NCBI RefSeq assembly: GCF_020217425.1
Contig: NZ_CP084091.1
Coordinates: forward strand, 1-64,000
Reading direction: 5' to 3'
Length of the DNA: 64,000 nucleotides
From: Halomicrobium urmianum
GTDB lineage: Archaea; Halobacteriota; Halobacteria; Halobacteriales; Haloarculaceae
Shown: in pieces, positions 1 to 64,000 of the stretch
Numbering within the stretch: the stretch's first letter is position 1
Layout: each line of letters starts with the position of its first letter
The notes under the pieces: model-generated
Database searches by the model: none
The model's input: only the letters and a program-made list of their open reading frames with translations
Told to the model about the DNA's origin: nothing
Made by a program: the position numbers and the translations under genes

Positions 1-223
1 ATCGTTGATCCGCTGTCTCGTCCAGCGCAAACTGATTCGGAGATTTCCCCGGTTCTGGCTGTAACTCGGCTTTCTGCACCCAATCATGGATCGCTTTCCG
101 TGGCCGATCGACACCCAGACTAGCGAGCAAGTCAACGGTATTCGACAGCGACAGCCCCGCAATATTCGATCGAATACCCAGCGCCAACCATCCGATAGAA
201 TCAGCGGGTCGTGCTGGTAGCAT
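1..223 (-). CDS. IS6-family transposase, N-terminal part, cut by the window edge
   Basis: Reading the minus strand from an ATG at 223 gives 74 codons that run off the left edge. The visible protein contains GLSLSNTV, then HDWVQKAELQP and a FALDET segment. These are the hallmarks of the N-terminal HTH region and the first catalytic Asp (DET) of haloarchaeal IS6/ISH15-type transposases. The N-terminus looks shortened compared with usual members, because a basic stretch before GLSLSNTV is replaced by a short unrelated segment, so the copy may be degenerate. It is a DDE recombinase. It directly abuts the iteron region of the parA cassette, consistent with a plasmid or island setting. The rest of the gene and its terminal repeats are not visible. 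Confidence 0.75.
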   Translation of the reverse strand, partial: MLPARPADSIGWLALGIRSNIAGLSLSNTVDLLASLGVDRPRKAIHDWVQKAELQPEPGKSPNQFALDETADQR

Positions 224-264
224 CGGCTGGATGGATCTTCTACTTGATTAAACCAGGAAGCTAG

Positions 265-358
265 AATATCTGGTTGAATCAATTCATTCGGCTGGTTCAA
301 TCGTTCGGTTCAACCACCTGGTTCAACCGGCCGAATGAATCAATGGGTTATTTGAACG
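265..358. repeat. TTCAAC iterons upstream of parA
   Basis: Four close copies of an 8-9 base word of type (C/T)GGTT(C/G)AA(C/T) lie at about 269-277, 293-301, 306-314 and 319-327, followed by a related TTTGAAC at 350-356. Spacing is irregular (12-25 bases). The same array stands in front of two decayed parA copies at 38.8 and 53.4 kb, so it belongs to the cassette. Iterons beside a ParA gene usually serve as partition site, operator or replication origin; which one applies here is inference. Confidence 0.7.
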
Positions 359-378
359 AGGATGGTGAACAAGCGGCT

Positions 379-1248
379 ATGCTGGCCTACAGCACGTACA
401 GCGAGGCTGGCGGTGTCGGGAAGACGACGACAGCCGCGAACCTCGCCGTCGCGCACGCACGCGCCGGACTCGACACGCTCCTCATCCCGCTCGACCAGCA
501 GGAGGGCAACCTCTCGCGGCTGTTCGGCGTCGACGAGGGCCGCTCAGACGACGTCGATACGCTGGCCCATCACATGATCCGCCGGGCGAAAGGTGACTTC
601 GCGGATCTGATCGTCGAGGCCGAGCACGGCGTCGACATCATCCCCGAGCACAACGTCTACGGCGACCTCGGCGACTGGCTCCAGCGAGAGAAGGAACAGG
701 CGGAAGCGATCGGCGAAGCGTTCTCCACGAACGCTGCCCTGCTCCGCGTCCTCAAGGAGAACGACGTCCGGGATCAGTACGACGTCATCGTCTGCGACCC
801 GCCGGCGACGGAGGGACCGCATCTCCACAACGCGATCAACGCGACGCGGTCGCTGGTGATCCCCGTCGAACCCAGCGCCAAGGGCGCGGCGGCTGTCGAT
901 GGCCTGGAGCAACTGGTCGAAGGACTCCAGTCGACGCTGGACATCTCCGTCGGCGTCCTGGCCGCGGTCCCGACGCGCTACGAAGACACGAACGACCAGA
1001 AGGCGATTATCGAGGACATCAACTACGCGGCGCCGGAGATCATCCGGAAGCGCGCGTCGCTCATGGAAGGCTGCTGGCGGCAGCAGTGCTCTGCGTACAC
1101 CTACATCCGCGAGTATCGCGATCGACGGCGCGACTACGAGCTGGACACGCTCGCGAAGTACGACCGGCTCGCCCGGTTCCTCGAGGAACAGGCCGACGTC
1201 GAGGCTCCGGACCCGCCTGAACCAGGCACGCTGGAGGCGATCGCATGA
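379..1248 (+). CDS. parA: ParA/Soj-type partition ATPase
   Basis: Cytoplasmic P-loop ATPase of the ParA/MinD family, which segregates replicons together with a DNA-binding partner. From the ATG at 379 (289 aa) the deviant Walker A box GGVGKTTT is at residues 11-18, and the Walker B-type segment VIVCDPP lies near residue 135, followed by a helix-rich C-terminus ending in acidic residues. An open frame extends upstream through TTG 274 and ATG 343. ATG 379 is preferred because the upstream codons are the iterons themselves and this ATG is kept in the decayed copy at 38.86 kb. The next gene overlaps it by 4 bases (ATGA). It is the only intact one of three parA copies in the window. Confidence 0.85.
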   Translation: MLAYSTYSEAGGVGKTTTAANLAVAHARAGLDTLLIPLDQQEGNLSRLFGVDEGRSDDVDTLAHHMIRRAKGDFADLIVEAEHGVDIIPEHNVYGDLGDWLQREKEQAEAIGEAFSTNAALLRVLKENDVRDQYDVIVCDPPATEGPHLHNAINATRSLVIPVEPSAKGAAAVDGLEQLVEGLQSTLDISVGVLAAVPTRYEDTNDQKAIIEDINYAAPEIIRKRASLMEGCWRQQCSAYTYIREYRDRRRDYELDTLAKYDRLARFLEEQADVEAPDPPEPGTLEAIA

Positions 1249-1694
1249 CGACGATGAAGGAGGGTCCCGGTGACGATCCCTTCGCCGACGATGACGACGC
1301 CGGAGAAACCGAGGAGCAGTCGGATTCCGAGCCCGCGCAGGAGCCTGAACCCGTGTCTGAATCCGAACTGGATCCCGAGCCGGAACCGGAGGAGGCACAG
1401 GACGATGAGCGGGACTCCGAGGCGTCGGATAGTGTGACCACCAGTGAGATTCCGTACGTCGTCCGCCGCCAGACCGTGAAGGAGGAGCGACAGAACGAGC
1501 ACGTCGCGTTCCTGCGCGACGAGTACGCCGACCTCGAAGGCGAGATTCTCGACGGCGTCGCCGACGAACTCGACATGCGCTCGAAAGAGGTCTCGGTGAC
1601 GGATCTCCGGGAAGCGTTCGTCGAACTCGGCGATCGACACCAGGAGGAACTCGCCGAGATCCTCGACGAGTGGGGCTACGAACACCTGAAGTAG
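1245..1694 (+). CDS. Small acidic ParA-partner protein
   Basis: 149-residue protein translationally coupled to parA (ATGA overlap). The first ~65 residues are a disordered tract rich in Glu, Asp, Pro and Ser with alternating Pro-Glu. The C-terminal ~80 residues are predicted helical and contain VVRRQTVKEERQNEHVAFLRDEYADL and a short terminal helix ending in WGYEHLK. It has no classical ParB motif. Position and size suggest the DNA- or ParA-binding partner of the partition cassette, but that is inference from context. The two decayed parA copies elsewhere in the window have no recognisable copy of this gene after them. Confidence 0.7.
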   Translation: MTTMKEGPGDDPFADDDDAGETEEQSDSEPAQEPEPVSESELDPEPEPEEAQDDERDSEASDSVTTSEIPYVVRRQTVKEERQNEHVAFLRDEYADLEGEILDGVADELDMRSKEVSVTDLREAFVELGDRHQEELAEILDEWGYEHLK

Positions 1695-1769
1695 CAGGCA
1701 GATAGCTGGTTCGTACTCTCTCGGTCGTCCCCTCGTCGATATCGTGACTGTCGACGATACGGACCTCTT

Positions 1770-1853
1770 CTATCGTCGAAAGTGAACCCACTGACACGCT
1801 CGAAGGGCACCCGGGACCCCTTCGATGCGTAATAGTTTCGCGTCCCTCGATCG
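1770..1853 (+). mobile_element. MITE-like palindrome, copy 1 (degenerate)
   Basis: Resembles the best copy at 38573-38660 over most of its length: GAACCCACTGACACGCTC, a central GAAGGGCACCCGGGACCCCTTC hairpin core, then ATGCGTAATAGTTTCG. The outer ends have drifted away from the perfect terminal repeat. It lies directly in front of the Nudix promoter, in forward orientation relative to copy 38573. Confidence 0.65.
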
Positions 1854-1872
1854 CTTAACCGACGCATAATCA
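1854..1872 (+). promoter_or_regulatory. Bipartite promoter of the Nudix gene
   Basis: CTTAACC followed after 11 bases (counted from the first C) by a CATAATCA box. The box ends 29 bases before the ATG at 1901, the expected TATA distance for a leaderless haloarchaeal mRNA. Member of a motif class found before many genes in this window. Confidence 0.55.
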
Positions 1873-1900
1873 ATAGCCGAACGAGCGTCGGATTGGAGTG

Positions 1901-2386
1901 ATGATCGACGATCGCACCCAGTGGCCAGTCGCCAGCGGCGGCCGACGAGTTGAGGTTTGCTCCGGAGCCGAGCCGAGCGGTGCGTCGGTCACCCAGGAGT
2001 TTCGGGTCGGAGCAAAGGCGCTGGTGACTTCTCGGGACCGCGTCCTCCTCATCGAGGAACAACGGGACGACGGGTCGACGTTCTGGACTTTCCCCGGCGG
2101 TGGTGTGGAGGCCGGCGAGTCGCTGCGGAACTGCCTCCGTCGAGAGGTTCGCGAGGAACTGCAGTGTCGTGTCAGTATCGACCAGATGGTCACCTCCTGT
2201 ACGTACCGACACAGGAGCAAACCCTCCACTGTCACCCACTACGCTGTCCTCGGCGCTGAACTCGAAACTGATCCCGACCCGAACCCCCGGGAAGGGATCA
2301 TCGACTGCGAGTGGTGGAACCCGGACTCGCTCCCACCCGGCACGCTCGAGCCCTTCCGTGAGATCGTACCGACCGTCGACCCGTGA
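1901..2386 (+). CDS. Nudix hydrolase
   Basis: 161-residue enzyme that hydrolyses a nucleoside diphosphate linked to another moiety in the cytoplasm. The Nudix box is complete: GGGVEAGE, seven residues, REVREEL at about residues 67-90, fitting G-x5-E-x7-REUxEE-x-G-U except for the final G. The first 30 residues (basic, with a Cys) precede a FRVGAKALV strand typical of the family. ATG 1901 is preferred to GTG 1898 because of the promoter spacing. The substrate cannot be told from sequence. It stands alone, between the MITE and a gene-free stretch. Confidence 0.85.
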   Translation: MIDDRTQWPVASGGRRVEVCSGAEPSGASVTQEFRVGAKALVTSRDRVLLIEEQRDDGSTFWTFPGGGVEAGESLRNCLRREVREELQCRVSIDQMVTSCTYRHRSKPSTVTHYAVLGAELETDPDPNPREGIIDCEWWNPDSLPPGTLEPFREIVPTVDP

Positions 2387-2981
2387 GTGGTCCTCACCGG
2401 AAATCCCGGTATCGCTGGCGGAACAGACGCCGGATAGTCCGTAACCGGACGTCGGCTGCGTGGGGTCGATTGCTATCGTCGCGTATCCGTGCGACCAGCG
2501 CCCGGCCAGCACTCCGCTCGCCACTCACGGGTGGGTACCTTCGAGATCCAGTCTGTCGAGCGACGAATCGACGACGGAGACGGCTCTGGCTGGCTGATCA
2601 GTGCCATCGCCTGCCGGTCACCAAGGTGTGGTCGTTCCCGACCGTCGGCTCGTGTGCACCGCTCGTCCAGTGAGAGCAATACTGTCGGAGTCGTTCCGAG
2701 CCCGAACTGGCACGCGGTCTGGGGACGGGATACCGCTACTTCAGACGGCAGCGGGGACGTAGCCGGGCTCGGAACAATCGTCGGTAGGCGGTGTCAGGAC
2801 ATTATTATAGAGGTGGTAAGCTTCCGAGAACGGGACGCGCCAGCGGGATTCGGACCGATAGCACGTCGCCGGCGCGCCGGGACGGTTTCGCGACGGTTGC
2901 GAGGTGTAAGCATTCGTTACCGGACGACAATACGGGGACGGCGAAAACGCCCGGGCTACCGCGCCCGAGATCGTTCACCCG
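2387..2981. other. 595-base gap without a convincing gene
   Basis: The open frames here have arginine/serine-rich composition typical of wrong-frame reading of GC-rich DNA. The only signal seen is a minus-strand copy of the bipartite promoter motif at 2802-2820, pointing into this gap with no acceptable gene after it. The gap may hold the remains of a lost gene. Confidence 0.5.
2802..2820 (-). promoter_or_regulatory. Orphan copy of the bipartite promoter motif
   Basis: On the minus strand: CTTACCACCTC then TATAATAA, almost identical to the copy upstream of the flippase gene at 34603-34621. No start codon followed by a credible gene lies 20-60 bases downstream. It could drive a small RNA or be a remnant. 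Confidence 0.45.
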
Positions 2982-4163
2982 TCAGCGGTCCTTGTCGACG
3001 TATTCCGACGGACGCGTCGTGGCCGCACACGAGAGCGTCACGCCGGGGGCCAGGCTGGTGTTGATGCCCGTCTTGGCACCGTCGCCGGCGACGACGCCGA
3101 ACTTCCGTCGTCCAGTCGAGACCGTCTCTCCCTTGACGAGCATCTCGACCGGGGCCTCGTCGTGGCGGAGGTTCGCGACGTTCGTCCCCGCGCCGAAGTT
3201 CACGTCCCGGCCGAGGACGCTATCACCGACGTACGAGAGGTGATTGACGCTGGTCTCCGCCATAACGACGCTGTTCTTGACTTCGACACCGTGTCCCACG
3301 GAGACGTCGCGGCCGAGCAGCGTTGCCCCGCGGACGTACGCGTTGGGCCCGACTGTCGCGCCGCTGCGGACCATCGCCGGCCCTTCGATGACGGCCCCGG
3401 AATCGACGGTCGCGTCCGGCTCGACGACGACGTCCCCGCGGACGGTCGCCGTCTCGCTGACCTCGCCGGCGATCTCCCGGTCTAGCTCTCCGAGTTTCCA
3501 CTCGTTGCCCGCCAGAAGCTCCCACGGCCGACCGACGTCCAGCCATCGGTCGAGCGTGACCGGTGTCGTGTCGAAGCGGTCGAGGACTCTCGCGAGGACG
3601 TCCGTGAGCTCGCGTTCACCGCGGGCACTCTCGTCCACGTCCAGCCACTCCAGGGCCCGTTCGGGGAAGACGTATCCCCCCGCGTTCGCCAGGTCCGTCG
3701 GCGGTTCCTCGGGCTTCTCGACGATGTCGGTGACGACGCCTCCGTCCGTCGAGAGGACGCCGTAGTTCGATGGGGTCGCGACGCGCGTCGCGGCGACTGC
3801 CGGGCAGACGTCGAACAGTTCGTCGACGTCCGCCGGCTCGTAGAGGCTGTCCCCGTTCAGTACGGCAAACGGACCGTCGAGGTACGGGGCCGCCGCCTGG
3901 AGGGCGTCCGCGGTACCCTGAGGGGTCTCCTGTGTCGCGTACCGGACCGGCGTTCCGCGGTACGTCTCGCCGAAGTGGGACCTGATCTCCTCCTCCCGGT
4001 ATCCGACGACGAAGACGAGGCGCTCGGTCCCCGCTTCGACGGCCGCGTCGGCCGTGTGCTCGACCAGCGGTTTGCCTGCGACCGGCAACATCGGTTTCGG
4101 CGTGTTCGCAGAGAGCGGTCGGATGCGGGTTCCGCTTCCAGCGGCGAGTATGACTGTCTCCAT
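2982..4163 (-). CDS. glmU: GlmU-like sugar-phosphate nucleotidylyltransferase
   Basis: 393-residue enzyme with an N-terminal nucleotidyltransferase domain (VILAAGSGTR-IRPL, then NTPKPMLPVAGKPL within the first 30 residues; acidic metal site in LNGDSLYEP) and, from about residue 230, a left-handed beta-helix of hexapeptide repeats, as in bifunctional archaeal GlmU. It would make UDP-GlcNAc (or dTDP/UDP-glucose) from the sugar-1-phosphate. The helix carries the conserved ...RHDEAPVEMLVKG... and KFGVVAGDGAKTGINTS segments of the acetyltransferase part. ATG 4163 places the start 28 bases after the promoter box; ATG 4166 is the alternative. It pairs functionally with glmS at 15.2-17.0 kb. Confidence 0.85.
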   Translation of the reverse strand: METVILAAGSGTRIRPLSANTPKPMLPVAGKPLVEHTADAAVEAGTERLVFVVGYREEEIRSHFGETYRGTPVRYATQETPQGTADALQAAAPYLDGPFAVLNGDSLYEPADVDELFDVCPAVAATRVATPSNYGVLSTDGGVVTDIVEKPEEPPTDLANAGGYVFPERALEWLDVDESARGERELTDVLARVLDRFDTTPVTLDRWLDVGRPWELLAGNEWKLGELDREIAGEVSETATVRGDVVVEPDATVDSGAVIEGPAMVRSGATVGPNAYVRGATLLGRDVSVGHGVEVKNSVVMAETSVNHLSYVGDSVLGRDVNFGAGTNVANLRHDEAPVEMLVKGETVSTGRRKFGVVAGDGAKTGINTSLAPGVTLSCAATTRPSEYVDKDR

Positions 4164-4190
4164 CATCGGGGACGACTACCGTCGGGACGA

Positions 4191-4209
4191 TTACTACCCG
4201 CTGGCTAAG
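4191..4209 (-). promoter_or_regulatory. Bipartite promoter of glmU-like gene
   Basis: Minus strand CTTAGCCAGCG then GGTAGTAA, ending 28 bases before the ATG at 4163. Confidence 0.55.
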
Positions 4210-4398
4210 CCGGCAAGCGGTCGGATCGGTGTCAGACCCTTCGGAGCGGCCGAGGCGCGCGGTGTCGACTCTGGTCGCTCTTCGATCACCGGTGGTCCGT
4301 CACTGCGACCGGCGGACAGATCCGTGGCCGGCCCTCGGGCGGTCGACGACGGCACGCGTCCCGGAACTACTGCCGGTGGGAGGAGTCAGCCAGTACTC

Positions 4399-4617
4399 CT
4401 AGTACCGGGAGCGGTCGTCGTACCGGTCGAGGAATCGGACGCTGACGACCGCCGGCATCACGTCGGTCACGGCGTCGATCGCCCAGTGGGTGTCGAGGGA
4501 CGCCGCCGAGCCGACGACGCAGGTGACCAGCAGCCCTTCGACGGTCTTCGGGAGCGGGCTCCGGGGTCTGTCTGCGACGAACAGTACGTCGATCGTCCGG
4601 TCGATCGCTCGAAACCA
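4399..4617 (-). pseudogene. Possible C-terminal gene remnant
   Basis: A minus-strand frame of 72 codons reads as a plausible protein (WFRAIDRTIDVLFVAD, then a hydrophobic GLLVTCVVGSAAS stretch, ending in FLDRYDDRSRY before a stop at 4399). It has no ATG or GTG near its beginning, and a stop lies just upstream in frame. Codon bias fits a real coding frame better than the overlapping frames do. It looks like the tail of a lost membrane protein. Family unknown; a chance frame is not excluded. The rest of the 4167-4718 gap shows nothing beyond the promoter at 4191. Confidence 0.35.
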
Positions 4618-4718
4618 CGTCTACGTGCCCGCTGTGAACTACGCCGCTAGGTCTGCGTTGCGGAGAGTATCGACGCCTGAAAACGAGAAGCGATCCGTTG
4701 ACTATGACGTAGCGCCGG

Positions 4719-5699
4719 TTACCCGTCGACGTTCTCCACCTCTGCCGTGTCGTTGAGTGTGACCTCGACGTCGTCCCCGTCCTTGAGGACGTACGTGTGC
4801 GGATCGACCGCTTCGCCGTTGACCGTCAGGGTGAACGAGGTATCGGAGTCGTTCCGGGAGTAGACGTCGCCCTCGAAGGTCATCGAACCCTCAGAGACGT
4901 TCGTCTCCGGGAACGTCGAGAGCGCGTACGCTGGCGTGATGTTCAGGGCGTGAGCGTGCCAGCGGGACGCGTTCTCGTCGCCGTGGAAGTGGAACGCCTC
5001 GCTCGTCATGACGTACTTGTCCTGTGAGAGGTCGACCTGTTCGCCGTCGACGGTCACGTCGAGCTGGCCGTGCGGGTGCGGGTGAGACTGATCGACGAGT
5101 CGGCCGGGCGTCTCCTGGTCGTGCGTGTCGACCCGTACGACGATCTCGTGTGCGGGGTTGAGATCCTCGAGCTCGTAGTCGCTGGGATCCTCGATCTCCG
5201 TTCCGGCGACGCGGTACGTGATCGTCGTGTTCTCGTCGCTCGCGTTGTAGGTCTCACCGTCGATAGTCAGGGAGTCGGACGTGGCGGTCACGTTCGCCGT
5301 CTCCAGCGCCTCGGCGAGTGACATCGGCTCCTCGGCCTCCCACGTGTGTTCGTTGGTCTCGTCGAACGAGAACTTCGCGTCGGAATCCGCGTCGAGGTGC
5401 GTGTCTCTCCCCTCGACGACGACAAGCATCCGGCCGGAGAGATCGCTCTCCCCGTCGTCGGTCATCTCGCCGTCAGTCGTCTCATTCGTCTCGGCCGTAC
5501 TGTTCGTCTCGTTCGTCTCGGCCGTACTGTTCGTCTCGGCCGTCTCGTTCGCTCCGGTCAACGCTTCGGTCGTCGGCTCTCCCTCGGTGTCTGCCGTGTC
5601 GCCGCTGCCGGAACCGCCGGGAGACGAGCACCCGGCCAGTAGCACCAGCGCTGCGACGAGCGCTACTGCGACGTGCGAACGCTGCAGTCGGAATGACAT
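4719..5699 (-). CDS. Histidine-rich lipoprotein with tandem beta-grasp-like modules
   Basis: 326-residue exported lipoprotein: basic n-region, hydrophobic core and lipobox LAGC (Cys ~23), then a disordered Thr/Glu/Asn linker with repeated ETNSTAETNE units. Two similar modules follow (about residues 120-195 and 240-320), each with a pattern DG-x2-Y ... T-x3-Y/V-x-V-x-G-x2-x-P-x4-L-x-D-G-D-x-V-x-V resembling a ubiquitin-like beta-grasp fold. Between them sit HPHPHG, FHFHGD and WHAHA clusters, a probable metal site. The gene at 6042 is a divergent paralogue with the same layout. Metal binding at the outer membrane face is inference; the family is unnamed to me. Many N-x-T sequons are present. 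Confidence 0.7.
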   Translation of the reverse strand: MSFRLQRSHVAVALVAALVLLAGCSSPGGSGSGDTADTEGEPTTEALTGANETAETNSTAETNETNSTAETNETTDGEMTDDGESDLSGRMLVVVEGRDTHLDADSDAKFSFDETNEHTWEAEEPMSLAEALETANVTATSDSLTIDGETYNASDENTTITYRVAGTEIEDPSDYELEDLNPAHEIVVRVDTHDQETPGRLVDQSHPHPHGQLDVTVDGEQVDLSQDKYVMTSEAFHFHGDENASRWHAHALNITPAYALSTFPETNVSEGSMTFEGDVYSRNDSDTSFTLTVNGEAVDPHTYVLKDGDDVEVTLNDTAEVENVDG

Positions 5700-5727
5700 G
5701 CACGTGTCCCTCGGGGCTGTACCGCCC

Positions 5728-5746
5728 TTATTACTCGACTGGTAAA
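5728..5746 (-). promoter_or_regulatory. Bipartite promoter of the lipoprotein at 4719-5699
   Basis: Minus strand TTTACCAGTCG then AGTAATAA, ending 29 bases before the start codon at 5699. Confidence 0.55.
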
Positions 5747-5968
5747 CACGATCCGGGGGACGGGAGACGGGTGGCGCAGCGCGTGTACCCAGACTGGCTG
5801 GTACTGCCGGCCGTAACGTCTCTGTACCGGCATCGACCGGTTAATTTGGACGTCCCCGCACGAACTGGGGGAACGCCGGACCGTCCAGCGTGGTTCTGAT
5901 CGCCCCGTGCGAGGGGCATCGCCGGTGATGGTTCGCTCTCCGGCGACGGACGACTCCGGGATACCTGG

Positions 5969-5987
5969 CTTAGCCGGGGGGTAAGTG
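5969..5987 (+). promoter_or_regulatory. Bipartite promoter-like motif before the lipoprotein at 6042
   Basis: CTTAGCCGGGG then GGTAAGTG, ending 55 bases before ATG 6042, so the mRNA would carry a leader of about 27 bases. The box is weaker than in other copies. With 5728-5746 it makes a divergent promoter region of 342 bases between the two paralogues. Confidence 0.4.
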
Positions 5988-6041
5988 GGTCTATCAGGCA
6001 GGTAGTGAACCACCCGTCGCCACTCTGTTCGTTCGACATCG

Positions 6042-7052
6042 ATGATTGACCTGTCGAAACGGCAGCTGCTTGCGCTCCTCCTCACGGGGCTGTTTGTCCT
6101 CGGCGCCGGGTGTACCGGCCTCGGGGGGAGCGGCAGCGGATCGAACGCCACGAATACCACCTCACTGACGGAGGGAACCGACACAGAGGCGGTCGAGTCT
6201 GCAGAGGAGACCACGGAGCGATCGTCGGAGAGCGCCGACGAACAGAACTCGTCAGACGGCGACGACGGGCACGATCACGACCACGGCGGTAACTCGTCGG
6301 CGACCACCGAAAACACGGATAACGCGTCGGAGGGTGGCGCGACTGACGGCGCCATCGCCGGCAAGATGACCGTCGTCGTCGCGGCGGACGAACTGTCGCT
6401 CCCTGCCCGCGACGAGGACGGCGACGGGTTCGGGATGGCCGACGATCCGCACACGTGGACGACTAGATCGAACGTGACGCTTGCCGAAGCGCTCGCCCGG
6501 TTCGACGTAACGGCGGACGTCGGCTCGCTGTCGGTCGACGGGACGACGTACCAGTCGTCGACCGAGGGGACGACCGTCTCCTACCGCGTCAACGGCGAAC
6601 CGGTCGACCCCACCGAGGTCGCCCTCGAAGACGGCGATCAGGTGTGGGTCACAGTGGAGACCGACGAGATGGACGCGGCGGTCCCCGGCACGTACATCGA
6701 CAATCAACAGCAGCACGTTCACGGTCACATGAACGTCACCGTCGCGGGCGAGGAGCTCGACTTCAGCCGGTCGAAGTACCAGTCCAACGACCGGTACTTC
6801 CACTTCGAGAACGGGGAGGGCGAGTACTGGCACGCCCACTCCTCGAACGTCACGCTCGACTACGCGCTCGACTCGCTCTCCGGAATCAACGCCTCCGGTG
6901 AAACCGTCACCGTCGACGGGACGACCTACGACGGGGGCGACGCCGATACGACGGTGACTGTCGAGGTCGACGGCGAATCGGTCAGCCCGAGCGAGTACTT
7001 CCTGAAAGACGGAGACGACGTCTCCATCACCATCGAACGCACGGGGAACTGA
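6042..7052 (+). CDS. Histidine-rich lipoprotein, paralogue of 4719-5699
   Basis: 336 residues. Signal peptide with lipobox LGAGC (Cys 24), then a low-complexity linker with GHDHDHGG, two beta-grasp-like modules (about residues 155-225 and 265-335; both contain VDGTTY followed by an x-V-x-x-LxDGDxV strand pattern), and between them HVHGH and WHAHS clusters. The layout, WHAH motif and module pattern match the divergently transcribed neighbour, so both arose by duplication. The DGDGFGMADD segment before the first module looks like a calcium-type loop. Likely anchored outside the cell and binding a transition metal (inference). It precedes a large sensory regulator by 90 bases on the same strand. 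Confidence 0.7.
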   Translation: MIDLSKRQLLALLLTGLFVLGAGCTGLGGSGSGSNATNTTSLTEGTDTEAVESAEETTERSSESADEQNSSDGDDGHDHDHGGNSSATTENTDNASEGGATDGAIAGKMTVVVAADELSLPARDEDGDGFGMADDPHTWTTRSNVTLAEALARFDVTADVGSLSVDGTTYQSSTEGTTVSYRVNGEPVDPTEVALEDGDQVWVTVETDEMDAAVPGTYIDNQQQHVHGHMNVTVAGEELDFSRSKYQSNDRYFHFENGEGEYWHAHSSNVTLDYALDSLSGINASGETVTVDGTTYDGGDADTTVTVEVDGESVSPSEYFLKDGDDVSITIERTGN

Positions 7053-7142
7053 CCATGTCGACTCGGCTGAATATCGACGCCAGACCGAACTGCCGGACCG
7101 GCATCGGCGGCCGCGGGTGGCATCGAAATCACCACGGAGAGG

Positions 7143-9266
7143 ATGGCCTCTGAGTACACCAGTGTGACGCTCGACCGTCCGGTGACCATCGTCGTCGTCG
7201 GCGAGTGCGACCGGCTAGAGCGAGCGTTGTCGGCATTCGGCGGCAGACGCGAGGACGCGACGGTCCTGACCGTTCCGTCGGAGCAGTCGGCCGTACGGCG
7301 TCTCGCTGACGGAGCCGACACCGATCTGATCGTCAGCGCCCAGTCACTCGCCGATAGCACCGGAGTCGAGTTCCTTCGGCGCGTCCGGACCAGGTATCCC
7401 GACCTGCCGTTTGTCCTGGCCGGGACGGACGTATCAGTGGCCGACGAACGGGCCGCCATCGAAGCAGGCGCGACCGACGTCGTCCGACTCGACTCTGCGG
7501 ATCCGGCTGGCAACGACGTGTTGCAGGCGCGCGTCGAACGGGTCCTCGATCGAGAGCGGACCGACCAGTCCCTCGGAGACGCGTCGGGCCGGCTGCTCGG
7601 GGGCGCACACGCGACCGTCAGGACCCTGTTCGACGCGTCCTCGCGGGAAGCCGTCGCCGAGGCGGTCGTCGAGACCGCGACCGCCGAACTCGAGCTCACG
7701 CACGCGTCGATGTACCTGTTTGACGACGTCGATCGGCGGCTCCACCGCGTGGCGTCGGAACCGGACGGCGCGTCCGACCCGGAACCGGCGAACACCGAGT
7801 ACACGGACGCGGTCTGGGAGACGTACGTCACCGGCGACCCGCAGGTATCCAGCACTGGCTCGACCGGTGACCCGGCGGCCACGCTCGTCCTCCCGGTCGG
7901 CGAAGTCGGCGTGTTGCGAGTCGGCGCCGGAAGCGTCGCCCGACTCGACGACCGCAGACGCCAACTGACCGCGCTCTCGACGGCGGCGACGGCGGCCTTC
8001 GAACAGGTCCAGCGGGACCGGTCCCTGCGGGACCGCGAACGTGACCTGGCCGAGCAGGCCGACCGCATCGATCGGCGATCGGAACACGTCGACCACTTGC
8101 GGACGGGCCTGCAGGCGACTATCGAGGCCGACTCCCGCGAGGAACTGCGACGCCGCGTCTGTGAGCAGCTGCTCACCGACGAGCGGTTCGCGTTCGTTCG
8201 CGTCGAGGCGCTTGCGGACGGACAGGACCGTCTGGCCCCGCGGACCGCCGCCGGCGATGGTCGGGGTTATCTGGATGCCGTCGACCTCACTGTCGACGAG
8301 GGCGTCGGCGAACCCGCCGTCCAGGCCGCCCGTTCGGCGTCGGCAGTCGTCGTCGAAGACGTGACCGCTGGCCTCCGTGAGGGCGACTGGCGCGAACAGG
8401 CACTGGCCAGAGGGTTCCAGTCGGTGGCGAGCGTTCCGCTCGTCGACGACGGCCGACTCCGCGGAGCGCTGACGGTCCACGCGACCGAACCCGACGTGTT
8501 CGACGAGACGGTCAGGCGTGTCCTCGGTGACGTCGCCGACGCGATGACAGTCGGTCTCGCCATCCACGAACGGAGACAGGCCCTGCTGTCCGATACGGTC
8601 ATCGACCTCGAGTTACGGCTCTCCCGCGGGACGGACCTCTTCAGCCGCGTGGCCCGTGAGACGGGAGCGACTCTCACCTTCGAGGGGAGCCTGGCCAGGA
8701 ACGGGACAGCCGTGGTGTTCCTCCGGATCACGGGTGCGGATCCCGCGACGGTCGAGACGGCATTCGGGACTGCCTCACTGGTCGACGCTGTCGATCACGT
8801 CTCCCACAGCGACAGTGCGCTGTTCGAGATCGAACTTCGACCCGCGTCGCTCGTCAGCGAGATACTCGACTGGGGCGGAACGATCACCGATCTCAGCGCT
8901 GACGATACCACCACCAGTCTCGCCGTGACCCTCCCCGTCGAGACGGACGTCCGGCAGTTCGTGGAGTCACTGGAGCGGGTCGCACCCAGTCTCCAGCTCC
9001 ACTCCCGGACACAGCGAACCAGGCCCTCGGACGACATGCCGTTCCGCGCCGCGATCGAACAGCGGCTCACGGACCGGCAGCTGGAGGTGCTTCGGACGGC
9101 GCTTCTGAGCGGGTACTTCGAGTGGCCACGCGAACACACGGCCGAGGAGGTCGCCGGTCTGCTGAGCATCTCTCAGCCGACGTTCAACCGCCATCTGCGG
9201 GTCGCTCTGCGGAAGCTGCTAGTGGGGCTGTTCGACGCCGAGAAAACGAGCGATCAGGAGCGGTAA
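7143..9266 (+). CDS. Bacterio-opsin-activator-like regulator (receiver-like, GAF, GAF, BAT, HTH-10)
   Basis: 707-residue cytoplasmic transcription regulator. Order: receiver-like domain (about 10-125, with TDLIVSAQSLAD and FVLAGTD strands), GAF domain (~155-290), a connecting helix, second GAF domain (~315-475), the bacterio-opsin activator ligand-type domain (~480-630), and a C-terminal HTH-10 (LTDRQLEVLRTALLSGYFEWPRE then EVAGLLSISQPTFNRHLRVALRKL). GAF domains may sense redox, light or small molecules. The receiver-like domain lacks an obvious phospho-acceptor context, so phosphorelay is doubtful. It follows the His-rich lipoprotein, which may be its target. The 3' end overlaps the convergent gene at 9254 by 13 bases. 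Confidence 0.85.
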   Translation: MASEYTSVTLDRPVTIVVVGECDRLERALSAFGGRREDATVLTVPSEQSAVRRLADGADTDLIVSAQSLADSTGVEFLRRVRTRYPDLPFVLAGTDVSVADERAAIEAGATDVVRLDSADPAGNDVLQARVERVLDRERTDQSLGDASGRLLGGAHATVRTLFDASSREAVAEAVVETATAELELTHASMYLFDDVDRRLHRVASEPDGASDPEPANTEYTDAVWETYVTGDPQVSSTGSTGDPAATLVLPVGEVGVLRVGAGSVARLDDRRRQLTALSTAATAAFEQVQRDRSLRDRERDLAEQADRIDRRSEHVDHLRTGLQATIEADSREELRRRVCEQLLTDERFAFVRVEALADGQDRLAPRTAAGDGRGYLDAVDLTVDEGVGEPAVQAARSASAVVVEDVTAGLREGDWREQALARGFQSVASVPLVDDGRLRGALTVHATEPDVFDETVRRVLGDVADAMTVGLAIHERRQALLSDTVIDLELRLSRGTDLFSRVARETGATLTFEGSLARNGTAVVFLRITGADPATVETAFGTASLVDAVDHVSHSDSALFEIELRPASLVSEILDWGGTITDLSADDTTTSLAVTLPVETDVRQFVESLERVAPSLQLHSRTQRTRPSDDMPFRAAIEQRLTDRQLEVLRTALLSGYFEWPREHTAEEVAGLLSISQPTFNRHLRVALRKLLVGLFDAEKTSDQER

Positions 9267-9898
9267 TCGAGGCCGAGTTCGACGGCGAGCACGGACGCGT
9301 GGAGGGCGATCAGCACCGGGAGGACGACGGTGGAGAGCGACGGCAGCGCCAGCCACACGGTGCCCAGCGTCAGCACCGTGAGGACACTCGCCGCGAGCGC
9401 GAGGCGAGAGGGGGACGGTTCGGATTCTTCCGACTCCTGGTCGACGAACCAGTACCGGTGGAGATCGTCGTACGCCGGGCCGATCCTGACGGTCTTCTCG
9501 TCCGGGTCGTACTCGACGACGTCGAACTCGTCGAGGTGCGGGAGGTGATTCTGACACAGGGAGATGTAGACGCTGTCGTAGATGTCGCCCGGCGACGTCG
9601 ACGCGTCTGCGACGCGCTCGGCGACCCGTTCGCTGAGGTCGTTCACCTCCCACTCGGTACCCGACCGGGACAGCAGCTTGAGACAGGCCCGGCGTCGGTC
9701 GTTCCCGAGTAGCCCGTAGACTGCGTCCTCGTCCAGGGCGGTGGTGGATGCGTCCGGTTTGCCGTCGTCGTCCGCGCGAATCGGTCTCTCCGACCCGAGG
9801 TCGGCCTCCCCGGCAGAGTGGGCCTTCTCCGGTCCAGTTGCCCCCGCGTCGTCGGAGGTGGACCAGCGCGAGCACGCGGAGATGATCGTCTGGAACAT
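9254..9898 (-). CDS. Membrane-anchored winged-helix regulator (DUF7344-like)
   Basis: 214 residues. After an acidic ~55-residue lead, a winged-helix domain (ALDEDAVYGLLGNDRRRACLKLL ... VYISLCQNHLPHLDEFDVVEYD) spans about 55-150. Two hydrophobic helices follow (about 165-180 and 185-205). This is the pattern of haloarchaeal wHTH proteins with a C-terminal membrane anchor, such as DUF7344. It is convergent with the bacterio-opsin-activator-like gene and 61 bases downstream of a similar gene on the same strand, suggesting a two-gene unit of paralogues. What it senses is unknown. Start ATG 9898 is the first in frame. Confidence 0.7.
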   Translation of the reverse strand: MFQTIISACSRWSTSDDAGATGPEKAHSAGEADLGSERPIRADDDGKPDASTTALDEDAVYGLLGNDRRRACLKLLSRSGTEWEVNDLSERVAERVADASTSPGDIYDSVYISLCQNHLPHLDEFDVVEYDPDEKTVRIGPAYDDLHRYWFVDQESEESEPSPSRLALAASVLTVLTLGTVWLALPSLSTVVLPVLIALHASVLAVELGLDYRS

Positions 9899-9959
9899 CA
9901 GTTCGGGTCCCGAGTGGTGTCGCTGCCAGCGGCGTCCCGTCGGTGGTGGGCTATCGAGA

Positions 9960-10724
9960 TCATTCGGAGTAGTCGTCGACGTCGGGAGTGGACCACTCGA
10001 AGTCCTTCGAGGACGACTCGGTCAGCCAGTGGCTCACGGCCAGCATCATGAACAGGACGCTGATCAGGACGCCGCCGCCAACCTGGGCCGGCAGTGTCGC
10101 GGACACGAAGTCGCTCGCGAGCGCGGACGCCAGCACGAGGCTCCCGCCGGCCGCGTAGAGGTACCGCTTGTGCCAGCTCGTATCCACGTCCGCGGTCGCG
10201 TCGATCTCGACGGACTCGTGAACGTCGTCGTCCGCTTCCTCGTCGTCCGCTTCCTCATTCCCGAGCAGTGACGGCTCGCTGGCGAGGTACGGATCGAAGC
10301 GCTCGGCGATATCGGTCTTCTCGACGTATCCCCGATCCTGATTGTACTCGATGACGCCCGCCTCGTCCATCGTGGTGAGGTGGGACTGATACAGTGCAAT
10401 GTACACGCGCTGTCGCTGCTGGGATCTGAGGGCGTCGATAGTCGTGTCGTGTTCGAGTGCCGCGATGTGTTCGGCGATGTCGCTCATGCGCGCCGGGCCG
10501 TCCCCGTCGTACTCCTTGAGGTACTTGAGCACCAGGCGACGACGACGACACTGGAGCAGGTGGAAGATGTCGTCCCGCGTCAGCTCGGTCTCGGCTTCGG
10601 TCTCGGCGTCGGACTCGATTTCGGTCTCGGACTCGGTCTCGGATTCGGACTCGGACTCGGTCGAACTGTTCGTCTCTTCGGTGATGGTGCCAGTCGCCTC
10701 CGCGTGGTGAACTGCCTCGGACAT
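9960..10724 (-). CDS. Membrane-anchored winged-helix regulator, second paralogue
   Basis: 254 residues from ATG 10724 (an in-frame start lies at 10742). The N-terminus holds a run of Ser-Glu/Thr-Glu repeats (about residues 20-50). A winged helix follows (DDIFHLLQCRRRRLVLKYLKEYDG ... QRQRVYIALYQSHLTTMDEAGVIEYN), then an acidic linker (NEEADDEEADDDVHE) and two transmembrane helices ending in a charged tail. Same architecture as 9254-9898. Upstream lie two 38-base direct repeats 63 bases apart, likely regulatory. Confidence 0.7.
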   Translation of the reverse strand: MSEAVHHAEATGTITEETNSSTESESESETESETEIESDAETEAETELTRDDIFHLLQCRRRRLVLKYLKEYDGDGPARMSDIAEHIAALEHDTTIDALRSQQRQRVYIALYQSHLTTMDEAGVIEYNQDRGYVEKTDIAERFDPYLASEPSLLGNEEADDEEADDDVHESVEIDATADVDTSWHKRYLYAAGGSLVLASALASDFVSATLPAQVGGGVLISVLFMMLAVSHWLTESSSKDFEWSTPDVDDYSE

Positions 10725-10742
10725 GCTGGTCTCTCCTTGCAC

Positions 10743-10760
10743 AGATATCTCGATATAAGG
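10743..10760 (-). promoter_or_regulatory. Probable promoter box of the 9960-10724 gene
   Basis: AT-rich, partly palindromic CTTATATCGAGATATCT on the minus strand, ending about 19 bases before the ATG at 10724. It starts with CTTA like the recurrent motif but lacks the CC. Confidence 0.4.
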
Positions 10761-10765
10761 GGCCG

Positions 10766-10866
10766 AACGTTCCGGTCCGTTTCGGAGAGAGCGACTGTTT
10801 CACCGAATTTTCGGAGTTTAACGGACTAAACGTTCCGCTCCGTTTCCGAGTGAACGACTGTTTCAC
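10766..10866. repeat. Two 38-base direct repeats, period 63
   Basis: Copies at 10766-10803 and 10829-10866 share AACGTTCCG, TCCGTTTC, GAG, and GCGACTGTTTCAC-like blocks with about five mismatches. A 63-base period equals six helical turns, placing both copies on one DNA face directly upstream of the wHTH gene's promoter. Likely operator or activator sites; autoregulation by the wHTH protein is a guess. Confidence 0.6.
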
Positions 10867-11451
10867 TGGGTTCGGCGGGGGCTAAAACCGGTGAAACCGG
10901 TGTTAAACTGCGTTCGAAAGGGGGGTGTCCCTGTTCAGAGCCCGCGTCGCCGGGTTCGAGCGCCGTGCTCCGACACGCCGTGCGTCGCTCCGGGATCGAG
11001 AGCGGTTCACAGCCGGACGGCGTCGGTCCTGCCGTACCATCGAAATCCGATAGCACGGATGCGTGAGGGCTTCTGGCCCACCGCTCGCCTTCGAACGCCT
11101 TCCGACAGAGTACGCGGCCACTCTCCGGGCGCTCGTACGGAAGCACGTCGAACTGATCGGACGGTTCCGAGGACCGGACGGAACGCCGAAGTGCCGTATT
11201 CAGGCCAGCCACGGCCAGCGCGGGGACAGTGCTCTCGCCGGTATCAGGCCGATTCAGTGGCCCGACGTGACGATTCAGCCGGCGTCTCCCTGTGTGTCCC
11301 CCGAGCTCTCCGACGGTGGGACCTCGGACAGGTCCGGTGAGGGACCAGCGTGCGGGTAGCCTCTGGGACGCGGGATCGCGCCCGGAGGGGCCTCAGGTGA
11401 CAGTGCTGTAGCTACCGACGCCTCGAGGCCGTGGTGTGCCTCGGGCCGCGC
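10867..11451. other. 585-base gap, nothing convincing
   Basis: Open frames on both strands are Arg/Ser/Pro-rich and mutually overlapping, which marks non-coding GC-rich DNA. No repeat, palindrome or RNA gene was recognised here. Confidence 0.45.
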
Positions 11452-13185
11452 TTACAGGACGCTGCCCGCCCCGGGGTTGTCGATCGGTCCGGGGCGGTTG
11501 TCTGCATCCCTGTTGACCTGCATCTGGGACGGCTTGGCCGATTCGAGACAGATGAGGTTCTCCCGGCCCAGGCGCAGTTTGACGACCTCGTCGTCGTCGG
11601 CCATTCGGGACAGCAAGCGACTCACCTTCGCCTTCGACCAGTCGGTGGTCGCGACGATTTCGCTCTGCTTCATTCGGCCGGACGCCGCCCGCAGCATCTC
11701 GAGGACCAGCTCCTCGTCCGTGAGGAGGTCGTCCTCGGAATGATCCCGGACCACCTCGGCCGGGGTCGTCGCCTCGTCGCTGCCGTCGTCTCCGTCGGCC
11801 GTCGTCGCCGGCTCGTCGCTGTTCGAGGTTCTGTCGCGCGTGACCATCTCCTCACTGACGAACCGGTACCGGAACTCGCGGGCTAACCAGTACTGGAGCA
11901 TACGAGCGCTGTCGACGAGAGCGATGACCTGGCCGCTCTGGATCGCAGTCATCGACATGCCGAGAACGATCACGCCCGCGAGAGCGGTGCTCGTCAGCCA
12001 CGTGAGCGTGAACCCGCTCGTCGGGTCCGTCCCGAGGTCGGACTCCAGCTCGTCGCTCATGAAGTCGCCGTCGGTGTCCTCGGCCAGCGGGTCAGTGTCG
12101 AGTTCCAGCTCCCGCCCGTCAGCAAGCCCGTCGTCGTCGCTGTCGCTGTCGAGCGGGTCCGTGCCCAGTTCGATCTCCTGCCCGTCGACAACCCCGTCGT
12201 CGTCGCTGTCAGCGACAGTCGGGTCGGTCCCGGCGTCCAGTTCGGCGGCGTCGTTCAGCCCGTCGCCGTCGGTGTCACCGTCGAGCGGGTCCGTGCCCAG
12301 TTTCAGCTCCCGCTTGTCGGCTAGCCCGTCGCCGTCGGTGTCGCTGTCGAGCGGATCCGTGTCCAGTTGCAGTTCCTGCCCGTCTGACAGGCCGTCGCCG
12401 TCGGTGTCACCGTCTAGCGGGTCCGTACCCAGTTTGATCTCCTCCCCGTCGGCTAGCCCGTCGTCGTCGCTGTCAGCGACGGTCGGGTCGGTTCCGGCGT
12501 CTAGCTCGGCGGTGTCGTTCAGCCCGTCGTCGTCGCTGTCATTCTTGAGCGGGTTCGTGCCCCGTGTTAGCTCCCGCCCGTCGGCTAGCCCGTCGTCGTC
12601 GCTGTCAGCGACGGTCGGATCGGTTCCGGCGTCCAGTTCGGCGGTGTCGTTCAGCCCGTCGCCGTCCGTGTCCGGCTCGGTGAAGTCGGTCCCCTGTTTG
12701 ACCTCCTGTGCGTTGTTCAGCCCGTCCTGATCGAGGTCGTCGCTCCGCAGGATCCACTCCTGGACGATAGTGTGTGAGTCCAGAACGTCCCCCGTGTCGG
12801 GATCGCGAAGCGTGAGCGTCGTGTTGTTGACGGTGCTGTTCGCGGAGTAGGAGAGAGTCGCAGACGACGCGTTGTTGAGCGGCGTGCAGGTGGTCGTCCC
12901 GTTTCGCTGGAGACAGAGCTCGGTACCGGCCGGTGCGTCGTCAGCCTGTACGCTGATCAGGTACGCTTTCACCTCCTGTCCCTGTGCCGTGTGCTCCCAG
13001 ACGTACGTCGTGTTCCCGATCGTCCCGGCCGTCTGTGTCTGGCTCACAGACGTGATGGTGGCCGTCCCGTTCTGACTACCGTCGGTCGGTTCCCCCGCGG
13101 CGGCCACGGCACCGGTAGAGAACACTGCAAGTGCCAATAAGGCGAAAACGACCCCCGCAACGATCGGTAACCTCCGCTTATGCAT
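11452..13185 (-). CDS. One-component surface sensor: TSP3 calcium repeats, TM helix, winged helix
   Basis: 577 residues from ATG 13185 (three codons downstream of a TTG in the same frame). A signal peptide (~5-33) leads to an extracellular domain with two Cys ([11 protein letters not shown]). Eleven 22-residue repeats of type DxDxDGLxDxxELxxGTDPxxx follow, thrombospondin type 3-like with five Asp ligands each. A transmembrane helix ([20 protein letters not shown]) comes next, then an acidic linker and a cytoplasmic winged helix ([44 protein letters not shown]). Surface sensing of Ca2+ or a partner coupled directly to DNA binding is the natural reading, but is inference. It stands alone with an AT-rich promoter region upstream. 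Confidence 0.75.
12013..12738 (-). repeat. 66-base minisatellite, 11 units, coding TSP3 repeats
   Basis: Each unit encodes 22 residues beginning D-S/T-D-x-D-G. Several units are near-identical at DNA level (for example the [13 protein letters not shown] units), implying recent unequal exchange; unit number may vary between strains. Confidence 0.85.
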
Positions 13186-13455
13186 GTTAAGCAAAAAGAA
13201 ACGAAGTGATAATATTCTTTTTGCTCTGTCCGACGTTTGTCTGACTTTTTAAGACCGGATAGGCGTATTATAGTACGTAATTGAATATCGGTTATCGACT
13301 AGTTAATATCATATTAAACTCGTCTACGTACCACAGGACTCCAGTTTTGAGGGCAGATGGGCGAGGCCCCTTTTCGATTCGGAAAGAGACCGGATCGCGA
13401 CACAGTCGGCCGCAGCAGATGGTAGCGAGTGGGCCGGGCGGAAACGCCGTCTCAC
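13186..13455. promoter_or_regulatory. AT-rich region upstream of the TSP3 sensor gene
   Basis: Bases 13195-13330 are clearly AT-richer than the surroundings. On the minus strand GAATATTATCA lies about 25-30 bases before the ATG at 13185 and may be the TATA box. The remainder to 13455 holds no gene. Confidence 0.4.
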
Positions 13456-15204
13456 TCACCGAGACGGTTCGACCGGTGCCGCGCCGGACTGAAGAAGATC
13501 CGAGGGGTCGAGGGACTTCTCACCGATCGTCGAATCGAGCCACGTCGTGATGTCGTTGACCCGGAGTTTGAGCCGCCAGGGGAGTTCCTGGACCCCGGGC
13601 GACGTCGCAAAGATCTCCTGGTCGAGGTCGCACTGGTCGTACAGCTCCGCCCGATCGGGCCAGGGGCCTTCGTACCCCGAGACGAACGGCATCGCCCGCT
13701 TCATGAAGTTGTCTATCTGGTTGAACGTAAAGGAGTCGTACGGCCGATCCGGCGGTCGATGGTGGAGGATCTCGTCGTCGAGTTTCCGGAGGGCCCGAAG
13801 ATACGTCTGCGTGTTCCGGTATTCGGGCGGCGTCGCGAGGTGCCATTCGATCAGTTCCGCGTCCAACGTGACGCAGGACTCGACGAAGTTGTCACTCAGG
13901 TGGTACCGGAACGGACGCGAGGGCTGGTTGAGGATGCCGAACAGGGCCATGCCGTCGTAGAGCCTGTCGAACCGGTGATCCCACCGGTCGAGCACCTCCG
14001 AGACACGGCGTCGCAGAAACTCCGTCCCGGACTCGTCGCGCTCCGTCATCTCACGTGAGAGCCGCTCCGAGGCGGGGAGGTAGCCGAACTTCTCGGCGAA
14101 GTGATCGGCGACGTCCGGGTTCGGGTCTATGCGGTAGGGCGGACACTTCCGGTCGAACAGTTCCAGGCCCGTTATCGGCTGGAAGTGTCCCCGGAGCATC
14201 GTGTCGGCCAGGCCACCGTGGTAGATGGTGTCGACGTCCATCTGATCGACGTACCCGGCGTGATGGATGTGCAGCGACTCCATGATGCCGTGACCGTAGC
14301 GGACGGTTTCGGCCTCGGTATTGAGGTACCGCTCGTCGACGGTCAGCGTCTGATGCGGAATCCCGTACTGGGTCGCGAGTTGCCCGGCGACCGCGACTTC
14401 CGAGCTGTCCGCTTCGCCGACGGTGTACGCGGCGTCGAGGTCCGAGATTCCGGCGAGGACTGTTCGCGAGTCGTACCCGCCGCTGAGCAGGACCCCTTTC
14501 TCGCCGGGCAGGTCGTCCCGTCGCTCCAGCGACCGCCGGAGTCGGAGGGCTAGTTCCCCGGCGTAGTCGAACTCGCGGGGCTCGTAGATGAACCGGCCGA
14601 ACTCGTGGGTGTCGGTGGCGGTCAGCCAGCTGTCGAACGGGACGCGCTCGACCTCCTGTAGCACGGTCCGGTCGTCGAACGCCACACCGAAGTGGAGGAA
14701 CTCGAGGAGCGGTTCGTAGTGGATCGTCGGGTCGGACACCTGGTCGGTAACCATCGCAGGGTCAGTCCCGAACACGCGTGTGTCCCCCGCGTCCGTGTAG
14801 TAACACTCCCGGCTCCTGACGCTGTCCGTCGCCACCATCCCGCCGTGGTTCTCGTGGTCGACGACGGCGATGAACGATCCGTTGAACCCCTGCAGCGCCT
14901 CTGGACCGCTCGTCGCGAACTCCGAGAGGAGCCACTCCGCGGGGTCGGACCCGTCGATAGAGCGGGGGTACACCTCGCCCCAGAGGACACAGGCACCGCG
15001 TTCGCCCTCGTGGACGGCGGTTCGGCCGGGGACGTCGAGTTCCGAACTCCTGACTCCGACGGTGACGTTCGGCCCAGAAACGACGCGGTCGAAGGCCTCC
15101 GGCGACCGGAGGCGCTCGAAGGTGCGTTCGTCCCCGAATGCGCCGAACAGCTCCTTGTTCATCGGGGTCACGTCAGGGTTGGTGCGGGCCGTACGCGCTG
15201 ACAT
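13456..15204 (-). CDS. Asparagine-synthetase-like protein without the glutaminase cysteine
   Basis: 582 residues from the ATG at 15204, which overlaps the glmS stop (ATGA). The N-terminal half resembles an Ntn glutaminase domain (NGSFIAVVDHENHGGMVATD) but starts with no Cys2, so ammonia release from glutamine is not expected. The C-terminal synthetase domain has the PP-loop SGGYDSRTVL. Such relatives occur in polysaccharide and N-glycan clusters and amidate or adenylate sugars or peptides rather than aspartate. Coupling to glmS suggests a sugar-modifying role; the substrate is unknown. Alternative start ATG 15162. Confidence 0.75.
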   Translation of the reverse strand: MSARTARTNPDVTPMNKELFGAFGDERTFERLRSPEAFDRVVSGPNVTVGVRSSELDVPGRTAVHEGERGACVLWGEVYPRSIDGSDPAEWLLSEFATSGPEALQGFNGSFIAVVDHENHGGMVATDSVRSRECYYTDAGDTRVFGTDPAMVTDQVSDPTIHYEPLLEFLHFGVAFDDRTVLQEVERVPFDSWLTATDTHEFGRFIYEPREFDYAGELALRLRRSLERRDDLPGEKGVLLSGGYDSRTVLAGISDLDAAYTVGEADSSEVAVAGQLATQYGIPHQTLTVDERYLNTEAETVRYGHGIMESLHIHHAGYVDQMDVDTIYHGGLADTMLRGHFQPITGLELFDRKCPPYRIDPNPDVADHFAEKFGYLPASERLSREMTERDESGTEFLRRRVSEVLDRWDHRFDRLYDGMALFGILNQPSRPFRYHLSDNFVESCVTLDAELIEWHLATPPEYRNTQTYLRALRKLDDEILHHRPPDRPYDSFTFNQIDNFMKRAMPFVSGYEGPWPDRAELYDQCDLDQEIFATSPGVQELPWRLKLRVNDITTWLDSTIGEKSLDPSDLLQSGAAPVEPSR

Positions 15205-17021
15205 CACTGTACTGTCACGCTCTTCGCGAGGTTGCGCGGTTTGTCGATCGGCCGATCGAGCTGGTTCGCCGTGTGATAGGAGACGAGCTGGAGCTGGACG
15301 TTTGCCAGGAGGTTCTGACACACCGGATGGGTGTCGGGGACCCGGAGGTACGCGTCGGACTCGTCGGCGCCCGGCCCGTCCGCCGGGCCGATGCCGATTA
15401 TATCGGCCCCGCGGGTCTGCGCCTCCTTCGCGTTCGTGACCGTCTTGTCGACGTCTTCGCCCGTGAACAGTCCGAACACCGGCGTATCGGAGGTAACGAG
15501 GGCGAGCGGGCCGTGCTTCAGTTGCCCCGAGGCGAACCCCTCGGCGTGTTCGTAGGTGATCTCCTTGAACTTCAGCGCCCCCTCCAGCGCGACCGGCCGA
15601 CTCATCCCCCGGCCGATGAAGAAGTAGGCCTCGTGCTCCGGCAGCCAGGTAGCGAGGTCCGCTGCGCGACTCTCCTCGATAACCTGATCGAGGTGGGTCG
15701 GAATCCGCTCGAGCGCCGCGAGCAGCTCCGGGAGGTCCTCACGGGGCGTCGCGTCCGGGAGTTCCATCGCGATCTTCTGGGAGAGGAGGATCAGCGTGAC
15801 GACCTGCGAGGTGAACGTCTTGGTCGCCGCGACGCCGATCTCGGGGCCGGCACGGATGAACACGCTCTGATCGGCCTCCCGGGCGGCGGTCGAACCGACG
15901 ACGTTCGTCACCGTCACGGTCGTCGCGCCGCGGCCGGCGGCCGTCCGCAGGGCCGAGAGGGTATCGGCCGTCTCACCGCTCTGCGTGACGGTGACGACCA
16001 GCGTCTCGTCGGACACGGGGCCCGCGGCCTTGGCGTACTCGCTGGCCCGGAACACTTGCGTCCGGACGCCGGCGTCGGACAGGAGCCGTGCGCCGAACAG
16101 CGCCGCGTGGTACGACGTCCCGCAGGCGACTACGTGGATCTCGCGTACGCCGTCCAGGACTTCGGTGTCGAGGTCGTCGAAGGCCACCGCTCCGTCCGCC
16201 GGGTCGACCCGTCCGCGGATGGTCTTCGCGATGGAGCTGGGCTGGTTGTGGATCTCCTTGAGCATGTAGTGATCGAAGTGACCCTTTCCGACTTCCTCGG
16301 GGTTCCAGTCGACCCGTTCGACGTCCCGCTCGACCGGGACGCCGTTCCGGTCGAAGATCTGCGCCCCGTCCGATTCGAGGACCACGACGTCACCGTCCTC
16401 GAGAAACGCGACGTCGCGCGTGTGCTCGACGAACGCCGGGATGTCGCTGGCGAGGTAGTACTGGCCGCTGTCCAGCCCCAGGACGAGCGGTGAGCCCGCG
16501 CGCGCGGCGTAGACGCGCTCTTCGTCCCGGATCAGGGCGGCGATGGCGTAACTACCTTCGAGTTCGTCGATAGCACGTCGGAAGGCGGCCATCGTCTCGC
16601 TCTCCGTCTGCCGGAAGTGCTCGATGAGGTGCGGGATGACCTCCGTGTCGGTGTCGCTGGTGAACTCGTGGCCGTTCGCGGAGAGGAACTCGCGGAGTTC
16701 GGCGTGGTTCTCGATGACCCCGTTGTGGACGACGGCGATGTTGCCCGTGTCGCTCGTGTGCGGGTGAGCGTTGGCGTCGGTCGGCGGACCGTGCGTGCTC
16801 CAGCGGGTGTGGCCGATCCCGACCTCGCCCGAGGCGGCCTCGGTCTGTATCTCCTCGCGGATCTCTGAGACGTCGCCGGCCCGCTTGTGGACGGCGATGC
16901 CGGACCCGTTCTGGACGGCGATGCCGGCGGAGTCGTACCCGCGATACTCGAGGCGTTCTAACCCGTTTATGAGCGTCCCCACAGCATCGTCGGCCCCGGA
17001 TTGAGCGATGATACCGCACAT
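15204..17021 (-). CDS. glmS: Glutamine-fructose-6-phosphate aminotransferase
   Basis: 605 residues. Start fixed at 17021 because the enzyme needs Cys1 as nucleophile: MCGIIAQSG. The glutaminase domain (1-~220) has GHTRWSTHG and NGVIENH. Two SIS isomerase domains follow with GTSYHAAL, TQSGETADTLSAL and a C-terminal end close to the family's SVTV(E). It makes glucosamine-6-phosphate, the first step to UDP-GlcNAc, and is complemented by the GlmU-like enzyme at 2982. It shares a transcript with the asparagine-synthetase-like gene through a 4-base overlap. A promoter motif at 17199 would give a ~150-base leader. Confidence 0.95.
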   Translation of the reverse strand: MCGIIAQSGADDAVGTLINGLERLEYRGYDSAGIAVQNGSGIAVHKRAGDVSEIREEIQTEAASGEVGIGHTRWSTHGPPTDANAHPHTSDTGNIAVVHNGVIENHAELREFLSANGHEFTSDTDTEVIPHLIEHFRQTESETMAAFRRAIDELEGSYAIAALIRDEERVYAARAGSPLVLGLDSGQYYLASDIPAFVEHTRDVAFLEDGDVVVLESDGAQIFDRNGVPVERDVERVDWNPEEVGKGHFDHYMLKEIHNQPSSIAKTIRGRVDPADGAVAFDDLDTEVLDGVREIHVVACGTSYHAALFGARLLSDAGVRTQVFRASEYAKAAGPVSDETLVVTVTQSGETADTLSALRTAAGRGATTVTVTNVVGSTAAREADQSVFIRAGPEIGVAATKTFTSQVVTLILLSQKIAMELPDATPREDLPELLAALERIPTHLDQVIEESRAADLATWLPEHEAYFFIGRGMSRPVALEGALKFKEITYEHAEGFASGQLKHGPLALVTSDTPVFGLFTGEDVDKTVTNAKEAQTRGADIIGIGPADGPGADESDAYLRVPDTHPVCQNLLANVQLQLVSYHTANQLDRPIDKPRNLAKSVTVQ

Positions 17022-17198
17022 CAGTGGCTCACCCTCGGCTGGATGGCCGCACTGGCGGTCACTGCGACGGCGTTCGATGCGAGCGGTGCGTTCGTGCGGG
17101 CAGAGGGATGTGACAGCATCGTTCTGAAGTGCATGAGTTCTCACCTGAGCCCCGATCCGACGGGGTGGGCTCGTTCGTACTGACGTGCTTATCGGGCA

Positions 17199-17217
17199 TT
17201 CCTATAGAGGGACTAAG
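17199..17217 (-). promoter_or_regulatory. Bipartite promoter motif upstream of glmS
   Basis: Minus strand CTTAGTCCCTC then TATAGGAA. It ends 178 bases before the glmS ATG, so a leader of about 150 bases would result, unlike the leaderless neighbours. Confidence 0.45.
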
Positions 17218-17290
17218 GAGGAGGAGGAGGTGCCCCGGGGTCGGTGAGACGGCGACAGACGCGCCCTGAGACGGAGGCGCCGCTCGCAGG

Positions 17291-17309
17291 ACTACCGACC
17301 GGATAATGA
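17291..17309 (+). promoter_or_regulatory. Bipartite promoter of the DsbA-like lipoprotein gene
   Basis: ACTACCGACCG then GATAATGA, ending 27 bases before ATG 17336. Variant with ACTACC in place of CTTACC. Confidence 0.5.
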
Positions 17310-17335
17310 ACCGGTGATCGTCCGTTCGTTCGACG

Positions 17336-18220
17336 ATGGCAGGGAAGTCCTCCCGCAGAAGCTACCTGGCTGCACTGATAACCGGATCGGCTGTCTCCCT
17401 CTCGGGGTGTACGAGCGTCGTCGATTCCGTGGGCGGATCGAAAGAGACCGCTGTCGAGACCGAAGCCACCGCACAGGCGACCCAGACGTCGTCTCGACCG
17501 GACGAGGGGGCCGGGAGCGCCGACGCGACGCAACCGTCGTCCGAGGCGACCGAACCCACGCGAACGGAGGCCGAACAGACGGAATCCACGCGAACGGACG
17601 GCGAGTGGTCCACCGACGACGTCAGTATCGACGACCCGGCGATATCGCTGTCGTCGGTCCCGCTCCCGGACGACGGAACGGCGTATGCCACGATGGGGAC
17701 GGACGACGAGCTGCTGACGATCTACGGAAACTGGAAGTGCCCCTACACCCGCGAGTTCGTCGTCCAGTATCTGCCGTCGCTCGTCGACGAATTCGTCCGA
17801 CCGGACGACGTCTCGGTCCGCTTCCGGTCGGTGGCCTACCGGGGCGGCGAACCGTTCCTCGGCCCGGACGCGCCCCGAGCTACGCGCGCCGGTCTGGCCG
17901 TCTGGGAGACGGACCCCGAGTCGTTCTGGAGGTACTTCACCTACGTCTTCGCTAACCAGCCGCAGGAGCGGTACCGCTGGGGACAGCCGAATCTGCTGAC
18001 TCGTTTCGCCGCCGCGGCGGACGTCGACGAGCCGTCGGCAGTCCGTGAGGCTGCCGCTGACCAGAGCGCCTACGGCGAACGCATCGATCGAACCGTCGCC
18101 AGTGCGAAAGAGAACGACGTCTGGTCCGTGCCCCGCGTCGTCTACGACGGCGAGGTGACCGCGCCGACGCGCGACGTCTCGCGCACGCGCCAGCAGTTCC
18201 GGGAAGCCGCGAACAGGTAG
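17336..18220 (+). CDS. DsbA-like thioredoxin-fold lipoprotein with a single active-site cysteine
   Basis: 294 residues. Twin-arginine signal SSRRSYLAALITGSAVSLSGC (in two overlapping parts: SRRSYL and lipobox SLSGC), so it is exported folded and lipid-anchored. A Thr/Glu/Ser-rich linker to ~85 is followed by a DsbA-type fold: LLTIYGNWKCPYT, helical insertion, and VWSVPRVVYDGEV containing the cis-Pro loop. The usual CxxC is CPYT here, lacking the resolving Cys, so disulfide exchange by the normal mechanism is unlikely; isomerase-, reductase- or binding-type roles remain. Its own promoter lies upstream; it is divergent from glmS. Confidence 0.8.
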   Translation: MAGKSSRRSYLAALITGSAVSLSGCTSVVDSVGGSKETAVETEATAQATQTSSRPDEGAGSADATQPSSEATEPTRTEAEQTESTRTDGEWSTDDVSIDDPAISLSSVPLPDDGTAYATMGTDDELLTIYGNWKCPYTREFVVQYLPSLVDEFVRPDDVSVRFRSVAYRGGEPFLGPDAPRATRAGLAVWETDPESFWRYFTYVFANQPQERYRWGQPNLLTRFAAAADVDEPSAVREAAADQSAYGERIDRTVASAKENDVWSVPRVVYDGEVTAPTRDVSRTRQQFREAANR

Positions 18221-18619
18221 GTGTCGGTGGCCGGAACCGAGCGCGACCGCCGGCCCGGAGCAGCGTAACCGGATCGGCCGATCTGCTGCAGGCGACCGGA
18301 GTGGCGTTTTCGGGACGGGAACTAGTACTTTCCAGTACCGCCCCGTCAGCGATCCACTTAATTCGGGTTTAAACGGATTTTGTCGGGACGCCGACTCGGC
18401 GCATCGCTCCTCGAAACCGGCCAGAGGGGACGTTCGCGGGGCGTATCGAGGCGCTCGCTCACGCCGATCGAGCGATACCGCACGGCCGAGACGGCGTCAG
18501 TCGGTCGTCGGACACCGGCGACACCTTAGCTACCCGTAAAGGCGTCCCCGCCAGTCGGGATAGCGATCGACAGTCCGACCGCCGTCCCGTTCTTTTCACG
18601 GGATCACGCTCCGATTCCG
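18221..18619. other. 399-base gap, nothing convincing
   Basis: No credible gene. An AT-rich patch (TTAATTCGGGTTTAAACGG, ~18358-18376) may belong to a promoter, but no matching start was found. Confidence 0.4.
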
Positions 18620-18638
18620 CTTAGCCCCCGTATAGGAA
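18620..18638 (+). promoter_or_regulatory. Bipartite promoter of the glycan operon
   Basis: CTTAGCCCCCG then TATAGGAA, ending 22 bases before ATG 18660. It drives the five-gene operon 18660-25082. Confidence 0.55.
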
Positions 18639-18659
18639 GGGCCCCACGGAGTCGTGGTG

Positions 18660-20060
18660 ATGACGAGATCAGCCCCTGACGACCGCTGCGGGCTGGAGAA
18701 CCTAACTATGAATTCGATCCCAAGCAACGACGCGCTCGACGGAATGGGCCCGATCCAGACGCCTCAGGAGGTCACGCCGCGGGAGACGACGGTCTGCGTC
18801 GTCGGCCTCGGCTACGTGGGGCTACCGCTGGCCGTCGGGTTCGACGAATCGGGATACGACGTCATCGGCTACGACGTCTCCGAGGAGACTGTCGCTCGGC
18901 TCGAAGACGGCACCGACACGACCGGTGATCTCGGTGACGACGCCATCGAGGACGGCGACGTCTCGTTCACGACGAAGCCCGGTGCCATCGCCGAGGCCGA
19001 CTACGTTCTCGTCACCGTTCCGACTCCCATCGACGAGAACCAGGATCCGAAGATGGACTTCGTCGAGAGCGCGGCCGAGACGGTCGGTCGGGAGATGACT
19101 CCCGGGACGACGGTGATCCTCGAATCGACCGTCTATCCGGGCGCGACGCGTGAGGTGCTCGTTCCGGTCCTCGAGGCGGCGTCGGACCTCGTCTGTGGCG
19201 AGGAGTTCTTCGTGGGGTACTCCCCGGAACGGGCGGTCCCCGGCGACGACGAACACGGACTCGAGAACGTCGTGAAGATCGTCAGCGGGCAGAACGAGAC
19301 CGTCAGCGAGTCCGTCGCGGACCTGTACGACCACGTCATCGAAGCGGGCGTCCACCGCGCGCCCTCGATGGAGGTCGCCGAGGCGGCGAAAGTCGTGGAG
19401 AACGTCCAGCGCGACGTCAACATCGGCCTCGTCAACGACCTCGCGATGACGTTCGAGGCGATGGACATCGACACGCAGGCCGTCCTCGACGCCGCCGGAA
19501 CGAAGTGGAACTTCCACGACTACAACCCCGGACTCGTCAGCGGTCACTGCATCCCGGTGGACCCGTACTTCCTCATCCATCGCGCGAACCGGGCGGGTGT
19601 CACGCCACAGGTCGTCGAGTCCAGCCGAGCCGTCAACGAGTCGATGCCGAAACACGTCGCCGACCTGATGGTGAAAGCGCTGGCCAAGGCGGACCGGCCG
19701 CTGGCCGACTGCCGGGTTCTGGCCGCCGGCCTGGCCTACAAGGCCGACGTCGCCGACATCCGGAACTCGAAGGTAGCCGCCGTCGTCACGGAACTCCGGG
19801 AGTTCGGTATCGAAGTCGTCGGATTCGACCCGCTGCTGGACGACGACGCGATCGAGTCCGCCCTCGGCATCGACACCCAGGAGCGGGTCACGTTCGAGGG
19901 GTTCGACGGCCTGTTGCTGGGCGTGGCTCACGAGGAGTTACGGGACCTCGACCCCGACGCCGTGGCCGCGGAACTGTCCGACCCGCCGGCCATCGTGGAC
20001 GTGGACCGCACCTTCGACGAGGGTGCGGTTCCCGACGAGGTGGCGTACAGGGGGGTCTGA
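18660..20060 (+). CDS. Nucleotide-sugar 6-dehydrogenase (UDP-Glc/GlcNAc/ManNAc type)
   Basis: 466 residues. NAD-binding motif VCVVGLGYVGLPLA near residue 45, central domain, and the catalytic cysteine segment GLVSGHCIPVDPYFLIHRA. It oxidises C6 of a UDP-hexose(amine) to the uronate in two NAD steps. The NPGLVSGHC context and length fit the WecC/WbpA/TviB branch, which act on N-acetylhexosamines, as well as UDP-glucose dehydrogenases. ATG 18660 was chosen by promoter distance; ATG 18708 is a possible shorter start. First gene of an operon with glycosyltransferases, providing their uronate donor. Confidence 0.88.
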   Translation: MTRSAPDDRCGLENLTMNSIPSNDALDGMGPIQTPQEVTPRETTVCVVGLGYVGLPLAVGFDESGYDVIGYDVSEETVARLEDGTDTTGDLGDDAIEDGDVSFTTKPGAIAEADYVLVTVPTPIDENQDPKMDFVESAAETVGREMTPGTTVILESTVYPGATREVLVPVLEAASDLVCGEEFFVGYSPERAVPGDDEHGLENVVKIVSGQNETVSESVADLYDHVIEAGVHRAPSMEVAEAAKVVENVQRDVNIGLVNDLAMTFEAMDIDTQAVLDAAGTKWNFHDYNPGLVSGHCIPVDPYFLIHRANRAGVTPQVVESSRAVNESMPKHVADLMVKALAKADRPLADCRVLAAGLAYKADVADIRNSKVAAVVTELREFGIEVVGFDPLLDDDAIESALGIDTQERVTFEGFDGLLLGVAHEELRDLDPDAVAAELSDPPAIVDVDRTFDEGAVPDEVAYRGV

Positions 20061-20061
20061 G

Positions 20062-21090
20062 ATGTATCGTGGGCAGACAGTCGGTGTCGTCCTGCCGGCG
20101 TACAACGAAGCCGACCACGTCGGGTCAGTCATCGAGTCGCTACCCGGGTTCGTCGACCGGGTGTACGCCATCGACGACTGCTCGACCGACGAGACCTGGG
20201 ACGTGATCTGCGACTACGCCACTGTCGGCGACCGGGCGGTCGGGGACGCCGAGTCTCCCGACGAGCAGGCGGCCGAAGAGGTGCTCGTTCCCGACGGTCA
20301 CGGCGGGGCGCTCCCGGAGGTCGTCCCGGTTCAGCACGGCACCAACCAGGGTGCCGGCGGGACCCTCAAGACCGGCTATCTCCTCGCGGCCCGGGACGGG
20401 ATGGATGCAACCGTCACGATCGACGCCGACGGCCAGATGGATCCCACCCAGATGGACCGGCTGCTGGACCCCATCGTCGAGGGACGGGCGGGCTTCTCGA
20501 AGGGGAACCGCCTGGCCGACGCCGACACCTCAGACGGGATGCCACCGTTCCGACTGCTCGGCAACTGGCTCCTGACGCTGCTGATGAAGCCCGCGAGCGG
20601 CTACTGGCGACTCCGGGACCCGCAGAACGGATACACCGCCATCTCCCGGGAGGCGCTCGACGCGGTCGACATCACGGCCATCCCGGACGACCACGACTAC
20701 CCGAACGACCTCCTGGCACGCCTGAACGCGGCCGACGTCAGCGTGGCGGACGTCTCGATACCCGCCATCTACGGCGAGGAGGAGAGCACGATTCGGTTCT
20801 CGGAGTTCGTCAGGCGTACCTCCGTGACGATCCTGCGGGCGTTCGCCTGGCGCCTCCGGGCCGCTGCCGACCGCGGACGTCCGCACCTGCCAGTGTTCTA
20901 CGTGGCCGGTGTGGTCGGCGTGATCGTCGGCCTCTTTTCGACCGCCAGCACGCTGCTGTCGGGCGTCCTCCCCGGATCGCTCTCGATCAGTTGGCCCGAG
21001 TCGGCGCTGCCGCTGGCCGCCGGCCTCGCCGTGCTCGGGCTGGCGCTGGGCGCCGACGAGGCGTCCGACGGCGAGGTGATCTCGGAATGA
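20062..21090 (+). CDS. GT2 glycosyltransferase with C-terminal membrane helices
   Basis: 342 residues starting one base after the preceding stop. GT-A fold: VGVVLPAYNEADHVGSVIESL at the N-terminus, YAIDDCSTDETWD, then DADGQMDP as the DxD metal site, and a KGNRLAD loop typical of dolichyl/polyprenyl-phosphate hexose synthases. Two hydrophobic helices at ~280-302 and ~312-330 anchor it. Likely charges a lipid carrier or extends a lipid-linked glycan on the cytoplasmic face. The next gene overlaps by 4 bases. Confidence 0.85.
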   Translation: MYRGQTVGVVLPAYNEADHVGSVIESLPGFVDRVYAIDDCSTDETWDVICDYATVGDRAVGDAESPDEQAAEEVLVPDGHGGALPEVVPVQHGTNQGAGGTLKTGYLLAARDGMDATVTIDADGQMDPTQMDRLLDPIVEGRAGFSKGNRLADADTSDGMPPFRLLGNWLLTLLMKPASGYWRLRDPQNGYTAISREALDAVDITAIPDDHDYPNDLLARLNAADVSVADVSIPAIYGEEESTIRFSEFVRRTSVTILRAFAWRLRAAADRGRPHLPVFYVAGVVGVIVGLFSTASTLLSGVLPGSLSISWPESALPLAAGLAVLGLALGADEASDGEVISE

Positions 21091-22163
21091 AGATCGTCGT
21101 GACCGTCCAGCACGCCGGCCACGTCCACTTCTTCAAACACGCCATCGCGGAACTGAGACGGCGGGGCCACGAGGTGCGGGTGTTCGCCCGCGACAACGAG
21201 GCCTCCATCGACCTGCTCGAGTGCTGCGACATCGAGTACGAGGTGCTGGCCGGTCCGTCCGGGTCGCTCCTGTCCCTCGCGAAGGCACAGAGCGTCTACG
21301 AAGCGCGGCTGCTGCGGCGGGCCATCGACTTCGAACCGGACGTGATGACGGCCATCGGCGGCGTCGCCGTCTCCCACGTCGCCCCGCTCGTCGGGGCCCG
21401 GAGCGTCGTCTTCTACGACACGGAACACGCGTCGCTCATCCGACGGCTGGCGTTCCCGTTCGCGGACACGGTCTGCACGCCGGAGTGCTTCAGCGACGAT
21501 ATCGGCCCGAAGCAGGTCCGCTACCCGTCGTATCACGAACTCGCCTATCTCCATCCCAACCGCTTCGACCCGGACGAGTCGGTCCTCGAGGACGTCGGAG
21601 TCGATCCCGACGGGGACGTGGTCCTCGTCAGGCTCGGCGACTGGAGTTCCTCACACGACGTGGGCGTCAGCGGCATCGACGATCCCGCGACGCTCGTCGA
21701 AGAGATCGAAGCCGAGGGGGCCGAGGTGTTGCTCAGTACGGAGGGCGACCTTCCGGAGGGACTGGCGAGCCACGGGTTCAGTCTCGAACCGGACCGCTTC
21801 CACGACCTGCTCGCGGCCGTCGACCTCTACGTCGGCGAGGGCGGCACGACGGCCGCCGAGTGTGCCGTGCTCGGAACGCCCGCGGTCTACGTGAGCGACC
21901 TCGCGCTGGGCTATCTGGCGGAGCTCGAATCGACGTACGGGCTGGTCGTCAACTGCGACGGCGAGGGGAGGTCTGCCGACGCCTCCGAAGCTGCCCGAGA
22001 CATCCTGGCAGCACCGGACGGGGTGTTCGAGCGGCGGCGGCTGACGCTCCTCAGCGAGAAGGTGGACGCGACCGACGTCGTGCTCGAACAGCTCGTCGGG
22101 GACGGGAGCGCCACACCCGGCGGAAGGGAGTCCGAGGGGCCCCCGCTCCGAAACGTGGGGTGA
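21087..22163 (+). CDS. DUF354-family glycosyltransferase-like protein
   Basis: 358 residues, ATGA-coupled to the GT2 gene. N-terminal MKIVVTVQHAGHVHFFKHAIAEL with the RRGHEVRVFARDN and AIGGVAVSHVAP segments, and a C-terminal nucleotide-sugar binding half with YVGEGGTTAAECAVLGTPAVYV, the pattern of DUF354/GT-B enzymes related to MurG. It probably transfers one sugar to the growing glycan from a UDP donor in the cytoplasm. Acceptor unknown. The last 25 residues are Gly/Ser-rich. Confidence 0.8.
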   Translation: MKIVVTVQHAGHVHFFKHAIAELRRRGHEVRVFARDNEASIDLLECCDIEYEVLAGPSGSLLSLAKAQSVYEARLLRRAIDFEPDVMTAIGGVAVSHVAPLVGARSVVFYDTEHASLIRRLAFPFADTVCTPECFSDDIGPKQVRYPSYHELAYLHPNRFDPDESVLEDVGVDPDGDVVLVRLGDWSSSHDVGVSGIDDPATLVEEIEAEGAEVLLSTEGDLPEGLASHGFSLEPDRFHDLLAAVDLYVGEGGTTAAECAVLGTPAVYVSDLALGYLAELESTYGLVVNCDGEGRSADASEAARDILAAPDGVFERRRLTLLSEKVDATDVVLEQLVGDGSATPGGRESEGPPLRNVG

Positions 22164-22167
22164 ACAG

Positions 22168-23100
22168 ATGCGAGTGTTACACCTGACGACCGGTCGGCGG
22201 TCGTTTTTCGACCAGCAGGTAGCGGCGCTCCGTTCCCGGGGCATCGACTGTACGGTCCTCGAGGTGCCGGGCGACTACTCGGCGGACGACCCTCGAGGCG
22301 TGACCGACTACCTCAGGTACTACCCGCAGGTGCTCGAACGCGGACTCGACGGATACGACGTCGTCCACGCGAACAACGGGCTCACGTTGCCCTTCGCGCT
22401 CGCTCAGCCCAGCCGCCCGGTCGTCGCCACGTTCTGGGGAACCGACCTGATGGGGAACCACGGCGTGGTCTCTAGCGTGAGCCGCCACAGTGCGGCCCGT
22501 GCCGACGACGTGATACTCCCCAGTCGAGCGATGGCGGAGTACGTCGACTGCGAGTACGCCCACGTGCCGTTCCCGGTCGACACCGACCGCTTCGAACCGA
22601 TCGATCGGGCGAGCGCCCGCGAACGCGTCGGCTGGGAGACGGAGGAGACGGTCGTGCTGTTCCCATACGATCCGAGCCGGCCGGAGAAAGACTACCCGCG
22701 GGCACAGCGGGTCGTCGAACAGGCCGACGTGGCGGCCGACCTGCGGCCGCTGACCGGTAAACCGCACGAGGAGATGCCCTACTACCTCAACGCCAGCGAC
22801 GCCGTCCTCGTCACCTCGAAACGCGAGAGCGGTCCGATGATCGTCCGGGAAGCGGCGGCGTGCAACGTCCCGGTCGTCTCGACGGACGTCGGATTCGTTC
22901 GCGAGACCCTCGAGGGGGTCGACCAGTCGGCGGTCTGTCGCTCCGACGCCGAGCTGGCCGCGTCGCTGGAGCACGTACTCACCAGCGACGGCCGATCGGA
23001 CGCGCGGAGCGTACTCGAGGGCCTGGATCCGGCCGACTTCAGCCGGCGCCTCGAACGGGTCTACGACGCTGCGGTGGCTGCCGGGAGGGGGTGCCGATGA
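22168..23100 (+). CDS. GT4 glycosyltransferase
   Basis: 310 residues, 4 bases after the previous stop. GT-B enzyme: MRVLHLTTGRRSFFDQQVAAL at the start, ATFWGTDLMG, YAHVPFPVDTDRF, and the C-terminal donor site ...VTSKRESGPMIVREAAACNVPVVSTDVGF with the conserved E-x7-E-like pair of family GT4. Third sugar transferase in the operon. The 3' end overlaps the membrane protein gene by 4 bases. Confidence 0.85.
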   Translation: MRVLHLTTGRRSFFDQQVAALRSRGIDCTVLEVPGDYSADDPRGVTDYLRYYPQVLERGLDGYDVVHANNGLTLPFALAQPSRPVVATFWGTDLMGNHGVVSSVSRHSAARADDVILPSRAMAEYVDCEYAHVPFPVDTDRFEPIDRASARERVGWETEETVVLFPYDPSRPEKDYPRAQRVVEQADVAADLRPLTGKPHEEMPYYLNASDAVLVTSKRESGPMIVREAAACNVPVVSTDVGFVRETLEGVDQSAVCRSDAELAASLEHVLTSDGRSDARSVLEGLDPADFSRRLERVYDAAVAAGRGCR

Positions 23101-25082
23101 GCCTCGGTCGGACGACTAGGCGGTGGCTCCCGACCCGACTTGATACCGGCGCAGCAGTGGCGGGGTTGCTCCTCGCACTGGTGCTGTTTCCGCTCCGGTT
23201 TGTCGCCTCCCAGGTGTACATCAAGACGATCCCGATCGTCCTCGGGATCGCCTGCATCCTGTATCTCGTCGCGGACGTCAGCGACGACGCAACGGTAGCG
23301 AGCTTCCCGACGCTGTCGCGGGACGTGTTGCGGCTGCTGCCGATACTCGTCGTGACCTGTGTCAGCGCGATGGTCCTCATCGCCGTCGAGAGCGGCCAGC
23401 GGTCCGTGCTGTTTTTCGACGTGGCCGGCGTCGCAGGGACGCTCCTCCTGGCACAGATCGTCTTCACCAGTCAGAGCTCGTTCAGCCGGACGCGGGTCCT
23501 GTTCCAGATCGTCCTTCTGGCCGCGGCACTCCGTCTGACCGCGCTGTACGTGACGCCGGGGCTCGTCGGCATCGACATCTGGACCCACGTCACCCAGCTG
23601 GCCGGGGGCATCGCGAGCGCCGGTTCGCTGGAGGCCATCGCGGACAACAAACACTACACCTCGCCGCTGTACCACCTGCTGGTGGTCACCACCTCGGTGC
23701 TCGCGGATGTCCCCCTGCGGTCGGCGCTGTACCTCTCGCTGGGGCTGGCGATGCCGGTCGGGATACTGGCGGTGTTCGCGACGGCGAACCTGCTCGTCGA
23801 GCCGCGGTGGGCCGCGCTCGCGGCCGCGCTGTTCTCGATCGGCGACTACGTCATCGAGTGGGGGATCCACCTCATCCCGACCAGCATGGGGCTGTTGCTG
23901 TTCCTCGGGATGCTGTACTGGCTCCTCCGCGTGATGCGGACCGACTACCAGTCCAGAGAGTTCCTCCTCCTGGTGTCGTTCTCCGCTGCGGTGATCCTGA
24001 CCCACCAGGTGTCGTCGTTCATCATGCTGGTCGTGCTCGTGGCGGGTCTGCTGGCGTACTTCACCCTTAACCTGAGCATCTTCGACCGCTCGCTGATCGA
24101 TCCGGACGTGTTCAGGGTCCGGAACCCGCTGAACATCGCCGGACTCCTGGCGTTCGACGGCGGGTTCATCATCTTCCTGTGGTCGTTCACGCCGTACAAC
24201 GGGAACTCGTTTCTCGTGACGGTGTTGTCCTACTTCCAGGAGACGCTGGCCTCCAGCGCAGGCGTCCTCAACCTCGCCACCCCGTCCTCCGAGGGGAGCT
24301 CCGCGACGGCCGCGAGCCAGGGACCGACGCTGGTCGAGACGATCGCGACGTACGTCGACACGACCGGGTTCCTCCTGCTGCTCTTCGGTACCTGCGTCGG
24401 CAGCCTCTACGTCCTCAACCGCCGCCGGGCACACCAGTCCGTGTTCACGCTGGTGGCGGCCGCAGCCATCATGCTCGTGTTCGTGCTGGGCCTTCCGATG
24501 TTCGGCATCCGCAACTTCATCCCGCAGCGGTGGTTCGCCTTCCTGTACGCGCCGCTGGCAGTGCTCACCGTCATCGGCCTGCGATACCTCGCGACCGAAC
24601 TCGACCGGCGGGTCATTGCCACGGTGATCCTGCTATTCGTCCTGGTGTTCCCCAGCGTGATGGTGATGTCGAGCAACGGAACTATCGACAACCCCGTCTT
24701 CGAGAATCAGGAGGCCGAACTGGCCTACAGCGAGAGCGAGATCGACGCCGCTTACACGTTCGGGCGGATGACCGGATCGCCCGACGGCGACAACCTCCGT
24801 CCCGATCAGGTGGTGTTCACCGATCACCCGTACCAGACGCTGTTCAAGCGGACGGGGTCCTATCCGGCCGACACGGCACGGATAAACGACAGCGACCCGG
24901 TCATGCACGACGTTACCGTCTACCGGCAGGAGCAGAGCGAGGCAGCGACCTACTTCATCAACAGCATCGGCATCGGCGAGACCCGGAACATCCCGGAGGA
25001 GCGCATCTGTCGGCCCGATCAGGCGGTGATCTACAACAACGCCGACGTGAAGATCTGTTCCGCCTCGCCGGCGGACACCTGA
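23097..25082 (+). CDS. Multispan membrane protein, GT39-like, with exported C-terminal domain
   Basis: 661 residues, ATGA-coupled. About 13 hydrophobic helices fill residues 18-530. The first long loop contains PGLVGIDIWTHVTQLAGGIASAGS, the position and character of the acidic loop of PMT/GT39-type lipid-sugar-dependent transferases. The last ~120 residues are soluble and would lie outside (two Cys: EERICRPD and VKICSAS). As the last gene of the operon it may transfer a lipid-linked sugar outside the cell or polymerise the glycan; the exact reaction is inference. Confidence 0.65.
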   Translation: MSLGRTTRRWLPTRLDTGAAVAGLLLALVLFPLRFVASQVYIKTIPIVLGIACILYLVADVSDDATVASFPTLSRDVLRLLPILVVTCVSAMVLIAVESGQRSVLFFDVAGVAGTLLLAQIVFTSQSSFSRTRVLFQIVLLAAALRLTALYVTPGLVGIDIWTHVTQLAGGIASAGSLEAIADNKHYTSPLYHLLVVTTSVLADVPLRSALYLSLGLAMPVGILAVFATANLLVEPRWAALAAALFSIGDYVIEWGIHLIPTSMGLLLFLGMLYWLLRVMRTDYQSREFLLLVSFSAAVILTHQVSSFIMLVVLVAGLLAYFTLNLSIFDRSLIDPDVFRVRNPLNIAGLLAFDGGFIIFLWSFTPYNGNSFLVTVLSYFQETLASSAGVLNLATPSSEGSSATAASQGPTLVETIATYVDTTGFLLLLFGTCVGSLYVLNRRRAHQSVFTLVAAAAIMLVFVLGLPMFGIRNFIPQRWFAFLYAPLAVLTVIGLRYLATELDRRVIATVILLFVLVFPSVMVMSSNGTIDNPVFENQEAELAYSESEIDAAYTFGRMTGSPDGDNLRPDQVVFTDHPYQTLFKRTGSYPADTARINDSDPVMHDVTVYRQEQSEAATYFINSIGIGETRNIPEERICRPDQAVIYNNADVKICSASPADT

Positions 25083-25109
25083 CACGTGGCGAGCGAAAGC
25101 TCATCCCCG

Positions 25110-25510
25110 TCAGATAGGCGTGAACAGCCACTCCGGGTCGACGAAACGCCGTTCTGCTACTCGATCATACTCTCCCTCGTGGAGGTCGATAGCGACGTCG
25201 ACGAAGCGTCGTGGTCGTCTCCGGTAGCGACGAACCGGTTCTCCTCGGCGAGTCCGTCGGCGTACCCGCTGCCGCCAGCGGCCACGGCCTCACCACGCCG
25301 TCGGCGGCGGGACTCTCTCGCTGTTGAAAGGTCGAACGCCGGACGAGACGTCCGATTCGGTCCGCAGGAACGCCGCGGCCGTCCGACTGCGGGACGGGAT
25401 TCGCCGTCGTCGACGGCAGGACCAGCCGTCCGTCGTCGGCCAGCCGCTCGGCCTGCGGTCGCCAGCGTCCACGGTCGAAGTGACCTGCGCGACGCGGACC
25501 GCGCCACAGT
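25110..25510 (-). pseudogene. Decayed gene of unknown family, C-terminal part
   Basis: Minus-strand reading gives protein-like pieces in shifting frames: HFDRGRWRPQAERLADDGRLVLPS upstream, then GYADGLAEENRFVATGDD, then after a frameshift near 25200 FVDVAIDLHEGEYDRV and RRFVDPEWLFTPI before a stop at 25110. No single frame carries all of it, so the gene is broken by at least one or two indels. I do not recognise the family. It sits at the end of the glycan operon and near mobile DNA, consistent with decay after insertion. Confidence 0.45.
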
Positions 25511-25801
25511 GCCCCGACTCGGACGCGGTTCCGTCGATTATCGCCCCGGTCGACGATTCGGAGGTACCGTCTCACGAATGGGGACGGACGTCTGTCTTCC
25601 CGTCTCCGACGGCGTGGTCGACCCCGGGGGCGACGACTCGTCGGTGTGCAGTTCATTTGTTCGCCGGTCGGGGAGCCGCCGGTGTTCGGTCCGTTCGACT
25701 GCGTCCGTCCGGCCGTGGCTCCCGTCGCAGCGACGCCCGTGGCCCCGCCGAACTGGCGGCGGTCGGACGGGCTATCTATAGCAAAGGTACGTGTGTTATA
25801 C

Positions 25802-25820
25802 TTATCGGCTCGATAATACG
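25802..25820 (+). promoter_or_regulatory. Orphan bipartite promoter motif
   Basis: CTTATCGGCTC then GATAATAC with no plus-strand gene for 300 bases. It may have driven a gene displaced by the elements at 25.95-27.4 kb. The stretch 25511-25946 otherwise shows nothing reliable. Confidence 0.35.
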
Positions 25821-25946
25821 CCGCTGACGCCCGCTCGCGCCTGCACACGTCGACGATCTCCCCGAAGGGACCGCTGCGGAGTGCCGGTCGAGGGGCCGCC
25901 GGGAGGATCAGTCGGCGGGTAACTGCTTCAGTCGCTCGGGGCCCCG

Positions 25947-26023
25947 CTGGTAGACAGTGCCGCTATTCACGCATCGAGGAACGCCCGGGTATCCCCGGGT
26001 GCGTCGCCGCGTTCGATTTCTAC
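25947..26023 (-). mobile_element. MITE-like palindrome, degenerate copy
   Basis: Matches the copy at 49400-49485: CTATTCACGCATCGAGG, a GGGTATCCCC-type centre, then GCGTTCGATTTCTAC. The left end has drifted. It lies just outside the left end of the tnpB element. Confidence 0.55.
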
Positions 26024-26042
26024 AGGCAGTTCAAGGCGAGGG

Positions 26043-27431
26043 CCTCGGGGCTTGACCCCGAGGGTGAAGCCGACAACACCTAACCTATCAACGCTAATCA
26101 ACCTTTACAACACCGTAGTCCGTCGATTAGGGTATGGAGAAGTCGCTCACGAAGACACTCGTCTTCCAACTCCAACCCGAAAAAGAGCGACTACTCTCCG
26201 ACGCATACCACGAAGCGCGATGGGTATTCAACCAGACCATCCAGTTAGCGAAAGACGGAATGGACTGGGACGACATCTCACCTCGGCTTGAAGACGAAGC
26301 TGACCTCGTGAAGAATACCACGCAACGAATCGTCGCCAAAGCAATCGACGCGCTCGAACAATCCTACGACCGCGACGATTACAACATGCCCAGCCACGAG
26401 AAGACAGGGCCATACCCGTTGCGGATGAACTTCACCGAGGGCTACAACCTCACCCTCGAAGACGACGGGATACACTACCGAATTAGTGCCAAGCCCTACA
26501 ACCCAGTGAAGGGCACACTTCGTGGTTCACCGGACAACCTTGAACTCCTACAACAAGCCCTCGGAAGTGACGAGTGGCGTGTTGGAACCGCTGAAGCGAT
26601 GACTCGCAACGGCAACCACGAACTCCACATTAACGTCACTCATCTCGAAGCTACAGTTCGTGACACACACGATGCTCGAACTGTCGTGGGAGTGGACATC
26701 AACGAGGACTGCGTAGCCCTTTCAGCCCTTCGTGAAGACGACATCGTTGACTCTGTTGTGATAGACTACCCTGAAATCAAGCAAAAGCGTCATCGGTACT
26801 TCACGATGCGAAAGCGGATGCAGAACGCTGGGCAAACAGCGTTCGACCACGTGTTCGAGGATAAGGAAAAACGGTATGTCCACGACCAACTCCACCAAGT
26901 CTCCCGGCGAATCGTGGAGTGGGTTCAGCAATTCGAGTCGCCGCTCGTTGTGTTTGAAGACCTCAAGCACATGCGAGACTCGATTGATTACGGCACTCGG
27001 ATGAATCGTCGGTTGCACTCGTTGCCGTTTCACAAACTCCGTTCGTTCGTCGTGTACAAAGCAGCGTTCGAGGGGGTTCCGAGCGATGACATCGACCCAA
27101 CTTACACTAGTCAGACGTGTTCTTTTACGGGGTGTGAGCATACGGCTCGGTCGAATCGTCGGAAGAACCGGTTCAAGTGCACCGCGTGTGGTCGGCAAGA
27201 CCACGCTGACCGGAACCCGGCAGTAAATATTGCGAAGAAAGGGTTGGAGTCGTTGAATCGAAATGTGCCTGCTCTCAAGACGTTGCCGACTGTTCGGAAA
27301 CTGCGACAGCAGGCATCGGGCTGTGTGAACCAGCCGACCGTGACCCACCCGACCGTTCGAGGCCACCAAGCCGATGGTATCGTGGGAGTGTCCGATTAAA
27401 CCACGGGAAGCCTCGGGGCTTGACCCCGAGG
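26043..27431 (+). mobile_element. IS1341-type (IS200/IS605 group) element carrying only tnpB
   Basis: A 21-base palindrome (CCTCGGGG, CTTGA loop, CCCCGAGG) occurs at 26043-26063 and again, identical, at 27411-27431, bracketing tnpB. No TnpA (Y1 transposase) is present, so the element cannot move alone without help. Codon use inside is AT-richer than the flanks, a sign of transfer. Its right end is 4 bases from the stop of the hydrolase gene at 27436. Confidence 0.75.
26134..27399 (+). CDS. tnpB: TnpB RNA-guided nuclease, intact
   Basis: 421 residues. N-terminal helix-turn-helix region (LLSDAYHEARWVFNQTIQLAKDG), OB/wedge portion, then RuvC domain with all three acidic residues in context: VVGVDINEDCVAL, VVFEDLKHM, and DHADRNPAVNIA. 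The zinc finger is intact (TCSFTGCEH ... FKCTACG). TnpB proteins cut DNA guided by an RNA from the element's 3' end and keep the element in place. Here the guide would come from the sequence just past the palindrome at 27411-27431 (inference). Family members are about 400-430 residues, so it is full length. Confidence 0.92.
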   Translation: MEKSLTKTLVFQLQPEKERLLSDAYHEARWVFNQTIQLAKDGMDWDDISPRLEDEADLVKNTTQRIVAKAIDALEQSYDRDDYNMPSHEKTGPYPLRMNFTEGYNLTLEDDGIHYRISAKPYNPVKGTLRGSPDNLELLQQALGSDEWRVGTAEAMTRNGNHELHINVTHLEATVRDTHDARTVVGVDINEDCVALSALREDDIVDSVVIDYPEIKQKRHRYFTMRKRMQNAGQTAFDHVFEDKEKRYVHDQLHQVSRRIVEWVQQFESPLVVFEDLKHMRDSIDYGTRMNRRLHSLPFHKLRSFVVYKAAFEGVPSDDIDPTYTSQTCSFTGCEHTARSNRRKNRFKCTACGRQDHADRNPAVNIAKKGLESLNRNVPALKTLPTVRKLRQQASGCVNQPTVTHPTVRGHQADGIVGVSD

Positions 27432-27435
27432 CGGT

Positions 27436-27978
27436 TCACCGTAGCCCGGGGCGGTCGTCGGCGATCCACACCAGAAGCGTCGCACCCAGCAGCGCCACCT
27501 CCAGGAACAGGAACAAGAGGCCGCGGGGCGTCCCGAGGAAGACGACGAAGCGAACCAGGTAGTAGAGCGCGTTGTCGAGGAACCCGCCCTGTCCCGTACT
27601 CTGAATGACCACCAGCGGCCAGAGGTACGCCTCGACTCGCAGCGGATTGCCGAGCGCGACCTGATAGACGGCGTCGGCCGGTACGTGTGCGAGGTACGCG
27701 ACGTTGAATCCGGTGCCGACCGATCGGTAGCCGACCCGTCCCAGCAGCGCCCCGACGGCGAGCGAGAGCGCCGTCGCGGTGAACACCGAGTGGGCGACGG
27801 AGACGCCGCTCGGGAACAGCTCGAAGGTCCATCCGAGCGGCTTGTCGACGAGGTCCGGGAACAGAGCACCGAACCCGACCGCCAGTGCCGGGAGCGTGCT
27901 CGGCGATTCCCCGTACCGAACGTGGACGTATCCGGAGTACAGCAGGTAGCCGACGGCGACGTGTTCCCATGGCCACAT
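27436..27978 (-). CDS. Membrane-bound metal-dependent hydrolase (YdjM/DUF457-like)
   Basis: 180 residues with four or five hydrophobic helices. Metal-site signatures are WEHVAVGYLLY at the start, LFPDLVDKPLGW near 40, VAHSVF near 62 and AHVPADAVYQ near 98, the usual His/Asp pattern of the family. Located in the membrane; substrate unknown in archaea. Its 3' end is abutted by the tnpB element without truncation. No promoter motif of the recurrent class is seen. Confidence 0.75.
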   Translation of the reverse strand: MWPWEHVAVGYLLYSGYVHVRYGESPSTLPALAVGFGALFPDLVDKPLGWTFELFPSGVSVAHSVFTATALSLAVGALLGRVGYRSVGTGFNVAYLAHVPADAVYQVALGNPLRVEAYLWPLVVIQSTGQGGFLDNALYYLVRFVVFLGTPRGLLFLFLEVALLGATLLVWIADDRPGLR

Positions 27979-28071
27979 CGTGGTCAGGCCCCGGGTCGTG
28001 TCGGCGTGACAGTCGGTGAGAGCGTGACGTCTCTCGGGACTCCGTCGTATCGATAGTGGGTTCTCATCTGG

Positions 28072-29070
28072 TTACTCGACGGTAATCGGGAGACGGAGCG
28101 TCCGGTACGCCGAGTCGGCCGTGGGATCGTCGGGCGCTTCTCCGCGGTAGAGGGACACGACGATCCGCTGATCGGATCCACTCGTCGAGGGAGACACCTC
28201 GAAGTTCACCGTCTCCGTCTGGTCGTGATCGAGCGTAATCGTCTGCGATCCGACGCGGGTGCGGTCTACGACGGGTGCGTCGTCGCCGGTGCCGTCGGTC
28301 CGCTGGATCTGGGCCACCGCCTCGTACTGTACCCGATCGTATTCCTGGTTGGTCACGTTGACCGAGAGCGTGCGCGTCTCGCCGGGCACGAACTGCGACG
28401 GGTACATGGTCTCGTCGTCGCCGGTCACGTCCCCCGTCTGGACGTACAGCTCCGTGAACCCGTCCTGCTGTGTCGGTGCTACCGCGGCGTAGCCCACGCT
28501 CGAAACGAGCAGGAGGCAACTCACGCCCAGAGCGACGTTGAACAGCCGGTCTCGATTGTCGGTCGCGCTGAAGGAACTGCTCACGTCGGAGAACGTGATA
28601 TTCGAGACGACCTGAGAGAACTGCGGCGTGTACCGGCGTTCCCTGGGGAGTCGGTACCGACGTATCAGGCCGCCGATGACGAACAGCAGCGTCAGACCGG
28701 TCGTCCCGAACAGCAGTGGGTACACGGTGATGCCCCACGGGGTGAAGTTGGCGACGACGGCGACCAGCGGAACGAGAAACAGCGTCGTGAGGACGGCGAA
28801 CACGAACCGTTCGAGCGTGTCGACCCCGGCCTTGGTCGGCAGCGGGTTCTGCAACCCGCGCTCGTTCTCGTCGAACGTGCGCTCGGCGTGCTTCCCGGCA
28901 GCGGGGTACAGGAACGAGACGAACGCGTATCCGGGGAGCACTGTCACGAGAGGGACGACGACGGCCGCGCGAAGGACGGTACTTACTCCGAGCGCGACCG
29001 TCAGTACGACCAGGCCGGTGAGAAAGGCCACCAGCGAGAGGTCGACGTACCAGCGGTCCAGTGGAGACAT
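28072..29070 (-). CDS. DUF1616-family membrane protein
   Basis: 332 residues. Four N-terminal transmembrane helices in two pairs (about 10-55 and 88-135), a cytoplasmic loop with RRYRLPRERRYTPQF, a fifth helix (~180-200), then an extracellular domain with a beta-sandwich-like pattern (TRTLSVNVTNQEYDRVQYEAVAQIQ ... TVNFEVSP). This is the DUF1616 layout, common in archaeal surface-glycan clusters. Role unknown; association with glycan assembly is inferred from neighbours and shared promoter. Confidence 0.8.
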   Translation of the reverse strand: MSPLDRWYVDLSLVAFLTGLVVLTVALGVSTVLRAAVVVPLVTVLPGYAFVSFLYPAAGKHAERTFDENERGLQNPLPTKAGVDTLERFVFAVLTTLFLVPLVAVVANFTPWGITVYPLLFGTTGLTLLFVIGGLIRRYRLPRERRYTPQFSQVVSNITFSDVSSSFSATDNRDRLFNVALGVSCLLLVSSVGYAAVAPTQQDGFTELYVQTGDVTGDDETMYPSQFVPGETRTLSVNVTNQEYDRVQYEAVAQIQRTDGTGDDAPVVDRTRVGSQTITLDHDQTETVNFEVSPSTSGSDQRIVVSLYRGEAPDDPTADSAYRTLRLPITVE

Positions 29071-29097
29071 TGCCGGTCCGTACTATCCCGGAAGGCC

Positions 29098-29116
29098 TTA
29101 TTATTCGTCGGATAAA
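29098..29116 (-). promoter_or_regulatory. Bipartite promoter of the DUF1616 gene
   Basis: Minus strand TTTATCCGACG then AATAATAA, ending 28 bases before the start at 29070. Confidence 0.55.
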
Positions 29117-29239
29117 CCGCCGGACGGGCGAGCGATGGACCGTCTCGGGGTGTCACTTTCAGCGGGTCTGTGAGAGGACAGTACCGGACGACGGCCACTG
29201 TCGGGCCATCGAACCGGACGACAGCGACGTCAGTCCGTA

Positions 29240-30154
29240 TCAGGGCGAACTCGTCGCGTTCCGCAGTCCCGAACCGGCGCTCCAGACGACGCCCGGGAGA
29301 TGGCGCGGTTCCAGGCGGGCGTTCCGGACGTAGCGCGCGGCGTCGAGGAACGCGCCCTCCTGGAGATAGCGTTTCGCCAGAAGCAGATCGTGGGCCTCCT
29401 GCACGTCGTATCCGTCCCGTTCGGCGGCGTGGACCAGCGATCCGTGTTTCGCGATGAACTGCTCGTCGGCGCGTTCGACCGTCTCCGCCGGCGGCGATCC
29501 GGTCTCGTGGCGCGTCACGAGCGGCCGATCGACGTACCCCAGGTACCCCTCCTGAATGACCCGCAGGAGGAAGTCGGGGTCCTGGAAGCGGTCCAGATTC
29601 TGGTCGAACCCGTCGACGTCGCGGGCGACGGACGTCTCGACGAGCAGCGTCGACCCGGCACCCGAGTGGAGGTGGTCGGCCAGGATCTCCCCGGAGAGCT
29701 CCGACCCGCCCTCCTTCGGTCGATCGTCGTCGGCCAGCGACAGCGCCGAGGCGGCTGTTTTGAGCAGGCGCCCCGTGATTCCGTCGAGCTCGTACTGGAA
29801 GTCACAGTACACGGCGACGCAGCGCTCGGGCGCGGAGTCGTACCGCGCGAGCTGTTGCGCCAGCTTGTCCGGGTGCCACTCGTCGTCGGAATCCAGAAAC
29901 GCGACGAACTCCCCGTTCGCGTGCTCGATTCCAGTGTTTCGCGCCACGTTCGCGCCCCTGTTGGTGCCGTGAGTGATGACGCGGAGTCGCGGATCGTCGT
30001 AGCTGTCCAGCATCGTGAGGGTCCCGTCGTCGGACCCGTCGTCCACGACGACGAGCTCGAAGTCCTCGTACGTCTGTTCGAGGACGCTGTCGATGGCCCG
30101 GGGAAGGACGTCCGAGCGGTTGTACGTCGGAACGACGACGCTTACGGTTGGCAT
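29240..30154 (-). CDS. GT2 glycosyltransferase
   Basis: 304 residues from MPTVSVVVPTYNRSDVLP. GT-A signatures: LVVVDDGSDDGT, NVARNTGIEHANGEFVAFLDSDDEW (DxD site), and FLLRVIQEGYL. No membrane helix, so a soluble or peripheral cytoplasmic enzyme transferring a sugar from a nucleotide donor. Start 30154 is 27 bases from the promoter box; MDM at 30160 is the alternative. Much longer upstream frames are not protein-like. Part of the 28-37 kb surface-glycan block. Confidence 0.88.
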   Translation of the reverse strand: MPTVSVVVPTYNRSDVLPRAIDSVLEQTYEDFELVVVDDGSDDGTLTMLDSYDDPRLRVITHGTNRGANVARNTGIEHANGEFVAFLDSDDEWHPDKLAQQLARYDSAPERCVAVYCDFQYELDGITGRLLKTAASALSLADDDRPKEGGSELSGEILADHLHSGAGSTLLVETSVARDVDGFDQNLDRFQDPDFLLRVIQEGYLGYVDRPLVTRHETGSPPAETVERADEQFIAKHGSLVHAAERDGYDVQEAHDLLLAKRYLQEGAFLDAARYVRNARLEPRHLPGVVWSAGSGLRNATSSP

Positions 30155-30180
30155 GTCCATGCGAACGCTCCGGGACGTGT

Positions 30181-30199
30181 TTATTACCCGCTTGCTAGT
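30181..30199 (-). promoter_or_regulatory. Bipartite promoter of the GT2 gene at 29240
   Basis: Minus strand ACTAGCAAGCG then GGTAATAA, ending 27 bases before the ATG at 30154. Confidence 0.5.
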
Positions 30200-30216
30200 C
30201 GGCGTGACCGGCAGTA

Positions 30217-31728
30217 TCAGTACGTCGTCCCGGTGACGAGGACGTTGGTTCCGCCGGCGTCTTCGATGCCGTCCGGGAGCTCGTTGTTCTTGATACGAAC
30301 GGAGTCGGCGTCGGGGCCGATCCGGATCGACTCCTCGCCGGTGTAGCAGTCGAGGTAGTTGTCCTCGATCCAGATGTCGTCGCCGGCGGCAGTCACCGGC
30401 CGATCGGAACTGCGGATACGGGACCGGTAGACGGTGTACTCCCGACCGAGGAGCGCGAGCCCGCGTCGGTTTCCGCCACCCCACTGGTCGATAGTCAGGG
30501 TCCGAAACTCACAGTCGTCGCGTTCACACCGGATCGCGTGGCGCATGTTCTCACCGGACGCGCCGCCCGAGATGCGACTGCCCTGGACTACGACGCCGCC
30601 GCCGTCCCCCAGCAGGCGTATCGCGTTCGCGCTACTGTCGATGTCGATGTCGACGTCGACGATCGACACCGGGCCGGTCCCGGACTTGACGTCGATGCCC
30701 GAGGCGGGTACGTCGCCGATTTCCATGTCAGTCTCCCTGATGACGGCTTCGTCTACTTCCCCTTGAACCTGGAGCGCGTTCCCGTTCAGCGTGGTGAGGT
30801 CGATAGAGACCCCCCGGACTTCGATTCGGTCGGCGTAGTCGAACCGCATCGGGATCTGGGCCTGATAGTACGGCGACCGTCGGTCGGTGACGAAGTCGGA
30901 CCCGACGACGGTGGCCCGGTCCGCGCCGATGCGGACGTTCACCGGCCCGCTGTTCTGGAACAGACCGCCGGCGACCGAAACCGACCCGTCACCGGTCACG
31001 TAGAGCCCGTTGTCCGGGAAATTCCTGACGACGCAGCGCTCGAAGCGGAGGTGGCCCTCGTGGTTGTTGACGAGGATTCCGGTCGGTCCTCGCCAGAGCC
31101 CGCCGGGCGTATCGGTCTGCCAGTCCGCGCCGTCAGCCGTGCGGAACCCGTCCACGTGACCGCTCCCGTCCGGATCGGTGATTCTGAACAGCGCCGGGCC
31201 CCACGTCCCGCTGTCGTGACGGCCCACGACGTCGACGTCGCTGACCCGCAGTCCGTCGGCCGCGCTCACGTGGAACGCGCGGATACCGGTGTCGTCCGCT
31301 CGCTGGTCGACGTCGAAGTTCTCGATGCGAACGTCACGGGCCGGGTGGTAGTAGGTCCCCAGTCTGAACAGCCGGTACTGCGGGCCGTCGAAGTCGTAAT
31401 AACTGGCCGGCACCAGGGTCGCCTCGTCCCCGACGATGCCGACGTTCGTCACGCCGGACTCCCTGACTTGCTCGTCCATGTAGTACCGGCCCGGCGGGAA
31501 CTTCAGCAGCGTGTCGTCACCGATGACATCCTGGAGCACCGGACTTACCGATTCGGACCCGCTCGGATCGGCACCTGCGTCGGTGACGTCGACGACGGTT
31601 CGATACTGGTCTTCGATGCTCTCCCCTGTAACCGTACCGAGCCCAGCAGAGGCAGCGACTCCCAGGCACGCGGCTCGCAGGAAGGACCGCCGATTCGGCC
31701 GTGATACCGCTCTGTCAGTAGGTTGCAC
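30217..31728 (-). CDS. Tat-exported right-handed beta-helix protein
   Basis: 503 residues from GTG 31728, preferred over ATG 31767 because a TATAATAA box lies 24 bases upstream of it and the Tat signal then has a normal short lead (RPNRRSFLRAACLGVAASAGLG). The mature protein begins VVDVTDAGADPSGSES with a lid-like region (LLKFPPGRYYMDEQV), then many short beta-coils with GTWGP, RGPTGILVNN, FPDNGLYVTGDG and Asn ladders, the pattern of pectate-lyase/epimerase-type parallel beta-helices. Acts outside the cell, probably on a polysaccharide; no catalytic residue could be assigned. Paralogue of 35766-37361. Confidence 0.8.
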   Translation of the reverse strand: MQPTDRAVSRPNRRSFLRAACLGVAASAGLGTVTGESIEDQYRTVVDVTDAGADPSGSESVSPVLQDVIGDDTLLKFPPGRYYMDEQVRESGVTNVGIVGDEATLVPASYYDFDGPQYRLFRLGTYYHPARDVRIENFDVDQRADDTGIRAFHVSAADGLRVSDVDVVGRHDSGTWGPALFRITDPDGSGHVDGFRTADGADWQTDTPGGLWRGPTGILVNNHEGHLRFERCVVRNFPDNGLYVTGDGSVSVAGGLFQNSGPVNVRIGADRATVVGSDFVTDRRSPYYQAQIPMRFDYADRIEVRGVSIDLTTLNGNALQVQGEVDEAVIRETDMEIGDVPASGIDVKSGTGPVSIVDVDIDIDSSANAIRLLGDGGGVVVQGSRISGGASGENMRHAIRCERDDCEFRTLTIDQWGGGNRRGLALLGREYTVYRSRIRSSDRPVTAAGDDIWIEDNYLDCYTGEESIRIGPDADSVRIKNNELPDGIEDAGGTNVLVTGTTY

Positions 31729-31738
31729 ACCGCCACGG

Positions 31739-31766
31739 TTGTAGAGGGCCGTATTTATTATAAACA
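31739..31766 (-). promoter_or_regulatory. TATA-type promoter of the beta-helix gene
   Basis: On the minus strand TTTATAATAAATAC within an AT-rich stretch (31740-31830), about 24 bases before GTG 31728. It lacks the CTTA-CC upstream element of the other glycan genes. Confidence 0.45.
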
Positions 31767-31974
31767 TAAAAGAGCATTTTAATGTTATATATTGGTATTT
31801 TTACAACATCTTAATACGATGTTCACATCGGTTGTCTGACTATCGCGGGTGTCGGTACTGGACGCAGGTAGAACGGAGCGTATCCTGCCCACCTGCGCCT
31901 CGAACCCGCTATGGGGCCCCGTAGAAACACGAGCGACAGCCGCGTCTTTCCGCGATACCGCGCGATACAGGTAG

Positions 31975-34446
31975 CTACAGTAAACCCGCAGATCCCGTCA
32001 GAAGCCCTACGGTGATCTCGTTGAGTAACCCGCCGTCGGTCGTCGTCTCTGTCGTGTTCGTCGTAGTGGTGTTCGTCTCAGTCGTGGTGGTGTTCGTCTC
32101 GGTTGTGGTCGTCTCGGTCGTGTTCGATTCTGTCGTAGTCGTCTCAGTCGTGTTCGTCTCGGTCGTGGTCGTCTCAGTCGTGTTCGTCTCGGTCGTGGTC
32201 GTCTCAGTCGTGTTCGTCTCAGTCGTGGTCGTCTCGGTCGTGGTCGCCGTCTCGTTGTCCCCGCCGTCGAAGAATCCACCGTCGTCTGTCGTCTCGGTCG
32301 TGGTCGCCGTCTCGTTGTCCCCGTCGTCGAAGAATCCACCGTCGTTGGTCGCCGTTTCGGTCGCGGTCGCCGTCTCGTTGCCACTGTCGTCCGTCGTTTC
32401 GGTCGTGGTCACTGTCTCGTTATCGCCGTCGTCTGTCGTCTCGGTCGCGGTCTCGCTGTCACCGTCGTCGAAGAACCCACCGTCGTCGTCCGTCGTCGTC
32501 TCGGTCGCGGTCGTGGTCTCGCTGTCACCGTCGTCGAAGAATCCCCCGTCCTCCGTTGCCGTCTCTGTCGTGGTCGCCGTCTCGTTGTCACCGTCGTCGA
32601 AGAATCCACCGCCGTCGTCCGTCGTCGTTGCGTCTGTCCGGGTCTCTGTCGGCGTCTCCTCCGGCGTCGACTGCGATTTCCGAGGGGTCGTCTGCGTCTC
32701 GCTGGTGGTCGTACTCCCGGACTCCGTCTGCAGCGTCTCCGCTTCCGGAGTCGTCTCAGTCGCGTTGCCCCCATCGGACAACCCGCCGCCTCCGTCGGAG
32801 ACCGCGTCCATGACGGCGATACCAGTTCCGGACGCGAACAGCACCAGACCGATGATGAGCAGCCAGAACTGCCCCCCGCTCGGGATCAGGCTCGACGTGG
32901 ACACCCCACCGAGACGCCCGTCGACGCGGGCGACGGTACTCCCGATCGGGTCGGGGAACTCCGACAGGAGATCCACACACTCGCGCACTCCGAGCGCGCC
33001 GGTGAGGAAGGCGAACGCGAGGAAGACGGCGAGGCCCACCGGTGGCACCACCGCCAGCGTCACCAGGTTACTCGGGCCGACATCGGACAGGGCCGCGCTG
33101 GTCTGGAGGTACCTGGGGAGCAGCAGGATCGGACCCGCTGCGAGGATCACCGTCAGGGCGATCCGGGTGAGACGGGCGTCACCGAGCGGATCGAAATTCA
33201 ACCGGCGCGCGCTCCAGATGTGGAAGACGAACATGGACGTGTAGCCGATACTCGTCGCGATCGCGGCCCCGGTCATCCCGTAGCGGGGGATGAGCGTCAG
33301 GTTCAGCGCGAGGTTGACGACTGCCGCGGCTCCCGTCGCCACGACCGAGTACCGCAGGGTACCGTGCCCCTCCTCGATCGCGATGGTGGGACGGACGGCG
33401 GCGAAGGCCAGCCCGCCGGGCAGGAGGATCAACAGCGGCGTCACGGCGGGTCCGGCGTTCGCACCCCAGTAGAGGGGAACGACGATCTCTGCGAGCGCCG
33501 CCAGGCCGAGCGCCATCACAGTTGTCAGCAGGAGCGTGTACCGCGTCGTCCGCGATGCGAGACTCGCGATGCGGTCGGTACGGCCCTGCGACCACAGTTC
33601 CGAGGTCGAGTGGACGTACACTGTTTGTAATGTCATTGGCACGAACCAGAGGAACTCAGCGAGCGTCAGCGCCGCTTTGTAGTTTCCGACCTGGCTGCTC
33701 CCGATCAGCGACTGGAGCATGATGATGTCGACGTGGTACAGGGACATCTGGAACACCGCCAGGGCGATAGCCATCGTGTTGTACGTGAGCATCCGGCGTC
33801 GGGGCAGGTCGGCCGACGTCGAGAGGACCAGCGAGCGGAGAGACACTCTCTGAACGACCAGCCCGACCCCGATGAGGCCGACCACCGCGGTCCCCAGTAT
33901 CTGTCCTGCGACTGCGCCGATGACACCGAACCCGGAGTACACCAGACCGAGTGCGACGGCCGCGAACGTGACGTGGTAAAGCACCTTCAGCGGCTCCGAG
34001 TAGCGTTCGAGGCCGAAGCCCATCAACGTCCGACGGGCGTACGCCCAGAACTGGGCCGCGACGACCATCGCGATCATCGCCGTGAAGTACGGCTCGAAGG
34101 ACGGGCCGAGGTACTGCGCCACCAGCCCCGTCCGGACGGCACCAAGATACCCCAGCGCGCCGAGTATCGCTAGCAGGGTCGCCATCCGGAAGTAGAAGCC
34201 GACGACGCCGTCCTCCCAGTCGCTTCTCGCCCTGTCTTCGGCGACGAACTTCCGGACGCCGTTCGTGATGCCCGAGCTGACGAATATCATGAACAGCGCG
34301 TGGATGGACATCACCGTCGTGTACTCCCCGAACCGCGCCGGTCCGAGGAAGCGATACAGCAGGGGCATCGTCACCAGCGATACGAGCAGCGTCAGGATCT
34401 TCCCGGAGACGACCGAGAGGACGCCGCTCAGAATGTTTCGTCGCAT
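31975..34446 (-). CDS. Polysaccharide flippase (MOP/Wzx-type) with long Thr/Asn-rich tail
   Basis: 823 residues. Residues 1-~500 form 14 or so transmembrane helices with the Wzx-like start LLYRFLGPARFGEYTTVMSI, SSGITNGVRKFVAE and later YHVDIIMLQSLIGSSQVGNY, as in lipid-linked oligosaccharide flippases. An extra helix at ~520-545 follows, then about 270 residues of low complexity: seven or so imperfect units around DGGFFDDGDNETATTTET and a run of NTTETTTTE units. The final 15 residues are hydrophobic. The tail holds dozens of N-x-T sequons. Normal flippases end near 500 residues, so the tail is an unusual fusion, topologically likely outside the cell. Confidence 0.82.
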   Translation of the reverse strand: MRRNILSGVLSVVSGKILTLLVSLVTMPLLYRFLGPARFGEYTTVMSIHALFMIFVSSGITNGVRKFVAEDRARSDWEDGVVGFYFRMATLLAILGALGYLGAVRTGLVAQYLGPSFEPYFTAMIAMVVAAQFWAYARRTLMGFGLERYSEPLKVLYHVTFAAVALGLVYSGFGVIGAVAGQILGTAVVGLIGVGLVVQRVSLRSLVLSTSADLPRRRMLTYNTMAIALAVFQMSLYHVDIIMLQSLIGSSQVGNYKAALTLAEFLWFVPMTLQTVYVHSTSELWSQGRTDRIASLASRTTRYTLLLTTVMALGLAALAEIVVPLYWGANAGPAVTPLLILLPGGLAFAAVRPTIAIEEGHGTLRYSVVATGAAAVVNLALNLTLIPRYGMTGAAIATSIGYTSMFVFHIWSARRLNFDPLGDARLTRIALTVILAAGPILLLPRYLQTSAALSDVGPSNLVTLAVVPPVGLAVFLAFAFLTGALGVRECVDLLSEFPDPIGSTVARVDGRLGGVSTSSLIPSGGQFWLLIIGLVLFASGTGIAVMDAVSDGGGGLSDGGNATETTPEAETLQTESGSTTTSETQTTPRKSQSTPEETPTETRTDATTTDDGGGFFDDGDNETATTTETATEDGGFFDDGDSETTTATETTTDDDGGFFDDGDSETATETTDDGDNETVTTTETTDDSGNETATATETATNDGGFFDDGDNETATTTETTDDGGFFDGGDNETATTTETTTTETNTTETTTTETNTTETTTTETNTTETTTTESNTTETTTTETNTTTTETNTTTTNTTETTTDGGLLNEITVGLLTGSAGLL
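32040..32640 (-). repeat. Tandem repeats coding the flippase tail
   Basis: Two repeat families: near 32040-32250 short units coding NTTETTTTE, and near 32250-32640 longer units coding DGGFFDDGDNETATTTETTD-like segments. Units are nearly identical at DNA level, so length variation by slippage or recombination is likely. Confidence 0.75.
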
Positions 34447-34602
34447 ATGGTGTCTCGTGAGTTCGTATCAGTAGGCTCGTAACCCGCAGTCGACCATCGA
34501 CACTGCACGGAACGCCGTCGTCGCGGCGCGGAACGGTTCGTTCGGACCGATCGAGACGGAACATCGGACTGATCTTGTCACGACCAAGCCCCTGTGCGGT
34601 GT

Positions 34603-34621
34603 TTATTATAGAGGTGGTAAG
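34603..34621 (-). promoter_or_regulatory. Bipartite promoter motif upstream of the flippase
   Basis: Minus strand CTTACCACCTC then TATAATAA, the clearest copy. It ends 157 bases before the ATG at 34446, implying a leader of about 130 bases. Confidence 0.5.
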
Positions 34622-34685
34622 GGGGACGGGGAGATTCGGCAGGCAGAGTGGATGTATTCCGCGATACGGCTCGTTTTGGACGTCC

Positions 34686-35615
34686 CTAGGCGTACCCCAG
34701 ATTCCGGAGCCGTTCCTCGACGACGTCGGTGTCGACGTCGTCAGTCTCGGTCGCGGACGCCTCGCCGTCGACGATCTCCTTCCGTGGGCCGTCATCGTAG
34801 ACGTGCCACGGGATCGTCGTCAGCTCCTCCGTGTGTATCCCGGAGGGATGACCGTACTCCTGCATCGGCAGCGGAAACGCGCGTTCACCGAACATCTCCC
34901 CGTGGTCCGCGCTCACGACGGTCTTGCCCCGTAGCGAGTCCAGGAGCTGTTCGATGTGGGGGACTACGACTTCGAGGTTCTCTCTGTAGGCCCGGCGGAG
35001 AATCGCATCGTCGATTTCGATGTCGCCGTTCATCACGCGGTTGAAGAAGTCCAGCGAATTGTTGTCGAAGTGCTCCTGACCGGTCGGACCGATGTAGGGG
35101 TAGTGGGGCTGGAGGAAGTGGACGAGGAGACGCTTGTTCGGGTACTGTTCGGCCGCGCGCTCGGTCGCGTCGGCGACCGTCTCCGGCCGGACAGTCCGAA
35201 ACGTCTCGTCCCAGCCGTCCTCCTGCCAGATCTCGATCACGTCGTGGAAGTTGACCGAGACGAAGCCGCGGTTGCTCTTGCGATAGTGCTGGGGATTAGC
35301 AGTCACGTAGACGGTGTCGGTCAACTCCCGACCGTCGAGGTAGCGACTGAGGAACTCGATCGTGGAACTCGACCGGGCGTGGCGCGACTCTGACCGGCCC
35401 GGCAGGTCGACCACGTCGGTGAACGTGTCGTACCGGCAGGCGTCGAGCAGGAGGAGGTTGTCCCAGTCCTCCTCGAAGAAGTCGACGCGGTCCGTCCGGT
35501 CGAGGTACTGGCGGTGTACGTCGAAGTACAGCTGGTTTAGCCGTCGGACGACGAGGTACGGTTCTCGGATGCCCCGTCGGATCTGGGACGGGAGCGATGA
35601 ACGCGGTCGCTTCAT
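34686..35615 (-). CDS. Sulfatase/alkaline-phosphatase-superfamily-like protein
   Basis: 309 residues from MKRPRSSLPSQ. Superfamily features: NLLLLDACRYDTF (Asp plus Cys in the first metal/nucleophile site), LLVHFLQPHYPYIGP, and TVVSADHGEMFGER near 235-248 with the Asp-His metal ligands. No signal peptide, so probably cytoplasmic or membrane-peripheral. Such proteins occur in haloarchaeal glycan clusters; sulfate or phosphoglycerol transfer and hydrolysis are both possible. The Cys lacks a full CxPSR maturation motif, so a classic formylglycine sulfatase is doubtful. Confidence 0.72.
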   Translation of the reverse strand: MKRPRSSLPSQIRRGIREPYLVVRRLNQLYFDVHRQYLDRTDRVDFFEEDWDNLLLLDACRYDTFTDVVDLPGRSESRHARSSSTIEFLSRYLDGRELTDTVYVTANPQHYRKSNRGFVSVNFHDVIEIWQEDGWDETFRTVRPETVADATERAAEQYPNKRLLVHFLQPHYPYIGPTGQEHFDNNSLDFFNRVMNGDIEIDDAILRRAYRENLEVVVPHIEQLLDSLRGKTVVSADHGEMFGERAFPLPMQEYGHPSGIHTEELTTIPWHVYDDGPRKEIVDGEASATETDDVDTDVVEERLRNLGYA

Positions 35616-35643
35616 GTAGTTCCCCGTAGCGCCACCTGATCCA

Positions 35644-35662
35644 ATATTATCCACCTGATAGT
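35644..35662 (-). promoter_or_regulatory. Bipartite promoter of the sulfatase-like gene
   Basis: Minus strand ACTATCAGGTG then GATAATAT, ending 29 bases before the ATG at 35615. Confidence 0.5.
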
Positions 35663-35765
35663 GTCGCCCTGTCGAAAATACGGGCGACAGCAGAACCCCC
35701 AGACGGTGCGCCACGAGGCGACCTGGCGAACTGGCTGGCGACGGAAGCGAAGTCGGGGGTTGCCG

Positions 35766-37361
35766 TCAGAACTCGTTACCGAGCGTCTCGAGTCCGTCGC
35801 AGCCGTGGTCTTTGATTCCGCCCCGGAGCGTGTTGCGCTTGAGGTAGACGTTCGCGCTATCCGGGTAGAGACTGTACGCCTCCTCGTCGCCGTAGGATTC
35901 GGCGTAGATCTCCTCGACGTGCGTTCCGTCGCCGATGTCGATGATCGGGAGCTCGCTGGCGCGGTACTCGCCCTTGAAGATGGTGACGTCGTCGCCCGTG
36001 TTCACGACGGCGCGGCGCTGGCTCCCACCGGACTGGTCGACCGTGACCGCGCCCAGCCGGGTCTCGTCCCGGTCGTTTCGGACGGCGGCCTTCGCCGTCT
36101 CGTCTCCCACGCTCCCGACGAAATCGACGTACTCACAGAGGACCCGACCGGTGTTGTCGCCGTCGTTGATCTCGATACCGAACCCGCCGGGGGTGTGCAT
36201 CTCCACGCGTGACTCGAGCACTACCACCTCACCGCAGTTCGGTGACGTGACGATCCCGTTGGTCACCTCGTCGCCCGAAATCGTGACGTCGGCGTTCTCG
36301 ATCCAGGCCGACGTACAGCTGTTCATCACCGAGATACCGAAACTGTTCGGAAGCGGCGCCGTATTTCTGACGGTGACGTCCCTGACCTCGATGTCTCCGC
36401 CGCGTTCGAGCCGGATGCCGCGGTGAGACTCGTCCCGCGGTCGGTTCTGGTCGACGACGACCGTCGCTCCCCGGATGGAACTGCCGTCGCCACCGATGCG
36501 GAGACACGCCGCGTTGCTGTTCGAGAAGTGACCGCCCTCGACCCTGATGGTGCCATCGCCTCCCGAAGCGTACAGGCCGTTGTCCGGAAACGCACCGACG
36601 ACGCAGTCCCGGAAGGTGAGCGTGCCGGAATTGCTGTTGGCCAGCAGTCCGGTCGGTCCTCTCCAGATGTTGCCCTCGTTGGGCGTCTCGTCCTCCCACG
36701 CACCGCCGTCGGGGACCTCGAACGCTTCGACGAGGCCGGTTCCTGCAGGGTCGGAGACGGCGAACGATCCCGGCCCCCACGTCCCGCTGTCGTGTTCGCC
36801 GTGGACCGTGACGTTCCGGACCTCGAGGCCGTCGTCGACGACGGTTTCGATGACACGGATACCGGTGTCGGGCGACGTCTGGTCGACGTCGAACCCGTCG
36901 AACACGAGACGATTCCCGGGGTTGTAGGGCACACCCAGTCGGAACAGTCGATACTGCGGTCCCGCGAAGTCGTAGTAGTCTGCGGGGATCAGCGTCGCGT
37001 CGTTGCCGACGAGTCCGAAGTTCTCGAACCCGCTAAAACGCACCTGCTCGTCCATGTAGTACTCCCCCGGCGGGAACACGAGCAGCGTGTCGTCGGCGCG
37101 GTACTCCCGAATGACGTCGACGACGGATTCCCGACCGGTGTCGTCCGCGCCGGCTTCGACGATATCTACGACCGTCCCGAACTCCTCGAAGTACCTGTCG
37201 ATCCGGTCTGTTGTGGTCTCCGCACTCGCAGTTCCTCCCAGTAGAACGCCACCGAGAACAGTCGTCGAAATGCCGTGAAGTACCTCGCGTCGTCCGAATC
37301 GGGCGTTGCCCGACCGCGTCGATCCGTCCGCGACGTTTTCTTCGTCAGAGTTGCTTAGCAC
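35766..37361 (-). CDS. Tat-exported right-handed beta-helix protein, second paralogue
   Basis: 531 residues from GTG 37361. Tat signal FGRREVLHGISTTVLGGVLLGGTASA near residues 23-48. The mature part opens VVDIVEAGADDTGRESVVDVI and LLVFPPGEYYMDEQVRFSG, matching 30217-31728, with the same GTWGPG, RGPTGLLAN and FPDNGLYASGGDG blocks. Clear duplicate of that gene, now separated from it by the flippase and sulfatase-like genes. Extracellular polysaccharide lyase or C5-epimerase activity is plausible but not shown. Confidence 0.8.
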   Translation of the reverse strand: MLSNSDEENVADGSTRSGNARFGRREVLHGISTTVLGGVLLGGTASAETTTDRIDRYFEEFGTVVDIVEAGADDTGRESVVDVIREYRADDTLLVFPPGEYYMDEQVRFSGFENFGLVGNDATLIPADYYDFAGPQYRLFRLGVPYNPGNRLVFDGFDVDQTSPDTGIRVIETVVDDGLEVRNVTVHGEHDSGTWGPGSFAVSDPAGTGLVEAFEVPDGGAWEDETPNEGNIWRGPTGLLANSNSGTLTFRDCVVGAFPDNGLYASGGDGTIRVEGGHFSNSNAACLRIGGDGSSIRGATVVVDQNRPRDESHRGIRLERGGDIEVRDVTVRNTAPLPNSFGISVMNSCTSAWIENADVTISGDEVTNGIVTSPNCGEVVVLESRVEMHTPGGFGIEINDGDNTGRVLCEYVDFVGSVGDETAKAAVRNDRDETRLGAVTVDQSGGSQRRAVVNTGDDVTIFKGEYRASELPIIDIGDGTHVEEIYAESYGDEEAYSLYPDSANVYLKRNTLRGGIKDHGCDGLETLGNEF

Positions 37362-37690
37362 GATTACTCTACTTGTATGCCTGTAGTTTACCGATAACAG
37401 TGTTTGGCTGTCCAGTTACAGACCTTAAATACCGACTAACGACGTGTTACCTGATTTAACTCAGTGTTCGGCGTCTATCGTCTATCTATTAAATACCAAT
37501 TAATAGCCGTCAAAGCGCATCAGGCCGCCGTTCGCGGACGAAGCGTAACTGACTGTGATATCGGATCTGGCGACGGGAGACGGGCGTGTAGGTAGTGACT
37601 AATTCCCGTCGAACGGGGAGTGTGATCCTGACGAGTAGTCGCTACCACTGCGTGACGAGCTCCTACCAGAACAGTTTCGCTCGAGAGAGA
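37362..37690. other. AT-rich intergenic stretch
   Basis: 329 bases, AT-rich between 37370 and 37520, with TTAAATACC and TTAAATACCAATTAATAG patches. No gene. Probably promoter DNA for the beta-helix gene (minus strand); no specific box could be fixed. Confidence 0.4.
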
Positions 37691-38464
37691 TCAGGCGTCG
37701 TCGGTATCCAGGTTGGTTTCGATGAGTCTACCGGTGGCACGCCGTATACGCTGTGAGACAGCTGACGACGAGATGTCGAGTTTGTCCGCGAGCTCTGACT
37801 GGGAGATGCGCCGAGGAACGTCGAAGTAGCCGGCCTCGTAGGCTCGCTCGAGCGTGTCACGCTGCTTGCCCGTCAAAACGCTGCGCTGTAAATACGTGTT
37901 GGCGTCGTCCCAGTAGAGCCGGTGGAGAGAGAGGTCGATCTCGCTCTCGACGCAGTCCGCCCGAAACCGCGTGAAAACGGTTCGATTGGGGAACTGCGCC
38001 CTGACTTCCCACTCGCCGTTCGAGCCTTCGGCGTCTACGAGTCGGGCGCCGTTTCGGACCACCAGCTGTGGGACCGTCACGGCCTCGCCGGCGAGCGTCA
38101 CCCGGTAGGACCGCGCCCCGCGCCCGTGGCTGAGAGCGCGGGGATCCGAGACGGTGGCGTCAGTGTCGAGCGCGCGCTCGAACGCATCCAGGTCGTCGCC
38201 ATACGCTGAAAATACGAGAAACGGGCCGTCGGGGTCCGGCACCACGTGTTCGGGTCGAAGAACGACGTCGGTGAGTTCCTCGGTCGCCGGCGTGAGCGCG
38301 ATTGTCGGGTGCGAGAGGGCGAATTCACCGTTGATGACACACTCGGGAACGTCACCGCCCTGCCGCTCAGGCGGGTTCGATGCTGACCCGATCGGGCTCG
38401 AATCACCCGAATCGTCGTTCGCTGGAGGTCCGTGCTGCGGACGATCTCCGTTCCGGTCTTCCAT
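37691..38464 (-). CDS. HTH-10 (bacterio-opsin activator type) transcription regulator
   Basis: 257 residues from ATG 38464. A disordered ~45-residue start precedes an N-terminal sensory half (CVINGEFALSHPTIALTPATEELTDVV ...), then the HTH-10 domain near 200-250: LTGKQRDTLERAYEAGYFDVPRRISQSELADKLDISSSAVSQRIRRAT. DNA-binding cytoplasmic regulator with no receiver or GAF domain. It sits between the surface-glycan block and the catabolic block and might control either. Confidence 0.85.
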   Translation of the reverse strand: MEDRNGDRPQHGPPANDDSGDSSPIGSASNPPERQGGDVPECVINGEFALSHPTIALTPATEELTDVVLRPEHVVPDPDGPFLVFSAYGDDLDAFERALDTDATVSDPRALSHGRGARSYRVTLAGEAVTVPQLVVRNGARLVDAEGSNGEWEVRAQFPNRTVFTRFRADCVESEIDLSLHRLYWDDANTYLQRSVLTGKQRDTLERAYEAGYFDVPRRISQSELADKLDISSSAVSQRIRRATGRLIETNLDTDDA

Positions 38465-38572
38465 AGAGGCCCCCAAGCTAATCCCCCGAAAAGTCGGTTG
38501 TCACTACGAGTGTAGTATCCCGTTCCGGCCTCGTTTTTCAACATAGTAGGACCCCTCTCGACCGGTCGTCGG

Positions 38573-38660
38573 ACTATAGTAGAAATTGAACGCACTGACA
38601 CACTCCAAGGGCACCCGGGGCGCCCTTCGATGTGTGAATAGTTTCAATTTCTACTATAGT
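38573..38660 (+). mobile_element. MITE-like palindrome, best copy
   Basis: 88 bases with perfect terminal inverted repeats (ACTATAGTAGAAATTG ... CAATTTCTACTATAGT) and an inner hairpin around GAAGGGC/GCCCTTC-type arms separated by CCGGGG. Non-coding. Non-autonomous element or mobile hairpin; no transposase with matching ends is visible in the window. Confidence 0.8.
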
Positions 38661-38781
38661 TCCTGGTGACGATTCGACGGTCGTGATCGAGCAGGTTCAG
38701 GAGGACGTAGCGTTTGCGACCGTTGCCCGTCACGACTCACGGACACCGTAACTACTGTCGAAACTCGGTCTGATGGCTCGA

Positions 38782-39005
38782 TCTGGTTCAACCAGATGGT
38801 TCAATCGTCTGGTTCAACCAAGTGAATGAATCAATTGGTTGTTTGAACAGGTGGCTATGCCGGCCTGCAGCACGTACGGCGAGGCCGGCGGCGTCGGCAT
38901 GACGACGGCTGCAAACTTCGCCGACGCGTACGCTCGCGCCGGACTCGACACGCCCCCTCATCCCACTCGGCCGGCAGAAGGGGTTCGAACTCGGGCGTAA
39001 CAGCC
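38782..39005 (+). pseudogene. Decayed parA cassette, copy 2
   Basis: Iterons of the TGGTTCAA type (38783-38845) are followed at matching distance by an ATG (38857) and a sequence matching the first ~45 codons of parA at 379, including GEAGGVG. The Walker A lysine is replaced by Met (GGVGMTTAAN), and the frame breaks at a CACGCCCCCTCATCCC indel near 38950. After ~39000 no similarity is evident. The remainder up to 39130 shows nothing else. Confidence 0.8.
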
Positions 39006-39130
39006 GGGAGGCGTATTCACGGGTATCCGGTGTGGGCCGGCGTTTCGGGTTCCCACCGAATCGTCCGTGCTGTGCCCCGACGTCTTCGATCGGAGCACGG
39101 GGGAGGGGCGTTTGCCTCCAGCGACCATCC

Positions 39131-39904
39131 TCAAAGCGCGCTGTCGGCGAAGCCGCCGTCGACGGTGAGTACCTCACCCGTGACGTAGGAGGCAGCGTCG
39201 CTCGCGAGATAGATGGCCGCGCCGACGATCTCCTCGCGGTCGGCGACGCGACCCAGGGGCGTCCGCCCGTCGATCTCCGCCCGTTTCTCTGTCCCTTCCG
39301 CGTAGGTCTCGGCGTTCTGGGGCGTGATGACGAATCCGGGTGCGATGGCGTTGACGCGGACCGCGGGGGCGAGTTCCTTCGCCGAAGCGCGAGTGAACGC
39401 CTCGACGCCGCCCTTCGCCGCTGCGTAGGCCGGCACGTCCGCCATCGCGAGCCGGGCAGCGAGCGAGGAGATATTGATGACCGCTCCACCGTCCTCCATC
39501 GCCGGCACCAGCGTTTGCGTAACCCGACGTACGCCATCGAGGGCCACGTCAGTGACGAAGTCCCAGTCCTCGTCGTCGATGTCGAGTACCGACTCTCGGG
39601 AGATCGCTCCCTGCGAGGCGACGACGACGTCGATCCCGCCGAAGGCGTCCTCGGCCGTCTCGCGAACGGCTTCGAGCGTCGACCCGTCAGTGACGTCGCA
39701 GGTGACCCGGGCAGTGTTCGCGCCGCGGTCCTCGATGGCCTGTGCGGTCTCCTCGACGGCCGCTTTGCGGCGACTCGTTGCGATGACGTCGGCGCCTTCC
39801 TCGGCGAACCCCAGGGCGATAGCCTGTCCGATGCCGCTCGTACCGCCGACGACGACTGCACGCTCGTCACTGACCGTCACTGGCGTGTGTGCGTACGAAT
39901 CCAT
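39131..39904 (-). CDS. Short-chain dehydrogenase/reductase
   Basis: 257 residues from MDSYAHTPVTVSDERA. Classical SDR: GGTSGIGQAIAL cofactor motif, NISS then the catalytic YAAAKGG (Tyr-x3-Lys), and a PG motif in NAIAPGFVI. The residue after the second strand (TSRRKA) suggests NADP preference. Substrate unknown. Neighbour genes (CoA-transferase, acyl-CoA ligase, hydratase) suggest acyl or alcohol catabolism. Confidence 0.88.
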   Translation of the reverse strand: MDSYAHTPVTVSDERAVVVGGTSGIGQAIALGFAEEGADVIATSRRKAAVEETAQAIEDRGANTARVTCDVTDGSTLEAVRETAEDAFGGIDVVVASQGAISRESVLDIDDEDWDFVTDVALDGVRRVTQTLVPAMEDGGAVINISSLAARLAMADVPAYAAAKGGVEAFTRASAKELAPAVRVNAIAPGFVITPQNAETYAEGTEKRAEIDGRTPLGRVADREEIVGAAIYLASDAASYVTGEVLTVDGGFADSAL

Positions 39905-39991
39905 GTCCGAGCAGTGGTCGTATTCGCCTATTACGTTTGTGGGAGTCACCCACGACATCCCGATACACACTATCGCTCGACGAGTCTCCCC

Positions 39992-40076
39992 CGTAGTAGA
40001 CGTCGAACGCACTGACACGCTCGACGGGCTCCCGATTTGGCCTTCGACGTGTGCGTAGTCTCAGTGTCCGCTATAG
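39992..40076 (+). mobile_element. MITE-like palindrome, copy 3
   Basis: GTAGTAGACGTCGAACGC, ACTGACACGCTC, a CGACGGGC core, then CGACGTGTGCGTAGTCTC and CCGCTATAG. Same orientation as 38573-38660, diverged. It lies in the 246-base gap between the SDR and CoA-transferase genes. Confidence 0.65.
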
Positions 40077-40150
40077 AATCGGTACTGACGATTCGGCGGA
40101 CTTCGGCGAACGAAGTGATGATCACGCCTCTGTATCGGGGATGGCTGTCT

Positions 40151-41365
40151 CTACTCGCGACCGTCGGGCTGGTCATCGTCGTGAACGGCGATGGCGTCCT
40201 GTTCCAGCATGGCGTCGACCTCGTCGTCGCCGTATCCGAGTTCCCGGAGCACCTCCCGCGTGTGGCGACCGATTGCGGGCGGCGTATGGTCGACTGTCTG
40301 GTCCGCTTCAGACATCTCGGCAGGAAAACCGGTCGTTTTGAAGTCGTCGCCGTCGGGGCGATCGATCTCGAGGATCAGCTCGTTGTGTTGGACCTGCGGA
40401 TTCGACTCGACCTCTGTCGGCCGGCGTACTTCGCTGGCCTGGACGTCGGCCTCGACGAGAGACTCAACGACCGTTTCGGCCTCGTGCTTGCGCGTGTGTT
40501 CCTCGATCTGGTCGTGGATTCCGTCCCGGTTCTCGAACAGCTCCTCCTGGGGGTCGTATTCGTCCAGCCCGTCCAGTTCGAAGGCATCTGCGATGTCGTC
40601 TATCGGTGACATACCGATGGCTACGTAGCCGTCGCTGGTTTCGTAGACTCCGTATGGCGGATAGAGATACGGATGTCCGTGGGTCTTCTTGCCACGCGGC
40701 AGGTCCTCGCCGACGTTCAGTGCGAAGGTGAGCTCGTTACACTGGAGATCGACGGCTGCGTTGAGGAGACTCGTCTCCACCTTCTGGCCTGTTCCCGTCC
40801 GTTCCCGATGGTAGAGGGCCTGGAGTGTGTGGAGCGCGGCCAGCGTGGCCGTGTGCTCGTCAACCACGACCGTGCCAGCGGGCGTCGGCGGGTCGTCGGC
40901 ACGTCCAGTGTAGGAGGTCAGGCCGGTCATGGCCTGATAGATGAGGTCCTGTCCGGGACGATCCGAGTAGGGCCCCGAAGATCCGTAGCCGGTGATCTCG
41001 ACGTAGACGATCTCTGGGTTGACCTCCGCGACGTCGTCGTACGAGAGGTCTAACCGGTCCATTACTCCAGGCCGGTAGTTGTGAACCAGCACGTCGGCTG
41101 ATTCGACGATTTTCATCGCGGCCCGATGTCCTTCGTCGGTCTTGAGGTCGAGCGCGACGCTCCGCTTGTTTCGATTCATCGTGAGAAAGCCGATCCCCTC
41201 GCCGTCGAGAAGCCGACCGCGATAGCTCATCTCCCGCTGAACGTCGCCGCTCGGTCGTTCGATCTTGATCACGTCGGCACCCATGTCGCCCAGCTTCTGG
41301 GTCGACCACCCTCCGGCCATCAATTGCGTGAAGTCTGCGATAGTGACGTCTTCGAGCGATTGCAC
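40151..41365 (-). CDS. Family III CoA-transferase (CaiB/Frc-like)
   Basis: 404 residues, full length. N-terminal VTIADFTQLMAGGWSTQKLGDMGADVIKIERPSGD, then KRSVALDLK and the catalytic Asp in SDRPGQDLIYQAMTG. Moves CoA from an acyl-CoA donor to a free acid via Asp-acyl intermediates. Together with the acyl-CoA synthetase, hydratase and SDR it suggests beta-oxidation-like use of an organic acid; the acid cannot be named. AT-rich promoter (CTATATG) just upstream of the start on the minus strand. Confidence 0.88.
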   Translation of the reverse strand: MQSLEDVTIADFTQLMAGGWSTQKLGDMGADVIKIERPSGDVQREMSYRGRLLDGEGIGFLTMNRNKRSVALDLKTDEGHRAAMKIVESADVLVHNYRPGVMDRLDLSYDDVAEVNPEIVYVEITGYGSSGPYSDRPGQDLIYQAMTGLTSYTGRADDPPTPAGTVVVDEHTATLAALHTLQALYHRERTGTGQKVETSLLNAAVDLQCNELTFALNVGEDLPRGKKTHGHPYLYPPYGVYETSDGYVAIGMSPIDDIADAFELDGLDEYDPQEELFENRDGIHDQIEEHTRKHEAETVVESLVEADVQASEVRRPTEVESNPQVQHNELILEIDRPDGDDFKTTGFPAEMSEADQTVDHTPPAIGRHTREVLRELGYGDDEVDAMLEQDAIAVHDDDQPDGRE

Positions 41366-41629
41366 AGATCACGAGACACTATCTCGTCACATATAGATTG
41401 TGGTGGTCAGTACCACAGTCGAATCGACGGGTGCGTCGACTGACGCCAGAGCGTATCTGGAAACACCAAATGACTACCGAGCTGTCATGGTCGGACGGAG
41501 TCCGTGGATGCGGAAGGTCCGGTTCGTTCGCTCCTCGGGGCGAATCGGATTCTCACACTACTCGAGGACCGTAACGGGGTACGATTGAGGGGACTTGCGG
41601 ACGTCTCATGTCGGCTCCCAACGTCTCGC

Positions 41630-41715
41630 ACTATAGCAGAAACCGAAACAGTGTACACGTCAAAGGGCACTCTGGACCCCTTTCGAGCGTGTCAGTGGGT
41701 TCAATTTCTACTACG
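41630..41715 (-). mobile_element. MITE-like palindrome, copy 4
   Basis: ACTATAGCAGAAACCG at the left, AAAGGGC and CCCCTTT core arms, GTGTCAGTGGGTTC and CAATTTCTACTACGA at the right. Reverse orientation relative to 38573-38660. Confidence 0.7.
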
Positions 41716-42181
41716 ATCACGAAGATCGGACGGCTGTTCGAGGTGGAGGCAACGTCTCCCGAGACCTGAACCCGAACCGCGTTCACTAACCCGAAACGAG
41801 GGGGTTGTGATCGCAGAACTACCTGCCGAAATCAATGTCGGGGTACGCACTGCGGATCGGAGGGATCTATGCCGGTGAGAATAACATCGGTACATCTGTC
41901 ACACTCGTATATGTCACGATTATCAATACTATATCGGCCAAACTACCTGTTGTGGGGCTATTATCCAAATGAAATTACTATGGTAAGTTCTCGTTTGTGT
42001 CATGCCATCGCCATCGTGTCAGTCCAGAGCCCGGGATCTCACTGGCGATCTCGCAGATTACGGGCAGGTGATGACTCGAAGGGCTGTCTGTCGCACGACG
42101 GGCGGTTCCAGCGGTTCAGAAGTACGGTTACGGATATCACACACCTCGTCCAAATCGACTGTCCTGGTAGACGAGGGGGCG
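41716..42181. other. 466-base gap, nothing convincing
   Basis: Contains an AT-rich part (41880-42000) with no credible frame. No repeat or RNA gene recognised. With 41366-41629 it makes an 800-base gene-poor zone around the MITE. Confidence 0.4.
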
Positions 42182-43831
42182 TCAGTCGGGGAACAACGCC
42201 GACCGGTCGAGTTTGCCGCTCCGCGTGGTTGGTGGCTCCGCGAGTAATTCGACCTCGTCGGGGGCCTTGTGCGGGCCGAGGGTAGAGCGAACGTGCTGTC
42301 GGAGTCGCTCGGGGGACGGTGGTTCGGTTCCGTCGGCGGGAAACGCGAAGGCCTTGATCCGTTGGCCGCGTTCCTCGTCGGGTACACCCCCGACGGCCGC
42401 CTCGTTTACCGACGGCAGGTCGCACAGCGCCGACTCCACCTCGGCCGGACTCACGCGATAGCCGGCGGAGATGATGACGTCGTCAGACCGACCGACGAAG
42501 TAGAGGTATCCGTCCTCGTCGACCGTCGCGAGGTCGCCCGTCAGGTACTGTCCGTCGGCGAACCGTTCGGCTGTCGTCGCTTCGTCGTCCCAGTATCCCT
42601 CGAAGACGACCGGATCGGGGAGGTCGAGCACGATCTCACCCGCTTCGCCGGCGTCGACCGGTTCGCCGTCTTCGTCGACGACGCGACAGGCGTGGCCCGG
42701 ATACGGCTTCCCCATCGAATCGTCTCTGGCGTCGAACAGCGCCTGACAGTTCCCGATGAGGGCGTTCGCTTCCGTCTGGCCGTAGGATTCGTTGACGACG
42801 ACGTCGAGTTCGCGCTCCGCCCAGTGCCGAAGCGACACCGAGCATTTCTCGCCACCGCACATGATGACCTCCAGGCACGAGAGATCGACCGACGACGGGT
42901 CGCACTTGCTCTTCATCTGGGAGAGCGCAGTCGGCGGCAGGAACGCTCGAGACACGTCGAGATCCCCGACGAGTCGGAGTGCGTGCCGTGGATCGAAGCC
43001 GCTGCGGCGCCCGTGTGAGACGACAGTCCCGCCCATCGCGAGCGTCGGGAACACCACGTCGAACAGCGCACCTGCCCAGGACCACTCCGCGGGCGTCCAT
43101 ACCCGCTCACGGTGGTGGTCGTCGAACAGCTGGAACCAGAGCCGGTAGCTCGGCAACGCGCCGATCAGGTACTGGTGAGCCTGGACGACTCCCTTCGGCT
43201 TGCCGCTCGTTCCGGACGTGTAGACGATGAGCGCGGGGTCGTCGGATGCTGTCTCGACGACGTCGTGCGTCTCGTTGCCGTCGACGCGGTCGGCGTAGCC
43301 CCCCAGGTGACGCGTGGGCCCGTCGTATCGTCCCCCCGAGACATCGACGACGAGTCGCTCTCTCAGGTCGAGTTCGGCAACGACGCCTTCCAGCTCCTCG
43401 TGTATCTGCGAATCGACGAGGAGCGCGTCGGCGCCGCTGTGAGTGAGCGAGTGGCGCGCGGAATCGTCGCCGAGGATCACGGAGAGAGGTACTGCGATGC
43501 ATCCGGTCCTGTAGATTGCGAGGTGAGAGACGAGTAATTCCGGCGACTGCGGGAAGCACACCGCGATCCGGTCGCCGCGTTCGAGGCCGGCCGCAGCGAG
43601 GCGGGCAGCCAGTGTCGTCGCGGCGTCGTCGAGTTCCGCGTACGTGAACTCGTGTCGTCCGCCGTCGTCGTCGGCGTGCGCGAGCGCCGTCGCTGCGGGC
43701 CGTTCGTCGGCGGTCCGTTGCACTGCTCCGGCGATGTTGTACACCTCGGGGACGTTCCACTCGAATCCCGAGACGAGGTCGTCGTACGTGGTCGACCCGT
43801 CGACGACCGGTAGCGAGTATCCCTCGGCCAT
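42182..43831 (-). CDS. AMP-forming acyl-CoA synthetase
   Basis: 549 residues from MAEGYSLPVVDG. The frame stays open upstream to 44758, but that part is the antisense shadow of the hydratase gene. Adenylation motifs: IVYTSGTSGKPKGVV (P-loop A3), SYGQTEAN (A5), YLTGDLATVDEDGYLYFVGRSDDVI (A7/A8), and the catalytic lysine near the end in TRSGKLDRS (A10). The closest types are acetyl/medium-chain acyl-CoA ligases. Activates a carboxylate to its CoA ester for the hydratase transcribed divergently next to it. Confidence 0.9.
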   Translation of the reverse strand: MAEGYSLPVVDGSTTYDDLVSGFEWNVPEVYNIAGAVQRTADERPAATALAHADDDGGRHEFTYAELDDAATTLAARLAAAGLERGDRIAVCFPQSPELLVSHLAIYRTGCIAVPLSVILGDDSARHSLTHSGADALLVDSQIHEELEGVVAELDLRERLVVDVSGGRYDGPTRHLGGYADRVDGNETHDVVETASDDPALIVYTSGTSGKPKGVVQAHQYLIGALPSYRLWFQLFDDHHRERVWTPAEWSWAGALFDVVFPTLAMGGTVVSHGRRSGFDPRHALRLVGDLDVSRAFLPPTALSQMKSKCDPSSVDLSCLEVIMCGGEKCSVSLRHWAERELDVVVNESYGQTEANALIGNCQALFDARDDSMGKPYPGHACRVVDEDGEPVDAGEAGEIVLDLPDPVVFEGYWDDEATTAERFADGQYLTGDLATVDEDGYLYFVGRSDDVIISAGYRVSPAEVESALCDLPSVNEAAVGGVPDEERGQRIKAFAFPADGTEPPSPERLRQHVRSTLGPHKAPDEVELLAEPPTTRSGKLDRSALFPD

Positions 43832-43942
43832 TCCCCGGATAGTACTACAGAGCGCCGCTTGTACCTTTCGACGGGCGTCCCACGGTGGTACACGACCGTG
43901 ACCACCAGTGAAGTTATACGGTGGTCGGTTGACGACCTTCCT

Positions 43943-44704
43943 ATGGAGTATCAGGACATCGCGTTCGAGCGAGAGCCGCCAGTGGCGACGATCACACTCG
44001 ACCGCCCGGAGCGACTGAACGCGCTCGCCGTCGAGACGTGGGCCGAGCTCCGCGACGCGCTGGAGGAAGCCGACGCGGACGACGACGTCCGGGTCGTCGT
44101 TCTCGCGGGGAACGGCAAGGCGTTCTGCTCGGGCGACGACATCTCGGACTTCGAGTTCGAGACGGCGGGCGACGCCCGCGCCTACGCCAAGCACATCCTC
44201 TCCTGTGGCCTGACCATCGAGCGGATCGAGACGCCCGTCGTCTCGAAGGTCCACGGGCTCGCACACGGCGGCGGGTGCGAGATCGCCGCCATCGCCGACG
44301 TCACCGTCGCCAGCACCGAGGCGACGTTCAGGCTCCCGGAGTCGCTCGTCGGCGCGGTGCCCGGGATCGGACTCGTTCGCTTCCCGGAGCTCATCGGCCT
44401 CAAGCGGACGCGGGAGTTGATGCTGACGAACCGCGAACTCGACGCGAAGGAGGCCCACGAGTACGGGCTCGTCAACGAAGTCGTCGCTCCCGAAGACCTG
44501 GACGACGCCGTGGCCGAGCGCGCTGAGGGGATCGCGAAGACGGCGCCGATGTCTGCGCGGCTCATCAAACGCATCTGTAACTCGCGCCTGGAAGACGAGG
44601 CCGAGGCGGTCAACGCGCTGTCGCTCATCTTCACGATGGACGACGTCGTGGAAGGCATGGACGCATTCTTCGACGATCGGGACCCCGAGTGGACCGACAG
44701 CTAG
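43943..44704 (+). CDS. Enoyl-CoA hydratase/isomerase
   Basis: 253 residues from MEYQDIAFEREPP. Crotonase fold: ITLDRPERLNALAVETWAEL, oxyanion-hole segments FCSGDDISDFE and AHGGGCEIAAIADVTVAS, then the acid/base region RLPESLVGAVPGIGLVRFPELIG with a Glu. Hydrates 2-enoyl-CoA. Its promoter lies in the 111-base divergent region shared with the acyl-CoA synthetase (GTTATACGG about 30 bases upstream). Confidence 0.88.
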   Translation: MEYQDIAFEREPPVATITLDRPERLNALAVETWAELRDALEEADADDDVRVVVLAGNGKAFCSGDDISDFEFETAGDARAYAKHILSCGLTIERIETPVVSKVHGLAHGGGCEIAAIADVTVASTEATFRLPESLVGAVPGIGLVRFPELIGLKRTRELMLTNRELDAKEAHEYGLVNEVVAPEDLDDAVAERAEGIAKTAPMSARLIKRICNSRLEDEAEAVNALSLIFTMDDVVEGMDAFFDDRDPEWTDS

Positions 44705-44705
44705 C

Positions 44706-45677
44706 TCACGGGGTGTCCCACGCGACGTGGCCGTCTCGCTCGTCAGTGACGAGGTCACCGCGCTCCACGTGGGCGTCGAAGTGGGCCGTCAGCGGGTAGG
44801 CCAGGTCGAGGTCGAGCCCGAAGCTACCGCGCTGCTCGACGACGGCGTCGATGGCCTCGCGGAGCGTGACCGGTCCCCGTTCCTCGGTGATCTCGAGCGT
44901 CAGAGCGTCGAACTCGCTCACGAAATCCAGCGACTCCTGGACGAAGGTCTCGATCTCTACCCCCCGGAGCACGTCGTAGTGAGTGAACGAGAGGACGTCG
45001 GGATCGAGTGCGTCGACGAGCTGGATCGTGTTCTCGTACTCGGGGTACAGGTAGTACGGTGGGGGCTGGAGGTACTCCCCGTCGACGTCGGTGAGGCCGC
45101 GGCCGAAGAACGCGTCGCCACCGATGACCAGGTCGTGCGCGGGGTCGTGGAGCGCGACGTGACCGGCGGTGTGGCCCGGCGTGTGGAGGACGCGGACCTG
45201 CCGGTCGCGGACCCGGATCGACTCCCCGCCGCGCAGCCGCAGATCGACGTCCTCGTCGGGCCCGATCATGCCCGTGAGCCAGTCGATCGTCTCCGAGTCG
45301 TAGCCGATGCCGTGATCGGCTTCGAACATCCGATACCGCTCGGCGAAGACCCGGTCCTCGCTCTCGGCGAGGGGCGCGTCGGCCGCGTGGGCCGCGATGG
45401 TGACGTTTTGCCCGCGTTCGCAGAGCTCGTGCGACCCGCCGAAGTGATCGGCGTCGGCGTGGGTCACGATCGCCATCCCGACGTCGGTCAGCTCCCAGCC
45501 GAGGTCGCGCAGGGCCGGTTCGTACACCGTAGTCGGCGCGTCCGCGAACCCGGGATCGACGAGTATCGGACCGCGTGCGCCCTCGAGTACGTGGTAGCCG
45601 TGCAGCTTCCCGTCGGTGACCGTTTCGATGCGGTGGACGCTGGGTGCGAGTTCCTCGATGTCGATGTCGTCGCTCAT
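44706..45677 (-). CDS. Metallo-beta-lactamase-fold hydrolase
   Basis: 323 residues. Metal motif THADADHFGGSHEL (H-x-D-x-D-H), then HTPGHTAGHVALHD, GGDAFF, and a final SFTHYDV ligand. Zinc-type hydrolase of the glyoxalase II/thioesterase-like branch. The C-terminal ~60 residues are a helical extension with an HHH-type look (LREAIDAVVEQRG) seen in haloarchaeal members. Near the CoA enzymes it may act as an acyl-CoA thioesterase (inference). Convergent with the hydratase gene, 1 base apart. Confidence 0.85.
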   Translation of the reverse strand: MSDDIDIEELAPSVHRIETVTDGKLHGYHVLEGARGPILVDPGFADAPTTVYEPALRDLGWELTDVGMAIVTHADADHFGGSHELCERGQNVTIAAHAADAPLAESEDRVFAERYRMFEADHGIGYDSETIDWLTGMIGPDEDVDLRLRGGESIRVRDRQVRVLHTPGHTAGHVALHDPAHDLVIGGDAFFGRGLTDVDGEYLQPPPYYLYPEYENTIQLVDALDPDVLSFTHYDVLRGVEIETFVQESLDFVSEFDALTLEITEERGPVTLREAIDAVVEQRGSFGLDLDLAYPLTAHFDAHVERGDLVTDERDGHVAWDTP

Positions 45678-45799
45678 GTCGTCCTGACCCTCGTGTTCAC
45701 CACTCCGACCGAGGTCATAAACCTAGGCCGCGAGGACGGGCCGGATTGTGGTGAATCGTTAAGACAGGAGAGCCACAAGCATTCGGGGAGGCGGTACGA

Positions 45800-46585
45800 G
45801 TGAATTCCATACAGCACGACGGACGCACGGTGATCGTCACCGGCGGAGCGAGCGGGATCGGGCGCGGGATCGCGCTCTCGTTCGCCGACGCCGGCGCGAA
45901 CGTCGTCGTCGCCGACGTCGAGCGCGACCCGAAGCAGGGCGAGCGCTACGAGACGGACGCGACGACTCCCACGGACGAACTGGTGAACGCGGGCCACGAC
46001 GGCGAGGCGATATACGTCGAGACGGACGTCAGCGACCCCGACAGCGTCGAATCCATGGTCGACGCCGCCCTCGAGGAGTACAGCCGGATCGACGTGCTGG
46101 TCAACAACGCCGGCGTCTACGTCCCCGGCGACTCCCAGGAGATCTCGGTCGAGGACTGGGAGACCGTCATCGGCGTCGACCTCGACGGGGCGTTCTACTG
46201 CGCGAAGTTCGCCATCCCCCATCTCAAGGAGACCAGCGGCGCCATCCTCAACGTCGGGTCGGTGAACTCCCAGGAAGGGGGCGCGGGGCCGCCCTACGCC
46301 AGCGCGAAGGCGGCGGTGGTCAACCTGACCCGGGACCTGGCGGTCGAACTCGGCGAGCACGAGGTCAACGTCAACGCCATCTGCCCGGGGTTCATCGAGA
46401 CCGCGATCCAGGACTATCACACCGAGGAGAGCCTCCAGGTGGAGCTCGAGCACACCCTGCTCCCCCACGCCGGCACGCCGACCGACGTCGGCAACCTGGC
46501 GGTGTTTCTCGCCAGCGACCTCGCTTCGTTCATCCACGGCGAGGAGATATACATCGACGGCGGCTGGACGGCCCACAGCCTGTGA
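45800..46585 (+). CDS. SDR family oxidoreductase (KduD/2-keto sugar type possible)
   Basis: 261 residues from a GTG at 45800. VIVTGGASGIGRGIAL with VVVADVE (Asp favours NAD), VNNAGVY, catalytic PYASAKAAVVNL, and PGFIET. The C-terminus YIDGGWTAHSL is typical. Directly upstream of and overlapping the GH88 gene, so a sugar-uronate or ketose substrate is likely, by analogy with kdu pathways. An insertion after the second strand (RDPKQGERYETDATTPTDE) is unusual for the family. Confidence 0.85.
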   Translation: MNSIQHDGRTVIVTGGASGIGRGIALSFADAGANVVVADVERDPKQGERYETDATTPTDELVNAGHDGEAIYVETDVSDPDSVESMVDAALEEYSRIDVLVNNAGVYVPGDSQEISVEDWETVIGVDLDGAFYCAKFAIPHLKETSGAILNVGSVNSQEGGAGPPYASAKAAVVNLTRDLAVELGEHEVNVNAICPGFIETAIQDYHTEESLQVELEHTLLPHAGTPTDVGNLAVFLASDLASFIHGEEIYIDGGWTAHSL

Positions 46586-46590
46586 CGACC

Positions 46591-47736
46591 ATGTCAGGAC
46601 GACCAGCAGACGCCGATGCGTACGACCTGCTCATGGACCGCGTCGCCGCCACGCTCGAGGAGACCGGGTCGGCGTTCCCGTACATCGCCGATCCCGAAAC
46701 CGGGGCGTGGCAGGTGACCGAGGACGGCAACTGGTGTGGCGGCCACTGGGTTCACCTGCTGTGGCTGGCCTACGAACACACGGGCGAGGAGCGGTTCGCC
46801 GACGCCGCGCGCGAACACACGGACGCCGTCGTCGAGGCGATGCCGCGGGACGCGATGTTCTGTGGCATGAACTTCCACTACGCCGGCTTCCGCGCCGCCG
46901 ACGTTACTGGTGCGGGCGAACACCGCCGTCTGGGCATCGAAGGCGCCGACGCCAGCGTCGACTTCTACCACCAGGGCGCGCGCCAGATACCCCTCGGTAC
47001 GCTCGAGATAGAGGGGCCGGCGACGGAGTTCCGCGGTCCCGAGTCCGACCGCGGGCCGTCCGGCGACGTGCTCGGCGCGGTCGACGCGATATACACGTCG
47101 CTGCCGGTCCTCTGGCGGGCCTACCGTGAGACGGGCGATCCCGCGTACCGCGACACGGCGGTCTCGCACGCGGACCGCCACCTGGACTGGTACATCCGCG
47201 AGGACGGGCGGACCTGGCACCACGCCGAGTTCGATCCGGACACCGGTGAGCTGGTCCGCCAGTACAACGAACTCGCCTACTCGGACGACACCTGCTGGGC
47301 GCGTGGCCAGGGCTGGTGCATCGCGGGGCTGGCCCGCGCGTACCGGGAGACGGGCGCAGACCGCTACCTCGACGCTCTCGAACGCACGGTCGAGTACTAC
47401 AGGGACCACGTGCCCGATGATCTGGTCCCCTACTGGGACTTCGAACACCCGGACGCCCCCGACGTCCCGCGGGACACGAGCGCCGCCGCGTTAGCCGCGT
47501 ACGGGCTGACGGGCCTCGAGGACGACGAGACTCGCGACCTGGTCGAATTCGGGAACCGGATCCTCGACTCGCTACTGGCAGACTACCTGACTCCCACCGA
47601 CGCGGACGACGACCGGCCCCCCGGGATGTTGCTCGAGGGCTGTTTCAACGGACCAGCCGGCTACGCCGACCGGAACGAACTCGTCTGGTCGGATTACTAC
47701 CTCGCGTACGCGCTCCACCGCAGACTCGGTAAGTGA
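46591..47736 (+). CDS. GH88/GH105-type unsaturated uronyl hydrolase
   Basis: 381 residues (GTG 46582 would overlap the preceding stop). (alpha/alpha)6-barrel pattern: GNWCGGHWVHLLWLAYEHTG, SVDFYHQGARQI, HADRHLDWYIREDGRTWHHAEFD, YNELAYSDDTCWARGQGWCIAGLARAYRETG, and DTSAAALAAYGL. The Asp in SDDTCWARGQGW and the earlier Asp near residue 100 match the catalytic pair of the family. It cleaves the 4,5-unsaturated uronate left by polysaccharide lyases. Co-transcribed with the SDR. No signal peptide, so its substrate must be imported. Confidence 0.85.
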   Translation: MSGRPADADAYDLLMDRVAATLEETGSAFPYIADPETGAWQVTEDGNWCGGHWVHLLWLAYEHTGEERFADAAREHTDAVVEAMPRDAMFCGMNFHYAGFRAADVTGAGEHRRLGIEGADASVDFYHQGARQIPLGTLEIEGPATEFRGPESDRGPSGDVLGAVDAIYTSLPVLWRAYRETGDPAYRDTAVSHADRHLDWYIREDGRTWHHAEFDPDTGELVRQYNELAYSDDTCWARGQGWCIAGLARAYRETGADRYLDALERTVEYYRDHVPDDLVPYWDFEHPDAPDVPRDTSAAALAAYGLTGLEDDETRDLVEFGNRILDSLLADYLTPTDADDDRPPGMLLEGCFNGPAGYADRNELVWSDYYLAYALHRRLGK

Positions 47737-47754
47737 GGCCTGCTCCACCACCAT

Positions 47755-47761
47755 GCTTTTA
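47755..47761 (+). promoter_or_regulatory. Probable TATA box of deoC
   Basis: CTTTTAG about 20-26 bases before ATG 47781, fitting a leaderless transcript starting a second unit after GH88. Confidence 0.4.
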
Positions 47762-47780
47762 GTGCTATCCTGCCCATGTT

Positions 47781-48476
47781 ATGACGATTCACACCATGGT
47801 ACGTAGTCCCGACGAGATCGCAGGTCGGATACAGCACACCGAAGTCCGACCGACCGCCGATCAGGCTCGCATCGAGGAACTGTGTGACGAGTGCGTCGAA
47901 CACGGGTTCGACGGGGCGATGGTCCAGGCGTGCTGGGCGCCGCTGGCCGCCGACCGCCTCGAAGGCACTGACGTGACAGTGTGCAGCGCGGTCGGGTTTC
48001 CCATGGGCGGTGACCGGCCGATCTCGAAGGCCGCGGCGATCCGTGACGCGCTCGCCGCGGGGGCCGAGGAGATCGACGTGATGCCCAACATCGGCTTCGT
48101 CAAATCCGGCCGCTGGGACGACGTGCGCCGGGAGATGGAACTGCTCGTCGAGGCCAGTGGCAACGCGCCGATCAAGGCGATGCTCGAACTCGGTGCCCTG
48201 GACGACGACGAGGCCGAACGGCTCGTCGACGTCGCCGTCGAGGCGGGCTTCGATTACATCAAGAATTCGTCGGGCTGGGGCGAAGGCGGGAAAGCGACCG
48301 TCGACCGGATCCGCTTCCTGCGTGACCGGGCGCCCGACGACGTCGAGGTCAAGGCCAGCGGCGGGATCAAGACGCTCGAGGGTGCGCGGGAGTTGCTCGA
48401 CGCTGGCGCCGTTTTGCTCGGCGCCTCGAGCGGCGTCTCCATCGTCGCGGGAGAGGTCGGCGATGGCGAATACTGA
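47781..48476 (+). CDS. deoC: Deoxyribose-phosphate aldolase
   Basis: 231 residues. Class I aldolase barrel: VCSAVGFPMGG, AAGAEEIDVMPNIGFVKSG (catalytic Asp), FDYIKNSSGWGEGG with the Schiff-base lysine, and EVKASGGIKT with the second lysine. Splits 2-deoxyribose-5-phosphate into glyceraldehyde-3-phosphate and acetaldehyde. Overlaps the kinase gene by 14 bases. With the kinase, RbsD and Rbs-type transporter it forms a pentose or deoxysugar salvage set. Confidence 0.93.
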   Translation: MTIHTMVRSPDEIAGRIQHTEVRPTADQARIEELCDECVEHGFDGAMVQACWAPLAADRLEGTDVTVCSAVGFPMGGDRPISKAAAIRDALAAGAEEIDVMPNIGFVKSGRWDDVRREMELLVEASGNAPIKAMLELGALDDDEAERLVDVAVEAGFDYIKNSSGWGEGGKATVDRIRFLRDRAPDDVEVKASGGIKTLEGARELLDAGAVLLGASSGVSIVAGEVGDGEY

Positions 48477-49389
48477 CCCCGCCGTCGCCGTCGTCGGTAG
48501 CTACAACGTCGGACTGACGATGACGGTCGACGAGTTCCCCGGGCCCGGCGAGACGGTCATCGGCCGGGACTTCGCCGAGGGCCCGGGCGGCAAGGGCTCG
48601 AACCAGGCTATCGCTGCGGCCCGACTCGGTGCCGACGCCCGGTTCGTCGGCAGGGTCGGCGACGATCGCTACGGCGACGACGCGCTCTCGCTCTGGGAGC
48701 AGGAAGGCGTCGCCGTCACAGACGTCGACCGAGACGACCGGGCTCACACAGGCGTCGGCTTCGTCGTCGTCGACGACGACGGCGAGAACGAGATCACCGT
48801 CGCACCGGGGGCCAACGACCGCCTGTCCGCGGCGGACGTGCGCGAGGCGACCGCTGCCATCGACGACGCGAGGTCCCTGCTCGTCCAGCTCGAGATCGGC
48901 GACGACCCGGTCCGTGCTGCCGTCGAGACGGGCGACGCGGCCGGCGCGTACGTCGTCTGCAACCCCGCGCCGGCCCGCGAACTGGACCCCGCCGTCCTCG
49001 AGCACGTCGACTACCTGACGCCCAACGAGCACGAGGCCCGGACGCTCGCCGGCGTCGAGGGGGAGGCGACCGACGAGGAAGTCGCCCGCGAACTGCTCGA
49101 CCTCGGCGTCGAGACGGTCGTGATGACGCGCGGATCGGCCGGTGCGCTCCTCGTGGACGACGGCGGCGGCGAGCGGGTGGAGACGCCGAGCGTCGACGTC
49201 GTGGACACGACCGGTGCCGGCGACGCGTTCAACGGCGCCCTCGCGGTGGCCCTGGCCGAGGGCCGCGACGACGTGGCGGCGCTTCGATTCGCCTGTGCGG
49301 CCGGCGCACTCGCCGTCACGGAGAGCGAGGTCGTTCCCGGGCTTCCCGCCCGCTCCGCGGTCGAGGACCTCGTTCAGAAGACGTGGTGA
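48463..49389 (+). CDS. rbsK: PfkB-family sugar kinase (ribokinase-like)
   Basis: 308 residues. VVGSYNVGLTMTVDEFPGPGETVIG, GGKGSNQAIAAARLGA (PfkB signature 1), NPAPAREL, and DTTGAGDAFNGALAVAL with the catalytic Asp and anion hole. Phosphorylates a pentose or deoxypentose at O5, feeding DeoC. The near-canonical ribokinase N-terminus favours ribose or deoxyribose; nucleoside kinases are an alternative. Confidence 0.88.
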   Translation: MANTDPAVAVVGSYNVGLTMTVDEFPGPGETVIGRDFAEGPGGKGSNQAIAAARLGADARFVGRVGDDRYGDDALSLWEQEGVAVTDVDRDDRAHTGVGFVVVDDDGENEITVAPGANDRLSAADVREATAAIDDARSLLVQLEIGDDPVRAAVETGDAAGAYVVCNPAPARELDPAVLEHVDYLTPNEHEARTLAGVEGEATDEEVARELLDLGVETVVMTRGSAGALLVDDGGGERVETPSVDVVDTTGAGDAFNGALAVALAEGRDDVAALRFACAAGALAVTESEVVPGLPARSAVEDLVQKTW

Positions 49390-49399
49390 GGCGGTCGAT

Positions 49400-49485
49400 C
49401 TGTAGCAGAAATTGAAACTATTCACACATCGAGGGGCGTCAGGGGTACCCCTCGAGTGTGTCAGTGCGTTCAATTTCTACTATAA
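49400..49485 (-). mobile_element. MITE-like palindrome, copy 5
   Basis: CTGTAGCAGAAATTGAAAC at the left, CGAGGGGC and CCCCTCG core, CAGTGCGTTC and CAATTTCTACTATAA at the right. It ends exactly at the base before the rbsD stop codon and begins 11 bases after the kinase stop, filling the gap between two convergent genes. Reverse orientation relative to 38573-38660. Confidence 0.75.
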
Positions 49486-49974
49486 CTACGGCGATTCGCC
49501 GTACATCTCCTCGTATCGGCGTTCGTACTCGGCCGGCATCGTGACGCTCTCGTCGTCGAACCAGTCCTTCGGGTCGGTGCCACACTCGATGACGACGTTC
49601 CCCCAGGGGACGAAGTCGCCGGTCCGGACGATCGCTTTCGCCCGCTCGCCGTATTCGAGGATCGTTTCGTGGGCCGTCGTTTCGAGTTCGGCGCCCGACC
49701 CCTCGTAGAGGGTCCGGAGCCGTTCGTCCATCTCGGGGTTCATCTCCGGTACGTCGTCGGCGTAGAGGACGCGCTCGGGCACGAGCTCCTCGTGGACGGC
49801 TTCGAGCACGTCGAACAGCCGGGGGACGCCCCGGGTGAGCGCGAGGTCGATCCGCCAGGCGTCGTCCGGGACGGGGAACCCGGCATCGACGACCATCAGT
49901 GCATCCGTGTGGCCCATGCTCGCGATGGCGTGGCTCAGCTCCGCGTTGAGGATTGCGTCGGCGTCGCGCTTCAT
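49486..49974 (-). CDS. rbsD: RbsD/FucU-type sugar mutarotase
   Basis: 162 residues. MGHTDALMVVDAGFPVP with the conserved catalytic His near residue 22, LTRGVPRLFDVLEAV, and the C-terminal VRTGDFVPWGNVVIECG all match the RbsD/FucU family. Interconverts pyranose and furanose or alpha/beta forms of ribose or related sugars before phosphorylation. First after the ABC transporter in reading direction, 129 bases downstream of the permease gene. Confidence 0.88.
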   Translation of the reverse strand: MKRDADAILNAELSHAIASMGHTDALMVVDAGFPVPDDAWRIDLALTRGVPRLFDVLEAVHEELVPERVLYADDVPEMNPEMDERLRTLYEGSGAELETTAHETILEYGERAKAIVRTGDFVPWGNVVIECGTDPKDWFDDESVTMPAEYERRYEEMYGESP

Positions 49975-50103
49975 GATCCGGGTATGCGATTGGTCCCCAG
50001 TACCATGAAACGGGGGGTCTCCGTCCCCCTCGGAGACGCCCGCCGAACGGCAGTTCGAGCGACGTCGATCGGGAGCGGAAGAGGAGCGGAGAAACGGGAC
50101 GGG

Positions 50104-51147
50104 TCAGCGCCTGATGAATATGTCAAGCAGGACGGCGAGGATGATCACGATGCCCGTGAGGAACTCCTGGATCTCGACCGAGAGGCCGTTCAGGACGAGC
50201 AACACCGGAATGACGCCGATGACCAGAGATCCGAGGAACATCCCGGGCAGCGACCCCTCGCCACCGAAGAGGTTCGTCCCGCCGATGACGACCGCCGCGA
50301 TGATCAGCAGCTCGAACCCGCTCCCGGCAGAGCCGAACATCGAGCCGAAGTACGAGATGGCGACGACGCCGGCGAACGCGGCGAGGGCCCCGGTGAGCAC
50401 GAAGTTGAGGATCTTCACGCGGTCCGTGTTGATCCCGGTCATCTCCGCGGCCTCCTGATCGTCACCGGTTGCGTAGACGTGGTAGCCGAACCGGGTCTTC
50501 CGGAGGAGCAGTCCGAACACGACCGTGAGCCCGATCGCCCAGAAGACCTGATGGGCGATCTCGAGACCGAATACGGTGATGCTCCCGCCGAAGACGTCGA
50601 TCAGTCCGAGGTCGGGCGTCTGTCTGGACCCCGCGGGGGTCAGGTAGTACGCCACGCCCCGGAGGATGCTCAACATCCCGATCGTGGTGATGAGCGACGG
50701 GACGCCCGCTTTCGTGACGATGACCCCGTTGGTGAGGCCGACGACCACGCCGATGAGGAGCACGGCTACCAGTGCCACCAGAACGGTGAGCCGGTAGTCG
50801 TTGAGCAACATCGCGAACGAGATCCCGCCGACGGCGTACATCGATCCGACGGACAGGTCGAACTCGCCGCCGATGATGAGGTACGTCATCCCGATACCGA
50901 TGATGACGTACGGTGCGATCTGGCGGAGCAACCGGGACGTGATGCCCGACATGTCGTCCCAGTTGAAGAAGATGTCCGGTCGGGTGACGGCGATGAGACC
51001 GAACAGCACCAGGAAGCCGAACAACACACCGACTTCCCGGCGCTGGAGGAGCAACTCGCGGAGGGACCCCGCCGCCCGATCCGCCGCCGACGTACCGGGG
51101 CTCTCTGCGGTCCCGCCGTCCGTCACGTGGTCCGGTTCATCGCTCAT
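50104..51147 (-). CDS. rbsC: Rbs-type sugar ABC transporter permease
   Basis: 347 residues with about 9-10 transmembrane helices. Family segments: IIGIGMTYLIIGGEFDLSVGSMYAVGG, GLTNGVIVTKAGVPSLITTIGMLSILRGVAYYLT, and ATGDDQEAAEMTGINTDRVKI with the EAA-like loop contacting the ATPase. A 45-residue acidic N-terminal extension lies in the cytoplasm. Overlaps the ATPase gene by 4 bases. Confidence 0.92.
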   Translation of the reverse strand: MSDEPDHVTDGGTAESPGTSAADRAAGSLRELLLQRREVGVLFGFLVLFGLIAVTRPDIFFNWDDMSGITSRLLRQIAPYVIIGIGMTYLIIGGEFDLSVGSMYAVGGISFAMLLNDYRLTVLVALVAVLLIGVVVGLTNGVIVTKAGVPSLITTIGMLSILRGVAYYLTPAGSRQTPDLGLIDVFGGSITVFGLEIAHQVFWAIGLTVVFGLLLRKTRFGYHVYATGDDQEAAEMTGINTDRVKILNFVLTGALAAFAGVVAISYFGSMFGSAGSGFELLIIAAVVIGGTNLFGGEGSLPGMFLGSLVIGVIPVLLVLNGLSVEIQEFLTGIVIILAVLLDIFIRR

Positions 51148-51953
51148 GCGCTGGCCCCCTCTGAGGACTGGGACAGCTCGAAGTCCTCGAACTCCTCCTC
51201 GTCTTCGGCACCCATCATCAGCGCGATGACCTCGTTTCGCGACACCTCGTCGGTGTCGCGTACGCCCATCAGACGGCCCTGGGCGAGCACCGAGAGCCGG
51301 TCCGCGAGGCCGAGCACGTGACGGATGTTGTGGCTGATCAGGATGATCGTCAGCCCCTGGTCCCGCAGTCCGTCGATGACCCGGAGGACGTTACGTGCGC
51401 CCTCGATCGAGAGAGCGCTCGTCGGCTCGTCCAGGATGAGGATATCCGGGTCAGACTGGAGTGCTCGGGCGATCGCGACGGCTTGCTGTTGACCTCCGGA
51501 GAGGTTCTTTACCTTCGCCCTCGGGTCGACCGGGATCTGCACTTTGTCGAGGCTCCCGCGCGCCTCCTTGATCATCTGTTCCTCGTCGACCAGGCCGAGC
51601 CATCGCCCCAGCCGACCGCCTTTGACGGGTTCGTGTCCGAGGAAGACGTTGGCTGCGACCGTCTGATTCTCCGCCAGTGCCAGGTCCTGATACACCGTCT
51701 CGATCCCGCGCTCCCTGGCGTCGTTGTAGTCGTCGAACTCGACCGGCTCGCCCCGTATGTAGATCGTCCCGCTCGTCGGCTTGTGGATCCCACAGAGTGC
51801 CTTGATTAGCGTCGACTTGCCGGCCCCGTTGTCGCCCACCAGCGCCATGATCTCTCCTTTCCGGACCGAGAAGTCCACGTCCTCTACCGCGTGGATGTTA
51901 CCGAACTGTTTCGAGAGCGCTTCGGTCTGTAGCATCGTATCAGTTTCAGACAT
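51144..51953 (-). CDS. Rbs-type ABC ATPase, single nucleotide-binding domain
   Basis: 269 residues. Walker A VGDNGAGKST, Q-loop ETVYQDLALAENQT, signature NLSGGQQQ, Walker B ILILDEPTSAL, H-loop ISHNI. Bacterial RbsA proteins fuse two such domains (~500 residues); here only one is present, so the transporter would use a homodimer, as in FrcA-type systems. Ends in a 25-residue acidic tail (EDEEEFEDFELSQ). Confidence 0.92.
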   Translation of the reverse strand: MSETDTMLQTEALSKQFGNIHAVEDVDFSVRKGEIMALVGDNGAGKSTLIKALCGIHKPTSGTIYIRGEPVEFDDYNDARERGIETVYQDLALAENQTVAANVFLGHEPVKGGRLGRWLGLVDEEQMIKEARGSLDKVQIPVDPRAKVKNLSGGQQQAVAIARALQSDPDILILDEPTSALSIEGARNVLRVIDGLRDQGLTIILISHNIRHVLGLADRLSVLAQGRLMGVRDTDEVSRNEVIALMMGAEDEEEFEDFELSQSSEGASA

Positions 51954-51997
51954 AATATGGGTCGATGAATGGTTTCGTCAGGCGTGCTCGGAGGCGA

Positions 51998-53205
51998 TCA
52001 GGCGTTGTGGAAGTTCCGAAGCTCGCCCCAGCCACCGGACCGTTCCATCGCGAATTCGATGTTCGACTGGTCGATGACCTCAGCGCCAGTCGCGTAGTCC
52101 TTCGGCGGGATGCCACGATCCATGTACGCGAACAGCTGCATCGTGGGCATGTATCCCTGGCTGTACGGGTCCTGCCCGATGGTGTAATTTAGGACCTCGT
52201 TGTTGATGTGTTCGAGCGTATCGGTTGTCAGATCGAATCCGCCACCGACGACTTCGTCGGTCATGTCCTGGTTCTCCAGTGCGTTGCCGATGAACCACGT
52301 GAACGCGTCGGCACCCATGATGCCGTCGAGCTCCGGGTTCGACGTCAGGTGGTTCTCGATGCGCGAAATCCCCTCGTTGGAATCGCCGGTGTAGTTGAGC
52401 CTGTCCGTGAGCTCGATGTCCGAGTTTTGCTGGATCGCCATCTCCATTCCGTCCGCCCGGGCGGACAGCGCGCTGTGCCCGGGGTCGGAGAGACCCGGCG
52501 TCACCAGGCTCGCGTCGTCGGGCAACCGATCGAGCATCGCCAGACCACAGACGTACCCGGCGGCGACCTGATCCTGACCGGTGTAGGCGAGCGCGCGGCC
52601 GTACTTCTCGCGCATCTGGTCGCGGGAGAGCGCGAGGGTGTTGTAGGTGACGACCGGGATGTCGTTCTCCAGCGCGCGGTTGATCACGTTGTCGAAGGCA
52701 GACGGGTCGGGAATCGTCGTCGCGATCACGTCCGGACCGGAGTCGACGGTGGACTCCAGAATGCTCACCTGCTCTTCGACGCTGAACCCGCTGGACGGGC
52801 CGGTGAAGTTGGCGCTCCACCCCAACTGACTGGCCGCGTCGTGCAGTCCGGCGATGGTCGGGTCGAAAAAGGACGTGCTCGCGTCGTGTGTGACCATCGT
52901 GACCTCGCGCTCGGGCGGCTCGGACGAGAAGTCGAGCTCCGTCGGCGGCGGATTCAGCTCTACCAGCTGGTACTCCGGCGCGTCTCCGCTGGCACCGCCG
53001 TTGCCGCTGCTGCCGCCACCCCCGCCTGTCTCGGTCCCCTCCCCGTCACCGCCGCGCTGCAGGGCGCTACAGCCTGCTATGCTTCCTAGCCCCCCACTGC
53101 GGAGATCGCACCGAGCTGGCGCATGACCCCTCGACGGGACATGCCCGCACCGGCACGGACGTTTGTACGGCTCTCATTGCTGTCACTGTTGTCACCACGT
53201 GACAT
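51998..53205 (-). pseudogene. Rbs-type sugar-binding lipoprotein, broken by a -1 frameshift in the signal peptide
   Basis: Codons from ATG 53205 give MSRRGVMRQLGAISAVG after a short lead, a Tat-type start. At a run of six G (minus strand; 53090-53095) the frame must shift by one base to continue GLGSIAGCSALQRGGDG, the lipobox and Gly-rich linker, and then TMVTHDASTSFFDPTIAGLHDAAS. That frame runs uninterrupted to 51998 as a type I periplasmic-binding fold (VDSGPDVIATTIPDPSAF, MGADAFTWFIGNAL). Without the shift, stops follow at once. Seven G would restore the gene. True mutation, phase variation or a sequencing error are all possible. Its partners at 50104-51953 are intact. Confidence 0.85.
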
Positions 53206-53394
53206 GGGTGCTGCTATGAGATCATCGTAATATATAATTAACGATAGTTATTTCATTATATTGCTATCTATGGCGAAATCCGCCCTAGATGGTTTTTAAA
53301 TGGCATCGTTTGGATGAGTTGATCACGGTAGAACCGTTCGGTGAGAGGAATCGTACACGCCAGATGGAGTCTACCGTCGGTTAGCCCATCAGGT
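53206..53394. promoter_or_regulatory. AT-rich promoter region of the transporter operon
   Basis: ATATATAATTAACGATAG with ATTTCATTATATTG around 53229-53268 is the most AT-rich patch nearby, upstream of the sugar-binding gene on the minus strand. No exact box assigned. Confidence 0.4.
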
Positions 53395-53402
53395 TCCTGC
53401 CA

Positions 53403-53645
53403 TCGGTTGATCCATCGGGTTCAATCATCTGGTTCAATCAATCGGTTCGACCAATTGATTATATCAATCGGTTCCACTATCTGTCCAATCGTCTGATTCA
53501 ACCGTTCGAACGCGTACATAGGGTGTTCGAACTACGACGGCGAACGAGCGGATGCGTCGGCCTACAGCATCCGTAGGGAGGCTGGCAGCGTCGGCAAGAC
53601 GACAGCAGCCCCAAACCCCGCCGCCGCGTCGAATACGACGTCGAC
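53403..53645 (+). pseudogene. Decayed parA cassette, copy 3
   Basis: Iteron-like GGTTCAAT/GGTTCGAC words (53417-53532), then GCGTCGGCCTACAGCATC and GGCAGCGTCGGCAAGACGAC, matching codons 2-20 of parA at 379 (Walker A reads GSVGKTT). The reading frame and ATG are lost (GCGTCG replaces GCTATG), and similarity fades near 53645. From there to 53876 nothing was recognised. Confidence 0.75.
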
Positions 53646-53876
53646 CGCGTCATCCGGGCTAGCGAAGAAGCGGGGTTGCCCAGCCGAACCGGGGCACGTC
53701 TTCTCGACGGTCCCTGGGCGTTCGCTTTCGCCCGGAGCGGTGCAGTTTTGGGACACCCATCTGCGCGTCGAGTTGCGAACGACAGAAACCGTTCACGAGC
53801 GTCGGCTGCCCGGTCCACTCGCCGTCGAAACCACGGACCGGGAGCACGGTTCGCTGGGTGGCTGCAATCCCGTCAG

Positions 53877-54371
53877 CTACTCGAGTGCGACGACGAGCAG
53901 GACGGCAGCGACCAGCAGGAACAGGAGGGCACCGACCGGCTGTCGACCCGTCCCGACCTGGTACAGTCCGTATCCCGCTCCCGCCGCGACCGCGCCGACG
54001 CCCACGCTGCCGGCGAGGTGGACGACCTCCAGGCGGCGCGTGTCAGCCGCCCGTCCGAGCTGTTCGCCGACGCTGATAGCGGTACCACCGACGTCCCACG
54101 CGACCACTGCCGCCGCGACGCCGAGGAGCACCCAGACGACCGGTGCCCCCTGACTCCCGGCGATCAGCGCGGCGACGAGCAGCCCGAACGCCCCGACGGT
54201 GACGCCGCCAGTCCGCCCGAATCCGACACCGACGCCGACCAGCGCCAGCCCGACGGAACCGACCGCGAGCGCCGGCCACGAGTAGAAGCCGCTCGCCCCT
54301 AGCGAGATCACTGCCACGCTGACTGCGACCCAGCTACTGAGCCGAACCGGGTCACGATCGATCGTTGTCAT
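53877..54371 (-). CDS. Small membrane protein of the DUF58 operon
   Basis: 164 residues with about five hydrophobic helices and a short linker (QLGRAADTRRLEVVH). Starts with ATG 54371, ATGA-coupled to the DUF58 gene. No recognised family; Gly/Ala/Val-rich composition. Its constant place after DUF58/DUF4129 genes suggests a shared membrane complex (inference). Confidence 0.65.
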   Translation of the reverse strand: MTTIDRDPVRLSSWVAVSVAVISLGASGFYSWPALAVGSVGLALVGVGVGFGRTGGVTVGAFGLLVAALIAGSQGAPVVWVLLGVAAAVVAWDVGGTAISVGEQLGRAADTRRLEVVHLAGSVGVGAVAAGAGYGLYQVGTGRQPVGALLFLLVAAVLLVVALE

Positions 54372-56335
54372 CGTGCCCCTCCGGTCGGCTGCCGGGCGAG
54401 CGCGACGTCGAGCGGCCGGTCCCACGCCCAGTCGACGACTGGGACGCCGGTCTCGCGAAGCGTCAGTATCCGGAGCCGGCGCGCGACGCGGGCCAGCCGG
54501 TGGCTGCCCGAGGCGTCGATCGTCGGATCCGGCGCGACGACCGTCACCGGATAGCCGGACGCCTCGAACCGCCGGGCCAACCGATTCGCCGCGTCGTCGC
54601 ACAGCGGCGTGCAGAAGACGATCTGCGTCTCCGGCGCCAGCCGCTTCCGGAAGCGCCGGTGCCACGCCACGGTCGAGGACTGCTCGTCGGTCGGGACCGG
54701 TCGTAGCGCCGGATGCGTCGCGAGCAGTTCCCGCGCCTGCATCCGATGCTCCCGGCCGGCGTCGGGCGCGAGCCAGCAGGACTGCGACCCGACTGCGGCG
54801 ATCCCGACCTGGTTCCCCGACGCCGCCAGCGACGCGAAGAGCCGGCCGGCGGCCGCGACTCCCCGGTCGACAGCGTGGGGCGGCCCGCGGTCCGGTGCGA
54901 CGCAGGCGTCGGCCCGTGCGTCGACGAGTAGCACGACCCGGGTGGACCGCTCCTGCCGGAACGTGACGGTCGTCAGCTCTCCCGTTCGGGCCCGGCGATT
55001 CCAGTCGATCCGGTTGGGGGGATCGCCGGGCCGGTACTCGCGGGTCGCGTGGAACTCGATCCCGTCGCCGCCGGTCGCGGTCTCGACCTGGCCGGCGAAC
55101 GGCGTGGTCAGCGCTCGGAGCGGTGCCGGTTCAGTCGTCGGTCGAAGCGGAGGGAGACATGTCACTGTCGTCGGCGACTCGACGAGTTGTTCCCGTTCGA
55201 CGGCGCCGGCCAGGTCGCGCGTGACGATCAGCGCTGGGGTGAAGGTGTAGACGCCCCGCCGCGCGGTGATCGTGTATTCGAGGCTGGTGCTCTCGGCGGA
55301 CCGCAGCGCCGTCCCGAGCCGCGGCGACCCGTCGGCCACCGCAAGTGCTGCGGGCACGCCGTCGACGAGTCGAACGTCGGGAAGGGGGCGGCCGCTCTCG
55401 TTGGTCACGGTGACCGTCACCGTAACCTCGTCGCCGGGGTCCGGGTGCCGCTCGTCGACCGTCCGCTCGATCGCGACGCTCCCCGGGCGGAGCGCCTCGG
55501 ATCGCGCGAACGCGGCGTACCCGACTCCGACGACGCCGGCCAGCAGGACCGCCGGTTGCTCACTCAGGATCCCGGTGCCGATTCCGAGCAGGGCGACGAC
55601 GCTGACGCCCCGCCAGTGACCAGTCAGGTGGGCGTCACGGAGACGACGGTCTGCGCTCTCCGCGTCGCCGGACTGCGACCCGGGGGTCGTCCACTCGGTC
55701 GAGGCAGTGTCGCTGCTGGCTCCCGCCTCCCGTACGACCCCGCGAATCCGATCGAGCACGCCCTCGTCGTCCGGCGACGGCGGGACGCCAGCGATCGCCG
55801 TGATCGCGTCGATCGTACGTTCGATACCGCGGCTGAACGCTGACCTTCGGTCCAGAACGTCCCGGAGCCGTGACTCCGCGGTGTGGTCGGCCGTGCTATC
55901 GTCACCGAGGAAGGCCGCCGCGTAGCGATCAGTCGTCCACTGTCCAGCGTCGAGTCGTTGCCGGGCCTCCGCCTCTGAGGCGTCAGTGTACTGCGCGAGA
56001 ACGGCGACCGCGGCTGCACGGAGCCCGTCCCTGACGCGGCTCTGATACTGGAAGAACCGCCGCTGATCGAGGAACCCCGACACCACGGACTCGAGGTTGT
56101 CACCGGGCGTCGGGGACGGGGGCGCGGCTTCCGGATCCGGCGTCTCGGCCTCGTCGAGCTCGGCGTGCCGACGCGCCTGAACGACGCGCAGCGCCTGGAC
56201 GAGCGCCCCGAGGCCGACGACGGTCACGAAGGCCCTGTCGAGGCCGATGCTGACAGCGCCAGGAACGGCGAGGGCGAGCGCCCCGATCGCCAGCGACAGC
56301 AGACCGCCGACGACGGCGAGCCGGCGTCGGTTCAC
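54368..56335 (-). CDS. DUF58 protein with extra N-terminal membrane and helical domain
   Basis: 655 residues. N-terminal two helices and a helical region (~75-220), then two more membrane helices (~243-280), an immunoglobulin-like domain (DPGDEVTVTVTVTNESGRPLPDVRLVDG), and the DUF58 core EFHATREYRPGDPPNRIDWNRRARTGEL followed by a von Willebrand A-like domain (VVLLVDARAD). DUF58 proteins work with MoxR AAA ATPases in assembling surface or metalloenzyme complexes; no MoxR gene is in the window. The first ~220 residues are a fusion not seen in short DUF58 proteins. Confidence 0.82.
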   Translation of the reverse strand: MNRRRLAVVGGLLSLAIGALALAVPGAVSIGLDRAFVTVVGLGALVQALRVVQARRHAELDEAETPDPEAAPPSPTPGDNLESVVSGFLDQRRFFQYQSRVRDGLRAAAVAVLAQYTDASEAEARQRLDAGQWTTDRYAAAFLGDDSTADHTAESRLRDVLDRRSAFSRGIERTIDAITAIAGVPPSPDDEGVLDRIRGVVREAGASSDTASTEWTTPGSQSGDAESADRRLRDAHLTGHWRGVSVVALLGIGTGILSEQPAVLLAGVVGVGYAAFARSEALRPGSVAIERTVDERHPDPGDEVTVTVTVTNESGRPLPDVRLVDGVPAALAVADGSPRLGTALRSAESTSLEYTITARRGVYTFTPALIVTRDLAGAVEREQLVESPTTVTCLPPLRPTTEPAPLRALTTPFAGQVETATGGDGIEFHATREYRPGDPPNRIDWNRRARTGELTTVTFRQERSTRVVLLVDARADACVAPDRGPPHAVDRGVAAAGRLFASLAASGNQVGIAAVGSQSCWLAPDAGREHRMQARELLATHPALRPVPTDEQSSTVAWHRRFRKRLAPETQIVFCTPLCDDAANRLARRFEASGYPVTVVAPDPTIDASGSHRLARVARRLRILTLRETGVPVVDWAWDRPLDVALARQPTGGAR

Positions 56336-57216
56336 GACCCGTCCTCCGTGTACCTGGCTTCGATGCGCCGGAGGACGTCGATCGCCCGCTGCTCGTGGTC
56401 CTCGTCCGGCTCGACGTTCCCGTACCGGACCGTCTGGAACAGCCGCGTGAGCTCTCGTACGTCCGTCCGGCCCATGCCGGCGTCGATCGCGGCGTCGGCG
56501 AACTCGGTCGGGGTGCTGGTCTCCGGGTCGTCGACGTCGAGCAGTCCGGTCATCTCACGCCAGGCGCGGTAGACCTCGTTCTCGACGTCCTCGGTCTCCT
56601 CGAGGTTGTCGGCCGCCCGTCCCGCAGCCTGTCCGACGGCTGCCGCGTCCGCGTCGTCCGTCGTCTCGGGCGCACTGGTCGTCGCCTCGGACGAGTCACT
56701 TCGATCCCTGAAGACGGCGGCGAGACTCCCGACGAGGACGACGCCGAGAACGAACGTCGCGAGCAGCGGAAACGGAGACGGCTGCGTCGACTCGCCGCCA
56801 CCGCCGCCGCCGACGGGGTTCCCGTCGATGGGCGCCGGCAGCGCGGGAGCCGGCGGACTGGCCTGGAAGGACAGGAACTGAGCCAGAAGCGCGAAGAGAC
56901 CGAGAAGCACAGCGGTGCCAGCGACGACGCGCAGGACCGATCGCCAGTAGACGTAGAGATAAGCGAGGACCGCGAGCGCTGCCAGCGCCGCTAGCAGGAC
57001 GAGTATCTCCGAGAGAAACGGGATCTGAAGGGCGTTGCCCGGTGAGTCGCCGTACTGGGGCGGTGCGAGTCCGCCGGTGCCGGACCCCTCACCACTGCCG
57101 GGCCCGTCGGGACCGCTCGGTTCCGTCGACACCGTCGAATCGAGTGTCGCGGCTGCGAACGTCACGGCGAGCACTGCGAGGGCGGCGAGGACGATGGTGC
57201 GAGACGTCTGGTCCAT
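56332..57216 (-). CDS. DUF4129-type membrane protein
   Basis: 294 residues, overlapping the DUF58 gene by 4 bases. Signal/TM helix at 8-25, Gly/Pro-rich outer segment, three further helices (~68-112 and ~148-168), an acidic linker, then the C-terminal DUF4129 domain: VENEVYRAWREMTGLLDVDDPETSTPTEFADAAIDAGM and DVRELTRLFQTVRYG. Reads with DUF58 as one operon; DUF4129 often neighbours transglutaminase-like and MoxR systems. Confidence 0.78.
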   Translation of the reverse strand: MDQTSRTIVLAALAVLAVTFAAATLDSTVSTEPSGPDGPGSGEGSGTGGLAPPQYGDSPGNALQIPFLSEILVLLAALAALAVLAYLYVYWRSVLRVVAGTAVLLGLFALLAQFLSFQASPPAPALPAPIDGNPVGGGGGGESTQPSPFPLLATFVLGVVLVGSLAAVFRDRSDSSEATTSAPETTDDADAAAVGQAAGRAADNLEETEDVENEVYRAWREMTGLLDVDDPETSTPTEFADAAIDAGMGRTDVRELTRLFQTVRYGNVEPDEDHEQRAIDVLRRIEARYTEDGS

Positions 57217-57284
57217 TGCTAGGGGAAGCCCTGTTATCGGCCTTCGTGGCCGTCGACCGCAGTTACCGCGTGTCTTCTGACTGT

Positions 57285-57600
57285 CTATCGTCTATTCCAT
57301 AAAGGAACGGGTTCGATGACTGGCGTCGCTGCCCGTGCATCCCGGCAGCTGGAGACTCGATCGGCACGGCGCAGTTCCGCGTCTACGACCGAGTCGAGCA
57401 CACCTCTCCATCGGCTCTCGACGATGTCGTCGGGTTCCACGGGAGGGGCCTCCAAGGCGCTTGTCGCGGTGAGGAGACCAGCGACGTCGTCGTCTTCAAC
57501 CACCAGCGGGAGTCCCTGGCTTTCGTCCTGGCACCGGTCGATGAACACGCCACCGATGGAATGTCCGACAGGTAGGTGTGCAAACTGATGTTACATTTCA
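57285..57600 (-). pseudogene. Probable gene remnant
   Basis: A minus-strand frame reads GHSIGGVFIDRCQDESQGLPL, VVEDDDVAGLLTATSALEAPP and VESRWRGVLDSVVDAELRRAD to a stop at 57285, protein-like with haloarchaeal composition. The upstream part of the frame is closed by a stop, and a possible ATG beginning (MKCNISLHTYLSDIP) lies in another frame, so a frameshift is likely. Family not recognised; could be an intact 87-residue protein from a GTG at 57548. Confidence 0.35.
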
Positions 57601-57693
57601 TCCAAAGATACCTACCCATTTGGGCAGAGCTATTACCAATATTCAAAGCAGATAATACACGTCGGGAAACGAGAGTTATCGCCCTCCACAATC

Positions 57694-58014
57694 ATGGATA
57701 ACAGACTCGATTGGGATCCTGAATTACAGGTGTACCGCGTGAACCTCGATGCGATTGAGTACCGGTCGATAAGTGTCGCCGTCGTTCGGAGCGTCGCCGT
57801 GCTCGAGGATACGTCGCCAACTGCCCTCCAACCGCTTCAGAAATCTATCGATCCCGACGCGCTCGATGACCTCTTGCGCCAAACGGACGAAGATACACGT
57901 GAATGCCGAATTCACTTCCGGTATCAGGGATACAGTATCAGAGTCATCGCGGATAGTGAAATCAGACTGTCACCCAGTGGTAATACGGAAACGATAGCTG
58001 CATCCGGCAGGTAG
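57694..58014 (+). CDS. HalOD1 (halobacterial output domain 1) protein
   Basis: 106 residues made almost wholly of one HalOD1 domain: ISVAVVRSVAVLEDTSPTALQPLQKSIDPDALDDLLRQ, then the beta hairpin CRIHFRYQGYSIRVIADSEIRL. Small stand-alone HalOD1 proteins are common in haloarchaea and thought to be signalling output modules; function unproven. AT-richer than the flanks. No clear partner gene. Confidence 0.8.
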   Translation: MDNRLDWDPELQVYRVNLDAIEYRSISVAVVRSVAVLEDTSPTALQPLQKSIDPDALDDLLRQTDEDTRECRIHFRYQGYSIRVIADSEIRLSPSGNTETIAASGR

Positions 58015-58323
58015 AACGTCTGCACTGATCAGTTCGGCTGACCCTTGATCGTACTGTGGCAGCATCCCGGAGTCGCTACGACTGGTGAGTCACGACGCAC
58101 TATCTTGCGACGGATTGCCCAACAGTCGCACGTCGACCGAGCAGCACGACACCCGATGTGAACGGTGCGATTTAGAGTTCGGACACCAGGTCCTGGTGGC
58201 CAGGGTCTAACAGCTACTCTTTCCCGTTGAAGATCCCCCTGAAAGGCTGAGAAGCGGCGTTATCGTCAGACTCCCGGACCGGTGACGAGTAGTTCATGAC
58301 TGCTTGTTGATAGTGGTCGCGTA
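58015..58323. other. 309-base gap, nothing convincing
   Basis: Contains short imperfect hairpins (ACCAGGTCCTGGT at ~58187) but no gene or RNA family that I recognise. Confidence 0.4.
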
Positions 58324-59262
58324 TCACCCGAAGAACGCGTTGCCCGGTAAATACTCGAAGGAGCGGAGCGAATACCACGTGACATAAATACCAATTAGCA
58401 CAAATGCCGTACTCCCTACGAGACGTGCAACTCGCCCGTACTTGCCGAGTGATACTGTGTTGCCAGTGACGCGGGCGGCTACGCTCACACCGAGAATGAG
58501 CGTTCCCATTCCTACTGCAAATGCAACGAATACAGCGAGTCCACCAACTAATCCTTCGGTCGTGAACGACGTGAGCACCATTCCCAAAAACACCGGGAGG
58601 TTACATGCAAGGCTCCCAACCCCATAGATGATACCGAATACAACAAAGGCGGGAATCGTCGCCGAGCCACGCTCAGGCAATCGAATCGACTGTAACGGCG
58701 AGATGTTGTAATAGTACAAGATACCAATGCCAATCAGGAGCGGCCCCACAAGGAGTTCCATTGAAACGAGATACGGCTCGATCCACTGCCCGAGAACGAG
58801 AACGATCCCACCGATTAGTAAATAGATAGCGATCACCCCGAGTGTCACGAAACCGCCGACGCGAACTCCATCTCTCACGGCACGTTGTCCAAGCCCCAGT
58901 AGCATGAGAACGGTGCCGGCGACAACAACTACAACTGGGGGAATATAACTACCTGTCCCGAGTTTCGCAATCGGGACAATTAGATTGTAGCCGGGGAGGA
59001 GGACACGGATACCAGCGACCGCCATGTAGAACAGCGGAATCGCTCCGGCGAGAAACACGATGACGCCGTGAACGAGGACTATTGATCGGAGCAGACTGCG
59101 TTCTCCTCCGGATGTCTGATCAGTCGGACTCGGATTCTCATCGTGCGTATAGAAATACGAGAGGTAGGCTGGGAGGAGGCCGACGCTACACGGCGCGAAG
59201 AACATCAATACCCCCGCAGCGTAGGCCGCTACGAGTATTGATGGAGACGAGAACGGTTCCAT
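58324..59262 (-). CDS. ccdA: CcdA/DsbD-type membrane thiol reductant transporter
   Basis: 312 residues with about eight helices. The two redox cysteines lie in the family contexts MFFAPCSVGLLPAYLSYF (first helix) and VGSLACNLPVFLGM (near residue 222). CcdA passes electrons from cytoplasmic thioredoxin to outside thiol proteins. An inserted polar loop (THDENPSPTDQTSGGERS) follows the first helix. Lower GC than the neighbours. Four bases downstream of a small Cys-rich gene, so one transcript. The DsbA-like lipoprotein at 17336 could be a client. Confidence 0.85.
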   Translation of the reverse strand: MEPFSSPSILVAAYAAGVLMFFAPCSVGLLPAYLSYFYTHDENPSPTDQTSGGERSLLRSIVLVHGVIVFLAGAIPLFYMAVAGIRVLLPGYNLIVPIAKLGTGSYIPPVVVVVAGTVLMLLGLGQRAVRDGVRVGGFVTLGVIAIYLLIGGIVLVLGQWIEPYLVSMELLVGPLLIGIGILYYYNISPLQSIRLPERGSATIPAFVVFGIIYGVGSLACNLPVFLGMVLTSFTTEGLVGGLAVFVAFAVGMGTLILGVSVAARVTGNTVSLGKYGRVARLVGSTAFVLIGIYVTWYSLRSFEYLPGNAFFG

Positions 59263-59265
59263 CGG

Positions 59266-59586
59266 TTACTTCTCCCCGCCGACTGGTGTGAATGCACAGG
59301 ACTGTGGGTCACCGGCTCGGGAGAGATCGCTTCCGAAAAGTAAGATTCCGCCTACCCGGAGTAGATTTCCATGGAATCGGAGCGCTGCGAGTGCGCCCGC
59401 GAATCTCGATAGACCTAGCACGTCGGCTCCACAGCTCGCACAGCCTGACGCAAGAAGCCCCGGGATGACACTCCACAGGCCGCTCGTTCGGGATAGCCCG
59501 AGTTGCTTCACTCGGCTGACTGCGTTTGTGACTGCAACACCTCCAAGAATCGCCCGACTCCTCGATAGTGAGATGGGACGGTCCAT
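59266..59586 (-). CDS. Small membrane protein with CxxC, CcdA partner
   Basis: 106 residues from MDRPISLSRSRAILGG. A hydrophobic segment near 35-50 leads to ASGCASCGADVLGL, a CxxC motif next to the membrane, then a second hydrophobic stretch (GNLLRVGGILLFG) and a third Cys (QSCAFTPVGGEK). The CcdA gene starts right after. A redox relay with CcdA is plausible; I know no named family. The box CTTATACGG lies about 20-27 bases upstream of the ATG. Confidence 0.65.
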   Translation of the reverse strand: MDRPISLSRSRAILGGVAVTNAVSRVKQLGLSRTSGLWSVIPGLLASGCASCGADVLGLSRFAGALAALRFHGNLLRVGGILLFGSDLSRAGDPQSCAFTPVGGEK

Positions 59587-59604
59587 ATTGCGCACTGGGT
59601 GTTG

Positions 59605-59615
59605 TCCGTATAAGC
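59605..59615 (-). promoter_or_regulatory. Probable promoter box of the CxxC/ccdA operon
   Basis: Minus strand GGCTTATACGG, about 20 bases before ATG 59586. Confidence 0.4.
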
Positions 59616-60130
59616 CGGTACTGACGATATGCCGGGCCTGCAAAAACCTGTGACGCACTGACAGAGCTTGACTCTTACAATATCAGGAGTGAGCCAGAGA
59701 TCAAACTCGAAATTCATATTCTGTATACATTTTTCCTCAGAAGTAGAAAAGCGGTTTCTGAGGGAGCGCCGGTTTAACCCCACGTCATCAAAGTGACTAT
59801 TTGCAGCAATCTAGACTGTGAAGTTGTGGCTCTTCGCGATCTCGAGGGGTAGTTTGATACGTCCCCTTTTAATCTCCCAACCGAATTTCGAGCTCAGATC
59901 ACTCTATTCTGGCAAATCTCTCTTCAGCGCGAACCCAGAGCTATGACCAAGGTAACCCGTGGGACAGAACGTACTCGCGCGGGATGTCCGATGGCTCCGC
60001 ATTAGTCCCGAGTTCGACAGATACAGAAACGCAGATGATCGACACGGGGTTCACTCAATTTCGTCGGGCCAGCACCGTATCGCGAGATCCTGGGATTCTA
60101 TCGTATGACGCACATCACACTCCTGGTGAG
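59616..60130. other. 515-base gap with a short coding-like relic
   Basis: AT-richer than average. A minus-strand stretch at 59811-59880 reads FGWEIKRGRIKLPLEIAKSHNFTV before a stop, protein-like but without a start, so possibly the tail of a lost gene. No other feature found. Confidence 0.3.
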
Positions 60131-61138
60131 TTAGAGAATCTCTCTCAGCGCTTCGACAACGCGTTCGTTGTCCCCGGGCCGGGCAGTCGTCACCCGCATA
60201 TACCCGTCGCCGAGTCGCTCGTCGTCGAGTGGTTTCGCGAATATCTGCCGTTCTCGCAATCGTGCTGCGACATCACTGGCGTCGTGTGGGCTGAAGTCCG
60301 CGAGGAAGAAGTACGTCTCCGTCGGGAACGTCCTGACACCCAGCGAACGGAGGTCCTCGGCGAGTTGATCGGTCCACGAGCGAAGCCGCTTGATGCGTTC
60401 TCTGATCTTCGCTTCGTGTTCGACCGTCGCGACTGCGGCTGCCTGACTTGGTTTCGCCAGCGGATAGGCGTCGTTGCCCGCGTTCAACTCCTCGGCTAGT
60501 GGCGTCGGGAGTACCGCGTACCCCACCCGAAAGCCCGCCAGGCTGTGGGCTTTCGAGAGCGTCCGAGTCACGAGCAGGTTGTCGTACTCCGGTACGAGAT
60601 GGGCCACTGTCTCGTCGACGAAGTCGACAAACGCTTCGTCGACCAAGAACCAAGTCTCGGGGTTGGCTTTGAGGATTTCGGGGAGGGCATCCATTCCGAC
60701 GGCGCTTCCGTTCGGGTTGTTGGGATTGACGACGACCGCGAGCGACGTCTCGTCAGGAATCTCCAGCTCGCTGAGGTCGAACTGAAAGTCGGCTTCCGGG
60801 TGAAGTCGCGTTTCAGTGTACTGATCGGCGATTTCCGGGAACAGCGGGTAGGTCGGTGTCAGGAGGTGAACGTGCTGACCGAACCGATCGAACACCTGTC
60901 GTAGAATCAACTCCGAACCCGCGTTGATGTGGATGTGTTCCGTCGAGACACCGATGCGATCACTGAGGCGGTCACGGAGCGGTGCGGAGTGTGGTTCCGT
61001 GTAGTGGTTGCTCCGGGGAAGTTCGTCGCGGGCAGCCTCGATCGCCTCGTCGATCGGTGGCAGCGGATTCTCACAGAGCAGGAGTGTGACGCCTTCGAAC
61101 TCGGCTCCGCCTTTCTCTATCGTCGAGGGCTCGTTCAT
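60131..61138 (-). CDS. PLP-dependent class I/II aminotransferase (HisC/CobD-like)
   Basis: 335 residues from MNEPSTIEKGGAEF. Fold-type I features: LCENPLPPIDEAIEAA, SELILRQVFDRFG, VVNPNNPNGSAVG, FLVDEAFVDFV and the Schiff-base lysine in TRTLSKAHSLAGFRVGYA. Closest in pattern to histidinol-phosphate aminotransferase and threonine-phosphate decarboxylase, which cannot be separated here. No his or cob genes are near. Convergent with nothing; divergent from the methyltransferase at 61235. Confidence 0.82.
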   Translation of the reverse strand: MNEPSTIEKGGAEFEGVTLLLCENPLPPIDEAIEAARDELPRSNHYTEPHSAPLRDRLSDRIGVSTEHIHINAGSELILRQVFDRFGQHVHLLTPTYPLFPEIADQYTETRLHPEADFQFDLSELEIPDETSLAVVVNPNNPNGSAVGMDALPEILKANPETWFLVDEAFVDFVDETVAHLVPEYDNLLVTRTLSKAHSLAGFRVGYAVLPTPLAEELNAGNDAYPLAKPSQAAAVATVEHEAKIRERIKRLRSWTDQLAEDLRSLGVRTFPTETYFFLADFSPHDASDVAARLRERQIFAKPLDDERLGDGYMRVTTARPGDNERVVEALREIL

Positions 61139-61234
61139 ACTCTCGAAGTACGTGGTAGTTGGTAACAAACGTTTCTCGGCATGTGGGGGCCAGCTGGCCC
61201 GAACATTGGTGTCGTGCATCCCGTATATCTCTCT

Positions 61235-61864
61235 ATGCCGAAGGCAGAACCGTTCGAGAGACACACCGAGCGGTACGAGGGATGGTTCGAGGAACACGAG
61301 GCCGCCTATCAGTCCGAACTGGAGGCCCTCCGACGCCTCGTTCCGACGACGGGGTACGGAATCGAGATCGGCGTCGGGAGCGCTCGATTCGCTGCGCCGC
61401 TCGGGATGCAAGTCGGCATCGATCCAGCCGAGAAGATGCTCGAATACGCTCGTGAGCGCGGGATCGAGGTGGTCAAAGGCGTCGCCGAATTTCTCCCCTT
61501 CGAGGACGGGACGTTCGACACCGCGTTGATCGTGACGACGATCTGCTTCGTCGACGACATTCCACAGACGTTGACCGAGGCGGCACGCGTTCTCAGACCG
61601 GACGGCGCGCTCGTGATAGGATACATCGACAAGAACAGTCCCGTGGGAGAACGCTATCGGGAAACGCAGGCCCAGAATCCCTTCTACCGGGACGCAGTTT
61701 TCGTCTCGACCGAGGAACTCGTCGACGCGCTCGAAGCCGTGGGATTCACCGACTTCGAGTTCGTCCAGACCATCTACGACTGGCCCGGCGATATCGAAGG
61801 GTCCGAACCGATCGAATCGGGATACGGAGACGGTTCCTTCGTGGGGATCAGGGCGACTCGGTAG
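61235..61864 (+). CDS. Class I SAM-dependent methyltransferase
   Basis: 209 residues from MPKAEPFERHTERYEGWFEEH (a start 54 bases upstream is less likely). Motif I GYGIEIGVGSARFAAPLG, then GIDPAEKMLEYA, KGVAEFLPFEDGTFD, and VLRPDGALVIGYIDKNSP. UbiE/Methyltransf_11 type. Small-molecule or arsenite-like substrate unknown. Divergent from the aminotransferase with a 96-base gap, possibly functionally linked. Confidence 0.85.
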   Translation: MPKAEPFERHTERYEGWFEEHEAAYQSELEALRRLVPTTGYGIEIGVGSARFAAPLGMQVGIDPAEKMLEYARERGIEVVKGVAEFLPFEDGTFDTALIVTTICFVDDIPQTLTEAARVLRPDGALVIGYIDKNSPVGERYRETQAQNPFYRDAVFVSTEELVDALEAVGFTDFEFVQTIYDWPGDIEGSEPIESGYGDGSFVGIRATR

Positions 61865-61945
61865 CGAACTGGATGCGACGGAACCTCGTCTCTAGCCGGC
61901 ATGCCGACAGCCGGGATCGCTACGCCGACGACACGCAGAATCGAT

Positions 61946-62677
61946 TCACATCGCCCGCGCGAATACGATGAACAACGCCAGGCCGACACCGGCCAGGAGG
62001 GCGAGCATCGAATGCTCCTTCTCGTACGACTGTGCTTCGGGGAGCAGATGGGCCGCAGAGACGTAGATCAGCACGCCCGAGACGAAGCCAAGCAGGAGGC
62101 CCAGATCGCTTTTCCCCACACCGCGCACCAGTGGATAGGCGACGAAGGTGCCGATCGGTGTCGTCAATGCCGCGACGAAAAACGCGTACGTTGCGGCCGT
62201 TCGTTCCGTCATGTCACCCTTCAGCAAGACGAGATACGTGATGACCCCCTCGGCGAATTCGTGGACGACCAGTCCGGTTCCGGCCAGAACGCCGGTCAGC
62301 AGCGAGATGTTGAACGTGACGGTGTAGACGACGCCGTCGATCAGCGAGTGAATCCCGATGCCCTCCGCAGCAGTCACCCCGAACGCGAGCGTCTCCTCTC
62401 CGGTGCGACGTTTGATCACTTGGTTAGAGAGATACATAAAGAGGAAGCCAGCCAGGGCGGTGAAGCCCGCATCAGCGTTGTTCCCGACCGCGTTCGGGAG
62501 GGCATGAATCAACGGCGTCGTGATGAGAATCCCCGCAGCGAAGCACATGAGATACGGGAGCGATCGTTCCGCCCACTCCCGGTGTCGAAATATAGCGATG
62601 ATTCCCGCACTGTTCACAAGCGCCGCGACAATGGCAAATGCTGCAATCCAGTAGAACTCATCTGGAAACGCTACCAT
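61946..62677 (-). CDS. ZIP-family metal transporter
   Basis: 243 residues, eight helices. Metal-path motifs HSLIDGVVYTVTF in helix 4 and VVHEFAEGVITYLVLL in helix 5. The variable loop between helices 3 and 4 is short and lacks the His-rich run of many ZIPs. Imports Zn2+ or related divalent ions. Near the CcdA and CxxC genes, but with no overlap. Confidence 0.88.
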   Translation of the reverse strand: MVAFPDEFYWIAAFAIVAALVNSAGIIAIFRHREWAERSLPYLMCFAAGILITTPLIHALPNAVGNNADAGFTALAGFLFMYLSNQVIKRRTGEETLAFGVTAAEGIGIHSLIDGVVYTVTFNISLLTGVLAGTGLVVHEFAEGVITYLVLLKGDMTERTAATYAFFVAALTTPIGTFVAYPLVRGVGKSDLGLLLGFVSGVLIYVSAAHLLPEAQSYEKEHSMLALLAGVGLALFIVFARAM

Positions 62678-62807
62678 GGCTGATTCCTATGTTCCTCCGG
62701 GGCGTCTCGACGGCTCGCTCTTGGTCACGAGAAGGGCCATCTGACTTGCCAATCTGAGACTTGCTGGCTGGCTCACACCGAAAACTACAGCGGTTGAGTA
62801 GCGAAGT

Positions 62808-62885
62808 GCCTCGGGGTCAAGCGGTTCGAGAGACCTCTGGTCTCTCGTCATCCCGGAAGACTTCGTCCTCCGGCGACCCCGAGGC
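62808..62885 (-). ncRNA. IS1341-type right-end scaffold (guide-RNA 3' structure), relic
   Basis: Outer stem GCCTCGGGGTC (62808-62818) with GACCCCGAGGC (62875-62885) encloses two inner hairpins: GAGAGACC/GGTCTCTC (62828-62846) and a CCGGA/TCCGG stem (62853-62873). It overlaps the end of the tnpB remnant, as the guide RNA scaffold does in this element group. Expression is unknown. Confidence 0.5.
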
Positions 62886-63051
62886 TTCCTGTTTCCACGG
62901 CACGCTTTGCAGATTCCACGGGGGGATCCACAGGGAGCGCAGTCTCCGCAGGCGCGGATTCGGCCTCTCCCAGACCTACCTGGTGGCGTCGGAGAGGCGT
63001 CTGAGTGCCCTTGTTTTCGGACACCGAGCCAGCCGCGATGAGCGCCGTCAC
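62848..63051 (-). pseudogene. tnpB C-terminal remnant
   Basis: Minus-strand frame with GTQTPLRRHQVGLGEAESAPAETALPV and SAKRAVETGSLGV, the tail usual for haloarchaeal IS1341-type TnpB. The RuvC and zinc-finger parts are missing or scrambled upstream of 63051. A dead relic of a second, different tnpB element. Confidence 0.65.
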
Positions 63052-63612
63052 ACTTTCTTGTTCGAAATATTTCGACTTAATGATTTGGTCTACTACGTGT
63101 CGGCTTCATACACGGGGTCAGGTCCCGTGGTATTCGCCTCGTACCGCTCGTAAAATCAGTGTTCGTCCGGCTGGCATCGTCTTGGAATCTGGGTACGTCG
63201 CTGTACAGAAGCGATGCTGCCGTTGTGATCTACAGACCTCGTCGAGATTCTCAATTAGTCATAGTTCCTGGACTACCTTGTAAACACGTAGCGCGCATCT
63301 CACGACCACATCACGGATTAGAGAGAGAGAGAGAGAGTGACTATAGCGGGATGTTTGATCGCTGGTCCGCAGAGGTTGTGAAGACATTCTACACAACTGT
63401 CTCTACACGGTAGCCAGAGAGCAGAGCACTGACCCGAACTGGGAGCAAATCGCATCCCAACAGATATGCGTAGAAAGCACTATACTATACACGATGGAAC
63501 ACAGAAACCTGAATCATCGGACGTGCCGTCGAGTGTCGGTTCTCAGTCCCGGTATCGAGGCTGGCACAGACGCTCTGCCTACCGCAATCAGTCCCGGTCG
63601 CCGAGAACTACG
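63052..63612. other. 561-base gap
   Basis: Holds a (GA)n run (63327-63340) and scattered AT-rich sequence, no credible gene. Probably decayed mobile DNA plus the promoter of the next gene. Confidence 0.4.
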
Positions 63613-64000
63613 ATGACACTCTACGATCGCGTTTCAGACCTGACACTGACGATCGAGACCACTGACCGGACCAGTCGTCGCCGAGAGATGGCCGGCGATT
63701 TCACCCGCGTTACGTCGACGCTCGTCCTGCTGGCCGGAGACGAGTTCGGTGCCGGGGAAGACGTCACCTACGATACCGTCGATCACGAGGTGTTACCCGA
63801 GCCATCGGTGTTCGATCTCACGGGTGAATACACACTGGACGAGTTCTCCCGGACGCTCGAGGATATCGACCTCTTTCCGACGAAACCGCCTGAGCGGCAG
63901 ATATCCCGGAACTATCGGCGGTGGGCACTGGAGAGCGCCGCGCTCGATCTAGCGCTCAAACAAAACGAGACCACCCTCGCGTCGCTGCTCGGTCGAGAAC
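63613..64000 (+). CDS. Enolase-superfamily-like protein, N-terminal part
   Basis: 129 codons visible before the window ends. MTLYDRVSDLTLTIETTDRTSRRREM, GEDVTYDTVDHEVLP, FDLTGEYTLDEF, and DLFPTKPPERQISRNYRRWALESAALDLAL match the N-terminal capping domain of haloarchaeal proteins annotated as mandelate racemase/enolase-like. Catalytic barrel residues lie beyond the window, so the reaction cannot be assigned. Confidence 0.5.
   Translation, partial: MTLYDRVSDLTLTIETTDRTSRRREMAGDFTRVTSTLVLLAGDEFGAGEDVTYDTVDHEVLPEPSVFDLTGEYTLDEFSRTLEDIDLFPTKPPERQISRNYRRWALESAALDLALKQNETTLASLLGRE

Follow-up and report, generated by a model that had tools for sequence, protein, structure and literature searches.

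Results

The window analyzed in the present study is a stretch of 64,000 nucleotides from Halomicrobium urmianum, and on its reverse strand, at 11452–13185 (ATG at 13185, stop at 11452, both exact), it encodes a 577-aa chain that from its open reading frame, Pfam matches, and AlphaFold2 model is a putative stalked transmembrane (TM) DUF7343 regulator. All parts of the chain are likewise on the reverse strand. It begins with a signal peptide or hydrophobic helix (residues 1–29, 13099–13185), seen in the sequence and in the model, followed by an outer Ig-like beta domain (about residues 30–146, 12748–13098) with conserved W63, C91, and C100 and seven N-glycosylation sequons, and then by eleven 22-residue TSP3 repeats (about residues 150–391, 12013–12738), of which 1 and 11 are conserved ends and 2–10 are lineage-specific. 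A single TM helix (residues 393–416, 11938–12009), supported by hydropathy and the model, leads through a modeled juxtamembrane helix (residues 419–446, 11848–11931) and an acidic linker modeled as mostly disordered (residues 447–486, 11728–11847) to a DUF7343 winged helix (residues 487–547, 11545–11727). In Pfam, TSP3_bac (PF18884) matched over 11 stretches (E 4.5e-56, 186.7 bits against a cut-off of 25), so that the 22-residue DxDxDG units exceed the family's cut-off, and DUF7343 (PF24034) matched at residues 487–547 (E 1.7e-26, 92.3 bits against 27.6); HTH_IclR was just over its cut-off. The eleven repeats were spaced at exactly 22 aa, and Tandem Repeats Finder detected higher-order periods of 132 bp and 264 bp in the array. 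The AlphaFold2 model of the full chain, built on 28 aligned sequences, predicted a helix at 7–23 and a beta domain at 43–145, a stalk with one helix per repeat at 158–384 (pLDDT about 97), and then the TM helix (393–416), juxtamembrane helix (419–446), disordered linker (447–474), and winged helix (475–547). Both C91 and C100 were near-invariant among relatives and probably form a disulphide in the head.

The distribution of sequons and charge supports a topology with the repeats outside and the winged helix inside. Among 44 members there were 337 sequons in 12,581 outer residues (2.7 per 100 aa) vs 17 in 5,706 inner residues (0.3), and K/R averaged 2.6 after the TM helix vs 0.95 before it. 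In the window protein ten of ten sequons were N-terminal to the TM helix, where 2.7 would be expected from the shuffled composition of that part. The outside-to-inside arrangement suggested in the earlier note is thus borne out by sequon and positive-inside asymmetry, with repeats and winged helix predicted on opposite sides of the membrane and not on the same side.

Of 292 haloarchaeal genomes, 73 gave a match to a profile consisting of the outer domain and the start of the first repeat, and these represent 24 of 77 genera. Haloarcula, Haladaptatus, Haloferax, Halogranum, Halococcus, Halobellus, and Haloprofundus are among the named carriers. When the profile was run on a phylum-wide sample, all of its matches fell in genomes of the order to which the window belongs. 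Dozens of relatives were the same single chain, with fused forms throughout the sampled Halobacteria, and chance origin of the architecture is excluded because the whole chain is conserved in other genera. A fusion artefact was also considered and is rejected, since the fused single chain recurs in relatives of many genera. The single chain read in the earlier note therefore stands, on Pfam, AlphaFold2, and the fused relatives, as does its one-component layout, and searching haloarchaea for the same domain order found it fused and not as separate proteins. That note knew of no characterised protein with this order; none was found in the literature searched, mostly open-access, where nothing relevant turned up on DUF7343, DUF7344, COG2512, or haloarchaeal TSP3. 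The stalked DUF7343 architecture is real and widespread, and no characterised member was found. Relatives are usually annotated publicly as “helix-turn-helix domain-containing protein” and in one case as “thrombospondin type 3 repeat-containing protein”. In public annotation the H. mediterranei homologue (E6P09_RS17105, L230:15091-16212) starts inside the outer domain, probably too far downstream, and so lacks the signal peptide. One gene copy (L060, genome G125) has signal peptide, repeats, TM helix, and winged helix and lacks the outer Ig head. Matches on viral contigs were to the repeats alone, none extending into the DUF7343 domain.

The gene lies within a cluster of surface-polysaccharide genes comprising a sugar nucleotidyltransferase (2982–4166, reverse strand), two conserved neighbors on the reverse strand, an asparagine-synthase-like (AsnB-like) protein (13456–15321) and GlmS (15204–17144), a forward-strand run of nucleotide-sugar dehydrogenase, GT2, DUF354, and GT1 (18654–23100), and, on the reverse strand at 28072–34446, DUF1616, GT2, a beta-helix protein, and a polysaccharide flippase, with three glycosyltransferases in total. 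Directly after the regulator gene, two reverse-strand genes encode probable partners, a DUF7344 predicted winged-helix protein in whose sequence two C-terminal hydrophobic segments can be read (9960–10742) and a second DUF7344 membrane winged-helix protein (9254–9898). At least two glycan genes occurred at 22 of 41 stalked loci vs 0 of 37 random stretches (Fisher 1.8e-8), and a DUF7344 gene at 28 of 41 vs at most 2 of 37 (Fisher 4.6e-9), in all 28 at most 1.6 kb away and with the same orientation as the stalked gene; the 41 loci exclude the window, the glycan queries were drawn from the window itself, and the loci are related by descent, so that these Fisher values overstate independence. The window genome contains 31 DUF7344 matches, and because of this a gene is expected beside one by chance in a few per cent of cases. 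The family is expanded and winged-helix-like in this genome, and no paper was found on it. Both the surface-polysaccharide context and the DUF7344 neighbors are new here, having been missed by the earlier note.

The window's gene order is repeated in Haloarcula sp. JP-L23, and on H. mediterranei pHME505 the homologue has a DUF7344 gene (RS17100) as a neighbor, with glycosyltransferases, a nucleotide-sugar dehydrogenase, and a polysaccharide export protein also close by. In Haloarcula proper the nearby glycan genes are glycosyltransferases alone, at some distance, and in Halococcus, Halostella, and several MAGs (3–4 repeats) the gene is by uvrC, ligA, and an ABC transporter and not by glycan genes. 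Loci L124, L126, L128, L136, and L138 are 3–4-repeat members near uvrC and ligA, mostly with the ABC transporter as well. A GAF/BAT/HTH_10 regulator (7143–9266, forward strand) adjoins the DUF7344 genes in the window; related HTH_10 genes recur at L097, L098, L099, and L119, and a GAF protein in JP-L23. There is also a lipoprotein-like gene pair (4719–5699, reverse strand, and 6042–7052, forward strand), with relatives near the regulator at 8 of 41 loci, and, from a reading of the sequence, a TnpB-like transposon-associated ORF within the glycan cluster (26134–27399, forward strand).

At the promoter of the regulator gene a candidate operator, GTCAGAC-AAAC-GTCGGAC (13228–13245, reverse strand), is positioned just downstream of a TATA-like box, TTAAAA, and occupies the same place in three relatives. 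The tandem GTCNGAC was exact in the window, H. pellucida, and JP-L23 and had one mismatch in H. rubra, clear sharing being confined to the closest clade, and no exact tandem was found elsewhere in 708 kb of background. At two mismatches GTCNGAC was not enriched in the window (11 observed vs 17 expected), and for this reason only the conserved promoter copy was retained. One-mismatch copies were present at 4220 and 18496, upstream of glycan genes; in JP-L23, even when one mismatch was allowed, the region upstream of the corresponding dehydrogenase gene had no copy. The promoter tandem is a candidate repressor site, and its binder could be another regulator, such as the HTH_10 protein. Scans for sigma-70 promoters and terminators were uninformative, as expected in an archaeon.

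Discussion

The patterns detected are most consistent, at a probability we would put at roughly 55%, with a transmembrane one-component transcription regulator of the surface-polysaccharide gene cluster, in which the repeats serve as spacer and not as sensor. The order of the domains, their conservation, the signals of topology, the Ig fold, the turnover of repeat units, and the genomic context are results of computation. Targets in the glycan cluster, partnership with the DUF7344 proteins, and the nature of the stimulus are inferred, the stimulus being the least certain step. A metal-stiffened TSP3 rod would hold the disulphide-bonded Ig-like head off the membrane, where the head might meet an envelope component such as nascent glycan, S-layer, or a neighboring surface. 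Passing through the one TM helix and then the juxtamembrane helix, the signal would reach the DUF7343 winged helix. This domain is predicted to bind DNA and, while held at the membrane, would act on cluster promoters, that of its own gene among them, jointly with the adjacent DUF7344 membrane winged-helix proteins. It is improbable that the protein is instead a latent transcription factor freed by intramembrane proteolysis once the outer part is cut or pulled: the single TM helix would suit such release, as would the disordered stretch that joins the winged helix to the membrane helices, but no protease gene was noticed in the neighborhood and no cleavage motif was recognised. The regulatory role is itself a prediction, and one could imagine a structural tether whose winged helix fastens DNA or a protein to the membrane and has no part in controlling transcription, but the tie of the gene to one functional cluster and the candidate operator at its own promoter leave this very improbable.

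What the head might bind bears on another alternative. Modeled alone, the outer domain gave a predicted Ig-like sandwich (pLDDT 90.6), and the solved folds nearest to this model were Ig-like domains, found in GH2 enzymes and in the M. primoryensis adhesin (Z about 8–10). Foldseek searches with the head and the full chain returned nothing under 1e-3 and generic Ig/FnIII-like domains alone, and no solved structure matching by sequence was found. The head could belong to a contact or adhesion receptor, binding a surface partner, whether carried by another cell or located in the matrix, and reporting this to the genome, which would be consistent with the likeness to adhesin Ig domains among others, with the variable reach of the stalk, and with TSP3 repeats in myxobacterial cell-cohesion proteins. 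The window protein has surface TSP3 repeats in common with two of these, CglD and MtsD, although the match is restricted to the repeats and far under the NCBIfam family cut-offs, the full-length equivalogs scoring 71 bits against 400 for CglD and 47 against 800 for MtsD. However, the adhesin is one match among many, no binding residues were recognised in the head, and an adhesion receptor would overlap with the regulator we favor, so we consider it possible but unlikely. The fold is generic and a ligand is not readable from it.

Repeat number varied widely among relatives, from 2 in Halohasta, 3 in Halostella, 4 in Halococcus and Halobellus, and 6 in Haloferax to about 7 in Haloarchaeobius, 8–9 in Haladaptatus, Halogranum, and Haloprofundus, 11 in most Haloarcula and the window, and 12 in H. 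rubra and H. pellucida; counts were taken from spacing and sequence inspection, and a few automatic overruns were re-read from the alignment. In two pairs of relatives, H. rubra with H. pellucida and H. argentinensis with H. mannanilytica, the best match of a given repeat was mostly the repeat in the same position. The inner repeats of the window had no positional match in relatives, only the first and last matching by position, and repeats 2, 4, and 8 were 89–92% identical to one another in DNA. Duplication of units has thus rebuilt the inner array in this lineage, while both end repeats were kept and total length stayed near that of relatives. Near-constant total length despite turnover hints at a length constraint. 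Change of length by 66-bp units, as the earlier note had anticipated, is supported by the counts across lineages and by this duplication, and such exchange must be episodic since copy number is stable in Haloarcula proper.

The same note proposed Ca2+/Mg2+ or a surface partner as the outside ligand, and a Ca2+/Mg2+ ligand read through the stalk is not supported as stated: Halohasta has only 2 repeats and proteins in the same slot have none, so that the array resembles a spacer of adjustable length. Stalkless TM-DUF7343 proteins occupy the same genomic slot in Natrialbaceae and Haloarcula amylovorans, and 14 of 14 repeat-less DUF7343 loci examined, mainly from Natrialbaceae with one from Haloarcula (L146), were in the same kind of glycan cluster, these having been found through the winged-helix motif and so not a random sample. 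The loci read were short TM-winged-helix proteins; the ORF at L144 was not recovered by the script. At L146, the H. amylovorans locus, the stalkless protein is beside AsnB, GlmS, and two DUF7344 genes. A winged-helix tree of 77 columns left both a gain and a loss of the stalk compatible with the stalkless forms. Across this slot the TM helix and winged helix are constant and the head and stalk optional, which speaks for a spacer role of the stalk and against its being the sensor. In a divalent-cation or salinity sensor, the repeats would bind and release Ca2+ or Mg2+ so that the rod stiffens or collapses and drives the winged helix. Its basis is that the EF-hand-like ligand positions D1, D3, D5, D/N9, and E12 are retained across 313 counted repeats, found with a pattern that already demanded most of them, and these positions make the repeats putative calcium-binding sites. 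In brine, however, such sites are expected to be permanently occupied. Excretion of EPS in H. mediterranei falls at high salinity according to a review (PMC11205408), as a salinity sensor might predict, but arrays of only 2 repeats, or none in the same slot, another Haloarcula species included, make this explanation rather unlikely. In the regulator we prefer, the repeats would instead set reach and rigidity.

By its features the protein is a transmembrane transcription regulator (TTR), set apart by its Ig head, its repeat rod, and the C-terminal position of its winged helix. Like the TTRs ToxR and CadC, it has in one chain a DNA-binding domain, predicted from the DUF7343 match over its cut-off and the winged-helix model, an outer part, and at least one TM region, predicted from hydropathy, the model, and sequon and charge asymmetry, and it would likewise act from the membrane. 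In ToxR and CadC, however, the winged helix is N-terminal, whereas here it is C-terminal, after signal peptide, Ig head, and repeat rod. Among archaea there is a likeness to ArnR and ArnR1 of Sulfolobus, in which we know of no Ig head or TSP3 stalk. These are membrane-bound one-component regulators of surface structures (PMC6396743) with the HTH in the N-terminal region (PMC13286277), whereas the winged helix of the window protein is C-terminal; TTRs in general have been surveyed (PMC10269533). Haloarchaeal DUF7345-TM-DUF7343 proteins have the same winged helix behind one TM helix but a different outer domain without repeats, and the three such paralogues in the window genome are outside glycan clusters; in Pfam the DUF7345 match is present in these paralogues and absent from the window protein.

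A more speculative and doubtful extension is a molecular-ruler receptor, in which gain and loss of repeats would fit the length of the stalk to how thick the S-layer or polysaccharide coat is, the head would report coat status, and the trio of membrane-bound winged-helix proteins would adjust coat biosynthesis genes in a feedback loop. The natural series of stalk lengths, from 0 to 12 repeats, suits asking whether the reach of the receptor fits the envelope. How archaea regulate their surface polysaccharides is poorly understood, and only a few of their membrane-bound transcription factors have received study. With the stalked DUF7343 family there is a named candidate for such a regulator, encoded next to polysaccharide genes in haloarchaea that are genetically tractable, and EPS-cluster deletion strains of H. 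mediterranei exist (PMC9769981, PMC6759562). The placement of the gene among surface-polysaccharide genes suggests that through this protein the cell probably switches those genes from the membrane.
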